From NCBI GenBank assembly GCA_000733355.1, contig JNVV01000072.1, forward strand, positions 62,001 to 126,000: 64,000 bases of DNA, read 5' to 3'. Positions 1 to 64,000 of this stretch are shown piece by piece; position 1 is the stretch's first letter; every line of letters starts with the position of its first letter. The notes beneath the pieces are model-generated. The model was not told the DNA's origin and ran no database searches. It was given only the letters and a program-made list of their open reading frames with translations. The position numbers were made by a program, and so were the translations under genes. This stretch comes from Falciphora oryzae (lineage: Eukaryota; Ascomycota; Sordariomycetes; Magnaporthales; Magnaporthaceae).

Positions 1-1687
1 TCACACTATCTACTAATGGAAAGATTTCCGCACGTCCTATCCTAATCTCCATATTATCCGTTCCGCTATCCCCAAATCTATTCCTTTATTCGGATACACA
101 GCAACCCTTACGGAAAATGCCGAAAAGTTCGTTTTCACCCACGCGGGATTTAGGTTCCTCGGGCCAAATAAAAACTAGCTACAAATTATTCGCACATTTG
201 TGGATAGACCGGAGATTTTTTTCGTGGTCCAATGCATTACTAAATAAAAAAAACAAGGCGATTACCGTCGCCTTTTTTTCCTAGTAAAGAACGTCCGACC
301 CGGCTTCACCCCTTCATCTATTCCCAAAACTATTATCTACATAAACGCACGCGCGGCCCTCGTCAAAGCTCGCTATGCCCTTCTTTTATACCTGCAAACC
401 TAAAGGGTGGATAATGCAACTGCTAGTCGCACCATTATTATTTACCACTTTTTCACACCGACCATCGACCAATAAAACATTTTTAACACGTTTCGTTAAA
501 TGGATTCTCCTATCCGCATTATTTTATTTATTATATCACTTGGAATGGGTATAGATATACCAAATGTAGCGCGTGTAGTGCAATTTGGACCACTTTTGTC
601 ACAAGATATTAGGGATTTTATTTAGCGGTTCGGTCGGGCGTGCCGTTCCGGTGTAGGGTACGGCATAGGTTATTTTTTCGCCCCTTATTGGTATTTCGAC
701 CTAATGGGTACAGGCGAGAAAAAACCTACGAAAAAAAAGGGCCGGTAAAGCTAACCTTACGTACCCGCTACCCCAAGCACATTACGCTTAAAAATAGGAG
801 CGGAGGATATTGCTTTAAATGCTTCCAACGAATCGGGCTATTTTGCGGCACATTTTATACCATTTGACGTCAAAAAAGCAGTTGCTGGCGGGCAGTTTAT
901 ATTAGCAAGCCAAAATAATAAAAACTTTACGCTCGGCATCTTTTCAAAAAGCATCCCCTTGCTATGGACACGCGAAAATATCACGCACCGAGCCAAATTT
1001 CGAAACGAGCACCCCGATATATACAGTTTTATTAACGCCCCTTGTTTTCGAAAAAAAAGCCTTCGTTAGCTGCAAGAACCGGATGCTTCTATTGTGCCCC
1101 CAAAGTAGTGCTGCAACGCCTATTCCCATAAACTAGGAACTTTCGAAATTCTCCCTAAACTGGAAACGCCTCCAATTGAAATCCGGAAAAACACAAAGCT
1201 TTGGTTTATACGCGAGGAACTAATGGAGGTTTTATCGCGCATTGCCAATAACAAATTATACCATTGCCCAACCCGACCATATTCGTTACCTGGTTCGTTT
1301 TTAATGGAAAACGCTGTGGCCAACCATCTCGTTAAAGCCATTAACGCAAAAAACGGCGTACTTGACCTACGAAGCATATGTTTAGTAGCACAAAAGGTTG
1401 GAAACTGGGAATAGCATTAATGGCTGGAAACAGAGGGCGAGTTATTGCAACGAAAAATAGGGGATATGCTACGCCGGGGCATTGCGGCATACTAGGAACA
1501 TCGATGCCGATTTAACGCGAAAGTGAACCAGCATTAACAAACGGGAGCGCAGCCGATAAGCTCGCAGCCGATAAGCTCGCAGCCGACAAGCTCGCGACCT
1601 GCAAAAAGCGCCAGCCAGAAAGCGAGCTACCGACTGTCGGGAATACATACATCCTCGTCCCAAGCAAAAAAAGCCAAAAGGTTGTAA
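1..1687 (+). pseudogene. RecQ-type DNA helicase relic (5' end outside window)
   Basis: Read across frames, the plus strand shows pieces of a RecQ-family helicase core in the right order. IPLFGYTATLT lies near 80-112 (the TATA motif), IIRTFVDRPEI near 200, IPKTIIYI near 325, LGMGIDIPNVARVVQFG at about 540-590 and RFGRA near 625-640 (motifs V and VI). The last two are the most diagnostic. A stop falls just before RFGRA and many others follow, so it is dead. Downstream sequence to about 1690 gives protein-like stretches I cannot assign. The family unwinds DNA with ATP. In fungi, repeated RecQ-like genes are common near telomeres (known), so a subtelomeric origin is possible (inference). The first helicase motifs lie left of the window. 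Confidence 0.72.
1549..1593 (+). repeat. 15-bp tandem repeat, three copies
   Basis: Three head-to-tail copies of a 15-base unit beginning GCAGCCGATAAGCTC; the third has one T-to-C change. It sits in the 3' part of the helicase relic and would be in frame there (five residues per copy). Confidence 0.85.
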
Positions 1688-1692
1688 TAAAC

Positions 1693-2309
1693 TGTAACAG
1701 CCCGTGTGGGTGGTGTGCACTACCCTCCTTAATAAGCTATGCAGACGGGCGATCCAAGCAGGAGCTTGGATTGATGACCTTTTTGGAGTGCTATTGGCCC
1801 AGTGGTATAAGGCCCGCGCCACTGTGTGTTACAATTATCCAAGCTCCTCACGGTCGGAGCTCCGAGTTCGATTCTGGCTGCGCGCACAAGTTTCTGGGGT
1901 GACTTGGTGCGGTCGTGCGGGGAATTGAAAGCGGGGTAGCTGGCTGACAACGACGAGTCAGTGGCGCATGGGCGCAAGAGTGTGGCGTCGTGGGGCGCAC
2001 GCACGCATGATTCGAGCGTTGGGGGTTGACACAGCTTCTCAATTGGCAATTGACTCAGGGGAGCAATTGGCCCGTGCCTTGCACGCGACGCTAGGTCTGC
2101 GGGACCTAGGTTGGGTTGAGTAGTGATTGGGTAGACCCGGAGAAGTCTACCCTTGGAGGGGGGATAGTTGTAACAGCCCGTGTGGGTGGTGTGCACTACC
2201 CTCCTTGATAAGCTGTGCAGACGGGCGATCCAAACAGGAGCTTGGATTGATGACCTTTTTGGAGTGCTATTGGCCCAGTGGTATAAGGCCCGCGCCACTG
2301 TGTGTTACA
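1693..2309 (+). mobile_element. TRIM: miniature LTR retroelement, complete, with target duplication
   Basis: Two 141-bp direct repeats (1693-1833 and 2169-2309) start TGTAACAG and end TGTGTTACA and flank a 335-bp interior with no coding capacity. The element is bounded by TAAAC on both sides (1688-1692 and 2310-2314), a 5-bp target-site duplication. A purine tract, GGAGGGGGGATAG, lies directly before the second repeat, as a plus-strand primer should. The two LTRs differ at only three positions, all A/G transitions. Size, short LTRs, TG..CA ends, purine tract and 5-bp duplication fit a terminal-repeat retrotransposon in miniature, which must borrow enzymes from a full element. I could not identify a clear tRNA primer-binding site. 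It lies at the end of the helicase relic. Confidence 0.9.
1795..1874 (+). promoter_or_regulatory. tRNA-like Pol III A-box/B-box pair spanning LTR and interior
   Basis: TGGCCCAGTGGTATAAGG at 1795-1812, inside the 3' part of the first TRIM LTR, matches a tRNA D-arm/A-box, with GGCC on both sides able to form the D-stem. GTTCGATTC at 1866-1874, in the interior, resembles the tRNA T-loop/B-box. The spacing is in the range of tRNA genes and tRNA-derived SINEs. I could not fold a full cloverleaf: the T-stem and acceptor stem do not pair well. It is therefore at most a tRNA-derived promoter, not a tRNA gene. The second LTR repeats the A-box without the B-box. Confidence 0.45.
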
Positions 2310-2316
2310 TAAACGG

Positions 2317-2457
2317 TGTTACGGTTCGGCAGTAGGAGCTTCCACCCACTTGCTACCAAAAGGACGATTAAGCCAAAGTCGAGACTTTGGCTTAATTGGA
2401 AGCTCAAATACCCTTTGTAAGGCAAGGCTGCACGAGAGGGCACGCCACGCCATAACA
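2317..2457 (+). mobile_element. Solo LTR, 141 bp
   Basis: Begins TGTTACGG and ends CCATAACA. It is flanked by AACGG on both sides (2312-2316 and 2458-2462), a 5-bp target duplication, and no internal region remains. It contains a perfect 30-base hairpin at 2367-2396 (14-bp arms, 2-base loop). Its length equals that of the neighbouring TRIM LTR but the sequence differs. Its target site overlaps the TRIM's right-hand target duplication. Confidence 0.82.
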
Positions 2458-2462
2458 AACGG

Positions 2463-2753
2463 CTGGATCGTGCATTTTGCAAGGGGTTCGGATCGAACCG
2501 AGTAAATTCAGGTAAATTTTGGTTAATGGCGGGACCATAGCCCAATCGTAATATGCGGCTAGGAAAAGGGAAATAGGTTACAAATTTAATACCGAGGTTA
2601 CCGGGTTACAACTGTTTTCGGGTACGGCGCCGTGGATATTTGCAGGTAGGAAATGCATCGGGTATTTCCACCGGAGTCTTTTTTCGCGGCAGCAAGGTGC
2701 TGTTGGTCCCTTTAATAGCACTTCGCGTAAAACATTATTTAAAAATTAGCCTT
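2463..2753. other. Unassigned 290 bp left of the older gypsy element
   Basis: No gene recognised. With the gypsy element removed, this stretch is continuous with 17249 onwards, so it is probably the downstream (left) end of the DUF6589-like relic or the sequence next to it. Confidence 0.4.
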
Positions 2754-2882
2754 TGTCACGGGACCAAGCCCAGCACACCTGTATTTAGCTAGAGATCCGC
2801 CGGCCCCCTCCGGGGCCAGCGGTCTTTCTCCTTCGTGCAACAACAAACCTTCAACCTAGTACCCAGCTGCCGCGCCGTAACA
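2754..2882 (+). repeat. 5' LTR of the older gypsy element
   Basis: A 129-bp direct repeat starting TGTCACGG and ending CCGTAACA. It includes a GC-rich hairpin region (GGCCCCCTCCGGGGCC) and matches 17115-17243 apart from about three transitions. Confidence 0.93.
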
Positions 2883-3039
2883 GTTTGTTGCACCTCAAAC
2901 CAAAGGATACGGAACGATTCCATAGCGTTCCGCTCCTTCCCCGATACCTCGAAAGCGGCGCCGCAGCGACGAAACCCGGACACCTCGGAGGAGGCCCTAA
3001 TATCCCCGCCACCCTAACACAACGAAACCTAACCTAAAA

Positions 3040-4440
3040 CCCAACAGCGTTACACCAACGCAACACCATAACAGACCCAACCGAAACCCCCTCACCCTTT
3101 AACCCCGTCCTAACATTCGGACTCCTTTCCGGATACCCAGCCCTGCAAACCCTAACACATGAAAATGGCGAAAACTACGCAAAATTGTATCGCGACCTTA
3201 TTAACGGCCAGACCTCGCCAGCGTTCCGCCAGCTCAAACAGCTAATGGGTTTCCTAAACGGCAAAATCGCTTTGCTGCAGAACGAAATAATAACCCTTTA
3301 AAGCGACGACAACGCGAATACCCAACAGGTCGCTGGGCTAAAAGCGGAAGCCCAGGAACGCAACGCCACTATAACGCGTTTAAACGCGGAATGCGACCGG
3401 TTAACCCGGCAACTTGCACTGCCACAAGCCCCCCAGCCACCGGGGCTCCACCCCAATACCGCCGACACCCCGACCATCATTACCCCTGGAACCTCCCGCA
3501 CGCAATCCCCGCTGCCCTCCCTAACTATTAGCACCCCGCCGGCGACCCAAACCGCTCCTACCGGCGTTACCCCGGCGTTCCGACCGGTAGGCGCAGAACC
3601 ACCCCTTTTTTCGGGGGCACATGCAGACGACGCCCAACGGCAGGAAGAATATGTTACGTGGAAATCACTCCTTAATATCAAGTTCACCTTCGACAGCGCT
3701 TTATACCCCACACCGGCGACCAGAATCCTATACGCGGCCCAGCGGCTTTTAGGAAACGCGTACAGACACGTCCGAAACGCTGTCGATTCGGTGGCGGAAC
3801 ACCCGGGCACACCTTTATTATAAGCCCGCGGCCTTACCGATTACGCTTCCCTTTTCGACCTGCTTAACCCGGTATATAAAATACAAAATACAAAGGCGGC
3901 GGCGCGCTGGGATTTCGACACCCTCAAATAGAAAAACACCAGGTTCGGAAATTTCATTAGCGCGTTTATTCGCTTAGCGGATATAGGCGGATACCCGGCG
4001 AATATACGCGTAGAAGCCTTAAAAAACAAAGTTAGCAACGAGCTTTCCAAAGCCGCGATTAACCAAATCAATAAACCCGGGCCCGAAGATTTCGAAGGAT
4101 GGGTTAGGATATACCGAAACCTATCCAACAATTTCGCGGATTACGCACATAAATCACACCACAACGGCGGAACGACGGCGCCGAAACCAGGGAACCACCA
4201 ACCGGCAATAACGACAACCCCAACACCTACGCCCGCTAGCAACCCCATAAACCTTAGCAAGATTTCGACCAGCCTAAAGGGACCTTTAACCGAGGCGCAG
4301 CGATAGCACCGACGGGATAACCATTTTTGCATATACTACGGACAGCCGGGGCATTATACCCTCGCCTGCCTAGCGAAACCCAAAAGATAGCAGAACGCCG
4401 GCGGATCGCAAGCGAAAAAAAACTAGGTTCTGCATATAGT
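3040..4440 (+). pseudogene. gag relic of the older gypsy element
   Basis: The plus strand gives a Gag-like protein with several stops. A heptad-like stretch near 3250-3410 is followed by a Pro/Thr-rich linker (3420-3600) and a capsid-like part (3640-4130) with AARWDFDTLK and FISAFIRLADIGG. It ends in a degraded zinc knuckle near 4330-4365 (CIYYGQPGHYTLAC, where the second Cys of the CX2CX4HX4C pattern is now Tyr). Gag would form the virus-like particle and bind RNA. The mutated knuckle and the stops make it non-functional. Confidence 0.75.
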
Positions 4441-4519
4441 CGCGTGCAGGACCCGTGGAGGGATTAAAAACGATAGGAGCAGCAAAACAACGATATATAT
4501 TTCCATTCCATAGGCCCTA

Positions 4520-7500
4520 ATATAACATTTTCCTTTAACATAATGCTGTTCCCTTACGAAAACCGACCGGTACCCTATCAATTACTAATCGATATAAAAT
4601 GTTCCTTATAAGCGTTTATTAATAACACATTCGCGCATACACATAACCTACCCAAGTTCCAACTACCGGAACCAAAACCCCTTCGCTTCGCTAACGGAAC
4701 GCTAGCAAGGCGCATTACCGATTGCGTTAAAACCATTTACACGTTCGGAAACATTACGGAAACTATAACGTTTTATTATTAGCCGCTAAGGGGACCGGAT
4801 ATTATTTTAGGCCTACCGTAGCTAAAATACCACAACCTAACGATCGATTGGGCGGTAGGAACCCTAAGTATAGACGGCGTTACGATAGCGGAAGCCGAGC
4901 GAGCACCGGCGCCGGATATGGAAATCCGCATTCTAAACGCACCCAATTTCCTAACCCTTTGCAAGCAGGAAAAAGTGCATACCCAGACCATGCTATGGGC
5001 GAAGTTCCTCGCCCTAACTAAAAAAAACACCCCACCCGACCACCAATCGTCCGATAATCTCGCTAACGATACGCTAACGGCAATCCTTCGGGCTATTTTC
5101 CAAACGGAGGAGCTCCCCGAAGGTACGAAATTGGAACCTAAGCTCCAAGCTTTTAGGGATTAGGTTGAAAAGGCACTATATTTACGCCGGGTATCCGACG
5201 AGGATATAAAAAAGTTCCTAAAGGGGAAACCTCCTGCAATAATGGAGGAAATCCTTGATAAACTCCCTTAGGAGCTTTACGATTTAACGGAATGCTTCCT
5301 TCCCTAAAACGCGGATACGCTACCCCCATATAGGCCGTTTAACCACAAAATCGAACTCTTCCCTAGCGAAACGCCACCATACTATTATAACCGCGCCATA
5401 TCCCAACAGGAACTGCGCGTGGTCCGGAAGTACCTCGATACCTATTTAGCGAAAAGCTTTATCCGCCTTAGCACGTTACCGGCGGCGGCCCCGATCTTCC
5501 TCGCTAAAAAGCCAAAAGGCGGGATTAAGGTTTACGTGGATTACCGGGAGCTAAATAACATTACGGTTAAAAACCGGTACCTAATCCCATTTATTAGGGA
5601 AATATTAAAAGTTTTGTTAAAAGCGAAATGGTTTAGCAAAATGGACATTATAGCGGCGTTTAATCGCTTGCGTATCGCCCCCGGGAACGAATAAAAAACC
5701 GCGTTTATTACTAGGTTCGGACTATTCGAATGCCTAATAGCCAATTTCGGTATAATAGGTGCCCCTAGCTCGTTCCAACATTATATTAACCACATATTAA
5801 GGGACGCTTTGGATAGATACGCCACGGCCTACTTCGATAACGTCCTAATATATAGCGAAACTAAAGCGGAACACCGGCGTTACGTTAGGGAAATGGTGCG
5901 GAAACTCGCTAACGCCGGCTTATCCATCGACATCCGAAAATGCGAATTTAACGTTAAAGAAACGAAATACCTAGGATTTATCGTTTCCATAACGGGGATA
6001 CGGATGAACCCAAATAAGGTAGCGGCGATCCGATCGTAGGCCGCACTAACCACGCTACGGGAACTGCAACGCTTCCTCGAATTCGCGAACTTTTATAAAA
6101 GGTTTATCCGGGGCTTTTCGGTAATAGCCCGCCCGCTAATAACACTAATAAGCGCAAAGAGCTGGCCGGGCTATTTACCAGATAAGGCCGCGGCAGCGTT
6201 CCGCCGCCTCCGCGACGCCTTTTTTTCGGAAATTACATTAGCTTTTTACGACCCGGCATTAAAAACGATTGTGGAAGCGGACGCGTTGGATTGGGCGGCA
6301 GGAGGGGTCTTTTTACAAATAAACGCGGAAGGGATACGCCGGCTAATTGCTTTCTTTTTAGCTAAACACTTGCCGGCGGAATGCAACTACGAAATATACG
6401 ATAAAAAGCTCCTAACAATTATTAAAGCTTTTAAAAAATGGAAACCCAAGCTTTAAGGCGCCGAATCGCTAGTGGAAGTTTGGACGGACCATAAAAACTT
6501 GCAATTTTTTACTACCATTAAACTACTAAACCAACGGTAAATTAGGTGGTCGGAATTCCTTAGCAATTTTAGGTTTTATATCGTATATAAACCAGGAAAA
6601 ACAGCTATAATCCCCGATACGCTTTTACGCCTCCCTAGCGTTCGCCCGACGAATACACGAAACGTAGCTGACGAAAAGGTGGCGTTTCGCTAGCGAACTT
6701 TGCTACCCCCAAAGCGGTGGGGCCCCGGCGAAACACCAGCGATGCTACGGGTTTTCGACACGTCCGAGCATATAAACGTGCTAATAAATAGGGCGTACGT
6801 TATTTCGGAGCTGGCGCAAGTTATAATATCCTGCCTATAGGACCTAGCGAAGCGATAATTCCCCACTTGGATCCGGAAGCAGGTTAAATTAGCGAAAGCC
6901 GATTGCTAAGCGATACGAGGGCGCATTTACTGCAAAAAACGGCTGTTCATCCCGCCCGACGATGCGTTGCGACTTTAGATCCTGCATAAGACGCATAGCT
7001 TACCACCAGGCGGATATTTAAAGCGCAGCAAAACCTAGGATTTAATACGCAAAACTTACACCTGGCCACGTTTATCGCGAAACGTTAGCGTATTTATCCA
7101 AAGTTGCTATTTATGCAAAATGTTAAAGGTGGGGAAAGGATCCCCAAACGGACTGTTAAAGCTGTTAGTAATACCGTTTAGGCCATAGGCGGATATATCT
7201 ATGGACTACGTCGGCCCGCTGCCGCTATACGAACGTTAAGGTATCGTTTACCACCATATTATGGTAGTAATGGACCGGTTAACAAAAATGCGCCATTATA
7301 TCCCAATGGTCGAAACCGACGCGGGTCGCTTGGCAAACGCCTTCCTCGCGCAGGTGTACCGCCTGCACGGTACCCCCGACACCATCGTTTCGGATCGCGG
7401 TAAACAGTTCGTATCCACCTTTTGGAAAAAATTAAGCAAAAGATTCGGCGTTACGCTTAAGCATTCGTTATCGTTTCACCCGGAATCCGACGGCCAAATA

Positions 7501-8470
7501 AAGATCCTAAACGCATACATGGAACAATATTTGCGGGCGTTTTGCTTATACTACTAAAACGATTAGGTTAACTAGCTCCCATTCGGAAAGTTCGCTAGTA
7601 ACAACCACGTATCGGAAACGACCGGGGTTTCCCCTTTTTTCGCCAATTACGGATGGAATCCCTATATAGGTACGGAACCGAAAAGTAAACGACCAGACGG
7701 CGGAACGCCGGCGCATTAACAGGAGGTTTATAACGCCACCACCGTTGCGGATAAGGTTTAAAAAGTTTAGGACCACGTTAGGGCGTTGGCTGAAGCCAGC
7801 AAGGAAAGGTACGAGGAAGTAGCGAATCGCTACCGAACCGACGCCGGGACGTTTTCGGAAAGCGACCTGGTTTAAGTTAGCACCAAAAACATGGCTACCT
7901 CGCGCTTGACAAATAAGCTTAGCGAAAAATGGATCGGACCTTACCTAATTACAAAGGTTTACCCCCGAGTTTTAGCCGTCGACCTGCCGGCGCATTATAA
8001 ACTATTCCTAATGTTCCACGTTTCGCTTATCCAAAAAAAAAACCCGGGCTTCCCGGGCTAGGAAGCAATAAACGATAAGCACGATAAGCAAGCAACCGGC
8101 GCGGTGCTGGCGGATAACTAAAACGACGCAAACGGCGAACTAGTAAAAAAGTGGCATTTCGATCGCATTTTAAATTCGAAAGGCACATTTAACGCTTTGG
8201 AATATAAAGTGAAATGGGCAGCACCTTATAAGCCAATTTGGCAGCCGGTACGCGATTTGGAAAGGGCAGACGATAGGATTTAGGATTTCCACAAGCAGCA
8301 CTTTAACAAACCCGAACCACCGGATTAGTGGCGAAACCCGGGCGAAGCGCGAACGGGGGACTAAGGGATAGCCAGCTACGCGCAAAGGGTTAAAAAGGAG
8401 GCAGCAGCATAACCGAAACCTAGGGGCCGACCTAGGGGCAGACCTAGGCAGAACCCGAACCAACAATAAA
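4520..8470 (+). pseudogene. pol relic of the older gypsy element (PR-RT-RH-IN-chromodomain)
   Basis: Read through stops, the plus strand gives a protease-like region (about 4590-4900) and reverse transcriptase (about 5370-6040) with the catalytic box YFDN at 5830-5841, where the second Asp has become Asn. RNase H follows (about 6260-6600). The integrase (about 6950-7760) has the zinc-binding part damaged, MDYVGP and IVSDRG carrying the first two catalytic Asp, and Lys at 7501-7503 where the catalytic Glu belongs. A chromodomain lies at about 8150-8320 (ILNSKGTFNALEYKVKW), then an AT-hook-like PRGRPRGRPR tail. Most stops are TAG or TAA at expected Trp or Gln codons, consistent with RIP. Chromodomains steer integration into heterochromatin (known). 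Confidence 0.88.
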
Positions 8471-8756
8471 GCGGTTAGGAACGCAGGTAGGGAGGGGGCG
8501 GAAATAGGGCGGAAAATAATCGAGCTACCTAAGGCGAGCTTGCCCCGGGGGCCGAAGCCACTCCATTAAAAACTAACTATTTGCCCGATTCCGGGACGTA
8601 CGCCGGCGTCCTACCAAATTAGCTTATAAAAAGCGAAAAAAAGAACGGGACGAAACCCCGGCGGAAAGCAGGATACGTTATTAGAATTAAACGCGGCGCG
8701 GTTAGTACCGCGTAACGCCGGCGACGTGGTCGCGGAACCGTGTTGTTAAACGGGTG
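8471..8756 (+). other. 3' region of the older gypsy element, left part
   Basis: Sequence after the chromodomain and before the nested insertion. It joins 15726-17114 once the nested element is removed. No family recognised. Confidence 0.5.
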
Positions 8757-8760
8757 TAAC

Positions 8761-9045
8761 TGTAACAAGGGGTCAAAGACGGCTTGGAGAAGGATTTCTA
8801 TATTGCAGATAATCTTTTTATGGGCTTAAGAGATGCTTGAGGAAGAAGGAATCTCTTATGGAAGACATAGGAGATGGCAGGGTTTATATAAACCACCTTG
8901 TGATCCGTGCGAAGTATCGAGTATATGATTCACACTGCCCCTCCGGCCTTCGGCCTTTAGGCCTCGGGGCCGTTAGGCACCTATACCGGTTCCCGGTCCT
9001 TTTGTGGGGCCGATTAGGTGAGTCCACAGGTTCTTCCGTGTGACA
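8761..9045 (-). repeat. 3' LTR of the younger gypsy element
   Basis: 285 bp, differing from 15436-15720 at a small number of sites, mostly transitions. It contains TTTATATAAACC, a TATA-like stretch. The same family recurs as a solo LTR at 45550-45843. Confidence 0.93.
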
Positions 9046-9239
9046 CTATCCTCCTTTTCCTAGGGCGCGTTTCGAGACCTTTTGAAGCCCGCTTAAAGGA
9101 TGCGGCTGTGCTTATATCTTGTGGCACGCGGGGGTCCCTAGGCTTATCGGGGTTGAGCCGATGAAAGGCAACAACGTGTTGCTTAGATCCGTCGGTATCG
9201 AAGTGCTCCTAAGGTTCCCACGTCCAGTCCTTTTTTCGT

Positions 9240-12200
9240 GGGTAATCTTCCTATCGGACAAGGTAACGAACCTTCCCGCCTGTATCCATGGAATCCATAA
9301 CCTTTTTTATAACGAAATCTCCTATAACCGAGGGGGCCTCCCGCAGTACCTGGTCAGGGTTAGGTCGTGCCTGAATGCCAGAGCGGTAGGGTTCGATAAG
9401 GGACACGTGGAAAGCGTTATGGATTTTCCAGGTTTTAGGCAGGGCCAGTCGTACCGCCGTGGGAGAAATAACCTTAAGGATCCGGAAGGGCCCGAGCATT
9501 TTGGCATCGAGTTTTTTGGCGGGGCGACGGGTCTTTATGTGCCGGGCGTTTAATATAACGAACTGTCCTTCGGTAAGGACCGGCGAGGGNNNNNNNNNNN
9601 NNNNNNNNNNNNNNNNNNNNNNNNNNNNNNNNNNNNNNNNNNNNNNNNNNNNNNNNNNNNNNNNNNNNNNNNNNNNNNNNNNNNNNNNNNNNNNNNNNNN
9701 NNNNNNNNNNNNNNNNNNNNNNNNNNNNNNNNNNNNNNNNNNNNNNNNNNNNNNGAGTAATGGAGGTATTTGCCGAGGATATATTATTATAAGCAAATTC
9801 CGCCGTAGGTAACAGCTCGACCCAGTTAGTTATTTCGTAATTTACGAAAGACCTAAGGTAGGCTTCCAGGCTTTGGTTAAGCCTTTCGGTTTGTCCATCC
9901 GTTTGGGGATGGAAGGCAGTGCTTATTTTTGGCTTAATGCCTACCAAACGGAGGAAATCTTTCCACAAGTGGCTCGTAAATCTGGAATCTCTATCAGAGA
10001 TAATATCCAGAGGCATACCGTGCAGTCGCCAGTATTTTTTGGCGAAAATGCGGATAAGGTTATCCGACTTTTTACCCTCGATTTTAAGGGGGACGAAATG
10101 CGCCATTTTGGTAAAGGGGTTTACCATTACCCAGATTGAATCGCACCTATCGCTTAAAGGGAGGTCCGTGATGAAGTCCATGGCCACCGTCTTCTAGGGC
10201 TGGTAATGCAGCTCTATGGGTTGTAGGGGTCCAAAGGGGGCATGCTTTGGGGCCTTATTGCGTTGGCACTCCAGGCATCCCCTCACGTATTCCCGGACTT
10301 TTGCCTCGATGTTGGGCCACCAAAAGTGCCGAGTAATTAATTCGAGGGTTTTATCCATACCCATATGTCCAGCGACTTTTGTGTCATGCTCGGACTCGAG
10401 GACTTCCTTTTGCAGGGCCTCCGTTGGCACCCACAATTTTTCTTTATGATAAAGGAGGCCATCCTTAACTTCTTTACCCTTTTCGGGCTTTTGGAGGCGG
10501 CCCTGGTATTTGGAATCCGATATACCAGCTTGTTTAACTTTGTTAGTAAATTCCGTAGCCCACTTTAGGATTGGAATATTGCAAAGCCGGCCTGGGGACA
10601 GGAGGAAAGAAGGTGCTCCTTGCGGCAAAGCTTCTTCCATGGGGTTATCTTTTTGTCCTTCCAGGGCCGAAATTCTTGCTGGGAAGTGTTTTTCTTGTAG
10701 GATCGTCGTGATCGGCTGATCCTCACTCCCCCCTTTCTCAGGCCTGTGCTGAGAGAGTCTCGAAAGCACGTCGGCCTTATCGTTTTGTTTTCCTGGCCGG
10801 TAGTTGATCATAAACCAATAACCAGCCAGCTGTTGTGCCCACCGGGCTTGCCTTCGATTAAGGACTTTGGCCGTTAGGAAATATTCGAGGTTCCGGTGAT
10901 CTGTATAAACCTTTATCCGGTGCTTTGCCCCTTCGAGGTAATGCTTCCACCTAGCGAAACAGTCGACGACCGCCAAAAGTTCCTTATCGTGGATTTCATA
11001 GTTGATTTCGGCGGGCGACATTTTGCGTGAATGGAAGGCAACGGGGTGCAGTTTGTTGGTTTCGGGGTCCCTTTGGGATAGCACCCCTTTAAGGGTAAAG
11101 TTCGAAGCGTTTACTTCGACTTGCGCCGGGAAAAACGGATCGAAATGCCGGAGTATCGGAGGCGAAACGAAAGCGACTTTAAGAGCTTCGAAGGCCTGGT
11201 CCATCTCGGGGGTCCATCGCTATTGGCTTTTAGGCAGGGCGTTGGCCGTCGTTATAGGCCTAACGATTTTGGAAAACCCTTTGATAAACCTCCTGTAGAA
11301 GTTGGCGAAGCCAATAAAGGATTGGGAGTCCTTAAGGCATTTGGGGGCTTCCCATTGCATAATGGCGTCCACTTTATCCTTGGATATTGCGATGCCATTG
11401 GGTCCTATTATGTGACCAAGGAACTCGACTTCGTGCACCCCCCAAACGCATTTGCGAGGGGCCACGGCCAGGTTGTACTTGGTAAGGCGGCGAAGCACCT
11501 CCTTTACCAAGCTATCGTGTTGTTCCTTGGTTTCGGCGTATATTAGGAGGTCATTAAGATATATAAGGAGTCCGGCATCGATAAGGTCCATAAAGATATG
11601 GTTCATTATGCTTTGGAAGGTGGCAGGTGCGTTGATAAGGCCCATAGGCATGACCGTGAATTCGAAGACGCCGTATTTGCAGCGGAAGGCCGTAAGCCAT
11701 TCGTGCCCTTTCTTTATCCGAATTAGGTTAAACCCGGTTTTGAGGTCGATTTTCGTTTTCCATTTGGCATTCCGAAGTCGATCCTGGAGCTCCGTAATAA
11801 GCGGAATAGGGCACCGAATCGGAATTGTTTTGGCGTTTACGTCCCTGTAGTCGACCACCACTCGCAAGGGATTAAGGGGGTCCTTTTTTTGTGCGAATAT
11901 TAGGGGCGAACTGTTGGCAGTTTTGCATGGCCTAACTTTTCCGGTTCGTATATGCTTTTCCAGCCAGGGCTTTAGCACGTCCAATTCCCTTTGGCTCATT
12001 TGGTATAGGGGGCTATGGGTTAATTGGGCTCCTTCCTTTAGGTGAATTTCGTGGTCCTAGGGCTGATGATCGGGAAAACGGGTGGCGGCCGCTTCCGTTA
12101 TGATAGGGAGGAATTCCCTAAATTCCTCTGGTACCGAAGCGAGGCCGTCGGAGTCCGCTTTGGTCACTTCCTTAGGGGAAGGAATATCGTGCCCGTATTT

Positions 12201-12940
12201 AATGGCGGCAATAGTCGCCGGCTCGACTGTTTTTATATTTTCCCGAAGGCGTAAGCCTTTTAGGGGCCGTAAGTCCTGTGGCTTCCGTGCCCGGGGCTTG
12301 TTGCACTTCCGGCATTTGTCCGAATCCATCCGGATATCCCGAAGGTCGCGATCCAATAACCCCAGCGGTGGGTGTTGCTTTTGCCATGCGAAGGGCAGGA
12401 TAATATCGTAATCTGGATCCGTAGGACTGATTTCGAACGTTTCCGTAGAATAGTGCGTTTTGTGCCGGAGGGTAACGTCGACAACTAGTTGCTTTCCGGC
12501 CTCTGGTTCGATTTTCCCTGAAAAGGAGGTTATTACGCGAGGGATAGCTTTGTTAACCAGGTGGCTTGGGAGTTGTTTGGCTATTTTGTCCGATATGACC
12601 TTCGTATCGCTGCCTCCGTTTAAAAGGACCCGGACAGGTATTTCCTTCGATCCCCTCGCCCGTATATATATGCGAAGGATTGGCTTTGCGAGTTCCCTAT
12701 CCGTTAAGGGCCTTCGTGCAGCAGCGACGGTCGATGGTTGTCAACAGTTATCGTCCGATTCCGAATTTGATAGTTCAAAAATTCGAGGTTCGCTCGGGGC
12801 TTTTAAGGTGAGGCTAGCGATTTTAGCCTTTTTGGCCTGTGGCTGTTCTCCCTGTTCGTCCGTTGCAGGGCGTTTAAGGATGGATTTGGCACCGGCCGTT
12901 TTTGCTGGTGTAGGAGGGAGTTCCTTGCCGTTGGTGTCCT
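9240..12940 (-). pseudogene. pol of the younger gypsy element (PR-RT-RH-IN-chromodomain)
   Basis: On the minus strand, from right to left: a protease with LLNGGSDTK near 12630, where the catalytic Asp is Asn; and reverse transcriptase (12000-11220) with box YLND at 11550-11561, where the first Asp is Asn. RNase H follows (about 11110-10750, with TDHRNLEYF). The integrase (about 10450-9250) has an intact HHCC zinc finger (HDTKVAGH ... CLECQ), catalytic Asp residues in MDFITDLP and ISDRDSRF, and Glu in DGQTERLNQ. A chromodomain start (KVRYLVR) lies near 9255. Stops interrupt at about 12055, 11217 and 10190, and the N gap removes part of the integrase C-terminus. The protein would copy and insert the element; both RT and PR are inactivated. 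Confidence 0.92.
9590..9754. other. Assembly gap (165 N)
   Basis: Unknown bases inside the nested integrase. Open frames that read through it are not evidence of coding. Confidence 1.
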
Positions 12941-15435
12941 TTTTGGCGTAGCATTTTAACGTATGGTGCCCTTTTTATCCGCAGCGCCAGCAGTCGGCTT
13001 TGGCCAACTTTCGTGCGTCAATATCGCGTTATTCGATTCCTTCAAGTGCCAATTTGGTAGTAGTCCAAATGTTGGTCTTTTTGTCGGCGGCCTTTTTATC
13101 ATTAGCCTTCTTTCCGGAACGGGAGCTTAAGGATGGACTTGGGTTCCTGTCTTTAAAGCCCTTGCCGCGGCGACGGCCCGCGTTCGAACGCTCCTAATTC
13201 GAAGCGGGCTCGTCTTTTCCCTTTTCCTTTTGGCCCGTTCCTTGCATCAAAGCCTTAATAAAAGCTCTATCCGCGAGCTTTTGCTCGTAAGTAATCCCTG
13301 CCTCTTGGAAAGCTTCGAGGAATTCGGCGTCGTCCGTAGGGATTCGACCTTTATTGGCATATACCAAATCGGCGATACCTTCGGGTAGCGAGGATCGGAC
13401 GAAATCCCGGAAGGTCGTACCGGTCCATCGGGTAGTGATATTGTACTGCCCCAGCTCCGTTAGGTAGCCGACGATATCGCCGTTGTACTTTAAGGACCGG
13501 AGCTTTTTGGCATCAATTCGTTCCTCGTTAGGGTCCTTATAATGCTCCTCCAGCGACGAAGCGTATCCTTTCCAGGAATTTTAAACGTTCATGGATTCCA
13601 ATGAACGTGCCCTGGCTACGTGCCATTGGAAGGCGGCTCCTTTTAGGAGGGACCCAACCCAAGTGATGCGGTGCGGGTCACCCGTAAAACTTTAGGGGCA
13701 AGCGTTCATATAAGCCTATACCACGAACCACCAATCTTTAAATTTGGTGCGATCCCCTTCGAAAACGCTGGGGGCTTTAAATTGCACGGGGTTGACTATA
13801 AAAACCGTGCCCTAGGGAATTCCCCTAGGGGGTTGCGGCGCCCTATCGCCTAGCGGAAAGGGTGATCGGAACAGCCGTAGCCTTCGGTTAGGAGGTCGCG
13901 GTGGCAGGCTATTATCGCTACCATCCGATTCCGAAAAGTCCGAAAAGTCCGGATTACCGGCGGGTTATCCCTGTGTCCGTCCCGGCGTAATGCCTGTGCG
14001 GGCTTGGTTTGCTCGGGTTTGTAAGTCCTTTAGGGTCCTTTCCATTTGTACGGCCAGCAAGCCGGCGTTCGATCCGACGATCCGTTCCCGCGCCATCGAG
14101 CTTGTTTGTTTAAAAGCGGAAGGCGGAAATATATCGGTATCAACTTCGGCTTTATCTTCCCTTATAAGGACGGGTACGTCCTAAAGAGAGCTTCGGTTTA
14201 ACCCGGGTTGTTAAAACGATCGTTGCAAGGCCGAAAGTACAGTAGCTGATTTAGGCCGCTTTCCTTGTGCTGCAAGCCGCCGGCTTTCCCGTACGGCGTC
14301 CTTAACAAGCTAGTAAGTTTGGGCTAATATGCGTCGCTCGGCTTTGGTAAGGGCCTCAGGTGAAACATGCTCCTTGGTTAGGAGATCCTGGATCTGGGCA
14401 TCCTTATCGACGGCCCAATTAGTAACTCCCTCTTCGAAGGTGGAAAGCCGTGCTTGTAGGTTTTGCAAATGGTTTTGTTGGGCCCGAATAACATCCCGGA
14501 GCTAAACTAGGGCCTCCGAACGGGTCTGTTGCTCTTCGGCCAAAATGGCAACCGTAGCCCAAACTTATTATGCAAATGCCTGGCTTTCTCCGATAATCCG
14601 TTGCCGGAATGCCTTTTGTTGCTCGGCAGAAACGATCAGGCCTTCCTTATATAAGGAGACGACGGTACTGTACGCGTGGGTAATATGGTCGTAATGGGTC
14701 CTGATTTCGCGGATTTGTTCCCGATCGGCGAGGATTTCCTGGCTCACATTTCGGGATAGGGCCGAAATTGCTTCGTGCGTACTGATAAATTCCCGCTGGA
14801 TTTCAGTCATCCAGCCCGGGGGATCCTAAAGGCGTCCTACGGATATAAGGGCTTGGTGTTCGAGGGCCATGCTAAAAGGGGGTGCCGAATACAGGATAAA
14901 TGCCCCCTAATCGTCGAGCATAGGGGTATCTTAACGTTCTTCCGGTGCAAACCGGGAGGGGCCTTCGGGGGCTTTTCCGGCCGCTTTTCCAAATTGGGCC
15001 GGCATCGTATCGGCAGGTATACCGGAATCGCTAGGCAAAAAAGGGGATTCCGTTAATTCCCGGGCCGGCATGCCAAAGTCGCTTGGTAGGGAAGGAGATG
15101 TCGTTGCAAACGAAATGAGGGGGTCCGGTTCCCTGTATTCCTGGGCAGCGTAAAGTCCCAAACGTACAAGGGAAATCTTCCGGCCTCTTTTGGAATCCCG
15201 TAATTTCGCCAAAGCGACTAAAAGGGTGAAACGACCCTCCTGTATATTCTTCTCGCTTTCACCCGTTCGAAAACACCGGTGACAGTCAAAATGTCTGTGG
15301 TGTGGCCCCAGGGTTTTATTCGCTAAAGAAGGCAACAGTTGGGGCTTGGGGGTGCCGACTGACAGGGCCTCTCCAGAGCTTAGGAGGAAAGATAGTAAGG
15401 CTTCCGTCAGGGGGCAAAGCGTAAAAAAGATTATT
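12941..15435 (-). pseudogene. gag relic of the younger gypsy element
   Basis: The minus strand between the 5' LTR and pol gives broken Gag-like frames. A Pro/Ser-rich leader lies at 15440-14930 and a helical, charged stretch at 14810-14568 (MTEIQREFISTHEA). A capsid-like region follows, ending in a zinc knuckle near 13000-12945 (CWRCG, a stop, then KGHHTLKC). The stop inside the knuckle and several upstream stops show it is inactive. I saw no tRNA primer site I would trust next to the LTR. Confidence 0.7.
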
Positions 15436-15720
15436 TGTAACAAGGGGTCAAAAACGGCTTGGAAAAGGATCTCTATATTGCAGATAATCTTTCTATGGGC
15501 TCAAAAGATGCTTGAGGAAGAAGGAATCTCTCATGGAAGACATAGGAGATGGCAGGGTTTATATAAACCACCCTGTGATCCGTGCGAAATATCGAGTACA
15601 TGATTCACACTGCCCCTCCGGCCTTCGGCCTTTGGGCCTCGGGGCCGTTAGGCACCTATACCGGTTCCCGGTCCTTCTGTGGGGCCGATTAGGTGAGTCC
15701 ACAGGTTCTTCCGTGTGACA
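15436..15720 (-). repeat. 5' LTR of the younger gypsy element
   Basis: 285-bp partner of 8761-9045, carrying the promoter end for the minus-strand transcript. Confidence 0.93.
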
Positions 15721-15725
15721 GTAAC

Positions 15726-17114
15726 GGCGCTCGCAACGAAGAAACTCGGCCTAAACCTCGTTATCCTCGCCATTGACCTAACTAGCGTCCCGCTTTAGCA
15801 AAGCGCTTTCGTTAAAGTGCTTGGTATAAATGCTATAAACGTCGCAAAAAGCGACGCGGAAACGCTTTTTAACGGCGGTTTAGTTGTTATAACCCGGGTT
15901 ACCGGTACCAATGCGTAGTTGCACGCGAACAATATTAAAATAGGGACGCTAACGAAACGACGGGAGCAAATTTACTAGGTTAAAAGCGTTTTACACCCCA
16001 GCCTCCTAGCGGCGGCGCCGGGGAGTCGACGCGGTACGATTGGCGGCGAGCGCGGCGCGGCGAGCTTGGACGATACTTTCGAAGTTATTTCTTTGTTACG
16101 AAGTTAATTGGCAGCAGGACGGTGGAACGGGGGCGGGACATTTACGGCACGCGACCTTTGCGAGCCGGTTTCGCCGTAGCGACTACGGACAGCAGTTTTA
16201 GCACCAACGAAGGCAGCGAGTAAGGCGGAAACCGCTTTGCCGCCGGCGATACGACATTCCGGCGGCATAACGTAGTAGTTGTTGAAAGGATTATCTTCCG
16301 TACGCTTTTTGGCGGATAAGAATATGTAGCTACGATTGAGGAACTTTTGGCAACCGTGCACCTAGAAGATTTCGGCGGCACTAACGAAGGCGATTATATC
16401 GTGGAAGTTTCCTTCCATTAGGGCGATCGGCTGCCAGGCGAGGCGTTAGCGAAACCGGATCCAGGGATACGAAATAGGCGGAACGACGGCGCGGCGCCGG
16501 TAGAACTAACCTTTTTATACGGCTTATAGCGGGAGTTGCACTGGTCGTAATAAATGGACGAGCCGGAAATGCGATTAGCACTAGTTTATAAATAAAGAAA
16601 CGCTATGCTGGCTTTATTATTAAATCGGACGGTCGGGTAGTTAGCGCTAAAGCAGCGATAGTACTGAAGCTGGTGCGTCCGGAAGCAGAAAATATAAACG
16701 GATTTGGTTAAGGGAAACGACCAAATGTCGCCGGGGGTGCTTATAATAGGCGCTATCGTAACGACGGGCAGCGGGACGTTATAGAAAGGGATAATGGATC
16801 GCGAGCGTAAAGGCGGCGGGAAAAAGAGGACGCGTTGTCGGGAATGTGGAAAAAAGATATCCGACCGTAAAAAGGAGAGGGGAGGAGGTGAAAAGTTTTC
16901 CTAAAAGAAAGGAAGCAAAAAGAAGGAAAGGGAAAATTAAGAAGCAATTGGAAGGGGGCGCGCTTTCCGGTTTGGGAAAGCACGTTTTATTACTATAGCA
17001 AAAGCGCCGCGCTACAACCAATGCGCCAGCGCCACGCCGACCGAGCGACGCTACGAAGGGGAAATACTATTAAAGCGCAGTTGGAGGACTAACTGCGGTT
17101 TAAGGGAGGGGTAC
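15726..17114 (+). pseudogene. Unassigned coding-like region between pol and 3' LTR of the older gypsy element
   Basis: Together with 8471-8756 this gives about 1.67 kb of extra sequence after the chromodomain. One plus-strand frame starts ALATKKLGLNLVILAIDL and continues with protein-like stretches broken by stops to about 16400. I do not recognise a domain. It may be a captured gene or an extra frame of this lineage, or decayed untranslated sequence. Confidence 0.35.
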
Positions 17115-17243
17115 TGTTACGGGACCAAGCCCAGCACACCTGTATTTAACTAGAGATCCGCCGGCCCCCTCCGGGGCCAGCGGTCTTTCTCCTTCGTGCA
17201 ACAACAAACCTTCAACCTAGTACCCAGCTGCCGCGCCGTGACA
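17115..17243 (+). repeat. 3' LTR of the older gypsy element
   Basis: 129-bp partner of 2754-2882, preceded by a purine tract and followed by the GCCTT duplication. Confidence 0.93.
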
Positions 17244-17248
17244 GCCTT

Positions 17249-20200
17249 TATTACCGCATTTACATCTACTATAATCGCGATAATTCGAAACATCCCAGGC
17301 CGTGTTATGTCGTTTAATTAAGCATATTTTGCTGTTAAAGTCCGACTTTAAGCTTAACGCTAGCGCACCTTTTAAATCACCCCGCATCTTCCTCCGCATC
17401 GTCGTTACTATTTATGCTTCCAAACGGATATTCCCGTTCCCTTTCCCGGCCGATAATTGCTAAGCTTTCCTCCTCCATAGTACGCGGCAAATCCCGTTGG
17501 CTGTGTACACTAGCCGGTTTTACTATAGCCTGGTTAAAACTGTTTAGTTTGCTCCCAAGCAGGCTTACGAAGCCTTGCTCGAATACCGGCGGCGCATCGA
17601 ATATTTCGTTCTGGTTAATTTGGTCGGAACAGCTTCCCCACCCGTTTTTATACAGCACGCACGCCCACTAAACCGCGTCTGCTTTGGTTGCCGCAACCGT
17701 GTGTGCCGTGTTTTTGTACGTGCCAAATTTGGATTCGAACGTGGCCCGTAAGGTTGCCGCGATGGGACCAAAGGCAGCACATTGTTGGAAAGTTATCCAC
17801 ATGTCGTGCGTGGAATTGCGGTTGCTTTTAATGTCTGCAAAGAACCCCCTGTTCGTGTGTTCCATGGCTTGGTCGATTGCTTTAAAGCCCTTTCCAACGG
17901 TAGTGTAACGGACTAATCCAGATCGAAGGATGGCGGTGCGCAACGGCTCGTCCGTAATTTTTAGGCGTATAAGCCAGGTTAGGTAAAGCATTTGTAGCTC
18001 GTAGTTTTTAGCCCTTTTGCACCCGTAAAAAAACAGGGTAAGCATAGGCATATACTAGCGAAGGACGCCGTAATTTCCGGCGCGAACAGCCTCGTCGATC
18101 ACCCAAAGCAGCTCGATAACGGCAAAATATTTGCATTAGGAGCGGAAAGAAACGTTAACATTTTTTTTATCGGTATAAATGCTGGTACTAGTAGCATATC
18201 CAAACGCCTTTTGCCTAATTTGGCTATACACACAGTTGATATCGTTTGTGGATGCTTCGGCTAATACCTTTTGTATAACAAACGGGGTTATATTATCGAA
18301 TTCGTAAAATAGCCTTGCTTATCGCAATTGGTATATTACTATGGCCAAAACTCGGGCGCGGTATGCGTTTTAAAATAGCCGGATAGCGTGGTAATATTCC
18401 GGCATAGGTACGGATAGTTTTTGCGTCCGCCCTAACCCTTTAACGTCCATTCGTACCAAAGGTTTAAACTCCTTCCAAATGTGGTTAATAAAGTTAAGTT
18501 TGATATGGAAGAAGGCAGGGATTAGGAAGATCCATTGCTTTCGATCGAATGGTTGGCTGGTTTCCAATTGGGCAAATTAAATATGCTAAATAAAGGAGAT
18601 TGTTTTTTGGTCGCCGTAAACAAATACCAAGTTTTCGTTATAGTTAAATCCAGGGTTCCTAGGTCGAAATCCTAGTAGCTGTTGGAAAAGCTGCTCGTAA
18701 ATGCGGATAACCCCGTTTAATTTACTTTCGTTTTTTATAATAGCCGGGGTTTGGATAGCATAAAAAGTTGGGGTTTGTATACGAAAAATTTATAGGAAAG
18801 GAAATTCCGGAAAGTCTAAAATTGAAAGCGTGGATTCGTCGCTTTTTAAAGCGCCAAAGGCTAAAGTTCCGCCGAACAGATGGTGGAGGACCTGGTAGCG
18901 GAAAAGGAATTGTGCATATTGTGGTTCGGTAGTAGGAAGGTTTGACATGTACATTTTTCGGAGCCATTGCTTTTTAAACGGTACAATAGTATGCTATTGG
19001 GATTAGGTATACCGTTCGACGTTAAAGCATCTAATGGCAAGGCAAATAGTGATATTCCGCATAATATCGTTGCGTCCATATCCAAGGTTTTAAACGCGAT
19101 TTATAAAGTTGAAATTATCGTATACGAAAACGAAAAAGGGGTTATAAGCGATCCGGCGGAGGTTGTGCTATAAACGTAATAATACTTTAATATTTAAATT
19201 ACAAAAAATGCTATTCCGCCGCAGGCATACGTACTTTTGCAACCGCCACCAACTCGTTTATTTGCGTCTTTGCTTGCCAATAGGAACAACAAACTCCAAA
19301 CCCTGCCAGCATTTCGACTACCGGCTTAGGAACACCACTATTAAACAGATAAATTCCCAGACTTTTTAACAAATAATTGCTTCGTTTAAAGGACCGGGCG
19401 TTCGCTAATATGCTCGCAAGCATAAAGCGGGGACCAGCATATTTATTGTAACGAAAGCGAGCATTTTGTAACGACGGCTGGTTCGGCCCATATAACGACC
19501 AATGGTTACGATTATTAGCTATCAGGTGGTCGAAAAGTGCAGATAAATCTAACGCATTTTGACGGAAAACGATATCTGCTTGGCCGAGGTCTATGCTGAT
19601 CCATAAATTGTCGCAAAAATTTTTGGCGGATGCTGGCCCATCCCCTTATGCCACGGCAGCAGGGTCGAACTGGTTAAAAGGCGCGTACGCGCTTAATGTA
19701 GCAAGATCGTCGCGTAATTTCGGAAAAACTGCCGATGGCGATGTCGTCCTTTTGTTCGCAAGCTGGATCGTAATGCCGGCAGCGTGGAACGCGCGTAAAA
19801 TTTCGTCGTCGTTAATAAGTTGAAGCAGGGTTCGAATGCGAGGACCTTTGGATGGGCTTATCGTGGTGTTGATTTCGCATATCCATTATTTAAAAAAGGA
19901 GGTGAATAAACCTCTAACTTTTCGCCTTCCCCTTCCTAACCCTTAAACATTTCGTCCTTTCTAAAACTGGAGGGTATTTTGTACGAGCTGTAGGTTTTTT
20001 TCGGGATCGTCGTTATAATCGCTGTCATTTCTATCGTCGCTATCATCGCCATCCTCATCCCCGCCATCCCCATTCCCATCCCCATCCCCGTCATCCCCGC
20101 CATCTCCATCCCCGCTATCTTTACTAATATCCATACGGTTTGGGATAAGTGTTAAGGGTTGCGGGGTGGAGCTAAAAGGCGTAGTAAGGTCAGAATCTGG

Positions 20201-20430
20201 CAGTTCGACACCCGACAGCCCTGCAGTGATAAATGGCTGGGGCTGCTGGGATTGCGCGAAAAGTGACGGCGACGAAGGCGAAATAAACATTTTGCCTATA
20301 GGTGAAATATTGTTTATTGCAAATAGAAGGTATATTAAGGGGAAAATACGGTGGCTGTTCGTGGGCACAAAAGTTGTGGTTGGGGGTTGGGAACGAATTG
20401 TGCCAAACCCCGACTTTTTCGCACCATCTT
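17249..20430 (-). pseudogene. DUF6589-like repeat protein relic
   Basis: The minus strand carries a long broken protein. An acidic N-terminal stretch (DGDGGDDGDGDGNGDGG, about 20130-20010) comes first. Near 19440-19240 are LASILANARSFKRSNYLLK, LGIYLFNSGVPKPVVEML and FGVCCSYW. Around 19090-18900 is DMDATILCGISLFALPLDA, and near 18640 is LVFGDQKTI, then a segment with WIFLIPAFFHIKLNF (about 18540). The last part, 18050-17670, reads MLYLTWLIRL, GLVRYTTVGKGFKAIDQAM and FFADIKSNRNSTHDMW. The order resembles the fungal DUF6589 family, usually found in multicopy mobile-like genes; this is from memory, not a search. Stops and frame changes are frequent. The older gypsy element inserted into its left end. 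Confidence 0.6.
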
Positions 20431-20444
20431 ACCTCAGACCAGAT

Positions 20445-20649
20445 NNNNNNNNNNNNNNNNNNNNNNNNNNNNNNNNNNNNNNNNNNNNNNNNNNNNNNNN
20501 NNNNNNNNNNNNNNNNNNNNNNNNNNNNNNNNNNNNNNNNNNNNNNNNNNNNNNNNNNNNNNNNNNNNNNNNNNNNNNNNNNNNNNNNNNNNNNNNNNNN
20601 NNNNNNNNNNNNNNNNNNNNNNNNNNNNNNNNNNNNNNNNNNNNNNNNN
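20445..20649. other. Assembly gap (205 N)
   Basis: Unknown bases. The flanks carry short inverted sequences (CTCAGACCAG left, CTGGTCTGAG right), which suggests an inverted repeat that hindered assembly. Confidence 1.
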
Positions 20650-20699
20650 TTGGGGAACTTCGCGCCACACTGGTCTGAGTCACTGAGACTAGGGTTGGG

Positions 20700-20741
20700 T
20701 GTGTCGCTCGGTGGTCTGTGTCGCTCGGTGGTGAACCACGT
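20700..20741. repeat. Right terminal repeat of a pogo-like element
   Basis: Two copies of GTGTCGCTCGGTGGT are followed by GAACCACGT and a TA. This matches the right end of the pogo-like element at 32405-34265. The other end is not visible; it may lie in the 20445-20649 gap or be lost. Confidence 0.7.
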
Positions 20742-21466
20742 TACACAAAGTCGTTTTTTTTTTTTCCCGCGTTGAAATTGAGGATTTTCGAGATTTTGTG
20801 TGGGAAAATCAATTTGCGTTATTTTTGCTTAAGGGCAGGCGGCGGACGCTTATCCGCAGTCTTGTATGTCGGAAACCACCACCTCGGCGGGGGAGGGCCG
20901 TGGGGGCACACAGGAGGGGGTGAGGGTCGCCGATGCATGAGGTGTAGGCAGTCCGACATCCTAGTCCAAACCCCGGCAGCTGGATGCCGACCACACAACG
21001 GAGCTTGTTTTGCGCGACAGGTGCCAGTTCTGGACGAGCCATGCGACGAGATGACCAATCGCTTTTACAATTCTCACCCGTTCTTTTGCCCAAACCTCAA
21101 GCCTGCCTCCAGAGATGCAGCAGCCACTGGCATGTAGCTTAACCGGCCCTCCGCGCCGCCGTACTAGGGCGAGCCATATCTGACCTTTTCGCGCCTGCCC
21201 CTGCCTCAGGCGGAGGGGCAAGCAGCAATGGGATCCATGGCGCAAGGCATCCGGCATACCAGCCGAGCCCCCCCTTTTTTTTTTCTGCATTTGAGCCGCC
21301 CCATGGTAACAGCAGCACTGCATACCTAACCTGTCTAACGGTATGTTGGACTTTTATCAAGGAATAACGGTGCATCGTACGCTGAGCTTCTACCCAGCTG
21401 AAAGAAAACCGCAATAAGACATCATGTATCCTCGTGGCCCCCTTGTCTTTGCGTACTGCCGTTCCC
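20742..21466. other. Intergenic, 3' side of the DUF7703 gene
   Basis: No gene recognised. Short homopolymers occur (about 13 T near 20755). Overlapping short open frames look like chance. Confidence 0.5.
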
Positions 21467-22792
21467 CTAGCCCGCACGCGGCTTTCGTTCGAAAAGCATC
21501 GCCGGCAGGACCAGGCTCTCTGACGGATGCGGCAGCGACGGGCGCCGAAAGCTGCGGTCGTCGGCCCTAGTCTCTGCCTTCTCTCGATTGTCTCCTTGTC
21601 CCTCGGGTGATGGTGTGTGCCTGCGGGCCCCTCCACTTCCGTCTTCCACGTGTCGCATCCCGTCCTTTCTTGCCCCGTCTCCGGTGTCCGTGTTCTCGCT
21701 GGTCTCGACCGTCACATCCGTCTCTATCTCCACGTGTATCACCGGCGCAGTCTCCCTGAGCCCGGCTTCCAGGTCGACGGTCGTGAGATCCAGGGTGCCA
21801 CGGTCGCCGTTACCAATGACGGTGGCGCCACTCGGGCCGCGGTGGCGCGGGAAGCACGGGAGGCGCGGCAGCGGGATCGCCGGGTCGTCGCGCGACTTGG
21901 ACGGGTTAGGGTCTGTAGACGAGGAGGAGGCGATGACGACGTTGACGCGGCGGCTGTTGCCGCTGTAAACAGGCTGGGCCGAGGTCGGGACCGAGACCTC
22001 GCGGGAGCGGGTGATGTCGACGAGCCGATTCAGGATGCTGAACTCGAGCTTGAGCTTGACGCTATAGGCGAAGGCTTTATAGGCAGTTTGGATCGCGTAT
22101 TGCCCGCTGTACTGCAGCCCGAGGGTGGGGAGGTCGAGCAGGATCACGATAACGCTAACACAGATGAGGTGCGCCATGACGCGCCGGCGGGCCCGCAGGT
22201 CGAAGGTGCTGCCGCTCTCGCGCTCCAGGTGCAGGATCTTGGCCGTCTCGACGATGTAGATGGTCGAGATGACGAACTCCTGCACGGCGAAGAGAGTGAC
22301 CTGCACGCTTTCGAAGGCGCCGTACGCGGCCACGAACGGCTCGGGGTTGCTGCTGCTGGAACCAAAGACGAGGGCCGACACGGGCACGTCGCAGATGACG
22401 GCGTCGATGATAATCATGTACAGGACGGCGCGCAGGCGGCGGTGGCTGTGCACGACGAAGTGCAGGCGCGACCACAGGACGAGGGACTGGAACAGCACCA
22501 TGCCACACCAGCCGGTGAAGCAGAGGGAGACCCAGACGTAGACGGATTGGGGCCAGGACGGTAATGCGTTGAGGTATTTGCAAAGAAAGCCGACCGAGTA
22601 GGGCACGATGAAACCGGTGGCGAGCACGAAAAACCAGAAGTAGTCGCCGCTCCGCCGTTTAAAGGTCGCCGGGATGATAAAGGCCAGTTCGACGACATTA
22701 TAGAGCGCCGTCGCCAGGAAAATCACCACGATCAAGGCGTTGGTCCCGCGCGGCGGGTTGGTCGCCGTAATGCCGTTGTCCTTAACATCCAT
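21467..22792 (-). CDS. DUF7703-type integral membrane protein
   Basis: Single-exon frame of 441 residues. The first 270 residues hold about seven hydrophobic helices, beginning with ALIVVIFLATALYNVVELAF (residues 19-38) and followed by segments near 50-70, 83-107, 123-143, 160-180, 205-225 and 233-250. This is the arrangement of the fungal DUF7703 membrane family, which has no proven biochemical role. The remaining 170 residues are a hydrophilic, Ser/Thr/Pro/Asp-rich tail, probably cytoplasmic. The GC-rich third positions and long intact frame support a living gene. A receptor-like role is possible from topology alone and is not shown. Confidence 0.82.
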   Translation of the reverse strand: MDVKDNGITATNPPRGTNALIVVIFLATALYNVVELAFIIPATFKRRSGDYFWFFVLATGFIVPYSVGFLCKYLNALPSWPQSVYVWVSLCFTGWCGMVLFQSLVLWSRLHFVVHSHRRLRAVLYMIIIDAVICDVPVSALVFGSSSSNPEPFVAAYGAFESVQVTLFAVQEFVISTIYIVETAKILHLERESGSTFDLRARRRVMAHLICVSVIVILLDLPTLGLQYSGQYAIQTAYKAFAYSVKLKLEFSILNRLVDITRSREVSVPTSAQPVYSGNSRRVNVVIASSSSTDPNPSKSRDDPAIPLPRLPCFPRHRGPSGATVIGNGDRGTLDLTTVDLEAGLRETAPVIHVEIETDVTVETSENTDTGDGARKDGMRHVEDGSGGARRHTPSPEGQGDNREKAETRADDRSFRRPSLPHPSESLVLPAMLFERKPRAG

Positions 22793-23963
22793 GGCGGCGT
22801 TGTTTGTCGATGCAGCAGCGGCGATGCCTCGTCCGGCCGGCCTGCAGGTGAGGGGACGCAGAAGCGCGGAAGGGGAAGAACAAAGGCAAGGAAAATCCCA
22901 AAGCGAGGCGGCATGACACCCATGAGCATGCGCCGTTCGAGAAAACTAGTCTCAGAAAAGGCAAAAAGAAAGCCTCCACCCGGACACATGCAAGCCCATC
23001 GTTGGTCCGGGGGCAGCCTGGCTCCCGGCTGCCTCAAGCTGCGAGCCACCCGTCTTTCCTTGCCTTGATCCCATGGAAGATCCTGACCGCTGTCCTGCCC
23101 ACTGGTCTGCTTGTCGATTGGGGGTCGCTGGAACGGCTAAGGGCGGCGCACCAACGAAGCCGCCATCGGAACATAGTTATTTTATGCTCCCCTTGTCCCG
23201 GCCACTTCGCCATAATATTCGGGTTTTCAGTCCGGATACCGAGAGGCTTCGTGCTTTCGCAGCCCCGACGCCAGAGGCGAAAGAAATCGCAGCCCAGGTG
23301 CCTGAATTTCTAGGACCAGAGGAGACAGCTCGGAGAAATGACTCGGCAAGCTTTTGCGATGGCCCCGGGTTTCCTTATGCGTATGCAAGTAGAGGTAGGT
23401 GTAGGTAGTAATTACAACCGGCAGGGGTAGGCCTTGGGATAGGGCCGTCGACCTTCACATTGGAAGCAGGGGACTCGGGAGGGGGATCCCACACCTGTGG
23501 TCTAAACTCAGGCCGAGTTGGTCTCGCCGCCGTTTTGTCGCATCTAAAACGCCAACAATATCTGCGAAGGGGCCTGCCCGTCCTAACGTGGTCGGGCCCT
23601 CCGTAACAGTACCTAGGTAATTGATAATTGAGGGCTGACCCGCAGTGTGCGTGTGTGGTTACCTCCCACCTTTGCGGCCTGATGTCCTGCATCCCGAGAT
23701 ACCCACCGAAACCCCACAGATGGGCAGTTCCGTTTGTTGTTTCCGTAAAAGCCTGCTGCTCCTGCCCTTTCTCTGTTTGGCGGGGAGCTCCAACCAATAA
23801 CGTCGGAATCCCACTGAAGGGTTGCTCCTTGCTTTCCTTCCAGTGAGGGGCCCAGCACCTTCCCCCATTCCCATTTCCCTTCTCCAGCCCCGCGCAGGCA
23901 ATTGCGACGACGCCGACTTGAACCCCTTCATTCTTTTCTCGGCCCCCGCCCCGTCTTTTCATC
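22793..23963. promoter_or_regulatory. Shared divergent upstream region
   Basis: About 1.17 kb between the minus-strand DUF7703 gene and the plus-strand alpha-kinase gene; it must hold both promoters. No gene or clear factor site recognised. Confidence 0.4.
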
Positions 23964-24944
23964 ATGGGCCGCATCTGCGCCGGCTGCGGGCGCGACCTGC
24001 CGCAGACGTCCTACACGCCAAACCAGTGGTCCAAGGGCTACGGCTACTCGCGCTGCGCCGGCTGCGTTCACGGCCACTACTCCGACACCTCGGCTGCCCA
24101 GCAATCCGATGCCGGCCGCTACAACCTCTCCTCGCACGCCTCGTACACCTACGATGCCCTAGAGAACCCTTTCGCCTCCGGCGCGTTTCGTTGGGTCGCC
24201 AAAGGGAGCTACACCGAGGGCCCGCGCCAGGGCCAAGCCAGCGTTCTGAAATGGTTCAAGACGGGCGCTGTCTTTGAAGACGACTACTTCGCTCTAGATA
24301 TCAAGGCGTCCAGTAAAGCCTTGGAGATTGTGAACCGCTTCAACCAGCTGGGTGTTGTGGACAAGACCGTCAAGATCAACGTGCCCAATGTCTGGGTGTT
24401 TGAGGATGATGCTGGTCCCTGGTCTCGCCAGAAAGGGCTGAGCGAGCCCTTCATCCAAAACTACCAAAAGTTCAACAGCAACACTGGCTGGAACGACGAG
24501 ACGCGGCCGTGGGCACGGGCGATGCAGGCATTGAGTCGTAAGTACACCATCTTCTTCCACAGCTCGAGAAAGGTCGTATACCCCGGAACTCACATTCCTG
24601 TGTTTCTTTTGTTGGTCTTAGACTTCAGCTACCACATCTCCGGCGGCAACTACGTCCTCTGCGACCTGCAGGGCGGCATCTACCAGCACGAGCTCGTCCT
24701 GTCCGACCCCGTCATCCTGTCCCAGACCCGCGAGTACGGCGTGACCGACCTCGGCCCGAATGGCATCAGCTCCTTCTTCAGCCAGCATTCCTGCAACAGC
24801 TACTGCCGCCCTAACTGGACCAAGCCGGCCAGTCCGCGGACCTACTTCGACCCGGTCCCGGGCACGACCATGATCCGTCGCTCGGTGCCTCCGGCCATGT
24901 CCAAACCCAACAGCACCCGCTATTACGGCGGCTATTGCTATTGA
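23964..24944 (+). CDS. Alpha-kinase (MHCK/EF2K-type) domain protein with N-terminal Zn-binding motif
   Basis: Two exons, 23964-24537 and 24622-24944, encode 298 residues. The 84-nt intron (GTAAGT..TTAG) is a multiple of three and can be read through, but removing it restores the join LSHFSYHISGGNYVLCDLQG. Residues 5-37 hold CAGC and CAGC pairs (C5, C8, C31, C34), a probable zinc ribbon seen in fungal alpha-kinases. The kinase domain follows, with an invariant-type Lys in SVLKWF (about residue 94), GGNYVLCDLQG for the metal/ATP loop, and the C-terminal zinc site SQHSCNSYC. Alpha-kinases phosphorylate Ser/Thr, often in helices. The substrate is unknown. Length suits a minimal single-domain kinase. 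Confidence 0.88.
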   Translation: MGRICAGCGRDLPQTSYTPNQWSKGYGYSRCAGCVHGHYSDTSAAQQSDAGRYNLSSHASYTYDALENPFASGAFRWVAKGSYTEGPRQGQASVLKWFKTGAVFEDDYFALDIKASSKALEIVNRFNQLGVVDKTVKINVPNVWVFEDDAGPWSRQKGLSEPFIQNYQKFNSNTGWNDETRPWARAMQALSRKYTIFFHSSRKVVYPGTHIPVFLLLVLDFSYHISGGNYVLCDLQGGIYQHELVLSDPVILSQTREYGVTDLGPNGISSFFSQHSCNSYCRPNWTKPASPRTYFDPVPGTTMIRRSVPPAMSKPNSTRYYGGYCY

Positions 24945-26767
24945 GGGGCTCACGAGCACGACGAGTGGATGATGGATTCGCATACGAGCTAGCGAGGGGG
25001 AGCATGGCCTTTGGGTGTGCAAGGTCGAGGGGGGTATACTTGACATACTTCCAGGCCTTCTCGTGGGCGACATTAGAGGTGATGGGAGGCTCTCCGCCAG
25101 CTTGAGGTGTGGGTTGGGTGGCCATTGGAGGCGGGGTTAGTGTTTTCTCGGATTTCTCAGGCATGGTGCAAGTTCTGCCCCTCACGAACTCACGAAGGGA
25201 AACGGAACGACCCCAACCCGAGGGGCCAGATAACGATGGGAAGGGAAACCGTATCAGGCATAGTAACCGTATCTAAGCAGGAAGTGGGACTGGTTTAAAG
25301 GCACTGCCACGGTGCTTTTGGCGTGCGAACCACCAATCGAAATCCTGACAAATCGCCAAGCGAGGCCAATAAATGCAGAAGACTGCACGCCTGAATGGCC
25401 TTGGTATGTGCAGGTCACTTGCAGCAACGCGGTGCCACTTACAAACATGCCTGAATAAAACGCATGCTACATGCACCCGTCCCCATTTAAAGCTTCCATT
25501 ACCCACTGGAACCCAGGAAATAAGGGCAAAAAAAAAAAAAAAAAAAAAAGCTTAAAACACACAATGTCCGCAGTTCCCTTCCTTACATCCTGAAATCCTA
25601 CCAGACGGTGAACTTTTATCGCAGAGTAGAGGGCACGCAGTAGGCCTAAAAGGACCCACTTCCTTTGTGACAACCTTCCTCCCCACCAACGCCGTTTATA
25701 TGACTCGGCTTGTCATGATCTCAAGTTGCGCCTATCTGGTAAAAATTGAACCAATACCGTAAGTATCCGATTTTCCCGCACATGCGTTAACAAAGACACA
25801 CAAGGTCAACCAGCTGGGCAAACCCCGTAAAGGAGCTCAGCCGTCCCCACCGATGCCGCCCCCCAATCCGGAGCCCGTCGTCTCAACTGCGGACGTGAGT
25901 GAGAGTTGGTTATTACTAGCTGTGTGCATGGCAAAGCGCATTAGAGGTTTGGCGGCAGCCGAGATGTAAGAATTGGGTGGCATTTAATGAGGAGTGTAAA
26001 TTGTACTAGATAGAAGCAATCTATCAATCACACGCCTTCTGATACGATACAGGGTTTCTTCGGGGGCCTATTTTGTCATTATTATTATACACTTTCAAGA
26101 GACGAGACGTACCAAGCCGGCGTGACAGGTTTGATCCGAGTCGTATTTCCCGGAAATCGCGTTTAGCTTTCGGCGCCACCAGCGTGGACACGAGAGGCAC
26201 CTCAAACCTTAGTACCGTGATTACATACGAAAGTAATCGCCTGCCCTCAGGTACCCTACTAGCCCCCCATGCTCCCGCTATCCCAAATACGGCTAGATCG
26301 ATGAGGGTTTTAATCCCTTTTTCGGAAAGGTACTTACACAATTCTACCAATCAATTGATTCCGTCAAGTCTCCGTAGTAGAGCGTCCAAGGGCCCCTTAC
26401 TAGTGCGGAACGTGGATGTGGGCTACTACTTGGGCATTACATCTAGTACGTACTCGTGCTGGCTGTCAATGCTTACACTCCTAAGCGTTATCCCTCGCCC
26501 GCTCCGCGGTAGCGACGAAAGCGGCCCCTGGCCAAGCTCTTCAGTCCACGTATCTTGTGCCGGTCCTGTCGATTTAAACACCTTCCACATCAAGGACGGC
26601 GTGTGGCCAGAGCCACTGACCAATAACCCCTGGAACCGAAGCCGAGGACATAATCCCGGTCCCTGAAAGAGAAGAGAATGGCGTTTGCAAGCAGCGACCC
26701 GTTAAGGCTCAAGTTATAGCTTTGCCGTCTTAAATTTGCCTTCTGCAGAAAATAACACGTGTTAATA
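24945..26767. other. Gene-poor stretch
   Basis: No supported gene. About 20 A in a row lie near 25530. Open frames on both strands at 26024-26666 overlap one another and resemble no family I know. Confidence 0.5.
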
Positions 26768-26772
26768 GAAGA

Positions 26773-27072
26773 TGTTGGACTGCACTGGCCTGTGCAGGCA
26801 ATCGGTAGAGCTCAGAGAGGGCCGGATCCTCGGATCCCGTGATCTCTGATCACGGGATTCGAGGGCCCGCAAGCCCGCGGAGGCTGGGAGCAGGGGAACG
26901 GCCCTTTGGTAATCTGTATCGTGTATATATAGCCTTCCTCCTACTCCCTCTCTGGCAGATAGATTCCTTTCCTCTTCGTGCACAATACTAGATCGATCTT
27001 CTGATATAAAGGATCGTTGTTCACCCCATTTGGAGATCTCCGTGCCCACAGGAGTACATACTCCTACCAACA
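26773..27072 (+). mobile_element. Solo LTR, family B, copy 1 (300 bp)
   Basis: Starts TGTTGGACTGCAC, ends CTACCAACA, and is flanked by GAAGA on both sides. It contains a palindrome around CCGTGATCTCTGATCACGG, a TATA-like GTATATATAG and a conserved tail. The same family occurs at 31865-32165 and 34386-34685. No internal region is left, so it arose by LTR-LTR recombination. Confidence 0.9.
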
Positions 27073-27154
27073 GAAGAGAACTAAAAATTGGACTGCTATG
27101 CCACATATGTTGATCCTAACAGCTTTTAGAAACAATTTAAAAAGAGCGAACTTA

Positions 27155-27883
27155 GGGCGTGTTTGGTTGTGGCTGGTTTTTTGTTTTTTGACCCTGGACC
27201 GGTTTTTTGCACACGGATACTCCCGAAATAAGCGTAACTAGGAGCCTTGCAATAAAAAATATACCTTTTTTTTCTCCATTTTTACCGGTATCACATTTGC
27301 AAACCAATTTCCTATTTAGGCAATGACAAAAAAAAAAAGCATTTATTACTATTTAATCTTGTCACAGCGGGTAGGGGCTAGAGAAATTGGAGTAGCAGGA
27401 AGATGGTATTCGGAAGGAAGCTAGGCCGGAGGCTTGGGGCCTGGAAAATCTCTATCTACTGTGGCCTGGAGGCCCGTGTAGAGGGCCTGGGCACGTGGCC
27501 CCTTGGGTGCCGTGACGAATCTTATTTGCGCGTGCTGGGCTCTTTTAGGGGTGGCCCTTTCGGGGTTCGAATATTTTCTAAGGCAAAAGCTTTTCGAAAG
27601 GCGGGAGGTGCTTGGCTTTATATATTGGTCGTGCCAAAGTCCCTGGTTAGGCGGCAAAGGGGGTGGCAAACGAGGTGGCATAGGAGGTGGCACAGGGGAT
27701 GGCGAAGGCTAGTGCCAACGCGACTCGTAGGCCTGGTCAAAAAGATACTTCTGGCAGGTCTTCGGGATGATTTTCACAAGGGCCAGGGAGCCCCTGGCAC
27801 GGATCCGCGAACCGATAAACAAGCGGTTTCTAAAATAGTAACTATGGAAAAAACAAAAAACACCTCTCTAACCAAACACGCCC
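27155..27883. mobile_element. MITE-like element with TTA target duplication (PIF/Harbinger type)
   Basis: Ends GGGCGTGTTTGGTT and its reverse complement form 14-bp perfect inverted repeats, which continue imperfectly (TTTTTTGTTTTTT shared) to about 40 bp. TTA flanks both sides (27152-27154 and 27884-27886). The 729-bp interior shows no transposase, so it is non-autonomous. The 3-bp TTA duplication suggests the Harbinger superfamily. It ends 22 bp from the HET gene stop, in its probable 3' untranslated region. Confidence 0.78.
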
Positions 27884-27905
27884 TTAATAGTCGGCCTTCG
27901 AAATA

Positions 27906-30900
27906 TCAGATGACACGAGCTCGCTCGGTTCCGCAGTCCAGTGCCAGATGAGTCTTGCGGACGGTAGCGGCGCCGAGTCTTTCATACTCGATGTGCGCGG
28001 CCCTCCCCTGCGCTGGCGAAACAACTAGGATGTAATATGCTTCGTCCCCCCCTTGGCTTTCCGACGACAACGGCAATTCCTTGCCGACCACGATACATTT
28101 TAGGTTCCAGGTATCGGCTGTGCGCCAGGTGTCCAGGATGAGGAGACTTCGGTTGAGCAATATCTCGTCCGTGAACGCCGTGACGGGTGCTGTCAGCTCG
28201 ACTGGCTCCGTGCTAGTATCCAAAGAGATGTCGCGGTTCCACTCGACCTCGTTCGGTGCCACGTCTAAATAGTCGATGGGTCCCATGTACGCCATCCACG
28301 ACCACGTCGGCACCGGTCGGCACGGATTTTTGATCCACTGGAGGAGCGAGTCGCTCGGCCGCCGCCACAGGAGGCTGCGGTGGAGGTATTCGACTTTGGC
28401 AAAGACGCCAAAGGCGACAGGCGACCGCATCTCATCGGCCAGGCGGCGCTCCACGCCGGCAACGGCGGCCGGCCGGTCGGTGGCGTGTGTGAGCTCCAGC
28501 CGCGAGTACGTCTTGAAGATGGCCTGGAAGACGCGGTGCCGTGTGTTGTCAGCGGTCGCCTGTGTCAAGGCGAGCTTGGGAAACTGCGGATCTCCAAGGA
28601 ACCTGGCTTCTTGACTGGAGAGGGAATTGTCAATGAGCAATGAGTGAAAGGGCCGGGAAGAAGGGGATATGACATACTTGTTTAACAGCGATAGGCTTTC
28701 ACAGTGGATACCGCGGCCGCACTCCCAGTACGTCTGGCCGGCGCTGAAGTGGATCGTCCGCCGCGCCAGCGCCCGCTCCTGCAGGACCCAGCCGCGACGG
28801 CTGAGGCCGGCGTCCTCGACGTCGCCTTGAAAGTCGTCGACCGTCATGCATAGATACAGCGGAGCGCCCGACGGCGCGAGCAGTGCTACAGACCGGGTCG
28901 GCGGCGGCGATTTCAGGAACCCGGTGTCTGGCCCCTCGGCGGCTGTGGCGGCGATGACGCAGTACGCCGATGAGAAGACGGTCTCCATGCGCCCGGATTC
29001 CCGTTTCCAGTCGTCGCGATCGTCCTGCAAGATGCACAGAGAGTCGATCCAGAGATAGCGCTGGCCAATCGCGCGCGTAACCTTGACGGCGTCTTGAAAC
29101 GTTTTGCCGAGCTCGGCCAAGTCGATGCGCCGGCGGCGCTCCTCTAGGTTGGCTGCAAGGGTACAGCTTCGCTTTGTTTCCTCGCTCGGCTTACCCCAGC
29201 AGTGGGAAAGGGCTACGTACCGGCCGCGGTCCGATGCCTTTGTGCAGACGAGACGCAGAAGGCCCAGATGCTCCTTTTCGTCCCCTACATCGATCAACCT
29301 GGTCGGCAAGGCAGTCTGGTACTCGGTGCGACAGCCGAATTCGACGTGACGGTCATCGCAAAGCCGCAACCAGCTACGAAGTAGCCGGTAATACGAAGGA
29401 CTAGGCCTCTCCAGGAGTTGTGGTGGCCCGATCTGAACCGTGTTATCCCCTCCCCACTTAGGCCCGACGCACATCCTTATCACGGGCCGACTCTTCCCGT
29501 CCGCCCAAAGGTTTGTCCCTTCTTTGCGCACTCTGACTGGCCGACTCGACGCTGTCCCACGCGGCCAGATCGCCCAATATAGCATTTTGCAAACGTCGCA
29601 GTTCTCGGACTTCGTGACTGGGCTAACGAAGAGCTCAAAGTCATCGTCGAGGAGCCGGAGCGCGCTACAGCCGTCACACAACCTAGGCGACGGCCATTGA
29701 CATTCCTCGGCTGCCTGGCCTTCGGCCCAGAATTTCTTGGCGAAGGTGTTATCCACGGACCGCAGCCACATGCTGTCCTTGGACTGGCCACCAAAGAGAG
29801 CGCGAGCGAGGCCTTCCGATCCCCTCTTATCAGTCCCTCCGCCCCTGGACGATGCGTTCTGGCGGCGCACAGCAGCGCCGTCTTCCCCGTTCGCCGGACT
29901 AAGAGCACAGCCCAACGGCGTGTAGTTCTTTACGTGGGCTTCGACCCAGTTCTCGACATCGACGAGCTCAAAGGAGCCGAAATCCTCCTTGCTGCTGAAC
30001 GTGTCCCTCGGCGCCTCGGCCATCTTAGTTCGATGGAAAGGATGATTGTAACTCGCGTCGTTTGGGGTCTCGGTCGGCTTTCTCTGCTCGATCCACGCCA
30101 AGTGTGACTTCAGCTCGTCGAGGCTTAACAGGGTGTCCCGGCCAAAGTCAAGCCCAGAGAGACGGTGAAGCGGTAGCGCCCGCGCGTCGAGCGACTGGAC
30201 CGCATCCCAGCGTTCGGTAAGCATAACGTCGACACGGCGCAGCACCTCACGCGGGAAGTCGTACCAGGCCGCTTTTATAGCCGCTGGTCCTAACTTCAGA
30301 ACTCGCTGGTCGATTTGGCCTTTATGAACAAGAGAAGGTCATGAGACGCGTTCTCATCCGCTGCTCTCTCCAGAACACAGCTCATGAGGAAAATTATAAG
30401 CGCCTTGTAGAGAGGCCGCTCGCGAAGATAAGGATGATTGTCGTCGTCGTCGCCGCCCTCGCGTTGCCCCGCAGAGCGGTGTAGCGTAAGTTGTAGAGCC
30501 ACCCTGATCAGAAGCCACAGCGGTGACCTGCGCCAGGAGAACTCGGTCTCGTCCTCGTGAGCCTGGGACCAGACTTCCAGGAGCGTTTCCTCTCTGCTGT
30601 GTTTGTATATGCGCGCCGGTTTATCCGTGAGACTGCGGCCGATGCCGCGTAGCACGCCCATGACCATGTCATTGACCAGCCTCGGGTTCCCCTGGTCATC
30701 ACGGGACGGTGTCAGTTTCACCAGGCCACCGGGCAATACAGTGTGGCTTACAGGAATCTGGGAGTCCCCGCCATCGTCAGACTGGCCCGCTGTATCTAGT
30801 TCCAGCTGGCTGAGGACGTTCAAAAATGGTTGCAGGAATGCAGGGTCGATTACGCGGCGCCGGGCGACGGCGACGGCGCGGGTGGGGAAGCAGCGGCGGA

Positions 30901-31455
30901 GCCGCCCCTCGCAGCCCGTGACGATGTCGTCCGGGGCGAGGAGTTCCAGTGACTCGAACCACATGTCGGCGCCCACCCGGGTGGCGAGGAGGCCAGCATT
31001 CTGGCGATAAATGTGCACTGATAGGCAATCTAAGTTTTCATGTTTCAGCTCATAACCTTGCCGTGCTCCGCCGCTCGTGCCGCTCATCAGTGTGTCTGCG
31101 TTGAAGAGAGTGCCGTACCATTTTCCCCAAGATCCACCATCTGCCGTCCGAGTACATCCGCACGAAAGCCTCTGTTTTCCTCTTCCCGACCGTCCATCAT
31201 GCACCGCAGCATCCGGATGCAGCGATCGAGCGTCGGGATCTGCGTGGCGTCGAGGCACATGCGAAATCGCGTCAGGGCATGGTAGACCGTCTCTAGTAGG
31301 TTCCATTCGTTTGACGCACAGCTGCTGTCGGGATGCGGGAGCTTCGGAGGGAGGAAAATGTGGCGGATTAGGAAGTACAAGGAATCGTCCGTCTTCGGGA
31401 TGGGTTTTCTGTTTCCTTCCTTGAGCTGCGAGAGATGGGCTTTGAGACTGGCCAT
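27906..31455 (-). CDS. DUF6606-HET chimera: N-terminal half of a giant DUF3638-family protein joined to a HET domain (one frameshift)
   Basis: Starts at ATG 31455. Exon 1 (31455-31119) gives the family start with FLIRHIFLPPKLP. A 62-nt intron (31118-31057) joins LGENG to YELKHENLDCLSVHI. DUF6606 continues (RRSPLWLLIRVALQL) to LFIKAK near 30315, where one base is missing from an A run. The next frame resumes the family pattern DQRVLKLGPAAIK, then RDTLLSLDELKSHLAWIE and ENWVEAHV (about 29940). After about 75 unassigned residues comes a Cys-rich pre-HET part (LCDGCSAL, CDVC) and a HET domain (about 29220-28780) with YVALSHCWG, RYLWIDSLCILQDD and IAATAA. A 63-nt intron (28677-28615, GTATGT..CCAG) can be read through. 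The spliced length is one base short of a whole number of codons (1142), matching a single deletion. HET domains trigger incompatibility cell death in fungi. A sequencing error at the A run cannot be excluded. Confidence 0.8.
30313..30317 (-). other. Single-base frameshift site in the DUF6606-HET gene
   Basis: On the minus strand GCCAAATCGACC would need one more A to keep the family reading IKAKIDQRVLKLG in one frame. Without it the frame stops two codons after TSEF. Confidence 0.65.
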
Positions 31456-31864
31456 AGTTCACGATTGCTAGGGCGACCGCTCGTGCTTCTCTTCTCGTCT
31501 CGTTTGCCGCGGAACACCGTACTAAGTCAAGACCCCCGTTTTCCGACCCCCCCCACTTTCCGCCACCCCGCTCCAACCACGACGCACCTTTTTATACTAG
31601 CGACAATAAATCCAAATAAAATCGCAAGAATACGTACGAAGGAGTAAACGAAAGCTAAATTTTTGGGCTTTCTAAAACTGCTATACGCGTAATTTCAAAT
31701 TTTCGGTAACGTGTATAATCCGGAATTGAAAAGAAAAGTGGAAAAAACGGACCCACCTTTTTAAATTTGTAATAATAAATTAAAATAAAATCGTAAAAAT
31801 ACATAAAATATATAAACAGAAAATTGAATTTTCGGGCTTTTATTGTATATTAAATTTGCATTTC

Positions 31865-32165
31865 TGTTGGATTGCACTGGCCTGTGCAGGCAATCGGCAG
31901 AGCCCAGAGAGAGTCGGATCCTCCGGTCCCGTGATCTCTGATCACGGGATCCGAGGACCCGCAAGCCCGCGGAGGCTGGGAGCAGGGGAAGGCCCCTTTG
32001 GTGATCTGGATCGTGTATATATAGCCTCCCTTCTGCCCCCTCTCTGGCAGATAGATTCCTTTCCTCTTCGTGCACAAGAATAGATTGATCCTTTGATATA
32101 AAGGATCGTTGTTCACCCTCTTTGGAGATCTCCGAGCCCGACAGGAGTACCAACTCCTACCAACA
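31865..32165 (+). mobile_element. Solo LTR, family B, copy 2 (301 bp)
   Basis: TGTTGGATTGCAC..CTACCAACA flanked by ATTTC on both sides (31860-31864 and 32166-32170). It interrupts the left arm of the palindromic element. Confidence 0.92.
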
Positions 32166-32404
32166 ATTTCCGTATATTTTTTATAATTAAATATTTAAGT
32201 TTGAAAATAAAAATAAAAAATACATATTAAATATAAAGGAAATAAAAACGTATATAACTTTTTTAATTTACGGTTTTTATTTTCGGGGTATTTTGTATAA
32301 AATAAATATTATAAACCCGTTTTATTTTAATTAACCGAATAGTAATTCTATTTTCCTCCATTTAAATAAAAACAATTTTACTATTTATTAATAAAATATT
32401 TATA

Positions 32405-34265
32405 ACGTAGTTCACCACCGAGCGACACAGACCACCGAGCGACATACTCAACCCCGACCTCCGGTTAATCGACGCGCATGCTAACCCAATAACGCCAGCA
32501 ATCTATTCAAACTACTCGGAACTATATACATTGGACATTTTTATTTCCTTTTAACAAATGCGCGCATTATGTCCGGTTTTGCCGCAAATGCTATATCGCC
32601 GACAAGTCGTCGTCGCCCTTTTTTTTTAACCCTTATAATCGCGCATTTTTTGCTATAGCTATTTATCCAGCTTTTGCTAGTTCAAAACATTTCGTACTTT
32701 ATCGATAGTAAGTGACCTTTTAAATTGGATACGTGTTTTTTTGGCCTTCCGGCGTTTGTTTAATATTTCGTTCGCTTTTCGTAGTTTGGAGCACTTTTTT
32801 TCCAAAAAGTTAACCCGATGCATAATTGCTTTCGCCTTTTTCGCAAATTGGTTTACAATTGCTAATATAAATATCGGAAAGCTGTTTTAGTAATTAGAAA
32901 TCCGAGTTTTAATATGTTTAGATTGCGAAGTTGCTTCCCTAGCTATTTTGGGCGTTTTGGAAGTTTAAGGTTTGGGGTCGTTTAGGGGCGTTTTCGGGGG
33001 AGTTAGAGTTTATAACCTCACATCCAGCTTTTTTAAAACCGAATTTGGATTAAAAGGAGTAAGGCCAGCCTTTCGGAAGCCTTTTTAAATATTTCCTTCG
33101 GTTATAAAGTTAAAAAATGCCGCTTTAAACGCCAAAAGGAACTCGACTTTGGTTACGTGGTTAACGTATAACTTTATTAGGTTTTCGATTTGTCGACCGT
33201 ACGCTTTTTTTAGCAGGTTAAAGCACTTAACGTTAAGCGGTTAAAAGAAATGAAACGAATGCGGAAGTATGCAAAACGTAATAATGTTATATTTTTGGCA
33301 GTAAAGCTCGAAATCCGTTAAATGGTAGCTTTCGTAGCCGTTTAGCATTAACAAACGATATATGCCTTTCGTACGCAATATAGTATGTTTATCGAAATGC
33401 TAAATCCATTCCAGGCCGAGTTCGTTCGTAGTCTACCCGTTAAAATTCGTTGCGATAATTTAATTGCGTAAAAGGTCGGTTTTCGAATATTAATTGGCTA
33501 AGTGGTATTGCTTTTTGACGATAATGAAAAAGGGGACCGCTTAACCGCAAAAATTAACCCTTTAAATAATTGTAGCCCATTTCCGGTTGCTAAACTAAAT
33601 TAGCTTTATTTTACTACGGCTTTTTAATGTTATAATAACTATAACGGCGGCGATTATGCCTATAAAAAAGCCGGTTTCGTCGAAATTATAAATATCGTTA
33701 TCTTGAATGCTATATTTGGCTATAATGTTTCGCATAAAGTCGAATTACGTAAAAACGAGCTTGGGATTTTCGCATTTGGCCCTTTAGTAATCGTATTTTC
33801 GAATCCAACGCGTACCGAACTTCGGGCGGCGCTTAATAAACCTCGCGACCCAATTGGTCCCGACGGTATTCGCGTTGCGTTTGGCAAACAATCGGTTGGC
33901 CATATCTTTAATATTAAAAGGCCGGGGAGGGAATGTACGAGAATTTAGTTCGAATATGTATTTAACAAGCGCCTTTTTTTCGGATTCCGTCAATTTCCGG
34001 GAGTTAGGTTTACAATCGCGTCGAGCAGGTCGGCCGCGCTTTTAATACGCGAGATTGGCAAACGCGACGTCGTAGAGTTTCGCAATAGTCCGGATGGTTA
34101 GATTTGCATTTTATTGCAAAGCCTAAAGGGCAAAAATTATCCGACTTTCTTTATTTTGTTCTGCTATATTTGTAAGTAAAGGAATTGATTGCGAAAGATT
34201 GTGTGTCGCGTTAACGCGTTTGGTATGTCGCTCGGTGGTTTATGTCGCTCGGTGGTGAACCACGT
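32405..34265 (-). mobile_element. Pogo-like (Tc1/mariner superfamily) DNA transposon
   Basis: Inverted ends ACGTRGTTCACCACCGAGCG with a second internal CACCGAGCGACA copy, flanked by TA on both sides (32403-32404 and 34266-34267). Length is 1861 bp. The interior holds a minus-strand transposase relic. It sits at the centre of the palindromic element. Confidence 0.87.
32650..34060 (-). pseudogene. Pogo-like transposase relic (CENP-B HTH + DDE)
   Basis: From the right: a helix-turn-helix region (KRGRPARRD), then LTESEKKALVKYIFELNSR and FPPRPFNIKDMANRLF leading to VGTNWVARFIKRRP, which is the CENP-B-type DNA-binding domain (33993-33784). Next comes DNDIYNFDETGFFIGI near 33690, carrying the first catalytic Asp of the DDE nuclease. 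Beyond this the frame is riddled with stops to about 32650. It would cut and paste the element at TA sites; it is dead. Confidence 0.82.
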
Positions 34266-34385
34266 TATGTAAAAATATAATATTATTTATATTTAAATAA
34301 GGAAAAATATTATTACTATTTAGTTCATTAGAATAAAATAGGCTTTTTAACGTTTATTTTATACAAAATACCCGAAAATGAAAAC

Positions 34386-34685
34386 TGTTAGATTGCACTA
34401 GCCTGTGCAGGCAATCGGCAGAGCCCAAAGAGAGTCGGATCCTCCGGTCCCGTAATCTCTAATCACGGGATCCGAGGACCCGCAAGCCCGCGGAGGCTGG
34501 GAGCAGGGGAAGGGCCCTTTAGTGATCTGGATCATGTATATATAGCCTCCCTTCTGCTCCTTCTCTGGCAGATAGATCCCTTTCCTCTTCGTGCACAATA
34601 CTAGATCGATCTTCTGATATAAAGGATCGTTGTTCACCTTATTTGGAGATCTCCGAGCCTACAGGAGTACATACTCCTACTAACA
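34386..34685 (+). mobile_element. Solo LTR, family B, copy 3 (300 bp)
   Basis: TGTTAGATTGCAC..CTACTAACA flanked by AAAAC on both sides (34381-34385 and 34686-34690). It interrupts the right arm of the palindromic element, same orientation as the other two copies. Confidence 0.92.
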
Positions 34686-34738
34686 AAAACTGTAAATTAA
34701 AAAAGTTATATACGTTTTTATTTCCTTTATATTTAATA

Positions 34739-35161
34739 ACGTGGTTTATCAGTGAGTGGACCATATCAGCGAGTGGGCCACCCAGAAATACATACAAAAA
34801 ATGCCGGTGCACTTTAATCAATTTGCAGTGGAATTTTATAAAAATTTAACTAGTAATTATTAAAAATAATCTTTACGTAAAAATATTTTTCCCGGATTTT
34901 TATTATTACCCCTTTAAGGTAATTTACATATTGTACACAGTGTAATACACAGTGCTGCAAACTAACCTAAAAGGGGTAATACTAAAATTCCGGAAAAATT
35001 AATTTTATAATTGTTATAAAGTTACATGTAGTTAACTATTTAAATTTTAGTAAAATTTAACCACAAATTAAGCGAGTTATTTAGTTGAAAAAAACGGCGT
35101 TTAATATGGAATTTCGAACTGGCCCACTCGCTGATATGGTCCACTCACTAATGAACCACGT
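34739..35161. mobile_element. Non-autonomous TA-flanked MITE (423 bp)
   Basis: Ends ACGTGGTTTATCAGTGAGTGG and its near-perfect reverse complement, with about 40-bp inverted repeats and TA on both sides. The first eight bases equal those of the pogo element at 32405, and the ends have the same internal-duplication style, so a pogo-type enzyme may have moved it. No coding. Confidence 0.82.
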
Positions 35162-35516
35162 TATGTATTTTTTGTTTTTATTTTCAAACTTAAATATTTA
35201 ATTGTAGGAAATATACGGAAATGCAAATCTAATATACAATAAAAGCCCGAAAATTCAATTTTCTGTTTATATATTTTATGTATTTTTACGATTTTATTTT
35301 AATTTATTATTACAAATTTAAAAAGGTGGGTCCGTTTTTTCCACTTTTCTTTTCAATTCCGGATTATACACGTTACCGAAAATTTGAAATTACGCGTATA
35401 GCAGTTTTAGAAAGCCCAAAAATTTAGCTTTCGTTTACTCCTTCGTACGTATTTTTGCGATTTTATTTGGATTTATTGTCGCTAGTATAAAAAGGTGCGT
35501 TGTGGTTGGAGCGGGG

Positions 35517-36128
35517 NNNNNNNNNNNNNNNNNNNNNNNNNNNNNNNNNNNNNNNNNNNNNNNNNNNNNNNNNNNNNNNNNNNNNNNNNNNNNNNNNNNN
35601 NNNNNNNNNNNNNNNNNNNNNNNNNNNNNNNNNNNNNNNNNNNNNNNNNNNNNNNNNNNNNNNNNNNNNNNNNNNNNNNNNNNNNNNNNNNNNNNNNNNN
35701 NNNNNNNNNNNNNNNNNNNNNNNNNNNNNNNNNNNNNNNNNNNNNNNNNNNNNNNNNNNNNNNNNNNNNNNNNNNNNNNNNNNNNNNNNNNNNNNNNNNN
35801 NNNNNNNNNNNNNNNNNNNNNNNNNNNNNNNNNNNNNNNNNNNNNNNNNNNNNNNNNNNNNNNNNNNNNNNNNNNNNNNNNNNNNNNNNNNNNNNNNNNN
35901 NNNNNNNNNNNNNNNNNNNNNNNNNNNNNNNNNNNNNNNNNNNNNNNNNNNNNNNNNNNNNNNNNNNNNNNNNNNNNNNNNNNNNNNNNNNNNNNNNNNN
36001 NNNNNNNNNNNNNNNNNNNNNNNNNNNNNNNNNNNNNNNNNNNNNNNNNNNNNNNNNNNNNNNNNNNNNNNNNNNNNNNNNNNNNNNNNNNNNNNNNNNN
36101 NNNNNNNNNNNNNNNNNNNNNNNNNNNN
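35517..36128. other. Assembly gap (612 N)
   Basis: Starts at the right end of the palindromic element and ends inside or just before the giant gene. The palindrome is a likely cause. The true length is unknown. Confidence 1.
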
Positions 36129-36152
36129 GTTTGCCATCTCAACACGGGTGCA

Positions 36153-39100
36153 ATGGAATCCCCAACAAGTCAGACGGGGCACCATTCCAAGGCCGCAGCA
36201 GCCGAGTTTATGGGATCCTACGAAAAACTTGGCCGCCTCGTCGAGCGTTACCGAGAAGCCGCGGTCGGCCTGTACCGGGACAACCCCGAGGCCTTGTCTG
36301 CGATGCACCTAACTATCATGGAGTTATGGACTGCCTTAGACGTTTCGGTAGCGAACCTGGTCCCGTTGCTGCAGGAATATGCTCCTGGGTTCCCGCTCAA
36401 CCTTTTTAATGGGCTCGTGCTGCCCAAACGAGAGCAGCTGGAGCGGCTGGTTAGGGTCGAAGATTACCTCGCGCGACGGAGGGCTGCTGCAGGCTCCAAC
36501 GGACCTCCTTGGCAGCTCCGATCGGATGATGGTTCCTGGTCCGAAACGTGCTTCGCCGTCCGCTATTACGACTCGTCGCCTCAACATCAACAGCTGCACC
36601 AGGACATCATCTGTAAGGCCAAAAACGCATATGCCGCAGACAAAGAGCGCGCGACGAGCGCTGCGGACGTTGCAAAGCGTGCAAGGCGGACGTGTGAGAA
36701 GATGGCTGCGGAGGCTGCGAGCGCTGCAAAAGCCCTAGAAGCTGCGGAAGATGCAGCCAACGAGAGCGCTAGAAACGCTACGAGAATTGCGAAGGCCGCG
36801 AGAGCCACAGAAGCTCAAGCTGCGGCGGCTGCGAGAGCTGCACACAAAACGGCAGTTGAGACTGCAGAATGGGCTCGCGAGGCCGCCAGGGCTGCGAGGG
36901 TCGCAGAGGATGCGGAGAAAGTGGCAGCTTCAGAGGCTGCAAGGACCGAGCGAGCTGCGGAAGCCGCTAAGGCTGCTAAAGCCGCTAAGGCTGCTAAAGC
37001 CTCGACGGCGGCGAAAGCCGCAGCTGCGGAAGAGGCTGCGGAGGCTGCAGAGGCCGAAGTAAACAGGATGTGGTCAACCTTCTTCCTCTGGCCGCTGCCC
37101 AAGAACGAGGCGGCGGCGAAGGCTGTCGTCTTCGAGGTCAGAGTCCCTGCCGTCGTTGCCGTTTGGAGAGAGACGACGCTGAGCATCCTCGCCGGATTCT
37201 GCGACACCGACCCCGAGCAGGGGGCTCTGTGCCACCCCGGCGACCACCCCGTCGTCCGCGACCCGACGTGGCGGGACAGAGGTAGGCCGGGGCGCTTCCA
37301 GCTCGCGCTTAAGGTCAATAGGTCGCACGATGAGGGGGGAAGGGAACTTCAGTATGAATACTCCGAAAGCAGACTCCGCGAGCCGTTCTGCATCAAGTTT
37401 GTCGTCGACGACTGCGACTTTTACGACACGCGTCCGGGAGGGGCGCGCGACGGCTTCAGTTTTAGCCGGCTATTGCAGTCATTCAGGACGCTAGGGAGCC
37501 GGCAGCCGCGCTACCCACCCGACACCATTTCGCCGATACTGCGGAAGTGGATCCTCAGCACTGCGCACACGTCCAACGACGTGCTCGCAGCCCAGTCGCA
37601 ATGTCCGGAGAACATGCTGCTGGACGAGTTTCGAACCTTTGGCGGCCTGAGGGCCGGCCCGCAGCTGCAGTGGCACAACATCCTGCTGCAGCTGACCATG
37701 CCCTCGTTCGACCTCAACCGCCCTGAGGCATTCTTCCTCGTCATGCAAGCCGCCAACGAAGCGGGGCCTGGGGGGGAAGGCGCACCCCGCAGCGCCCACG
37801 CCGTCCTAGTCGAACAGCGGTTTAGCGATGTACTGCTTGCGGCCCTCGAGGACGCGTTAGGCCGTGTGGCGAGGAAGTGGGAGTCTGAGGTCTCGCTGTG
37901 CATCTTTACGAGCCTCGCAGTCAAGCTGCTGTCCTTCTCCCCTTACCGATCCGTGCAGAACCGCTGCTTGGCCTACCTGCGGTGCCTCCGGCAGGAGACG
38001 GCCGACCGGGCTCGGCGCCTGGCCGCGCAGCTGCGCGACTGCGGCACGGCCGACCAGGAGCGGCGCGGCAGACTGAGCCGGCACGCCTACATGATCGCGC
38101 TAATCTGCCACGCCACTTTCGACGTCGGCGCGATGCATGCGCCATCGGTGTTTTCGGACAGCGGCGAGTCGGCCTTGCTGATCGAGGCGTCGATCCTCGC
38201 CGCCGAGCATACCCCCCGCCGGATCCCCGACCATCCCACCACTCCCATACTTGATGTGTTGCTCCACCGTTGGCGCCGGGTGTCGTACGAGGCTGAGCCG
38301 CGGCTGAAGGATCTCATCGTCGACCGGGGAAGCCCCTGCCTCGACACGGCCGTCAGGGCGGTCTGGTCCTCGTACAAACCGGGGGTGGGATGGTCGCCGG
38401 CGCCAGCGCCACACAACCACGTGCTTGTCGCCGGGCAGCCCGCCGCGGCTGGCAGAGACCCGCTCTCGTTGCGGTACAATCTCTTGACGGGCAACCTTAT
38501 GGTGGGCGGCGCGCCGTTCTCACCCCTCCCGGCGAGCTTCCGGGCGCACGCGACTTACCGCAGCATGTTTGGAAGGGCCGCATTCACCGTCGTCCCGTCT
38601 CATATGAGAAGCCAGGGGATGCAGTACCTGGCTACGTCGACGTACCACGGTCACGAGCTCCACTTTGCCATGCTTGGCAAGGGCAAAAGACCAGTCGTGC
38701 GGTCCGAGAAGAAAAGACTTGTCGTGCGGTCCGAGAAGGAAAGACTTGTCGTGCGGTCCGAGAAGGACGGTACGATTTATGAGCTGATCCCGGTGGAGAG
38801 CCTCGGCGGTGATTTCCCTAGCTGCTTGCTCGACGGCTACGCGCACTGGCTGGTGCTGGGCCGGAGAAGGATCGAGTTCCGGCCCCTCGACATGACCTGG
38901 CGGACACTCGAGGATGCTGGGCCTTTCTCGGAGAGGTACTATGTACTCGACTTCGAAGACGGCACCGCCGCCGCTCGCCTGACTAAGGCGAATTTCTCTA
39001 CCAAGGCTGTTGACCCCCACAGCCAGACGGCGCGTGTCATGCACGCCATCTTCCGGCCCCTCGAATCGCCCAGCTTCATCGGCATGGCCTTTAACCACGG

Positions 39101-42100
39101 CCGGTCTGTCCTCGACATCAGCCTAGGGAGGCTGCGTCTGTCGTTCAGCCTGGCGTCCGGAGGGGCCACCATCGCCTCAGAGCAATACCGGGGCTACGAC
39201 GTCGACGAAGACCAATCCCTCGGCACGCTTTCCGGCCTGGGGAGCAAGCTCGTGCTCCGCAGGTCCTACGGCGACAAGACTGGGCGGCTGGACGCCCGGC
39301 TGGTCCTGATCCCTGCCGGTGAGATCTCCTTTGCGACCGGCCCGGACGGCCGCGCGCGGTCGACCAGCATCAAGACGGGCATCGACGATCGTGTCCAGCA
39401 CCACGTGTTCCGCGTCGATACCATGCTCGGCTGTCTCCGCGACGGCGGCGCCGTCAGCAGTAAACTCTTCCTGTGCCACCTGCACGCCATCACCACGCAC
39501 TGCCTCCCCGACAAACTCACCGGTCGGACAGGCACCGAGGAGGCGCTCCGCATCCTGAGTTCGGCCGCCGTGCAGTCGGCCGACCAGCTGCAGAACCAAG
39601 ACGTTGACCGCTTGCACCAGATAGGCGGCATCAGCCCGTTCCGGGGCAGTACCGGGCGCATACGGGCGGCCGTCAAGTGGTCGTATACCGCACCGCGGGT
39701 GGCCCAGGACGACGGCTTCCGCCAGCTGGTGGAAGCTATTCTCGGCGAGTCTGAGCTGTCAGGGGGCTTCTTGTCCCTCAAGTGGGAGACGGACTCTGAG
39801 AGCCGGCTCTTGCGCAACGAGCTCCTCGTGCGGCGCGCCGCCGCACGGATGTCGGCATACCGCGTGCCCCTGTACGGCCCGGCGCAGCCGCAGCCGACAG
39901 CCAAGAGGCCCGAAGTCGAGTACGCGGGATATGCCCACCTTCAGGACAAGGACAGCGAGCTCGAGATTTGCCGCCTGGCCAGACACATGATCGATGGCGA
40001 GGACCAGGTGATGCTGCTACACCCCGTCCATCCGCAGCACGCCTTCTTCACCAACTGCCGCATCGACAGGACGACTTCGGGGAATCTCGCGCTCACCAAC
40101 CGCCGCATCGGCAGGACGACTTCGGGGAACCTCGCGCTGAAGGCCGAGTTCAGTGCCGGCTGGATCACAAACCCCCTGCACGTCTCGATTGAGACGTGGT
40201 GCGAGGTGTTACAGGAAATCGATTCGATGCGGCGCGGCAAACCGCCCGGAAACCACCGATACAAGCTCATCCTGTTTTTCGCGGGGCTGCTGTTTGCCCC
40301 GAACGCTGACTTGGGGCTTGTTCAGCTACTCCTTGCCGTTGCCACGGTGCCTATCGTGCGAAGAAGCAAGGTGGCCAGAAAAGAGCCCCTGGATCCGCCA
40401 GTTGAGACCGACCTGGTGCGGGCCCTCGCCAATGCCGCTAAGCATGCCAACGACGAGGTGCGCATCCGGGACATGCAGGCGTCCTTTGCGGCCCTGATCG
40501 CGCAAATCAGCAAGCTGCCCACGAGTTGCCAATCCCCAGAACCATCTCCGGTAACCCCCACGTTTTCAGAGGAGCCGGCCGGGCCGAGGGGATTCGTAAG
40601 CGTGGACGACATGTTCGGGCAGCCGGCGCCGCCGACCCGCCGCCCCCTGCCAGAGACGTTCGCGTGCGGGTATCCCGTTCCCAAGGCGCTGGACGAGCGA
40701 CTGAATCCGAAACTGCCACGTCTCCTCAGCGACCTCCGAGATATGGCCCGCTTCGAGCACGAGCAGGGGTATGTCGAAGAGCTCGGACGGGGCGTCGGCG
40801 CCCTCCAAGATATGGCCCGCTTCGAGCACGAGCAGGAATATGCCGAAGAGCCCAGACGATGCGTCGGCGCCCTCCGGGACCAGCAGCGCCGTGGTAGGAG
40901 GTGCAGGCTATTGGATACGTACCGACGCGAGGCTGCCGACATGCTTGCGAACGCCAGCGACGTGCTGGGCGCCGCCGCCACCCAGGGCGGCCCCGGAGGG
41001 GAGCCGGCTCCACCACCGCCGTTTCCATCGCCGCCGCCGCTCTCGCCGGGGCTGTCCGGTGTCTTTCCGGGGGGGTGTGCCGCGTGGCACCGATTGCTGG
41101 AGCACCTGGAGGCGTGTCGCCGCGAGGTTGCCGACACGTTCGCGGCGATATGCGATGCCCTGAGCGGTACCGCCACGGCCGGTGGCAGCGGCGGGACTCA
41201 CGGCGACGCCCAGCGGGAGAAGCCGCCTTCCCTCGCGTTGCGGCTGCCGGCGATCACCCCCATGCTGCTCCTCGAGCGCCTGTCGAGGAGACACCGGGCC
41301 AAGCTGTCGGACAAGTGGCTGCGGTGCCTCGTCGACTACGCCGTCTCGCTGACGGCGCTGCAGCGGGCCGAGCGGATGGTGCGGGCGGCCGACAACAACA
41401 AGTCGCTGGCCAGGGAGCTGCGAAATGTTGGCCACGAGAACTGGGAACCCCTCGCGTTCCCGGACTGGCTGTTGCTCGAGGTCGAGATGGACATCCTTAT
41501 CCGCCCTGTGCAGAAGCTCATTGCGTCAGCCATGATGGCGCCGCCCGGCGCGCGTAACCACGTCATGCAGCTCAACATGGGCGAGGGCAAGTCGTCGGTC
41601 GTCGTGCCCATAGTAGCGAGCGCGCTTGCCGACGGGTCCCGCCTCGTACGCGTAATCGTGGCCAAGCCGCAGTCCAAGCAGATGCTACACACGCTGACAC
41701 GAGCCTTGGGCGGCCTGCTAGACCGCCGCGTCTACCAGCTGCCGCCCTTCTCGCGGGGCTCGGAGCACACCGTATACAACGCAAGCCGCCTAGCTTCTCT
41801 GCGTGCCGACTGTGTCACTTGCCTGAGAGGCGGCGGCATCCTCCTCGCTCAGCCTGAGCACATCCTGTCGTTGAGGCTGTCGGGCTTGGAGGCTGTGCTA
41901 CCCGCCGGCGATGAGACCGACTGCATTGCGCAAGCGAGGAAGGCCGCAGATGTTGTAGGAACCAGGAGCCCGATACGATTTGTCACGAATACCACCCGCG
42001 GGATCCTCGTGGAAGTCACGAAAACCCAGGGTACCACTAAAACACAGGATGTCAAGAAAACACGGTGTGCCAAGAAAACCGCGGATGCCCTGTTGGGATT

Positions 42101-45052
42101 GCAACACTTTCTAGATAGGCACTCGAGGGACATCATTGACGAGAGCGACGAGATCCTCAGTACAAAGTCAGAGCTTATCTACACCATGGGGTTGCAGGCC
42201 GCCGTCGACCTCGGCCCGCAGCGATGGCGCATGATCCAGAGCACCCTGGGACTCGTTGCCGAGATCGCCCCGGCCATCGGAAAGGAGCACCCAGATAGCC
42301 TGGAAGTTGGCCCCGGACTAGAGGGCCACTTTCCCCGGATCAGGGTTCTGAACGAAGCCGGGGCCGCTGTTCTCACCGACCACCTCGTCCAGCGCATCCT
42401 CAACGGGGGACTGGCTGGGTTCACGCACGTTGCAGGCCGGCAGCAGCATGTCAAGGACGCGATGCTCCGGTACATCGTGCAGCTCGAGCCGGTAGCGGAC
42501 GACGTCGCCGTCGTCGAAGCCTCGTTCGCGACCGAGGAACTGCAACGGCCCCTGTTCCTGTTGCGGGGCCTGATAGCCCACGGGGTCCTCTGGTTTGCGC
42601 TGCAGAAGCGGTGGCGCGTCAACTACGGCCGTGCCGACGACCGGAACCCCCCTACGGGGCTAGCGGTTCCCTTCCGCGCTAAGGATTCACCCGTCCCGCG
42701 GGCCGAGTTCAGCCATCCCGACGTCGTCATCATCCTAACGTGCCTCAGCTACTACTATGGCGGCCTACGCGACGACGAGCTCCTCCGCCTCATCGAGCGT
42801 CTTTTTTTCTCGGTTGGCGGTGAGAGGGAGTATCTGACCTGGGTGCAGTCAGCGCCCAATGTCATCCCTCCGGCTTTAAGCCAGCTAAGCGCCATCAACA
42901 TCCAGGATCGCGAGCATTGCATCGCTAACGTTTTCCCGCATTTGCGGCAGCTCAAAATGGCCATCGACTACTACCTGTTCAGTATCCTATTCCCCCGCGA
43001 GATGCGCGAGTACCCCCAGAAGCTGTCCGAGTCGGGATGGTCCATCGCCGCGACCAGGGCCCATCCGGCAACGGGCTTCAGCGGCACTAACGATACAAAG
43101 CACCTTTTGCCCCTAAGCATCGAGTCCCTAGATCTCAAAGAGCAGAGGCACACTAACGCCCTGGTTCTCAACCACCTCCTGCGTCCCGGGAACACAGTGC
43201 GAGACGTCCCGGCGGCCGAGCTGCCAACACCGCCAGGGCACGGCCCATCGCTGGCACTGCAGCTCCTCCGCCACGTCGTCGGCTCCGCATCGCCGATACG
43301 CGTCATCATCGACGCCGGTGCGCAGATCGTCGAGCTGGACAACGCTGAGACCGCACGCCAATGGTTGGACCTGGTGCCCGCCGCCGAGGCTAGCGCCGCC
43401 GTCTTCTTCAACAGCGATGACATGTGCGTCGTCTCGCGCGACGGCACGGCCGAGCCCTTTCTGACGTCGTCGTACGCGACCAACACAGAGTCGTGCCTCG
43501 TCTACATCGACGACGCCCACACGCGTGGCACCGATCTCCGCTTGCCCGGCGACTATCGCGCGGCCGTGACACTAGGGCCAGCGCTGACAAAGGACCGGCT
43601 AGTCCAAGGTGGTCTCCCCCGGCTCTATCTTTCTATCCCCCCCCATGTTTTTAACATCTCTCAATTATGCCCAAATTTAAATTGACCCGACCAAAACTCT
43701 AACTCAATGCTCACACGGATGTAGCGTGTATGCGGATGCGGGAGCTGGGCCACGGCCAGTCGGTCGTGTTCCTCGTGCCGGTCGAGATCAGGCAGAAGAT
43801 CACGGCGCTGCGCGGCATACCCCAGGGCGGCGACATTGAGGTGGTCGATGTGCTGGCCTGGTCCATCAGCGAGACCTGGCACGAAGCCCGCCGGCTCACG
43901 CCTCTGTGGGCGGCGCAGGGGCTACGGCATCGGCGCCAGCAACTGCTCTGGGATGAGGCCGATAAGGGGGATCACTATGAACTAAGCGGCAAGACGGCGG
44001 CGAAGTTCCTTGAGAGAGAATCTCTGACGCTGCGAGAACGATATCACATCGACCATCGCAGACACCCCCAAGCGACTCCGACCCGCGCGATCGCCGCTGC
44101 CGCCCGCGTGATCGCCGCTGCCGTCCCGGATGGCTGGCACAGTGAGGTCGCCCGGATCCGGGCGCGGTGCGAGGCCCCTGGGGTCGGCAGACAGCGACAT
44201 ACACTAGCCCTTGAGAAGGAACAGGAACGCGAGCTCCTGGCCGAGGTTGACGCCGTGGGCACGAAGACGCTGCCCCCACTAGTAGAACCTCTCAAACCAT
44301 CGCTCCACAAGGACGTCGAGGCGTTCGTCGCGACAGGTATCATCCCAGAGAACTCCCCAGCCTTCCTACCCGCCTTTAGAGCCCTCACCAGGAGCAGCAT
44401 CGCCGATTTCCTCGGAGGCTTGCGTTGGCCGCCCCGCCTCAGCCTCCTCGCAACGGCTGATTTTGGCCGCACCGTCCGCCTACCCACCGACGCGGCCAGC
44501 CGCATATCGGACCTTTACCAGCGCCCGGTCCAATGGATTGCCACGGCGCCCGCGCAGGTCGAGAACGGCGGCATGGCAGCCATCGTGCTGAGCCCTTGGG
44601 AGGCCGACGCCCTGATGCCAGCTTTCCGCGGTGGCGGCACGGCCGCCACGCTGCACCTGTTTGCGCCGCGTACCTCCCTGACCACGCGCTCGGCCGAGGA
44701 CCTGTTGCTGTACACGACGCCGGCCACGCCGCCCGGATGGCGTGCGCCGCGTGCGTTGGTTCTGACGCTGCTTCTGTTCGCGGGCCAGCTCTACCTCCGC
44801 ACGTACGACGACTACGTCGAAATGTGTCGCTTTCTAGGGGCTCTATACCGCACCAGCGCCGAGGGTGAGGAGGGTCAGACCGGCGACGGGGGGACAGGTG
44901 TATTCGGTCCCAATGCCGTTCCCTTCTTCCTCGGGCTCTTTGAACAGATCCGTCACCCGTCTGCCGACCTTTCCATCACTGATATTGGACACATCCTGGC
45001 CGGCGACGTGCTGCGGCGCTTTTATTTTTCCGGGCCGATGCGGGCTCGATAG
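36153..45052 (+). CDS. Giant DUF3638/DUF3645 helicase-like protein, C-terminal portion (N-terminus missing or in gap)
   Basis: The first visible ATG is 36153. The frame is already open at the gap edge, so the true start is uncertain. Exon 1 ends at 43608; a 116-nt intron (43609-43724, GTGGTC..GTAG) restores RLVQACMRMRELG; exon 2 ends at 45052. From 36153 this gives 2927 residues. Landmarks: PEALSAMHLTIMELWTALD (near 36300), then an Ala/Glu/Lys coiled-coil stretch (36610-37060), then WPLPKNEAAAKAVVFEVRVP. DUF3638 is at about 41460-42160 with MGEGKSSVVVP (Walker A-like, 41577) and DIIDESDEIL (Walker B-like, 42132). DUF3645 is at about 42570-42770 (FSHPDVVIILTCLSYYYGG). VYIDDAHTRGTDL lies near 43500. 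The motifs recall SecA/DEAD motors. Databases often label the family ubiquitinyl hydrolase; I see no support here. The usual DUF6606 start is absent. Confidence 0.85.
36610..37060 (+). repeat. Ala-rich imperfect repeat in the giant gene
   Basis: About 150 residues of A/E/K/R with repeated AAKAAKAAK units, predicted to be long helix or coiled coil. Family members have a shorter Glu/Lys-rich helix here (from memory). Confidence 0.7.
38694..38774 (+). repeat. 27-bp in-frame tandem repeat, three copies
   Basis: Encodes VVRSEKxRL three times, the third ending in DGT. Units are nearly identical in DNA. Confidence 0.92.
40050..40139 (+). repeat. 45-bp in-frame tandem repeat, two copies
   Basis: Encodes TNCRIDRTTSGNLAL then TNRRIGRTTSGNLAL. 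Confidence 0.92.
40740..40877 (+). repeat. 69-bp in-frame tandem repeat, two copies
   Basis: Each copy encodes DMARFEHEQ followed by about 14 further residues; the copies differ at few sites. Confidence 0.9.
42018..42089 (+). repeat. 18-bp in-frame tandem repeat, four diverged copies
   Basis: Encodes TKTQGT, TKTQDV, KKTRCA and KKTADA in succession, inside the DUF3638 region. Confidence 0.8.
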
Positions 45053-45549
45053 GTTTCTGTCTTTCACCTTTTGCAACAACGGAGAGTCGGAGACACAGCA
45101 CGGATAGCAGCACGAGCTTACCTGGGGACTGTCCGTTGTGGGTCCCCTCCGAGAGGGGAGTAAAAAAATCAGGTTTGCACAAAAACTCCGGCTTACAGAT
45201 CTGCCGCCAAATAAGCCAGGCAATCTGTGCAGGAAAGTTTAATCGCGAATAAAACAACAACCAAAAAGCTTAAGGAAATATAAGTCGTAGAAAAGGAACG
45301 AACAGAGCGGGGAGATTTTATTGAAATAGGATATCTGGCCTGAATACGTGTATTTTTGCGGGTGAATTCTAGGATTTGTAGTCGCTTTTGATATACGTCC
45401 CCTAACGATTAACAGTCGCTAATAGGCCAGATTTGCATTTAGAGATTTGAAAATTGGTGCAATCTCTTTTTAGGACCTAATCCCCTAATAAAAGGGGTTG
45501 ATCGTAATCGAAATCCAGGTTTGGGTCCCGGATTTAGGGCCGAGGCCGG

Positions 45550-45843
45550 TGTAACAAGGGGTCAAAGACGGCTTGGAGAAAGAATCTCTAGATTGCAGAT
45601 AATCTTTCTATGGGCTCAAGAGATGCTTGAGGAGGGAGGAATCTTTCGTGAAGGACATAGGAGATGGCAGGGTTTATATAGACCCTTTGTGATCGTGCGA
45701 AGTATCGAGTACATGATTCACACTGCCTTCCGACCTTCACCGCTTGGCCTTAGGGCCGCTGACCGCCTATGCGGGTCTTCGAACCTCCGTAAGGCCGACT
45801 CGTGATGCCGACTAGTTAGGTCCACGGGTTCTTCCGTGTGACA
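45550..45843 (-). mobile_element. Solo LTR of the younger gypsy family (294 bp)
   Basis: TGTAACAAGGGG..CCGTGTGACA, alignable along its length with 8761-9045 but more diverged in the middle. GCCGG flanks both sides (45545-45549 and 45844-45848). Strand follows the orientation of the intact nested element. Confidence 0.92.
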
Positions 45844-48110
45844 GCCGGCCCTCTGGGCTACCCACTTGGGGATAGGGCGAACTAGGCGGCAACGGAGGTG
45901 AAAACTTTATTAAAGGGTCGTCGTTTTGGGCCAAAGGATCCAGCAGATCAGCGAGGGCTTGATCCTCCTTTATTAAAGGCCGGTAACCCCACGGATCCGG
46001 CTGGGCAGGCGTTTGGGTGCAGATATCGATAAATACGTCGTTACCGAGGATTACGTCGGTTAGAGGCTTGCCGGTAACCCTTTTGCTCGTATTTATTACC
46101 TAATTAGCGTCCTTTTCGCCCTTTAGGCGTCATTTTTTGTTATTAGGTTGAAAGGCAATAAATTCGGCGCTAAATCTGACGAGGTCGAGATATTGAGCCT
46201 TCGTTACTTTTCGGCTTTGAAAGGTTTTGTTAGCGGTGCGCCAGGCGGCCTCGTGCTTTTGTTATTGCTTCCGTAAAAGCTTTTTAAACTTTCGCTAGGC
46301 CTTTTTCGCCTTTTTAGCCCTTTTTTTGCGGCGGCGGTCCTTTTTTCGCGCCCGTATTTCGACGAACACTATTGGAGTAGCGAACTGCTTATTTAACGAC
46401 TTGATTGTGCGGCGGATCCGCTAATCTGAAAGGCGTTTAAGCCGGGCGTTTCTTTTTTGGCGCTCCGTTTCGGCATTGCGTTGGAAAAGGATCGCCTCGT
46501 TTGTGGCCGCGGAAAAAGATTTTAACCCGCGGCGCGTAAGCGAGCTTATAAGGGCCGTAAAATGGCCGTATTTGGTACGTAAACTTTTTGCGGTATATTT
46601 AGCGGCATCGTAACGAGAATCCGATAGCAGGGCCTCCGGTAGGCGCTGGGTTTGGGTCGCGATTTTGTTGCCGGTAAGCCGGTTAAGGACCCGGGCCGGG
46701 TTGAGAGGCTAAATGCCGCTATTTTTAAATCCGGTAATAACGTGCTTTTTGGTAAAAGCAGCCCCTCAAATGCGCTAAGGTAGGCTTTGGTTATTAGCTA
46801 ATTTGTACGGGATCTAAAGCATAGGAAAACCCTACCCCGAAAGCCATTACAAAGTCGGTGCGCGTAAATTTTACGTCGCCTTCGCGCACCTTTTCGAATA
46901 GGACCTTTTAATGCTCGTTTTTAAAAAGCGAGAAAACGCTAACGTTTATGGGCTGCATTTGATGCGACGAATGCGCCGGTAGGCTGACCAATTGGATATT
47001 AAACCGCAGGCAATAGTCGATTATTTCGATCGAAAAGTGCCCGGTAAAGCCGTCGAAAATCAGCTAGCGCTAAATCCGTTTGCCGTAGTCCTTTTGGCGG
47101 GTGCCCTTTCGATAGTCTTCCTAATCGAACGGATTTATTAGAAAGTCGAATTTGGTATTGGCAAAGTAGCTAAACCAATCCTTTAAAAACGGGCTTTTTA
47201 AAGCTTGTACCCCCGCGATTAGCGGTTAAAAAAGGCGGTTGAAGATACGGATTTAGGCGAGGGTGATTTTTTGGTTCGAAAAGCCGGTAGGTGACCGCAT
47301 AAAAGCAGTATCGCCGGGTAGATTTGCCTTTTCCCATTCTGCTAACAGCTATTGTTTAAAGATACAAAAGGGCGGAAAAAAGTTACCGATAGCGTTACCG
47401 GCCCCTACCAACGTGCAGGACTCTTTATTAGCCGGGTCGACGGAGTGCGGCTTTGCGTGCTTTTTTTTAGTTACAACCACGACTTTAATCCGGCCGTTAC
47501 GCACGCCTATCCGGCACCTTACTTCGTTTGCGTTCCAAACCGCGGAAGCCGTCATTTCCTGCTTAGCCGCCATCCTTTCCAACCTTTAATACCAACGCCT
47601 AACGTCGTCAGGCTGGATTTTAAACCCTAGCCTGCTCGCTTTAATAGGGCGAATACCAATTTTTCGAAACTCGGGGTAGTTCCTTTTCCAAGCGGGATAC
47701 CAATTCCTATTGATTTCGGATAACGCAAAAGGGTTACAGCGAGCGCGGAAAAGGGTCGCCGCCGTTACTATCTCGTCTTTAGTGGCCGGCCGGCCGGCCC
47801 GTTCAAACTGTACAACGTACGCGACTACCGCAGCATCCTCAGCCTCGGTCAGCGTGCAAAGGCGGCCCTAGGGCAGGTAGGAAAGGTCAGGCCTCCCAAC
47901 CGACTGCAAGGACCTAACGTGCCGCCCTACAAAGGAGTAGGGCACCTTTACGCGCGCGCAGAAGGCACGGAGTCCCTCCAACGGCGCGTTCTTGGGAAAG
48001 GCGCATCTACGTGCCAAATAGGCGCGTTTTTGGCCTGCCTGCAAAATTTGCACGTATTGCCGTGCAGCCCTGATCGCGGGCGACTCCCTGATATCCTTAT
48101 CTCCCGGCAT
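45844..48110 (-). pseudogene. Pogo-like (DDE_1) transposase relic
   Basis: From 48110 leftwards: an N-terminal helix-turn-helix region (RVKVPYSFVGRHVRSLQSV), then LTEAEDAAVVAYVVQFERAG and YPAWKRNYPEF (CENP-B-like). Next are WNANEVRCRIGV, CTLVGAGNAIGNFFPPFCIF and LPGDTAFMRSPTGFSN, then LIFDGFTGHFSIEIIDYC with SLPAHSSHQMQPINVSVF (catalytic region, near 47080-46950). A Lys/Arg-rich tail reaches the solo LTR. Stops occur throughout the second half. It is inactive, but its sequence is better preserved than the pogo element at 32405. Confidence 0.87.
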
Positions 48111-48274
48111 TTTTACTTGTAAGTGCGTTGGCAGGCAAAAAAGTGCAATTCAAACTGATTAAAATACGCGTCGCGGCTAATTTCTATAACAGATCTGTGG
48201 GCCGGAGTTTTTGTGCAAATCTTGTTTTTTTACTCCCCTCTCAGAGGGGACCCACAACGGACAGTCCCCAGGTA

Positions 48275-49226
48275 CATCCTAGTATAGTTGGTGTTGGTCC
48301 CACTGGCCCGCAGGGCCAATACGCTACGGGCCCATCCTTTTCCTCTGGTAGATCGTCCACTAGTTTGCTGTTGCATGCGATGCAGGATTTGATTAGTCAA
48401 GTGCACGGACGTGTTGGGCAGGACGCGTTGCGGGCAAAATTTTGCGGGAAATCTGTCCAGGCGGGCATGGCGCATCATCAATCAGACAGATCAATCAATC
48501 AATCCAATCAGATCAATTCATTCTCGTTACGCTGTGCAACATTTGCTCCCCGTACATCCAGCGAATCCACCACCAGCAAGACCAGCAACGCAACTCGAAA
48601 CGTGGTCGTACCATCCGTCTGGTCGTGCCGCCTGGGGCCAAGCGACCGAGCCGGAGCCCCACATCGGAACGGCACCGGGTCCCATGTGCCGCCATGCGCC
48701 GCCTTCCCATGCGCCACCGTCCTGGCTCCCCCCACTGTCCATCGCTGAAGACCGACCTATGCCGCTACATTTATAGTGTGAGAATCGGCAAACTTGAGCA
48801 CTGACGGCAAACTTGAGGACCAGGAAATCTGAACTTGCTTGAGCAATCGGCACCTTCTTACCTTCGCAACAACTTGCATCAGCTAGACTAAATCTTTTCG
48901 ATTTATCCAACTTTCCTTGTGGACTTCCCTTCGCCAAACCTCAACAATGGACTCAAAAATCGAGTTCTCTTTGCATGATATCTTAAATACAACGCCTAAT
49001 TATCCGCTATCCCCTAAATTATACTCGATTGTGAGGGCTCCTATCCAAACCGCTGGCCTCCGTTACTTTACCAACTGCGATCACCTTGCACTAAGATTCG
49101 GCATTGAAGAGTTTCCCCTCGACACTCTTGTTACGATCGAGGGAGATTTCGGAGCAATGTCTTCGGACCAACATACCCTCTCTAACGTACATTATAAGCG
49201 AGGGCCGCATATAAGCGAGCGCCGAC
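48275..49226. other. Region between the transposon and the transporter relic
   Basis: An ATG at about 48947 opens roughly 85 codons (MDSKIEFSLHDILNTTP..) that resemble no family I know before running out of frame into the transporter remnant. It may be a chance frame. No other gene seen. Confidence 0.3.
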
Positions 49227-50190
49227 TGCTTCAGGGGCGCGGGCCTGCGCAGGACGGAGTGCACCGTCGGGGCGTGGGCGTGCCAGCAGCTGTGCGGGAG
49301 CGCGTTCATGAGCTACTCGACTTACTTCTTCCAGCAGGCCGGGATCCCCGTCTCGGCGAGCTTCAGCCTGACCATGGGCTAGTACGCCATCAATACGGGC
49401 GGCGTTGTCATCGCGCGGCTGCTCATGGGCTCGTTTGGGGTCGGCAGGCGGTGCGTTTCTTCCTTTGGTCTGGTCATTCTTTTTATGCAACGAAAAAAGG
49501 TTTGCTGACGTGCCATTTGCTCGTAACAGAACCTTGTACCTGTGGGGAGCCGTCTGGATGTTCGTGGTGCTCATGCTGGTCGGCGGCGTGGGCGAGCTGG
49601 GCACGACGACAGCCTCCCGGGCGGCCAGGTCGATGCTGCTCGTGTGGGTCCATCAGCTACCAGTTCACGGTCGGGACCATTTGCTACTCGCTCGCGACCG
49701 AGTACCCGTCGCGCCAGCTGCTCATCAAGACGCTCAACCTCGGCCTCGCGACATACTGCATCCTCAACATCGTCAAGGGCTCCTTCATGCCCTACATGCT
49801 CAACCCGACCGCCTGGAACCGGAAGTCGCGCACCGCCTTCTTCTGGGCGAGCCTTGATTTGCTCGTCATTGTTTGGGTCTACTTCCGACTGCCCGAGCCG
49901 ACGGGGTTCACGTATGCCGAGCCGGATAGTGTGAGTGGTGGTGTTTTCCTTTCCCACGACCCTGCTAAATTGCTCGGGTTTTTTTTTGGAGCTGACGATC
50001 GTTGTGTCCGTTCCTCTGCTTGCAGCTCTTCGAACTCGGCGTCCCCGCCCGCAAGTCCCAGTCGGTGGGCATCGATGTGTTCCGCAAGAACGACGAGCGC
50101 CTCAACGTCGCCAAGGACGCCGTGGCCCGCGCGCAGCTGGGGTTCGCTGCCGGGGAGAAGCCGGAGGTGGAGGCTCGTGAGAAGGCGTGA
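49227..50190 (+). pseudogene. MFS sugar (alpha-glucoside type) transporter, 5'-truncated and broken
   Basis: Only the second half of a sugar permease remains: DCFRGAGLRRTECT, QQLCGSAFMSYSTYFFQQAG, then a TAG at 49380-49382 where Gln is expected (SLTMG*YAIN). Intron 49451-49529 joins GVGRR to TLYLWG. A frameshift near 49650 follows. Then come SISYQFTVGTICYSLATEYP, a segment ending PYMLNPTAWN, and intron 49931-50025, leading to LFELGVPARKSQSVGIDVF and the C-terminus at 50190. The PSR in EYPSR and the ARKF-like end are MFS sugar-porter marks of the maltose/alpha-glucoside permease type. The first six membrane helices are absent. Confidence 0.82.
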
Positions 50191-50378
50191 TTGGATTGGG
50201 TATTCTGGTTTTTGTGACGAGACACCTCTGCCCACCCTCCGCTTGTACATCTTCGAATAGGCAGACCCAACACTAAATACTAGTAAACATTACTCCCGCT
50301 CTGGCGTTACACCTCCACACGACGAGTCCACTGTTTAGAATCCCAGCCCCTCCAGCAGCGCAGCGAATCGTAACCAGG

Positions 50379-51318
50379 TCACTCGTCCGGAATGGTGGGC
50401 GCCTCCATATTGTGGCCCATGTTCCAGCACTTCCCGTTGGGGTTGCCGCCGCCCACGGGCGGGGTCAGCGTGCTGGGCCAGTAGGTGACGGGCGGCTCGT
50501 TGCAGTTGGCGTAGGCCGAGATGGCGCTCCAGCCCGACACGTCGCGGTACTCGCCGCTCGACGTCTTTTGGAAGTAGGCGACGAAGTGGTTCTTGCAGCA
50601 CGAGTTGGCCATGGTGAGCGCGAGCTTGAGATGGTCCATGGTCTCGACGGTGATGTTTTTCCTCATGGGCTGTATTTACCAAGTGCTTGCGCGTTAGTCC
50701 CTGGCTTGGTTGCGATTGGGAACGACACGAGGTCGTTCGTGCGTCGCACATGTACAGCCCTGAGGTGTTCCAGCACTTGATGCGCGTGCACGTCTTGGCC
50801 GGCATGGTAAAGTTCTTCTCCCACTCCTTGGGCATCTCGTCGGGGATCTTCTTGATCAGCTTTTTGGCGTTGGGGCGACTGCCCGTGTCATAGAGCCCGC
50901 AATATTTGGCTGGATGACACCGGGTCGGGCAAAAGCGTCGATACAGAAGGGTTAGCAGATGTCCCAAAACCGATACGGATGGATCTGGCGGGAAGCCAGC
51001 AGCAGGGAGTTTTGCAGTGTTTAACGAGAGACAAATAGGAGAATACGGCGACCGACTTCCATTGAGCGTCGGCCTTTCCACCCTCTTCGGCCACGTTTCT
51101 AGAGGAGGGTGTTTGTCCGCCCGAGCAGCCAGGTCGAGGCTTCGGGAGGAGCCGTTGAACCCTTGGAGGTAGCCGGCAGGAGCATCGGTGAACTTGGAGT
51201 CGAATGGGCCGACAGTGTTGTCCGCATTCCACGAATCAACCGGTAGGACACCGACGGGCGTTGCTGAAACACCAGCAGAGGCCCGTGGCGAGGGCACGAT
51301 ATCCAAGGATGAAACGCA
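50379..51318 (-). CDS. Small Cys-rich secreted-like protein (exon structure uncertain)
   Basis: The conserved-looking part reads AKTCTRIKCWNTSGLYMCDA (around 50800-50745), then after an intron of about 60-67 nt (GTGTCG.., branch GACTAAC) KNITVETMDHLKLALTMAN, CCKNHFVAYF, SGWSAISAYANC and CWNMGHNMEAP to the stop at 50379. The spacing of Cys resembles fungal small secreted proteins with a CxxxxC..C..C pattern (from memory). A possible signal peptide, MRFILGYRALATGLCWC, starts at 51318, but the frame between it and the conserved part does not join cleanly. Either further introns or a frameshift is involved. Function unknown. Confidence 0.5.
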
Positions 51319-52828
51319 TAGCGATGATTTTGCCTAGCAGGGAATGGGTCGAGGTCCGAGATCTTTCTTGTGGTCTTTCTCTCCATGCTGAGTCTTGACA
51401 GAACTCGGGTGCGTGTGAGAAAACCGAGACAAGGTGTTTTTTTTTTTTTTTTTTTTTTTTCAAATGGATGTCACCATCCCGCATCTTTTCGATTTCGCGG
51501 CGCCAGATCCAATCGGGTGGCTTCCACGCTGACGAAAGGTTATACGTAAAATCCATCGAGCCAATATTCAGGGGCGTTCGTAGCCTTTCGCGGGCCAGAA
51601 CTGGCCGAGGACGGCTATTTTTTTACCCCACGCGTTAAATCTGCAGCTCACCGGATAACAATGTTCGGCACCGTATGAGAGGTGTTGTGTGGTCAATAGA
51701 CTGCCAGACGACTGACACCATTGAGGCCATCGGTGGATCAGCATCGCGAGACAGTTTTCTTGCGCCAGTGACCAAGTCACAACATTTCGTGCAGCAGTAG
51801 TATGTCGGTACCCGTAGATGCATCCGTGGCGTCCTTTATCTTCGTAGCTGGCCGCCGATTACAGTTGCGGGCTGAGAAATGTTATCTGCACAACCCGAAG
51901 ACGAGCGACAGCGGGGTGTCCTTTTCCGGCCTCCCTGTCCTGGGCGCCTGAGCCCTCGGCCGCCCATTGAGGCCAACCCCGGATCAATACCAGAGTTCTG
52001 GGCAGCACTGGAAGAGCGGGATGGAGGATATCTAAAGATCTGATGGCTGGTTTGCGCTTTGAACCTGTCCAGCCAATTTGGAATCGCCTTGGGTATGTGA
52101 TTTCTCCGATATTTAGTACCCATCAACTTGGTACGAGCATTGTTATCTTTACGACAAAGCAATGACGGAAAAGCGACGACGATAAACGGAAAACCCCAAC
52201 ACGCAACGAGAGAATTGGGGCTGGGGAGGTCGGAAAAGCGCACGGGAGAGCCATCCAGCGGCTCCACCCCGCCTGCAACTGCCCGCTCTTGGTCGTCGGC
52301 ACTCGCCCCAGCCCCCACGCCTCAGGTCTAACGAGATATACTGAAAGACCAGCAGTGTGCGTCCTTCTCCGAAGGGTCCCCGAGTCGCAACCGCGGCCGC
52401 CAGCAAACTCGCCCCATTTCCCCAGACTGCTTGGCCCACATACCCGCGCGGAGAACCCTGCCCGTGTTTGCGGGGGAGGAGCTCGGATGGCTCCATACCC
52501 CCACTCCAGCCGGCATTCCCTGAGTCCCTCCTCTCCCCTGAGGTCAGCCAGTGGTCGGTTTCCTAGCCAGTGTCGGCCCTGCGATACCACCAGTCCATCA
52601 GCCGCCCGAAAGAGACGAGATCAGAAAGGGCGATGGTTCCTCGGAATTCACTCCGGGGCCCACCATGGCATGGTTATATAGGAGGTCCATGGACCAACTT
52701 TTGCATCTTGTTTTGGGCCTGACTGGCAGGCGGCAAGAGCTCCTTCCTTCTGCCTCGTCTAGTTGTCCCCTTTCCGAACCGTCGCACAACCACCCAACCT
52801 GCCGCAGGAGCACGACGAGGCATCCAAA
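51319..52828. other. Intergenic region
   Basis: A run of about 25 T lies near 51436-51460. Overlapping frames at 52100-52700 occur on both strands and look like chance in GC-rich DNA. It contains the promoter of the transporter that follows. Confidence 0.5.
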
Positions 52829-54648
52829 ATGGCGTCGATACACGACAGGAAGCCAGACCAGGACGTGGTCGAGCAGATCGACAATGCCTCGCAGGACAAC
52901 AGCCCAGACAAGGCCCCGGTCGCGCGCACCATCGACAACATACGGGTGCTGGGGCTGACGGACGACGACGCCGAGTTTTATGCCAGCTACACGCCCGAGC
53001 AGCGGAAGAGGGTGATACGGAAGGTGAGGGTGACCTCGGTTTAATGCTTACAAGGAGAACGAAGGCATGGCCAGCTAACACGACGGCTCTGGAACGGCAG
53101 GTCGATAAACGACTGGTGCCAATGTTGGCCATCCTCTACCTCATCTCACATCTCGACCGCGCCAACATCGGCAACGCAAAGATCGAGGGCCTCGCCAAGG
53201 ACCTGAAGCTCGACGGCATCCAGTGGAACATGGTTCTATCACTCTTTTTTATCCCCTACGTCCTGTTGGGTAAGTTCATTCCGCACCTACTCACCTAGGC
53301 CCATCTTCTCCCGTCCAGGTGGCACTAACAAGCCCTACTTATACCAATCCAGAGGTCCCATCCAACATCCTCCTCAAAAAGTTCAAGCGCCCGTCAGTCT
53401 ACCTCGGCATCCTGGTCACGGCCTGGGGCGTCATCATGACGCTGCACGGCGTCGTGCGCAACTTTGGCGGCCTGCTCGCCGTGCGCCTGCTCCTCGGCGT
53501 CTTCGAGTCCGGCTTCTACCCGGGCGCCATCTACCTCTGCACCTTCTGGTACATGCCGCGCGACCTCGCCCAGCGCATCGCCTGGTTCTACTGCACGTCC
53601 TCGCTCTCGGGCGCCTTCTCGGGCCTGCTGGCCGCCGCCATCGCCAAGATGCACGGAATTGGTGGGCTCGAGGGCTGGCGCTGGATTTTTATTCTTGAGG
53701 GGCTCGCGACTGTTCTGTTGGGTGTCGCTACCTTCTTTCTCCTCATCGACAGCCCGGCGCTGGGCGGGAGGTGGCTCGAGCCTGACGAGATTCGGTTTCT
53801 GGAGCTGCAGCGCTTCATCAAGCAGGGCGGGCGCTTCAACGACGAGGACAAGGAGTCGCGGCTTGTCTGGCACGATTTAAAGGCCGTGCTGACCAACTGG
53901 AGGTTGTACATGCAAGCCTACATCCTAACGTGCCAATCGGCCACAAGCTATGGTGAGTTGGTGGCGCACGCATGCCGCTCGTGTTATGATGGATAAAGGC
54001 TGACAAGTTGCCCTCCTCTCCAACACCACAGGCACCAAGTTCACCCTCCCGACAATCACCAAATCCATGGGCTTCAGCACCACCAACGCACAGCTCATGA
54101 CGGTCCCGCCCTACGTCGCCGGCGCGCTCTCGGCCCTCTTCTTCTCGCGCCTCTCGGACCGCTTCTACTGGCGCATGCCCTTCGTCGCCATCCCCATGGC
54201 CTGCATCGTGACGGGCTACGCCATCGTACTGTCCCTCGACGGCAACCTGGGCGGCAACGTCGGCGCCGCCTTCACGGGCATCATCCTGACCACCATCGGC
54301 ATCTACCCCATCGCGCCCGCGGGCTCGTCCTGGGCCGCCAACAACCTGGCCCCGGCCTCGCGCCGCGCCATCGGCGTCGCCTTCAACAACTGCGTCGGGA
54401 ATCTCGGCGGTATCGTGGGCAGCTACATTTACTTGGACACCGAGGCGCCCAAGTACCCGACGGGCTTCGGCCTGAGCCTGGCGTTTGGCTGCAGCGGCCT
54501 GCTGGTCGCGCTCCTGCTCGAGCTGAGCTACAAGTGGGGCAACAAGAAGAAGGCGGCGTGGACCGAGGCGGACGCGCACGAGCGGTACTCGGAGGACGAG
54601 CTGATCAAGATGGGCGACAAGAGCCCGCTGTTCAAGTACACCCTGTAA
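52829..54648 (+). CDS. MFS transporter, allantoate permease (ACS) family
   Basis: Four exons (52829-53023, 53101-53269, 53353-53952, 54032-54648) encode 526 residues with three clean GT-AG introns of 77-83 nt. ATG at 52829 has a good context (CCAAAATGG). Typical ACS features: LISHLDRANIGNAKIEGL in helix 1, FFIPYVLLEVPSNILLKKF, the GVFESGFYPGAIYL helix, and GWRWIFILEGL before the central loop. The second half begins GTKFTLPTITKSMGFS, with SSWAANNLAPASRRAIG in helix 10. The family imports carboxylate or amide compounds such as allantoate, nicotinate and pantothenate with protons at the plasma membrane. The substrate cannot be told. All expected segments are present. Confidence 0.92.
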
Positions 54649-55326
54649 GGAAGCGGATTTGTCTTGGATTTTTATCCGCGGTCGTGACTCTCATGAGAAG
54701 CTGGACGCGATGGAGGCAAGGGCGAGCGTGGAGGGAATTAGTCTCAGGGTCGGGCGGCCAAGAGAGGCCAAGAAATATCATCCTGGTTTCTTGTCACAGT
54801 TTGCAGACGCAGATGGCGATCAGGGTGACCAGCCGCACCGCGGCATTACTCCGTGCAAGATGGATGAACTTGCCACAAACAGCCCGCACGTTAATTAGCT
54901 CGCCAGTCATACCGCAACAGGTCTGCCTGGCGCTGATCTTGATGTCGGTGCGACCGTGGAGCGGGGAGTCATTCACCTTGACGGATTGCAGGCACAGCAA
55001 ATTTCGAGGAAGGCGAGCATGGCAAAACATGTCCATACGTCTAACGAACGTTGCGGCAGCGCTCCATGGCAGGTAAATATCGTGTTGTATCCATGTAAAT
55101 AGCCCCTTGAATGCGTGTAATTTCCATAAGCATCTGCTCCCGCTGCCCCTGAGCCACAAACTCCTCAAACTCCGTTTCAATGATGATGACAACAACGGTG
55201 ATGAGAACATATGATAAAGTTGCATGCAATACATGATGAAAAAAACGGCGCGCACATAGTTGCAGCATATCTAGCCGTTGCGAGATACGCCAACACGTGC
55301 CGCTCTCCTCAACCAACAAGTATCGC
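54649..55326. other. Intergenic, convergent gene ends
   Basis: Lies between the stop codons of the MFS and SUR7-family genes. No gene recognised. Confidence 0.5.
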
Positions 55327-56561
55327 TTACTGCAACGCGTTGTTGTACGGCTCGTACGCCATATCCATCGGCTTCCGCTGCGGCTTGGCCTGGGGCTTGC
55401 CCCCCGGGATCCTGTGCTCGGCGACCCCGCGCACGGGCGACCCTAGACGCGGGTTCTCGTACTCGGTGGACCAGTCGTCGTCGGCGCCGCGCTGCTGCTG
55501 CTGGCCACCGCGCTGCGGGAAGTCCGAGAACCCCAAAGCCGGCTGCCGGCCGATCCGCGCGTACTTGTGGCGGCCCAGCAGCGGGATGCGGCCCAGGAGG
55601 CCCTTGCGCTCGCTGGTGGTCGCAGAGGCGCCGCCCTTTCCTGCGATGCCGGCATCCATCGGGTTGTTGGTGCTGTTGAAGTCGCCAAACATGGTCTTGT
55701 CGTTGATGCGGCGGCCGCGCGTGACGGAATCGCCGCGCCGGCGCAGGACCAGGATGATGGCCGCCGTGAAGGTGAGGACGAAGGCGAGCCAGCCGAGCAG
55801 GATGGGCGCGAGGCCGAGCGAGGCGGACAGGCCTTGGTCGGAAAAGGTGGCGTTAAAGGCGTCGGCCATGCGGCGGAAGACGTGCACGGCGGCGGCGTTG
55901 CCGGCCAGCAGGAACACGGCGGCGAGCACGGCCATGCCCGTCACGATGGTGGAGACCATGCCGACAGAGGCCAGGACGGTGGCGCCCAGGACTCCCAAAA
56001 TGCTGGACAGGCCGAGCAGCAGGGTGCAAAAGACGAAGGAGAAGGCGATGAAGTAGGCCGCCCTGTTGTAGGCGGCTAGGGCTTCGCGGTACTCGGGCGG
56101 GTATGTCGACTGTAGGCTGGTCGCGTCGAGCCGCAGCTGGCTGCCCGGGTTGAACCAGAAGCCGACGCGGGGGGCGGAGCACGAGGGCCCGGACGCGAGG
56201 CGGGCGCACGATGTGAGGAGCGAGATTGTATACTCGTCGGCGAGGCCGAGGGACGAGGCCGTGATGTCCTCTCCCACGTAGTCAGTGCCGCTCACGGCGC
56301 TCAGGTCTTGCAGCTCTTGTGAGCCGGAGAGGGCAGAGGGGAGTTTTAGGGCGGCAACATTGGTCTGAACGGATGGTGGTCAGTGGAAAGGTCTGGTAGC
56401 GCCGATAGACGACTTGGGATACAACTGCTTACCCTGAGGAAGAAGAGGTCTACAAGTCCATTGTTGACTCCTGACACCAGCACTAATAGTACTAGGAGAA
56501 AAGAAACCGCTGAGAGAAAGATTGGAAGAAAGGTCAAGATACTCTTGCTCCGTCCTGCCAT
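55327..56561 (-). CDS. SUR7/PalI-family membrane protein
   Basis: Exon 1 is 56561-56433 (43 residues) and exon 2 is 56364-55327, with a 68-nt intron between (GTAAGC..TTCAG). It encodes 388 residues. Helix 1 is LPIFLSAVSFLLVLLVLVSG. The extracellular loop has VSGTDYVGEDITASSLGLAD and LLTSCARL, and carries further Cys (SGPSCSAPR). Three more helices follow (AAYFIAFSFVFCTLLLGLSS, ATVLASVGMVSTIVTGMAVL, LGWLAFVLTFTAAIILV). The hydrophilic tail ends NNALQ. Four helices with a Cys-containing first loop define SUR7/PalI, whose members organise eisosome membrane patches or sense ambient pH. Which one applies is not clear. Confidence 0.87.
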
Positions 56562-58566
56562 GGCTGCGGTTTTTTGGTGTTGCTGTAAGTCTGTGCGATG
56601 GTCTGCAAAGAGTTGGACGGGAATTGGGTTTCCCAGAAAATCCGATGGATGGTTCGAAGGATATCACGCTTCTTTGGAGGAGTAAAGGAGAGCGGCGGTT
56701 GCCAAAGGCTTATACCAGCCGGAAGGGACGCAGTCTGGCGGCGTTGACAAAATGGAGGAAACTTGAAACCACAAGGGTCAATCAATTTGGTGCGGTGAGA
56801 TGCCGGAAACGGAAACTTGAGGCAGTGATTTGGCGAGATATTCTCAGCAACCCGACGTCAGCTGGCGAGGGAGGTGTGGATGGCCACAAAGGTGAGGGCG
56901 AGGCACGGAATGATGAATTTATTCTGGGCTCTGATGGCCGTTGAAGGGGTTGCATCCGCCCACTTTGGCACGCGGAATTCTCGCTGACGTTGGTGCCGAA
57001 ATAGCAGCAGCCCAGTGCCTGGCGCCAAATCTGACTGCAGCACGCTTCCCCACGCAGGTCCCCTTTACCCGGATTAGCTGCATGCGTCGGCAGTAGACCA
57101 CCTTCGCAGGCCCCAAAACACCACGCCCTACCAGGGAGTTCCGGTTGAGCGCGAGCCGCCTGACACAGCCACAGCCATGTCGGCTCGGATGGGCGAGCGA
57201 CCGGTCCAATCTGCGCCGCGCATCGTCGCTGGTTGAGTGTGGGGTTCAGAGGGAGATCGGGGAGGGCAGGGGTGGCTGCTGTTCCGTTCCCAAGCCGGGG
57301 GCGGCTGAGATGGGATGCGTCGTGCTGGGCCGCCTTTACCCCTGTCGCGTGCTGATTTGCGCCTCGTTATTTTCGAGAGCATTCCGGCCGGGTGAGGTCA
57401 ATGAGCTTCTTCAGCGGGGGGCCTCCAGCGGCTGGTGGGCGCAGTGGGATTTTGTTTCGACCAACAAGGGTGCTGCCGTTGAAACTTCTGGGCCCATTCC
57501 GAAAGCCAGGTGGAGCTGCAGAAGAAAAAAAAAAAAAAGAAAAAGACAACCGCCAACCGCGCCTTCTGTCCTGGGCTGTGGAAATTTCGGGCAGTTCACG
57601 GCCCACGCGGAAACACTGGATCCGGGTAGCTGACAGACGACGGTGAGCGTTGCTGGCCAACTCGCAGCGCAGGCCGTGGGTCCCGGCGCTGTGGCTGCCT
57701 GGGAGAGATGGGCGCAGATCCGTCGAGTTCATTGAGCGTGCACGACAATAATTGCCTGTCGCGATGCGAAGCTGGGATGGCGGCGAGTCGCGGGGGGCGG
57801 CTCCAGGAAGCTGCCAGCACTCTGAACCTGAGGCCAGGAAACCTGAAGCACCCAGCACCCGCGCGGGTGAGTAAAGCGAGCGCGGCTGCCAGAGTTGCCG
57901 TCGCAGCCAAGCACCTGGTTCATCAACCTCGCACTCTTTTTCCTCTTCACCGTGCTGCTGCCGTTTCCTTCACCGTGCTAGCTTAGATTGGCCCTCGCCG
58001 GGAGGAGCAGCGTCCCGAGCACATTCTGGGATTAACACCTTGGCAGTATTGTTCCGCCTGTCAGGAACCAGAATGTCCCGCCATCAATACCAACCATTCT
58101 GTGCAGCGGGCCTTTTCGCTTTCCGGGCATGCGCACCCGCCCGTTCATTATTTGACTTTTCTTTCCATTCTTGGACCGCCCACCAAAATAGCAGCACGGG
58201 TCTGTTTGCGGCGGGCACCCACACCACCAACAGCTCCGCCGCCCGCATCTCACCCCCCTGGCCAGAGGGATGGGACCGGACCCTGGCTGCATGCCTTCCC
58301 GCTGCACATGTGACGACCTCGCATCAGACTTGATAAATTCATCCCATCCCGCTTCGACCGTTGCTGATAATGAGCCTATTCCTCGCCCCAGTGTTCATCC
58401 CATACTTAATCTGGACTACATCCAGTTCCTGTTCTCGATATACATAGAGAGCATCGCTTGCCTGCTGGCACATCAGATATCGGAGGCCGCGTCTTCCTGA
58501 GCAAAGATTTCCTTTCCCCTTTTACTTTGTTCTTCCCCCACTAGACATTACGCACACTCGCCCAAG
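56562..58566. other. Divergent intergenic region, 2.0 kb
   Basis: No gene recognised. A purine run (about 15 A) lies near 57527. Must hold the promoters of the SUR7-family and cupredoxin genes. Confidence 0.5.
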
Positions 58567-60667
58567 ATGCGCTTCTCCCCGAGGTTAACCCTCCTCCCAG
58601 TCGCCCTCCTAGCCACGGCCGCTCAGGGTAAGGAGTGGATCGTCGCCGTTGGCAGGGGCGGCCTGAAGTTTGACCCCGAGGTCATCCCCGACGCAAAAAA
58701 GGGCGACACAGTCACCTACCAGTTCTACGCGAGGAACCACAGTGTAGTCGCGTCGTCGTTCCGCGAACCCTGCAAGCCGCTGGATAAGGACCTCATTTTC
58801 TCGGCCTTTGTGCCCAATGAGTCTCCCGATGTGCCGTCGACGACTAGCTTCACCATCACCATCAAGGACAACAAGCCACTATGGTTCTACTGCGCACAGG
58901 GTAACCACTGCCAGCAGGGAATGGTTCACTCGATAAATGCGTAAGGCTCTCTACCGCCTTCCTCCAGACTCTCTTGTGGCACTTGTCTAATACCGCATGG
59001 AAATAGTCGTCCGGATGGCCCCGGAAATACCCATGAGGAGTTTAAGAAGAAGGCCAAGGATGTTGTTGCCACCCTGTCGCCTCCGGGTGGACCTCCGGGA
59101 GGACTGCCTGTCGGCGGTGAGCGGATCGCAAAGGTTCAGGTCGGCGGCTCGAATGGTTCCTTCACCTTCACACCCAACAACCTAACCGAGCCCAAGGGCA
59201 CTGTGGTGCAATTCAGCTTCAACCCGGCAGTAAGTTCGCGCATCATCCAGGGCCCAGCCGGCGCTACACAAACAAGTCTGACCGAACTGTCGCTCTCTAC
59301 AGAACCACTCCGTAGTCCAGTCCTCGTTCGACAAGCCATGCTCGCCGCTGGAAGGTGGTGGCTTCAGCAGCGGCTTCATCCCCACCCAGGTCCGGCCCTC
59401 AGGCGCTCTCTTCCACATCAAAGTGACCGACGAGAAGCCCATCTGGTTCTACTGCGGCCAGGGCAGGCATTGCCAAAGCGGCATGGTTGGCAGCGTCAAC
59501 GCTCCCCCTCAGGGCAACACTCTCGCAGCCTTCACCGCCAACGCCAAGGGCGTCAACGCGAGCAGCATCCCGCCCAAGGCTCCCCAGGGCGGCACTCTCG
59601 TCGTCAACGGCACCAACGTGGCCAGCTTCGACGGCAGCAACGTCCTCAACTTCCAGCCTGCCGACAAGGGCGTCATCGACAAGGTCCCCAAGCCCGGCGA
59701 GAACATGACTGGCATCGTTTACGACATGGCCGGCGGCCGCCAGCCCATCAACTACGGCTTCGCCCCGCAGATCTCGGACGACGCCGTCGAGCTGCTCCAG
59801 CTCGTGCTCTTCCTCGACAACGTCGTTCTCAACGTCCTCTGGACCGGCTTCGACAAGCTCAAGGCCACCGGCCCGGGCGGCTGGTCCGGCATGTACCCAA
59901 AGTCCATCGTCAGCACCATCGGCAGCATGGCGGCCCAGGCGCTCGTGCACCGGCAGACGGCAACCGACTCGCTGCAGAACTACAACAAGCGCGTGCCCGA
60001 CGCCTGCCCCGTCCGACTCGGCGACGCCGACAGCGTCGAGGAATGGCTGCAGACGGTGCAGCAGCTCATCACGGTCCAGATCGGCGTCCTGACCGACGTC
60101 ATCACGCTCGTGTCCACGGCCGACCCCTGGCTGGTGCCCGCGCTCGCGACCCAGGTCGGCGCAAAGGCCCGCATGAGCGGCATGATGAACATGATGCAGA
60201 ACCACAAGGCCGCGGCGGCCCCGCGCGAGGTCCTCCTGCCCGCGCGCCTCGGCTACGCCTACGTCAAGAACCGCTTCGTCGACAGCGACTGCGCCGGCGC
60301 CCTCCCCGCCGGCGGCAAGATCCTCGGCGGCGCCGACGGCAAGGTGCTGCCGCCGCTCGTCTTCACCGACAAGCACCGCCTCGGCGGCAGCGCCGGCGAC
60401 CAGATCAACGCCGTCACGGTGCGCATCCCGCCCGAGGCCGGCCAGGACCAGCAGCTGTACATGGCCTGGATCGGCGCCTGGGGCGGCCTGCAGTTCACGA
60501 CGGTGCTGCGCAGCAACGGCTTCGCGCCCGTGCCCGACGGTATGTACGGCAACCTGTATGGAGTCCTGACCACAAAGTCGGGCGTCCGCCTCCAGGAGGT
60601 CGCCAGCGTCGCCATCGCCGGGCCGGAGCCGCTCTGGGTCAACGACCCCAATGGATGGGGCAGCTGA
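58567..60667 (+). CDS. Secreted protein with two cupredoxin domains and an Rds1/ferritin-like domain
   Basis: Exons 58567-58940, 59007-59229 and 59303-60667 encode 653 residues; the introns are 66 and 73 nt. A signal peptide opens it (MRFSPRLTLLPVALLATAAQG). Cupredoxin 1 (about residues 22-125) has NHSVVASSF, EPCKPL and FYCAQGNHCQQGMV, supplying His, Cys, His and Met copper ligands. Cupredoxin 2 (about 165-260) repeats this with NHSVVQSSFDKPC and FYCGQGRHCQSGMV. The second half contains LLQLVLFLDNVVLNVLW, MAAQALVHRQTATDSLQNY and LITVQIGVLTDVITLVS, like the stress-response Rds1/ferritin-like family. Probably extracellular. Copper binding is predicted from ligands; the substrate is unknown. No clear GPI signal. 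Confidence 0.87.
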
Positions 60668-61606
60668 GTGGGTGGGAGGGCTGAAAGGCGCGTTTACTCG
60701 TTCTTCGTCTTTGTGGACTGTTTTTTTTTTTTTTTTTTTGTAATGATGTCGGATTTATGGCTGTTGTTTTTCTTTATTTTTCTTGCATCAAAATTATGGC
60801 AATCTTCCATGTGTATATCTAGCTACCTACCTACACACTGCCACCGCAGGAGTCGGCACGGCGATAGAAACACGGGGCTTGGGCGTTAGGATATGATGAC
60901 TAGTACTGCATGCTGTACCTGGAGAGGTCGGGTACTCGCAATCGTGTTGTTAATGCAAATGTATTATGAACGTTGCCAGTGCTCCCCTGCTCTCTCGCTG
61001 GCGTTGTTCGACTTCATAGGAGTTTGACAAAGCGGCTTTTCGCATGATGACGGTTGCTGACTCCTCGACCTCGTCCTGGAGTTCGTCTCGGAGTCCAGGT
61101 TATCGCTCTTCCAATTGCTACCCAAGGTACTGTTGTATCAAGGGGCTTTTTCCAGTCTGCTGTTAGGCACGCCCGCACCCGACATCAGCCAACTTGGCTT
61201 CCTAGCGTGTGCGCACACGTGGCAAATGGGCGCCAATGCCTGGTCAGGAACGAAGGCGCCGGGGGCCATGGCTAGTGGCTTAGACAGGGAGGCCCAAAAA
61301 GATTGGGCTTCGTGGCTTGGGAGTCTGCTGGCTTGGGTGGATTGGAACTAATTCGCATTGAACCTAGCAAAGCGCGTGGAGCGTTGTGGTTGGCTATTTT
61401 GACGGATCGGCCGGCAGCAACACGGTGAAATTGTATTGGGCTCAGAGGCCAAGCGAATACAAGAGGAGCGGCTGCGAAGCGGTGTCCATCTCGGTCATTT
61501 CCACTGGTCCCATCCCCATTGCTCTCACATCTCTGCATCGATCGCTGTCATCATCGTCAATCACTGGGAATTATTTGCACCAATATCCCGCCGGGGGGCA
61601 TCCGTC
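60668..61606. other. Intergenic region
   Basis: A run of about 19 T lies just after 60720 in the probable 3' untranslated region. No gene recognised. Confidence 0.5.
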
Positions 61607-64000
61607 ATGGGAACTCCTTTCGAGGCAGGCGGCGAGAAAAAAGGGCGGAAGCGTGATCGATTCCGCGAATTTTTGGGGATATCTCAATCATTCTTTCGTC
61701 GGCATTCGGAGCCCAATGAACCACGGGGAGAAGGGAGCTCTGCGATCGCCAGCGGCACTCCATCCGCGGTTTCTGTTGCTCCATCTGCGGTTTCTGTCGC
61801 TCCATCTGCGGTTTCCGTTGCTCCATCTCCCGCCGCCATTACTCCCGCTGTGGCCACCAGTACTCCTGTTCCGCTCACTGGTGCGCCTGCTCAAGTTACC
61901 GGTGTTCCTGCTCCAGCCACAGTGCCAACGCCACACGAACCGGCCACAGAAGAAATCTCCCTTGATCAGCCTCAAAGCGAGTCCTTGAGGATTTGGGGAG
62001 CTGCCTACCAACAGCTGAAATCAAGCGACGAGACCGCGAGCCTGGCTGCTGAATATGAGAGCGTCCTCAAGGAGTTCGAACCCGCCGCGGCACCTCTGCT
62101 GGACGACGGCGCCCTCGGTAAGAGGCTTCAGGCAATGGAACTCATCGTCGCGAAGGCGGGGACAAGCAAGCATGGCGACAAAGCCACCGAAGCGGCCGAA
62201 GTCGCCCTGTCTATCCTCAGAATGATCAAGGGCACCGTCGCGGAGCTGGCTGCCGCAAACCCAATAGCTTCTTTTGCCTGGGCTGGCTTTTGCGTCCTCA
62301 CACCGGTAAGTGCCCAAACACGTCATCTTTTCTTCTCATACTACCCGCTTGCTCCTGCCTTGCCGCTCTCGCTCCCACCATTGTCGAACTTCCCTCGTAG
62401 CATATGGTGCTGATACGCCAGAATATTGCAGAATCTACTTGCGCCGATCACGGAGAAGAAGTCCATGAGAGACGGACTCGCCCACGTGTCAGACCGGCTC
62501 AAATGGTTCATGGCGCTTGCGCAGGTTCTTCTCGGCGAGAGCTGGAGAAACGACGATCAGTTCCAAGACTTGCGAAGCGAACTTGATGCCAGGGTGGCAA
62601 AGCTCTACGGGAAGCTCCTGGAATTCGAGATGAGGTGCGTCTGCGCCTGCGCGTCTCCATGGACGACGGCGGCAAAAGACCTGGTGGGCTGGAATGGCTG
62701 GAGCGACTTGGTGGCGTCCATCAAGAGTGCAGAGATTTCTCTCAACAGCGAAATCAGCCAGTATTCCACAGAGGCCATGAAGGAATACCTCAACGGCCTC
62801 GCGGCTACCTCCGAGCAGACGCTAGACGTCCAGCAGAGGATCCTCGGATACCAAGGACGAGCCGACGACCGTGAGATCGAGAAAACCAGAAACGAAACCA
62901 TTCAGAAGTTCCAGGTTGTCAACTACGGCGATGCCTTCAATGAGGTACCAGAAAGACTGCAGGGAACTTGCGAGTGGATCGAGAACGACGAGACATATCG
63001 CCAGTGGGTCGCAAACGACGACAGCGGTTCCCAACGGCAACGACTACGCGACCAGCAACCGAGTCCGAGTGCGGAAGCCGCCTCCAGGGTGCTCAACATT
63101 TCCGCCGGTCCTGGATGGGGCAAGTCTGTTCTCGCCAGATTCATGGTAGAAACTCGGCTTCGGGCGGATCTGGGAGCGGACCAGACTATCTGTTACTTTT
63201 TCTTCCGCTACAACCAGCCCGGAATGAACTCGGCCAGCAATGCCCTCCACACACTCCTGCATCAGCTGCTTTGCCAGCAAAGACAGCTAGCTGACGTGGT
63301 AGAGAACCGAGTCCAGCAGCTCGACAATGGCGTTATGGGTGTCAGTAACCTGGTCGAGATATTGCTTGACGCGGTTTCCAGTCCTAAGGCGCGTCCCGTG
63401 GTGTTCGTGATCGACGCGCTGGACGAGTGCTTGCCGGATCAGTTCCCTGACATCATGTATCTCCTGAAGCGAGCACGGCCTCATAATATTCGCTTTGTGC
63501 TCACGACCAGACCCTGGCCGAACATCCTAGAGGCACTCGGGGCGGAGCTCAAGGGGGCAAGCTTGAAGACCATTTCCGCCGAGACCCTTGAGCAACGCGA
63601 CATTCTCCAACGAGAGATTCTGCTTGTCCTGGACCACAACCTCCGGAAGCTGGAGGAGAGGCTCGACAAGAAAACGAGGCTGAAAGTGCGGGAGACGCTA
63701 CTAGCCACCAAGGTCGACAAGGGCGAGCGGACGTTTTTGTGGCTGAAGCTCGTCTTCGAGAGTCTGAAAACCGTGTATCTGAAGCAGGATGTCTACAACT
63801 TGCTAAAGAAGCCGCCGACGACACTCTACGGCGCCTATGACCTCCTTCTTTCTCGGGTGAAATCAGACCAGCGCCAAAGGTTCGCCATACTCCTGGACCT
63901 GGTCTTGGTTTCCGAGCGGCCCCTGACCGTTGACGAGGCCAGCACTGCGGTCTGGGTTCGACTGCATCCCGGGACGCGCTCGCTGGCCAGCTTCGATCCC
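61607..64000 (+). CDS. NACHT NLR with N-terminal NWD-type domain (3' end outside window)
   Basis: Exon 1 (61607-62305) and exon 2 (62432-64000 and beyond) are joined by a 126-nt intron (GTAAGT..GCAG), giving at least 756 residues. A basic head (KKGRKRDRFREFL) and a Pro/Ala/Val/Thr-rich linker with three tandem 7-residue repeats come first. Next is the fungal NACHT-associated N domain: LRIWGAAYQQLKSSD, AAEVALSILRMIKGTVAELA, FAWAGFCVLTP, then DGLAHVSDRLKWFMALAQVL. The NTPase has SAGPGWGKSVLARF (Walker A, near 63110), VVFVIDALDECLPDQ (Walker B) and VLTTRPWPNILEAL. Fungal NLRs of this layout sense partners or microbes and can trigger regulated cell death; repeats such as ankyrin or WD usually follow. 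The C-terminal sensor is not visible. Confidence 0.92.
61766..61828 (+). repeat. 21-bp in-frame tandem repeat, three copies, in the NLR linker
   Basis: Encodes AVSVAPS three times; units differ by single transitions. Confidence 0.92.

What the first reader, a model, noticed from the sequence alone, without database searches (positions are those of the whole stretch)
27906..45052. A giant DUF6606-DUF3638 gene appears split by an inversion, with its N-terminal half fused to a HET domain
Seen: the minus-strand gene (31455 to 27906) begins with the DUF6606 start of the giant family, follows that family's layout to about ENWVEAHV (near 29940), then turns into a HET domain. The plus-strand gene starts at 36153 with the piece that, from memory of the family, comes next (LVERYREAAVGLYRDNPEALSAMHLTIMELW) and lacks DUF6606. 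The two halves are complementary and hardly overlap, in opposite orientation, head to head. An inversion of about 6 kb with one breakpoint between the halves and the other in the 5' part of a HET gene would produce exactly this order. The outcome may be a new allorecognition-like chimera.
Basis: partly seen in the sequence, partly recalled or inferred. Interest (0 to 1): 0.88.

Follow-up and report, generated by a model that had tools for sequence, protein, structure and literature searches.

The report
Ancient split gene armed with HET
In this fungus a giant motor-like gene of unknown function is cut into two neighbouring, oppositely facing genes, one of them fused to a cell-death (HET) domain; related fungi carry the same two halves, so this looks like an old, conserved immune-like gene pair rather than a fresh accident in one genome.

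Summary
The layout is real. Minus gene 31455-27906 carries DUF6606, then HET. Plus gene 36153-45052 carries the rest of the giant family (DUF3638, DUF3645) without DUF6606. Profile alignment shows complementary halves: family columns 8-434 versus 441 onward. The proposed private inversion is refuted. DUF6606-HET proteins occur in Cercophora, Gaeumannomyces, Magnaporthiopsis and metagenomes (at least 13 clusters). Five of these 13 share their exact contig length with a DUF6606-less DUF3638 protein, three of them with adjacent or next-but-one locus tags. Separate trees give one origin to each half: 16 of 16 N-halves (95/92) and 28 of 28 C-halves (100/99), both beside Sordariomycete-type giants. 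One linked pair has a HET of another subfamily. Motor motifs I and II persist in 28 of 28 C-halves. Best reading: an ancient gene fission made a two-gene HET system in which the severed DUF6606 probably still docks on its SecA/SF2-like motor and ties HET death activity to it; docking is inferred, not shown. The window's DUF6606 frame is interrupted once, and a 612-N gap lies between the genes.

The parts
31119..31455 (-). DUF6606-HET gene, exon 1 (start Met at 31455; first part of DUF6606, profile 1-84)
   Evidence: DUF6606 1-84 at 31111-31371; P0001, P0104 and P0241 align from 31389-31407; GT...AG intron at about 31118-31030 read by eye from the sequence
30314..31029 (-). DUF6606-HET gene, exon 2 first part (DUF6606, profile about 80-267)
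   Evidence: 135.2 bits; 30368-31036
30314..30332 (-). Interruption of the reading frame in the DUF6606 half in this assembly (lesion or sequence error); intact copies exist in relatives
   Evidence: neighbouring tblastn matches change frame here; no GT-AG intron seen
28678..30323 (-). DUF6606-HET gene, exon 2 continued: family region to about ENWVEAHV (near 29940), linker with CxxC pairs, HET domain
   Evidence: P0001, P0004 and P0241 align through the stretch at 52-69% identity
28776..29219 (-). HET domain (PF06985), complete
   Evidence: 111.1 bits, 1-146
27906..28614 (-). DUF6606-HET gene, last exon (C-terminal part with PTWSW motif)
   Evidence: in-frame GT...AG intron at about 28677-28615 read by eye; P0001 and P0241 align to 27909
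36153..43607 (+). DUF6606-less DUF3638 gene (C-half), exon 1, one open frame
   Evidence: P0121 and P0132 start at 36153; P0131 and P0132 align to 43607
41433..42275 (+). DUF3638 region with motor motifs GEGKS and DESDE
42645..42740 (+). DUF3645
   Evidence: 57.8 bits, residues 2173-2204 of the 36129 frame
43724..45052 (+). C-half gene, exon 2 (CMRMR motif onward to the stop), after an intron of about 43608-43723
   Evidence: P0124 (76%), P0131 and P0132 continue at 43724
31566..35516 (.). Transposon-derived stretch between the two genes: inverted arms 31566-31867 and 35215-35516; nested 1.87-kb repeat 32402-34268
35517..36128 (.). Assembly gap of 612 N

Best explanation
A giant fungal gene (DUF6606 + DUF3638 + DUF3645, a predicted SecA/SF2-like ATPase) was split once, long ago, just after DUF6606. 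The DUF6606 part was joined to a HET (TIR-related, death-inducing) protein; the rest stayed as a neighbouring, separate motor gene; the two were inherited together. Supported by computation here: complementary halves, single origin of each, the same sister group, linkage in other species, retained key residues. Inferred: DUF6606 still binds the motor from which it was cut and so places HET under the motor's control; when the motor engages foreign material, or meets an ill-matched partner after hyphal fusion, HET is released or clustered and the compartment dies. HET seems exchangeable, since another subfamily follows DUF6606 in one linked pair. I hold the history at about 0.95, the docking and control at about 0.4.
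Against: No direct evidence that DUF6606-HET and the C-half touch; no expression or genetic data. The window's own DUF6606 half has a frame interruption. The 612-N gap and 99% inverted arms weaken the proof of order and orientation here. Orientation in other species was not seen, and linkage there rests on contig lengths and locus tags. For 8 of the 13 clusters no linked C-half was seen in the listed hits. No N-half turned up in the named Leotiomycete or Dothideomycete genomes that have C-halves; one search returned 16 proteins in all and one search listed 120 of 384. Trees are drawn with midpoint roots, and the quicker C-half tree left the sister group of the split clade open. The branching order of the P0009 and P0006 lineages is not firmly resolved.
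Confidence: 0.6

Rival explanations
1. Recent inversion of about 6 kb private to this genome broke an intact gene and created a new chimera.
For: Head-to-head order here; complementarity of the halves; inverted arms between the genes.
Against: Same two proteins in several genera with linkage; one deep clade for each half; the inverted arms flank only the transposon-derived stretch, not the genes.
Confidence: 0.02
2. The ancestral fission was itself caused by an inversion in a common ancestor, with one breakpoint between DUF6606 and the rest and the other in the 5' part of a neighbouring HET gene.
For: Explains complementary halves, opposite strands and the N-terminal join to an almost complete HET protein in one event.
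Against: Orientation in other species unknown. Duplication followed by complementary loss, or a translocation, would leave the same proteins. The P0243/P0239 pair has another HET family, so at least one further exchange or a second acquisition is needed.
Confidence: 0.4
3. The halves no longer work together: DUF6606 serves HET as a stand-alone sensor or decoy, and the C-half keeps the old job of the giant alone.
For: Other HET proteins carry other N-terminal domains; many of the nearest HETs outside the DUF6606 set carry protein kinase domains. For 8 of 13 clusters no linked C-half was seen.
Against: Linkage in 5 of 13 clusters and correlated distances; of the 31 DUF6606-less C proteins listed, 27 fall in the one split clade and the other 4 lie among giants.
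Confidence: 0.3
4. A selfish killer or toxin-antitoxin pair: HET kills unless the C-half is present, favouring its own inheritance.
For: Linked pair with a death domain; several C-half copies in G. hyphopodioides (P0124, P0125, P0126, P0129).
Against: No segregation data; old and widely kept, with ATPase motifs retained in 28 of 28, more than an antitoxin would need.
Confidence: 0.1
5. Assembly artefact: the two genes were wrongly joined across the 612-N gap.
For: Gap at the end of an inverted repeat; frame interruption.
Against: Linkage seen independently for three named genomes and two metagenome contigs; the DUF6606-HET join itself lies in continuous sequence and recurs elsewhere.
Confidence: 0.03

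Closest known systems
het-B (Bh/Bp) HET + PII-like gene pair of Podospora anserina (PMC10890737; passages seen)
   Same: A HET protein gene beside a partner gene of another family; the pair is kept across many species, relative orientation varies there, and more than one HET lineage is paired with the same partner family.
   Different: Partner here is a giant SecA/SF2-like ATPase, and the HET protein carries the severed N-domain of that partner. Allorecognition is shown for het-B, not here.
Undivided DUF6606-DUF3638-DUF3645 giants (named ubiquitinyl hydrolase 1 in UniRef)
   Same: Both halves are homologous to them, with the same motor motifs and the same DUF6606 conserved residues.
   Different: One gene split into two, one half fused to HET. 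I saw no support for the hydrolase name: no column conserved at 88% or more in DUF6606 is Cys or His in 41 rows.
Kinase-HET fusion proteins (PF07714/PF00069 + PF06985)
   Same: Among the nearest relatives of this HET outside the DUF6606 set; another domain present beside HET.
   Different: Kinase instead of DUF6606; no linked giant partner tested.
SecA and SF2 DEAD motors
   Different: About 10% identity; no translocase or helicase activity known; no Foldseek match below E 0.001.
AnkH of Legionella (6mca), cysteine-protease-like plus cap domain
   Different: No conserved His or Cys in DUF6606; model confidence moderate (mean pLDDT 58.6 for the whole protein).

Membership tests
DUF6606-DUF3638 giant family | DUF6606, DUF3638 and DUF3645 present | tested here: met
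   All three found, but in two genes
DUF6606-DUF3638 giant family | All in one polypeptide | tested here: not met
   Opposite strands; undivided order at C9, C47, C40 and C77
HET-domain proteins | Full-length PF06985 match over the gathering score | tested here: met
   106.6 bits versus 22.5, 1-146/146
HET-domain proteins | Causes cell death when activated | not testable with these tools
   Needs expression in a fungus
HET/partner gene pair (het-B type) | HET gene linked to a conserved partner gene of another family in several species | tested here: met
   5 of 13 clusters share contig length with a C-half; 3 with adjacent or next-but-one locus tags; for the other 8 not seen in the listed hits
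HET/partner gene pair (het-B type) | Polymorphic incompatible haplotypes within a species | not testable with these tools
   No population genomes of the species held
SF2/SecA-type ATPase | P-loop and DExD-like motif II | tested here: met
   28 of 28 C-halves
SF2/SecA-type ATPase | Two RecA-like domains with significant fold match | tested here: inconclusive
   [not shown]
Cysteine protease (AnkH-like, clan CE) | His-Asp-Cys triad | tested here: not met
   No Cys or His among the columns conserved at 88% or more in the 41 of 47 sequences used

The most novel reading that the evidence does not exclude
A two-gene fungal immune system made by cutting a giant motor protein in two: the motor senses, and its own severed DUF6606 domain, now carrying a swappable HET death domain, docks back on it and fires when the motor is disturbed or mismatched. 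It would be a natural case of domain fission used to wire a death effector to an existing machine.
Probability: 0.35. Interest if true: 0.87.

Novelty: new variant of a known kind. Interest (0 to 1): 0.72.

Why it matters
I know of no function for the giant DUF6606-DUF3638 proteins, which are common in fungi; the searched library held no paper naming DUF6606 and four that name DUF3638 once or twice each. A conserved split that ties one half to a cell-death domain gives a functional lead for the family (an immune or non-self role, or something worth guarding) and names the partner to test. It would also add a large ATPase to the known HET partners and suggests that death domains are exchanged after the same DUF6606 half.

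Tried and rejected
Private inversion: rejected by conservation in other genera. A second DUF6606 hidden in the N gap: unlikely, because relatives start at the same Met and none of the 27 other split C-halves has a PF20255 call. Of those 27, 18 have a start upstream of the conserved ELW motif, with 25-515 residues before it, while 9 start later or escaped the pattern. Sequence search of solved structures with the giant profile: one chance match, E 0.18. PADLOC and NCBIfam: nothing at E 0.1 for the pieces given. Rfam: nothing in the window at gathering scores. Foldseek of the DUF6606-HET model had no match at E<=0.001 (best AnkH, E 0.026); no TIR structure is among the 50 rows of the second look, which says little at this model quality. 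Orientation in relatives: no tool here gave me fungal genome records.

Four DUF6606-less C proteins outside the clade (P0156, P0176, P0180, P0229) were looked at. P0229 still has the FExWV-type residues just before the split point, so its model is probably truncated. P0156, P0176 and P0180 form one small group among Sordariomycete-type giants; P0156 and P0176 begin with residues that seem to precede the cut (first 40 residues, judged by eye), and P0180 is not settled.

Literature: only passages found by term search were read in PMC10890737, PMC10197012 and PMC6712400; other papers were seen as listings only. I found no paper describing this pair in these searches: DUF3638, DUF6606, PF12340/PF20255/PF12359/DUF3645, and HET-domain combinations; the library lacks most subscription papers and preprints.

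Rows dropped: the tree used 59 of 125 extracted regions; one search used 52 of them; one search used 47 of 47; one search used 41 of 47 (P0241, win_N, own_C47, own_C9 left out by name, P0014 and own_C77 for length), so 13 of 16 N-halves.

Full report
What is there. The window is part of contig C72 of an unnamed 50.2-Mb assembly; its relatives are fungal. The nearest rows for both genes are Magnaporthales: P0124 of Gaeumannomyces hyphopodioides is 86% identical over the DUF3638 region, and P0241 of Magnaporthiopsis poae is the nearest N-half (67% over 386 columns). The minus gene starts at 31455 and encodes DUF6606, a linker and a complete HET domain; the plus gene starts at 36153 and encodes DUF3638 and DUF3645. 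Four loci elsewhere in the genome have DUF6606 and DUF3638 in one order (gene models not built), and there are 151 HET matches with 150 of 235 candidates scored, so a lower bound. The HET half of the minus gene has no close copy among the places scored; the next is 46% identical over part of it.

The split is clean. A profile of 12 N-half proteins aligned to a profile of 15 undivided giants or giant N-terminal pieces covers columns 8-434; a profile of 18 C-half proteins covers columns 441 to the last of the 810 used. The cut falls between the family's FExWV segment and the LIxxY segment.

It is old and conserved. A search with the HET-bearing frame returned DUF6606-HET proteins from Cercophora sp. 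LCS_1, two Gaeumannomyces species and metagenomes (120 of 384 hits listed). A search with only the first 430 residues of P0001 returned 16 proteins, among them Magnaporthiopsis MAPG_10017 and one with a different HET. Together at least 13 clusters carry both PF20255 and PF06985. In one search (120 of 1321 hits listed) 31 lack DUF6606, among them the 24 best. Five N/C pairs have identical longest-contig lengths, three of them with adjacent or next-but-one locus tags; for the other 8 clusters no partner was seen in the listed hits.

One origin, told twice. The N-half tree (47 rows, 411 columns) makes 16 of 16 N-halves one clade with 95/92 support. The C-half tree (52 rows, 759 columns) makes 28 of 28 split C-halves, window included, one clade with 100/99 support and in 200 of 200 bootstrap trees. 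Both put the split clade beside Sordariomycete-type giants (8 rows common to both trees), N with 99/94, C with 98/89; the roots are midpoint roots, and a quicker C-half tree had left this fork open. The C-half clade includes Sordariomycetes, Leotiomycetes and Dothideomycetes (names; four species' ranks checked). Across 5 linked pairs and the window, N and C tree distances correlate (r = 0.98; 3 of 720 relabellings as high), and without the divergent P0243/P0239 pair r is 0.82 (3 of 120). A single fission with joint inheritance is the simplest reading.

HET seems exchangeable. Its DUF6606 half is nearest the window's N-half in this genome, but its HET half matches other HETs on C30, C74, C65, C55 and C9 at E below 1e-15, not the window's (49 of 107 candidates scored), and shares only a 41-residue weak match with P0001's HET. 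The window's protein has PTWSW near its end and P0243 has PTWVPDF (read from the sequences), which resembles the HET lineages with PSWSW and PSWIPRW motifs paired with PII-like genes in PMC10890737 (passage). Whether HET was swapped or acquired twice is open.

How it probably works. HET is a death-inducing, TIR-related domain (PMC10890737, passages). Fusing it to the very domain cut from a neighbouring motor, keeping that domain's conserved residues and keeping the genes linked, is most simply explained if DUF6606 still binds the motor. HET would be held or armed by the motor's state. That is inference; no tool here could test binding.

Weak points. The window's own copy has a frame interruption near 30314-30332, which may be a sequence error or real decay; intact copies exist in relatives. 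The genes are separated by transposon-derived sequence and a 612-N gap. In other species linkage rests on contig lengths and locus tags, and orientation is unknown. In Leotiomycetes and Dothideomycetes the N-half partner was not found in named genomes within the listed hits.

Noticed in passing
window 61436-62410 (+): NACHT_N domain (PF17100), the N-terminal domain of NWD-type NLRs, in the same 64-kb window as the HET pair; possible immune-gene neighbourhood.
   Followed up: no
window 31566-35516: Inverted arms of 302 nt, 99% alike, ending at the N gap, around a 1.87-kb repeat with about 50-nt terminal inverted repeats and 42 other matches of 1.4 kb or more at 78-87%; looks like a RIP-worn Pot2/Fot1-like element (name recalled; no transposase search made).
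   Followed up: partly
window 9477-11999 (-): Remains of a retrotransposon: reverse transcriptase, RNase H and integrase-type domains in separate frames.
   Followed up: no
window 23964-24941 (+): Alpha-kinase family protein (PF02816).
   Followed up: no
G000:C9:689723-712388: An undivided giant (DUF6606, DUF3638) with HET matches on the opposite strand shortly downstream (701044-702204 and 711774-712388); another giant-HET neighbourhood, possibly chance in a HET-rich genome.
   Followed up: no
L031 (G000:C93:16875-17201): Lone DUF6606 fragment; no DUF3638 match on that contig; possible relic.
   Followed up: no
own giants C40, C47, C77: These three giants form a deep separate branch from the other giants compared, in both trees.
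   Followed up: no
[not shown]
   Followed up: partly
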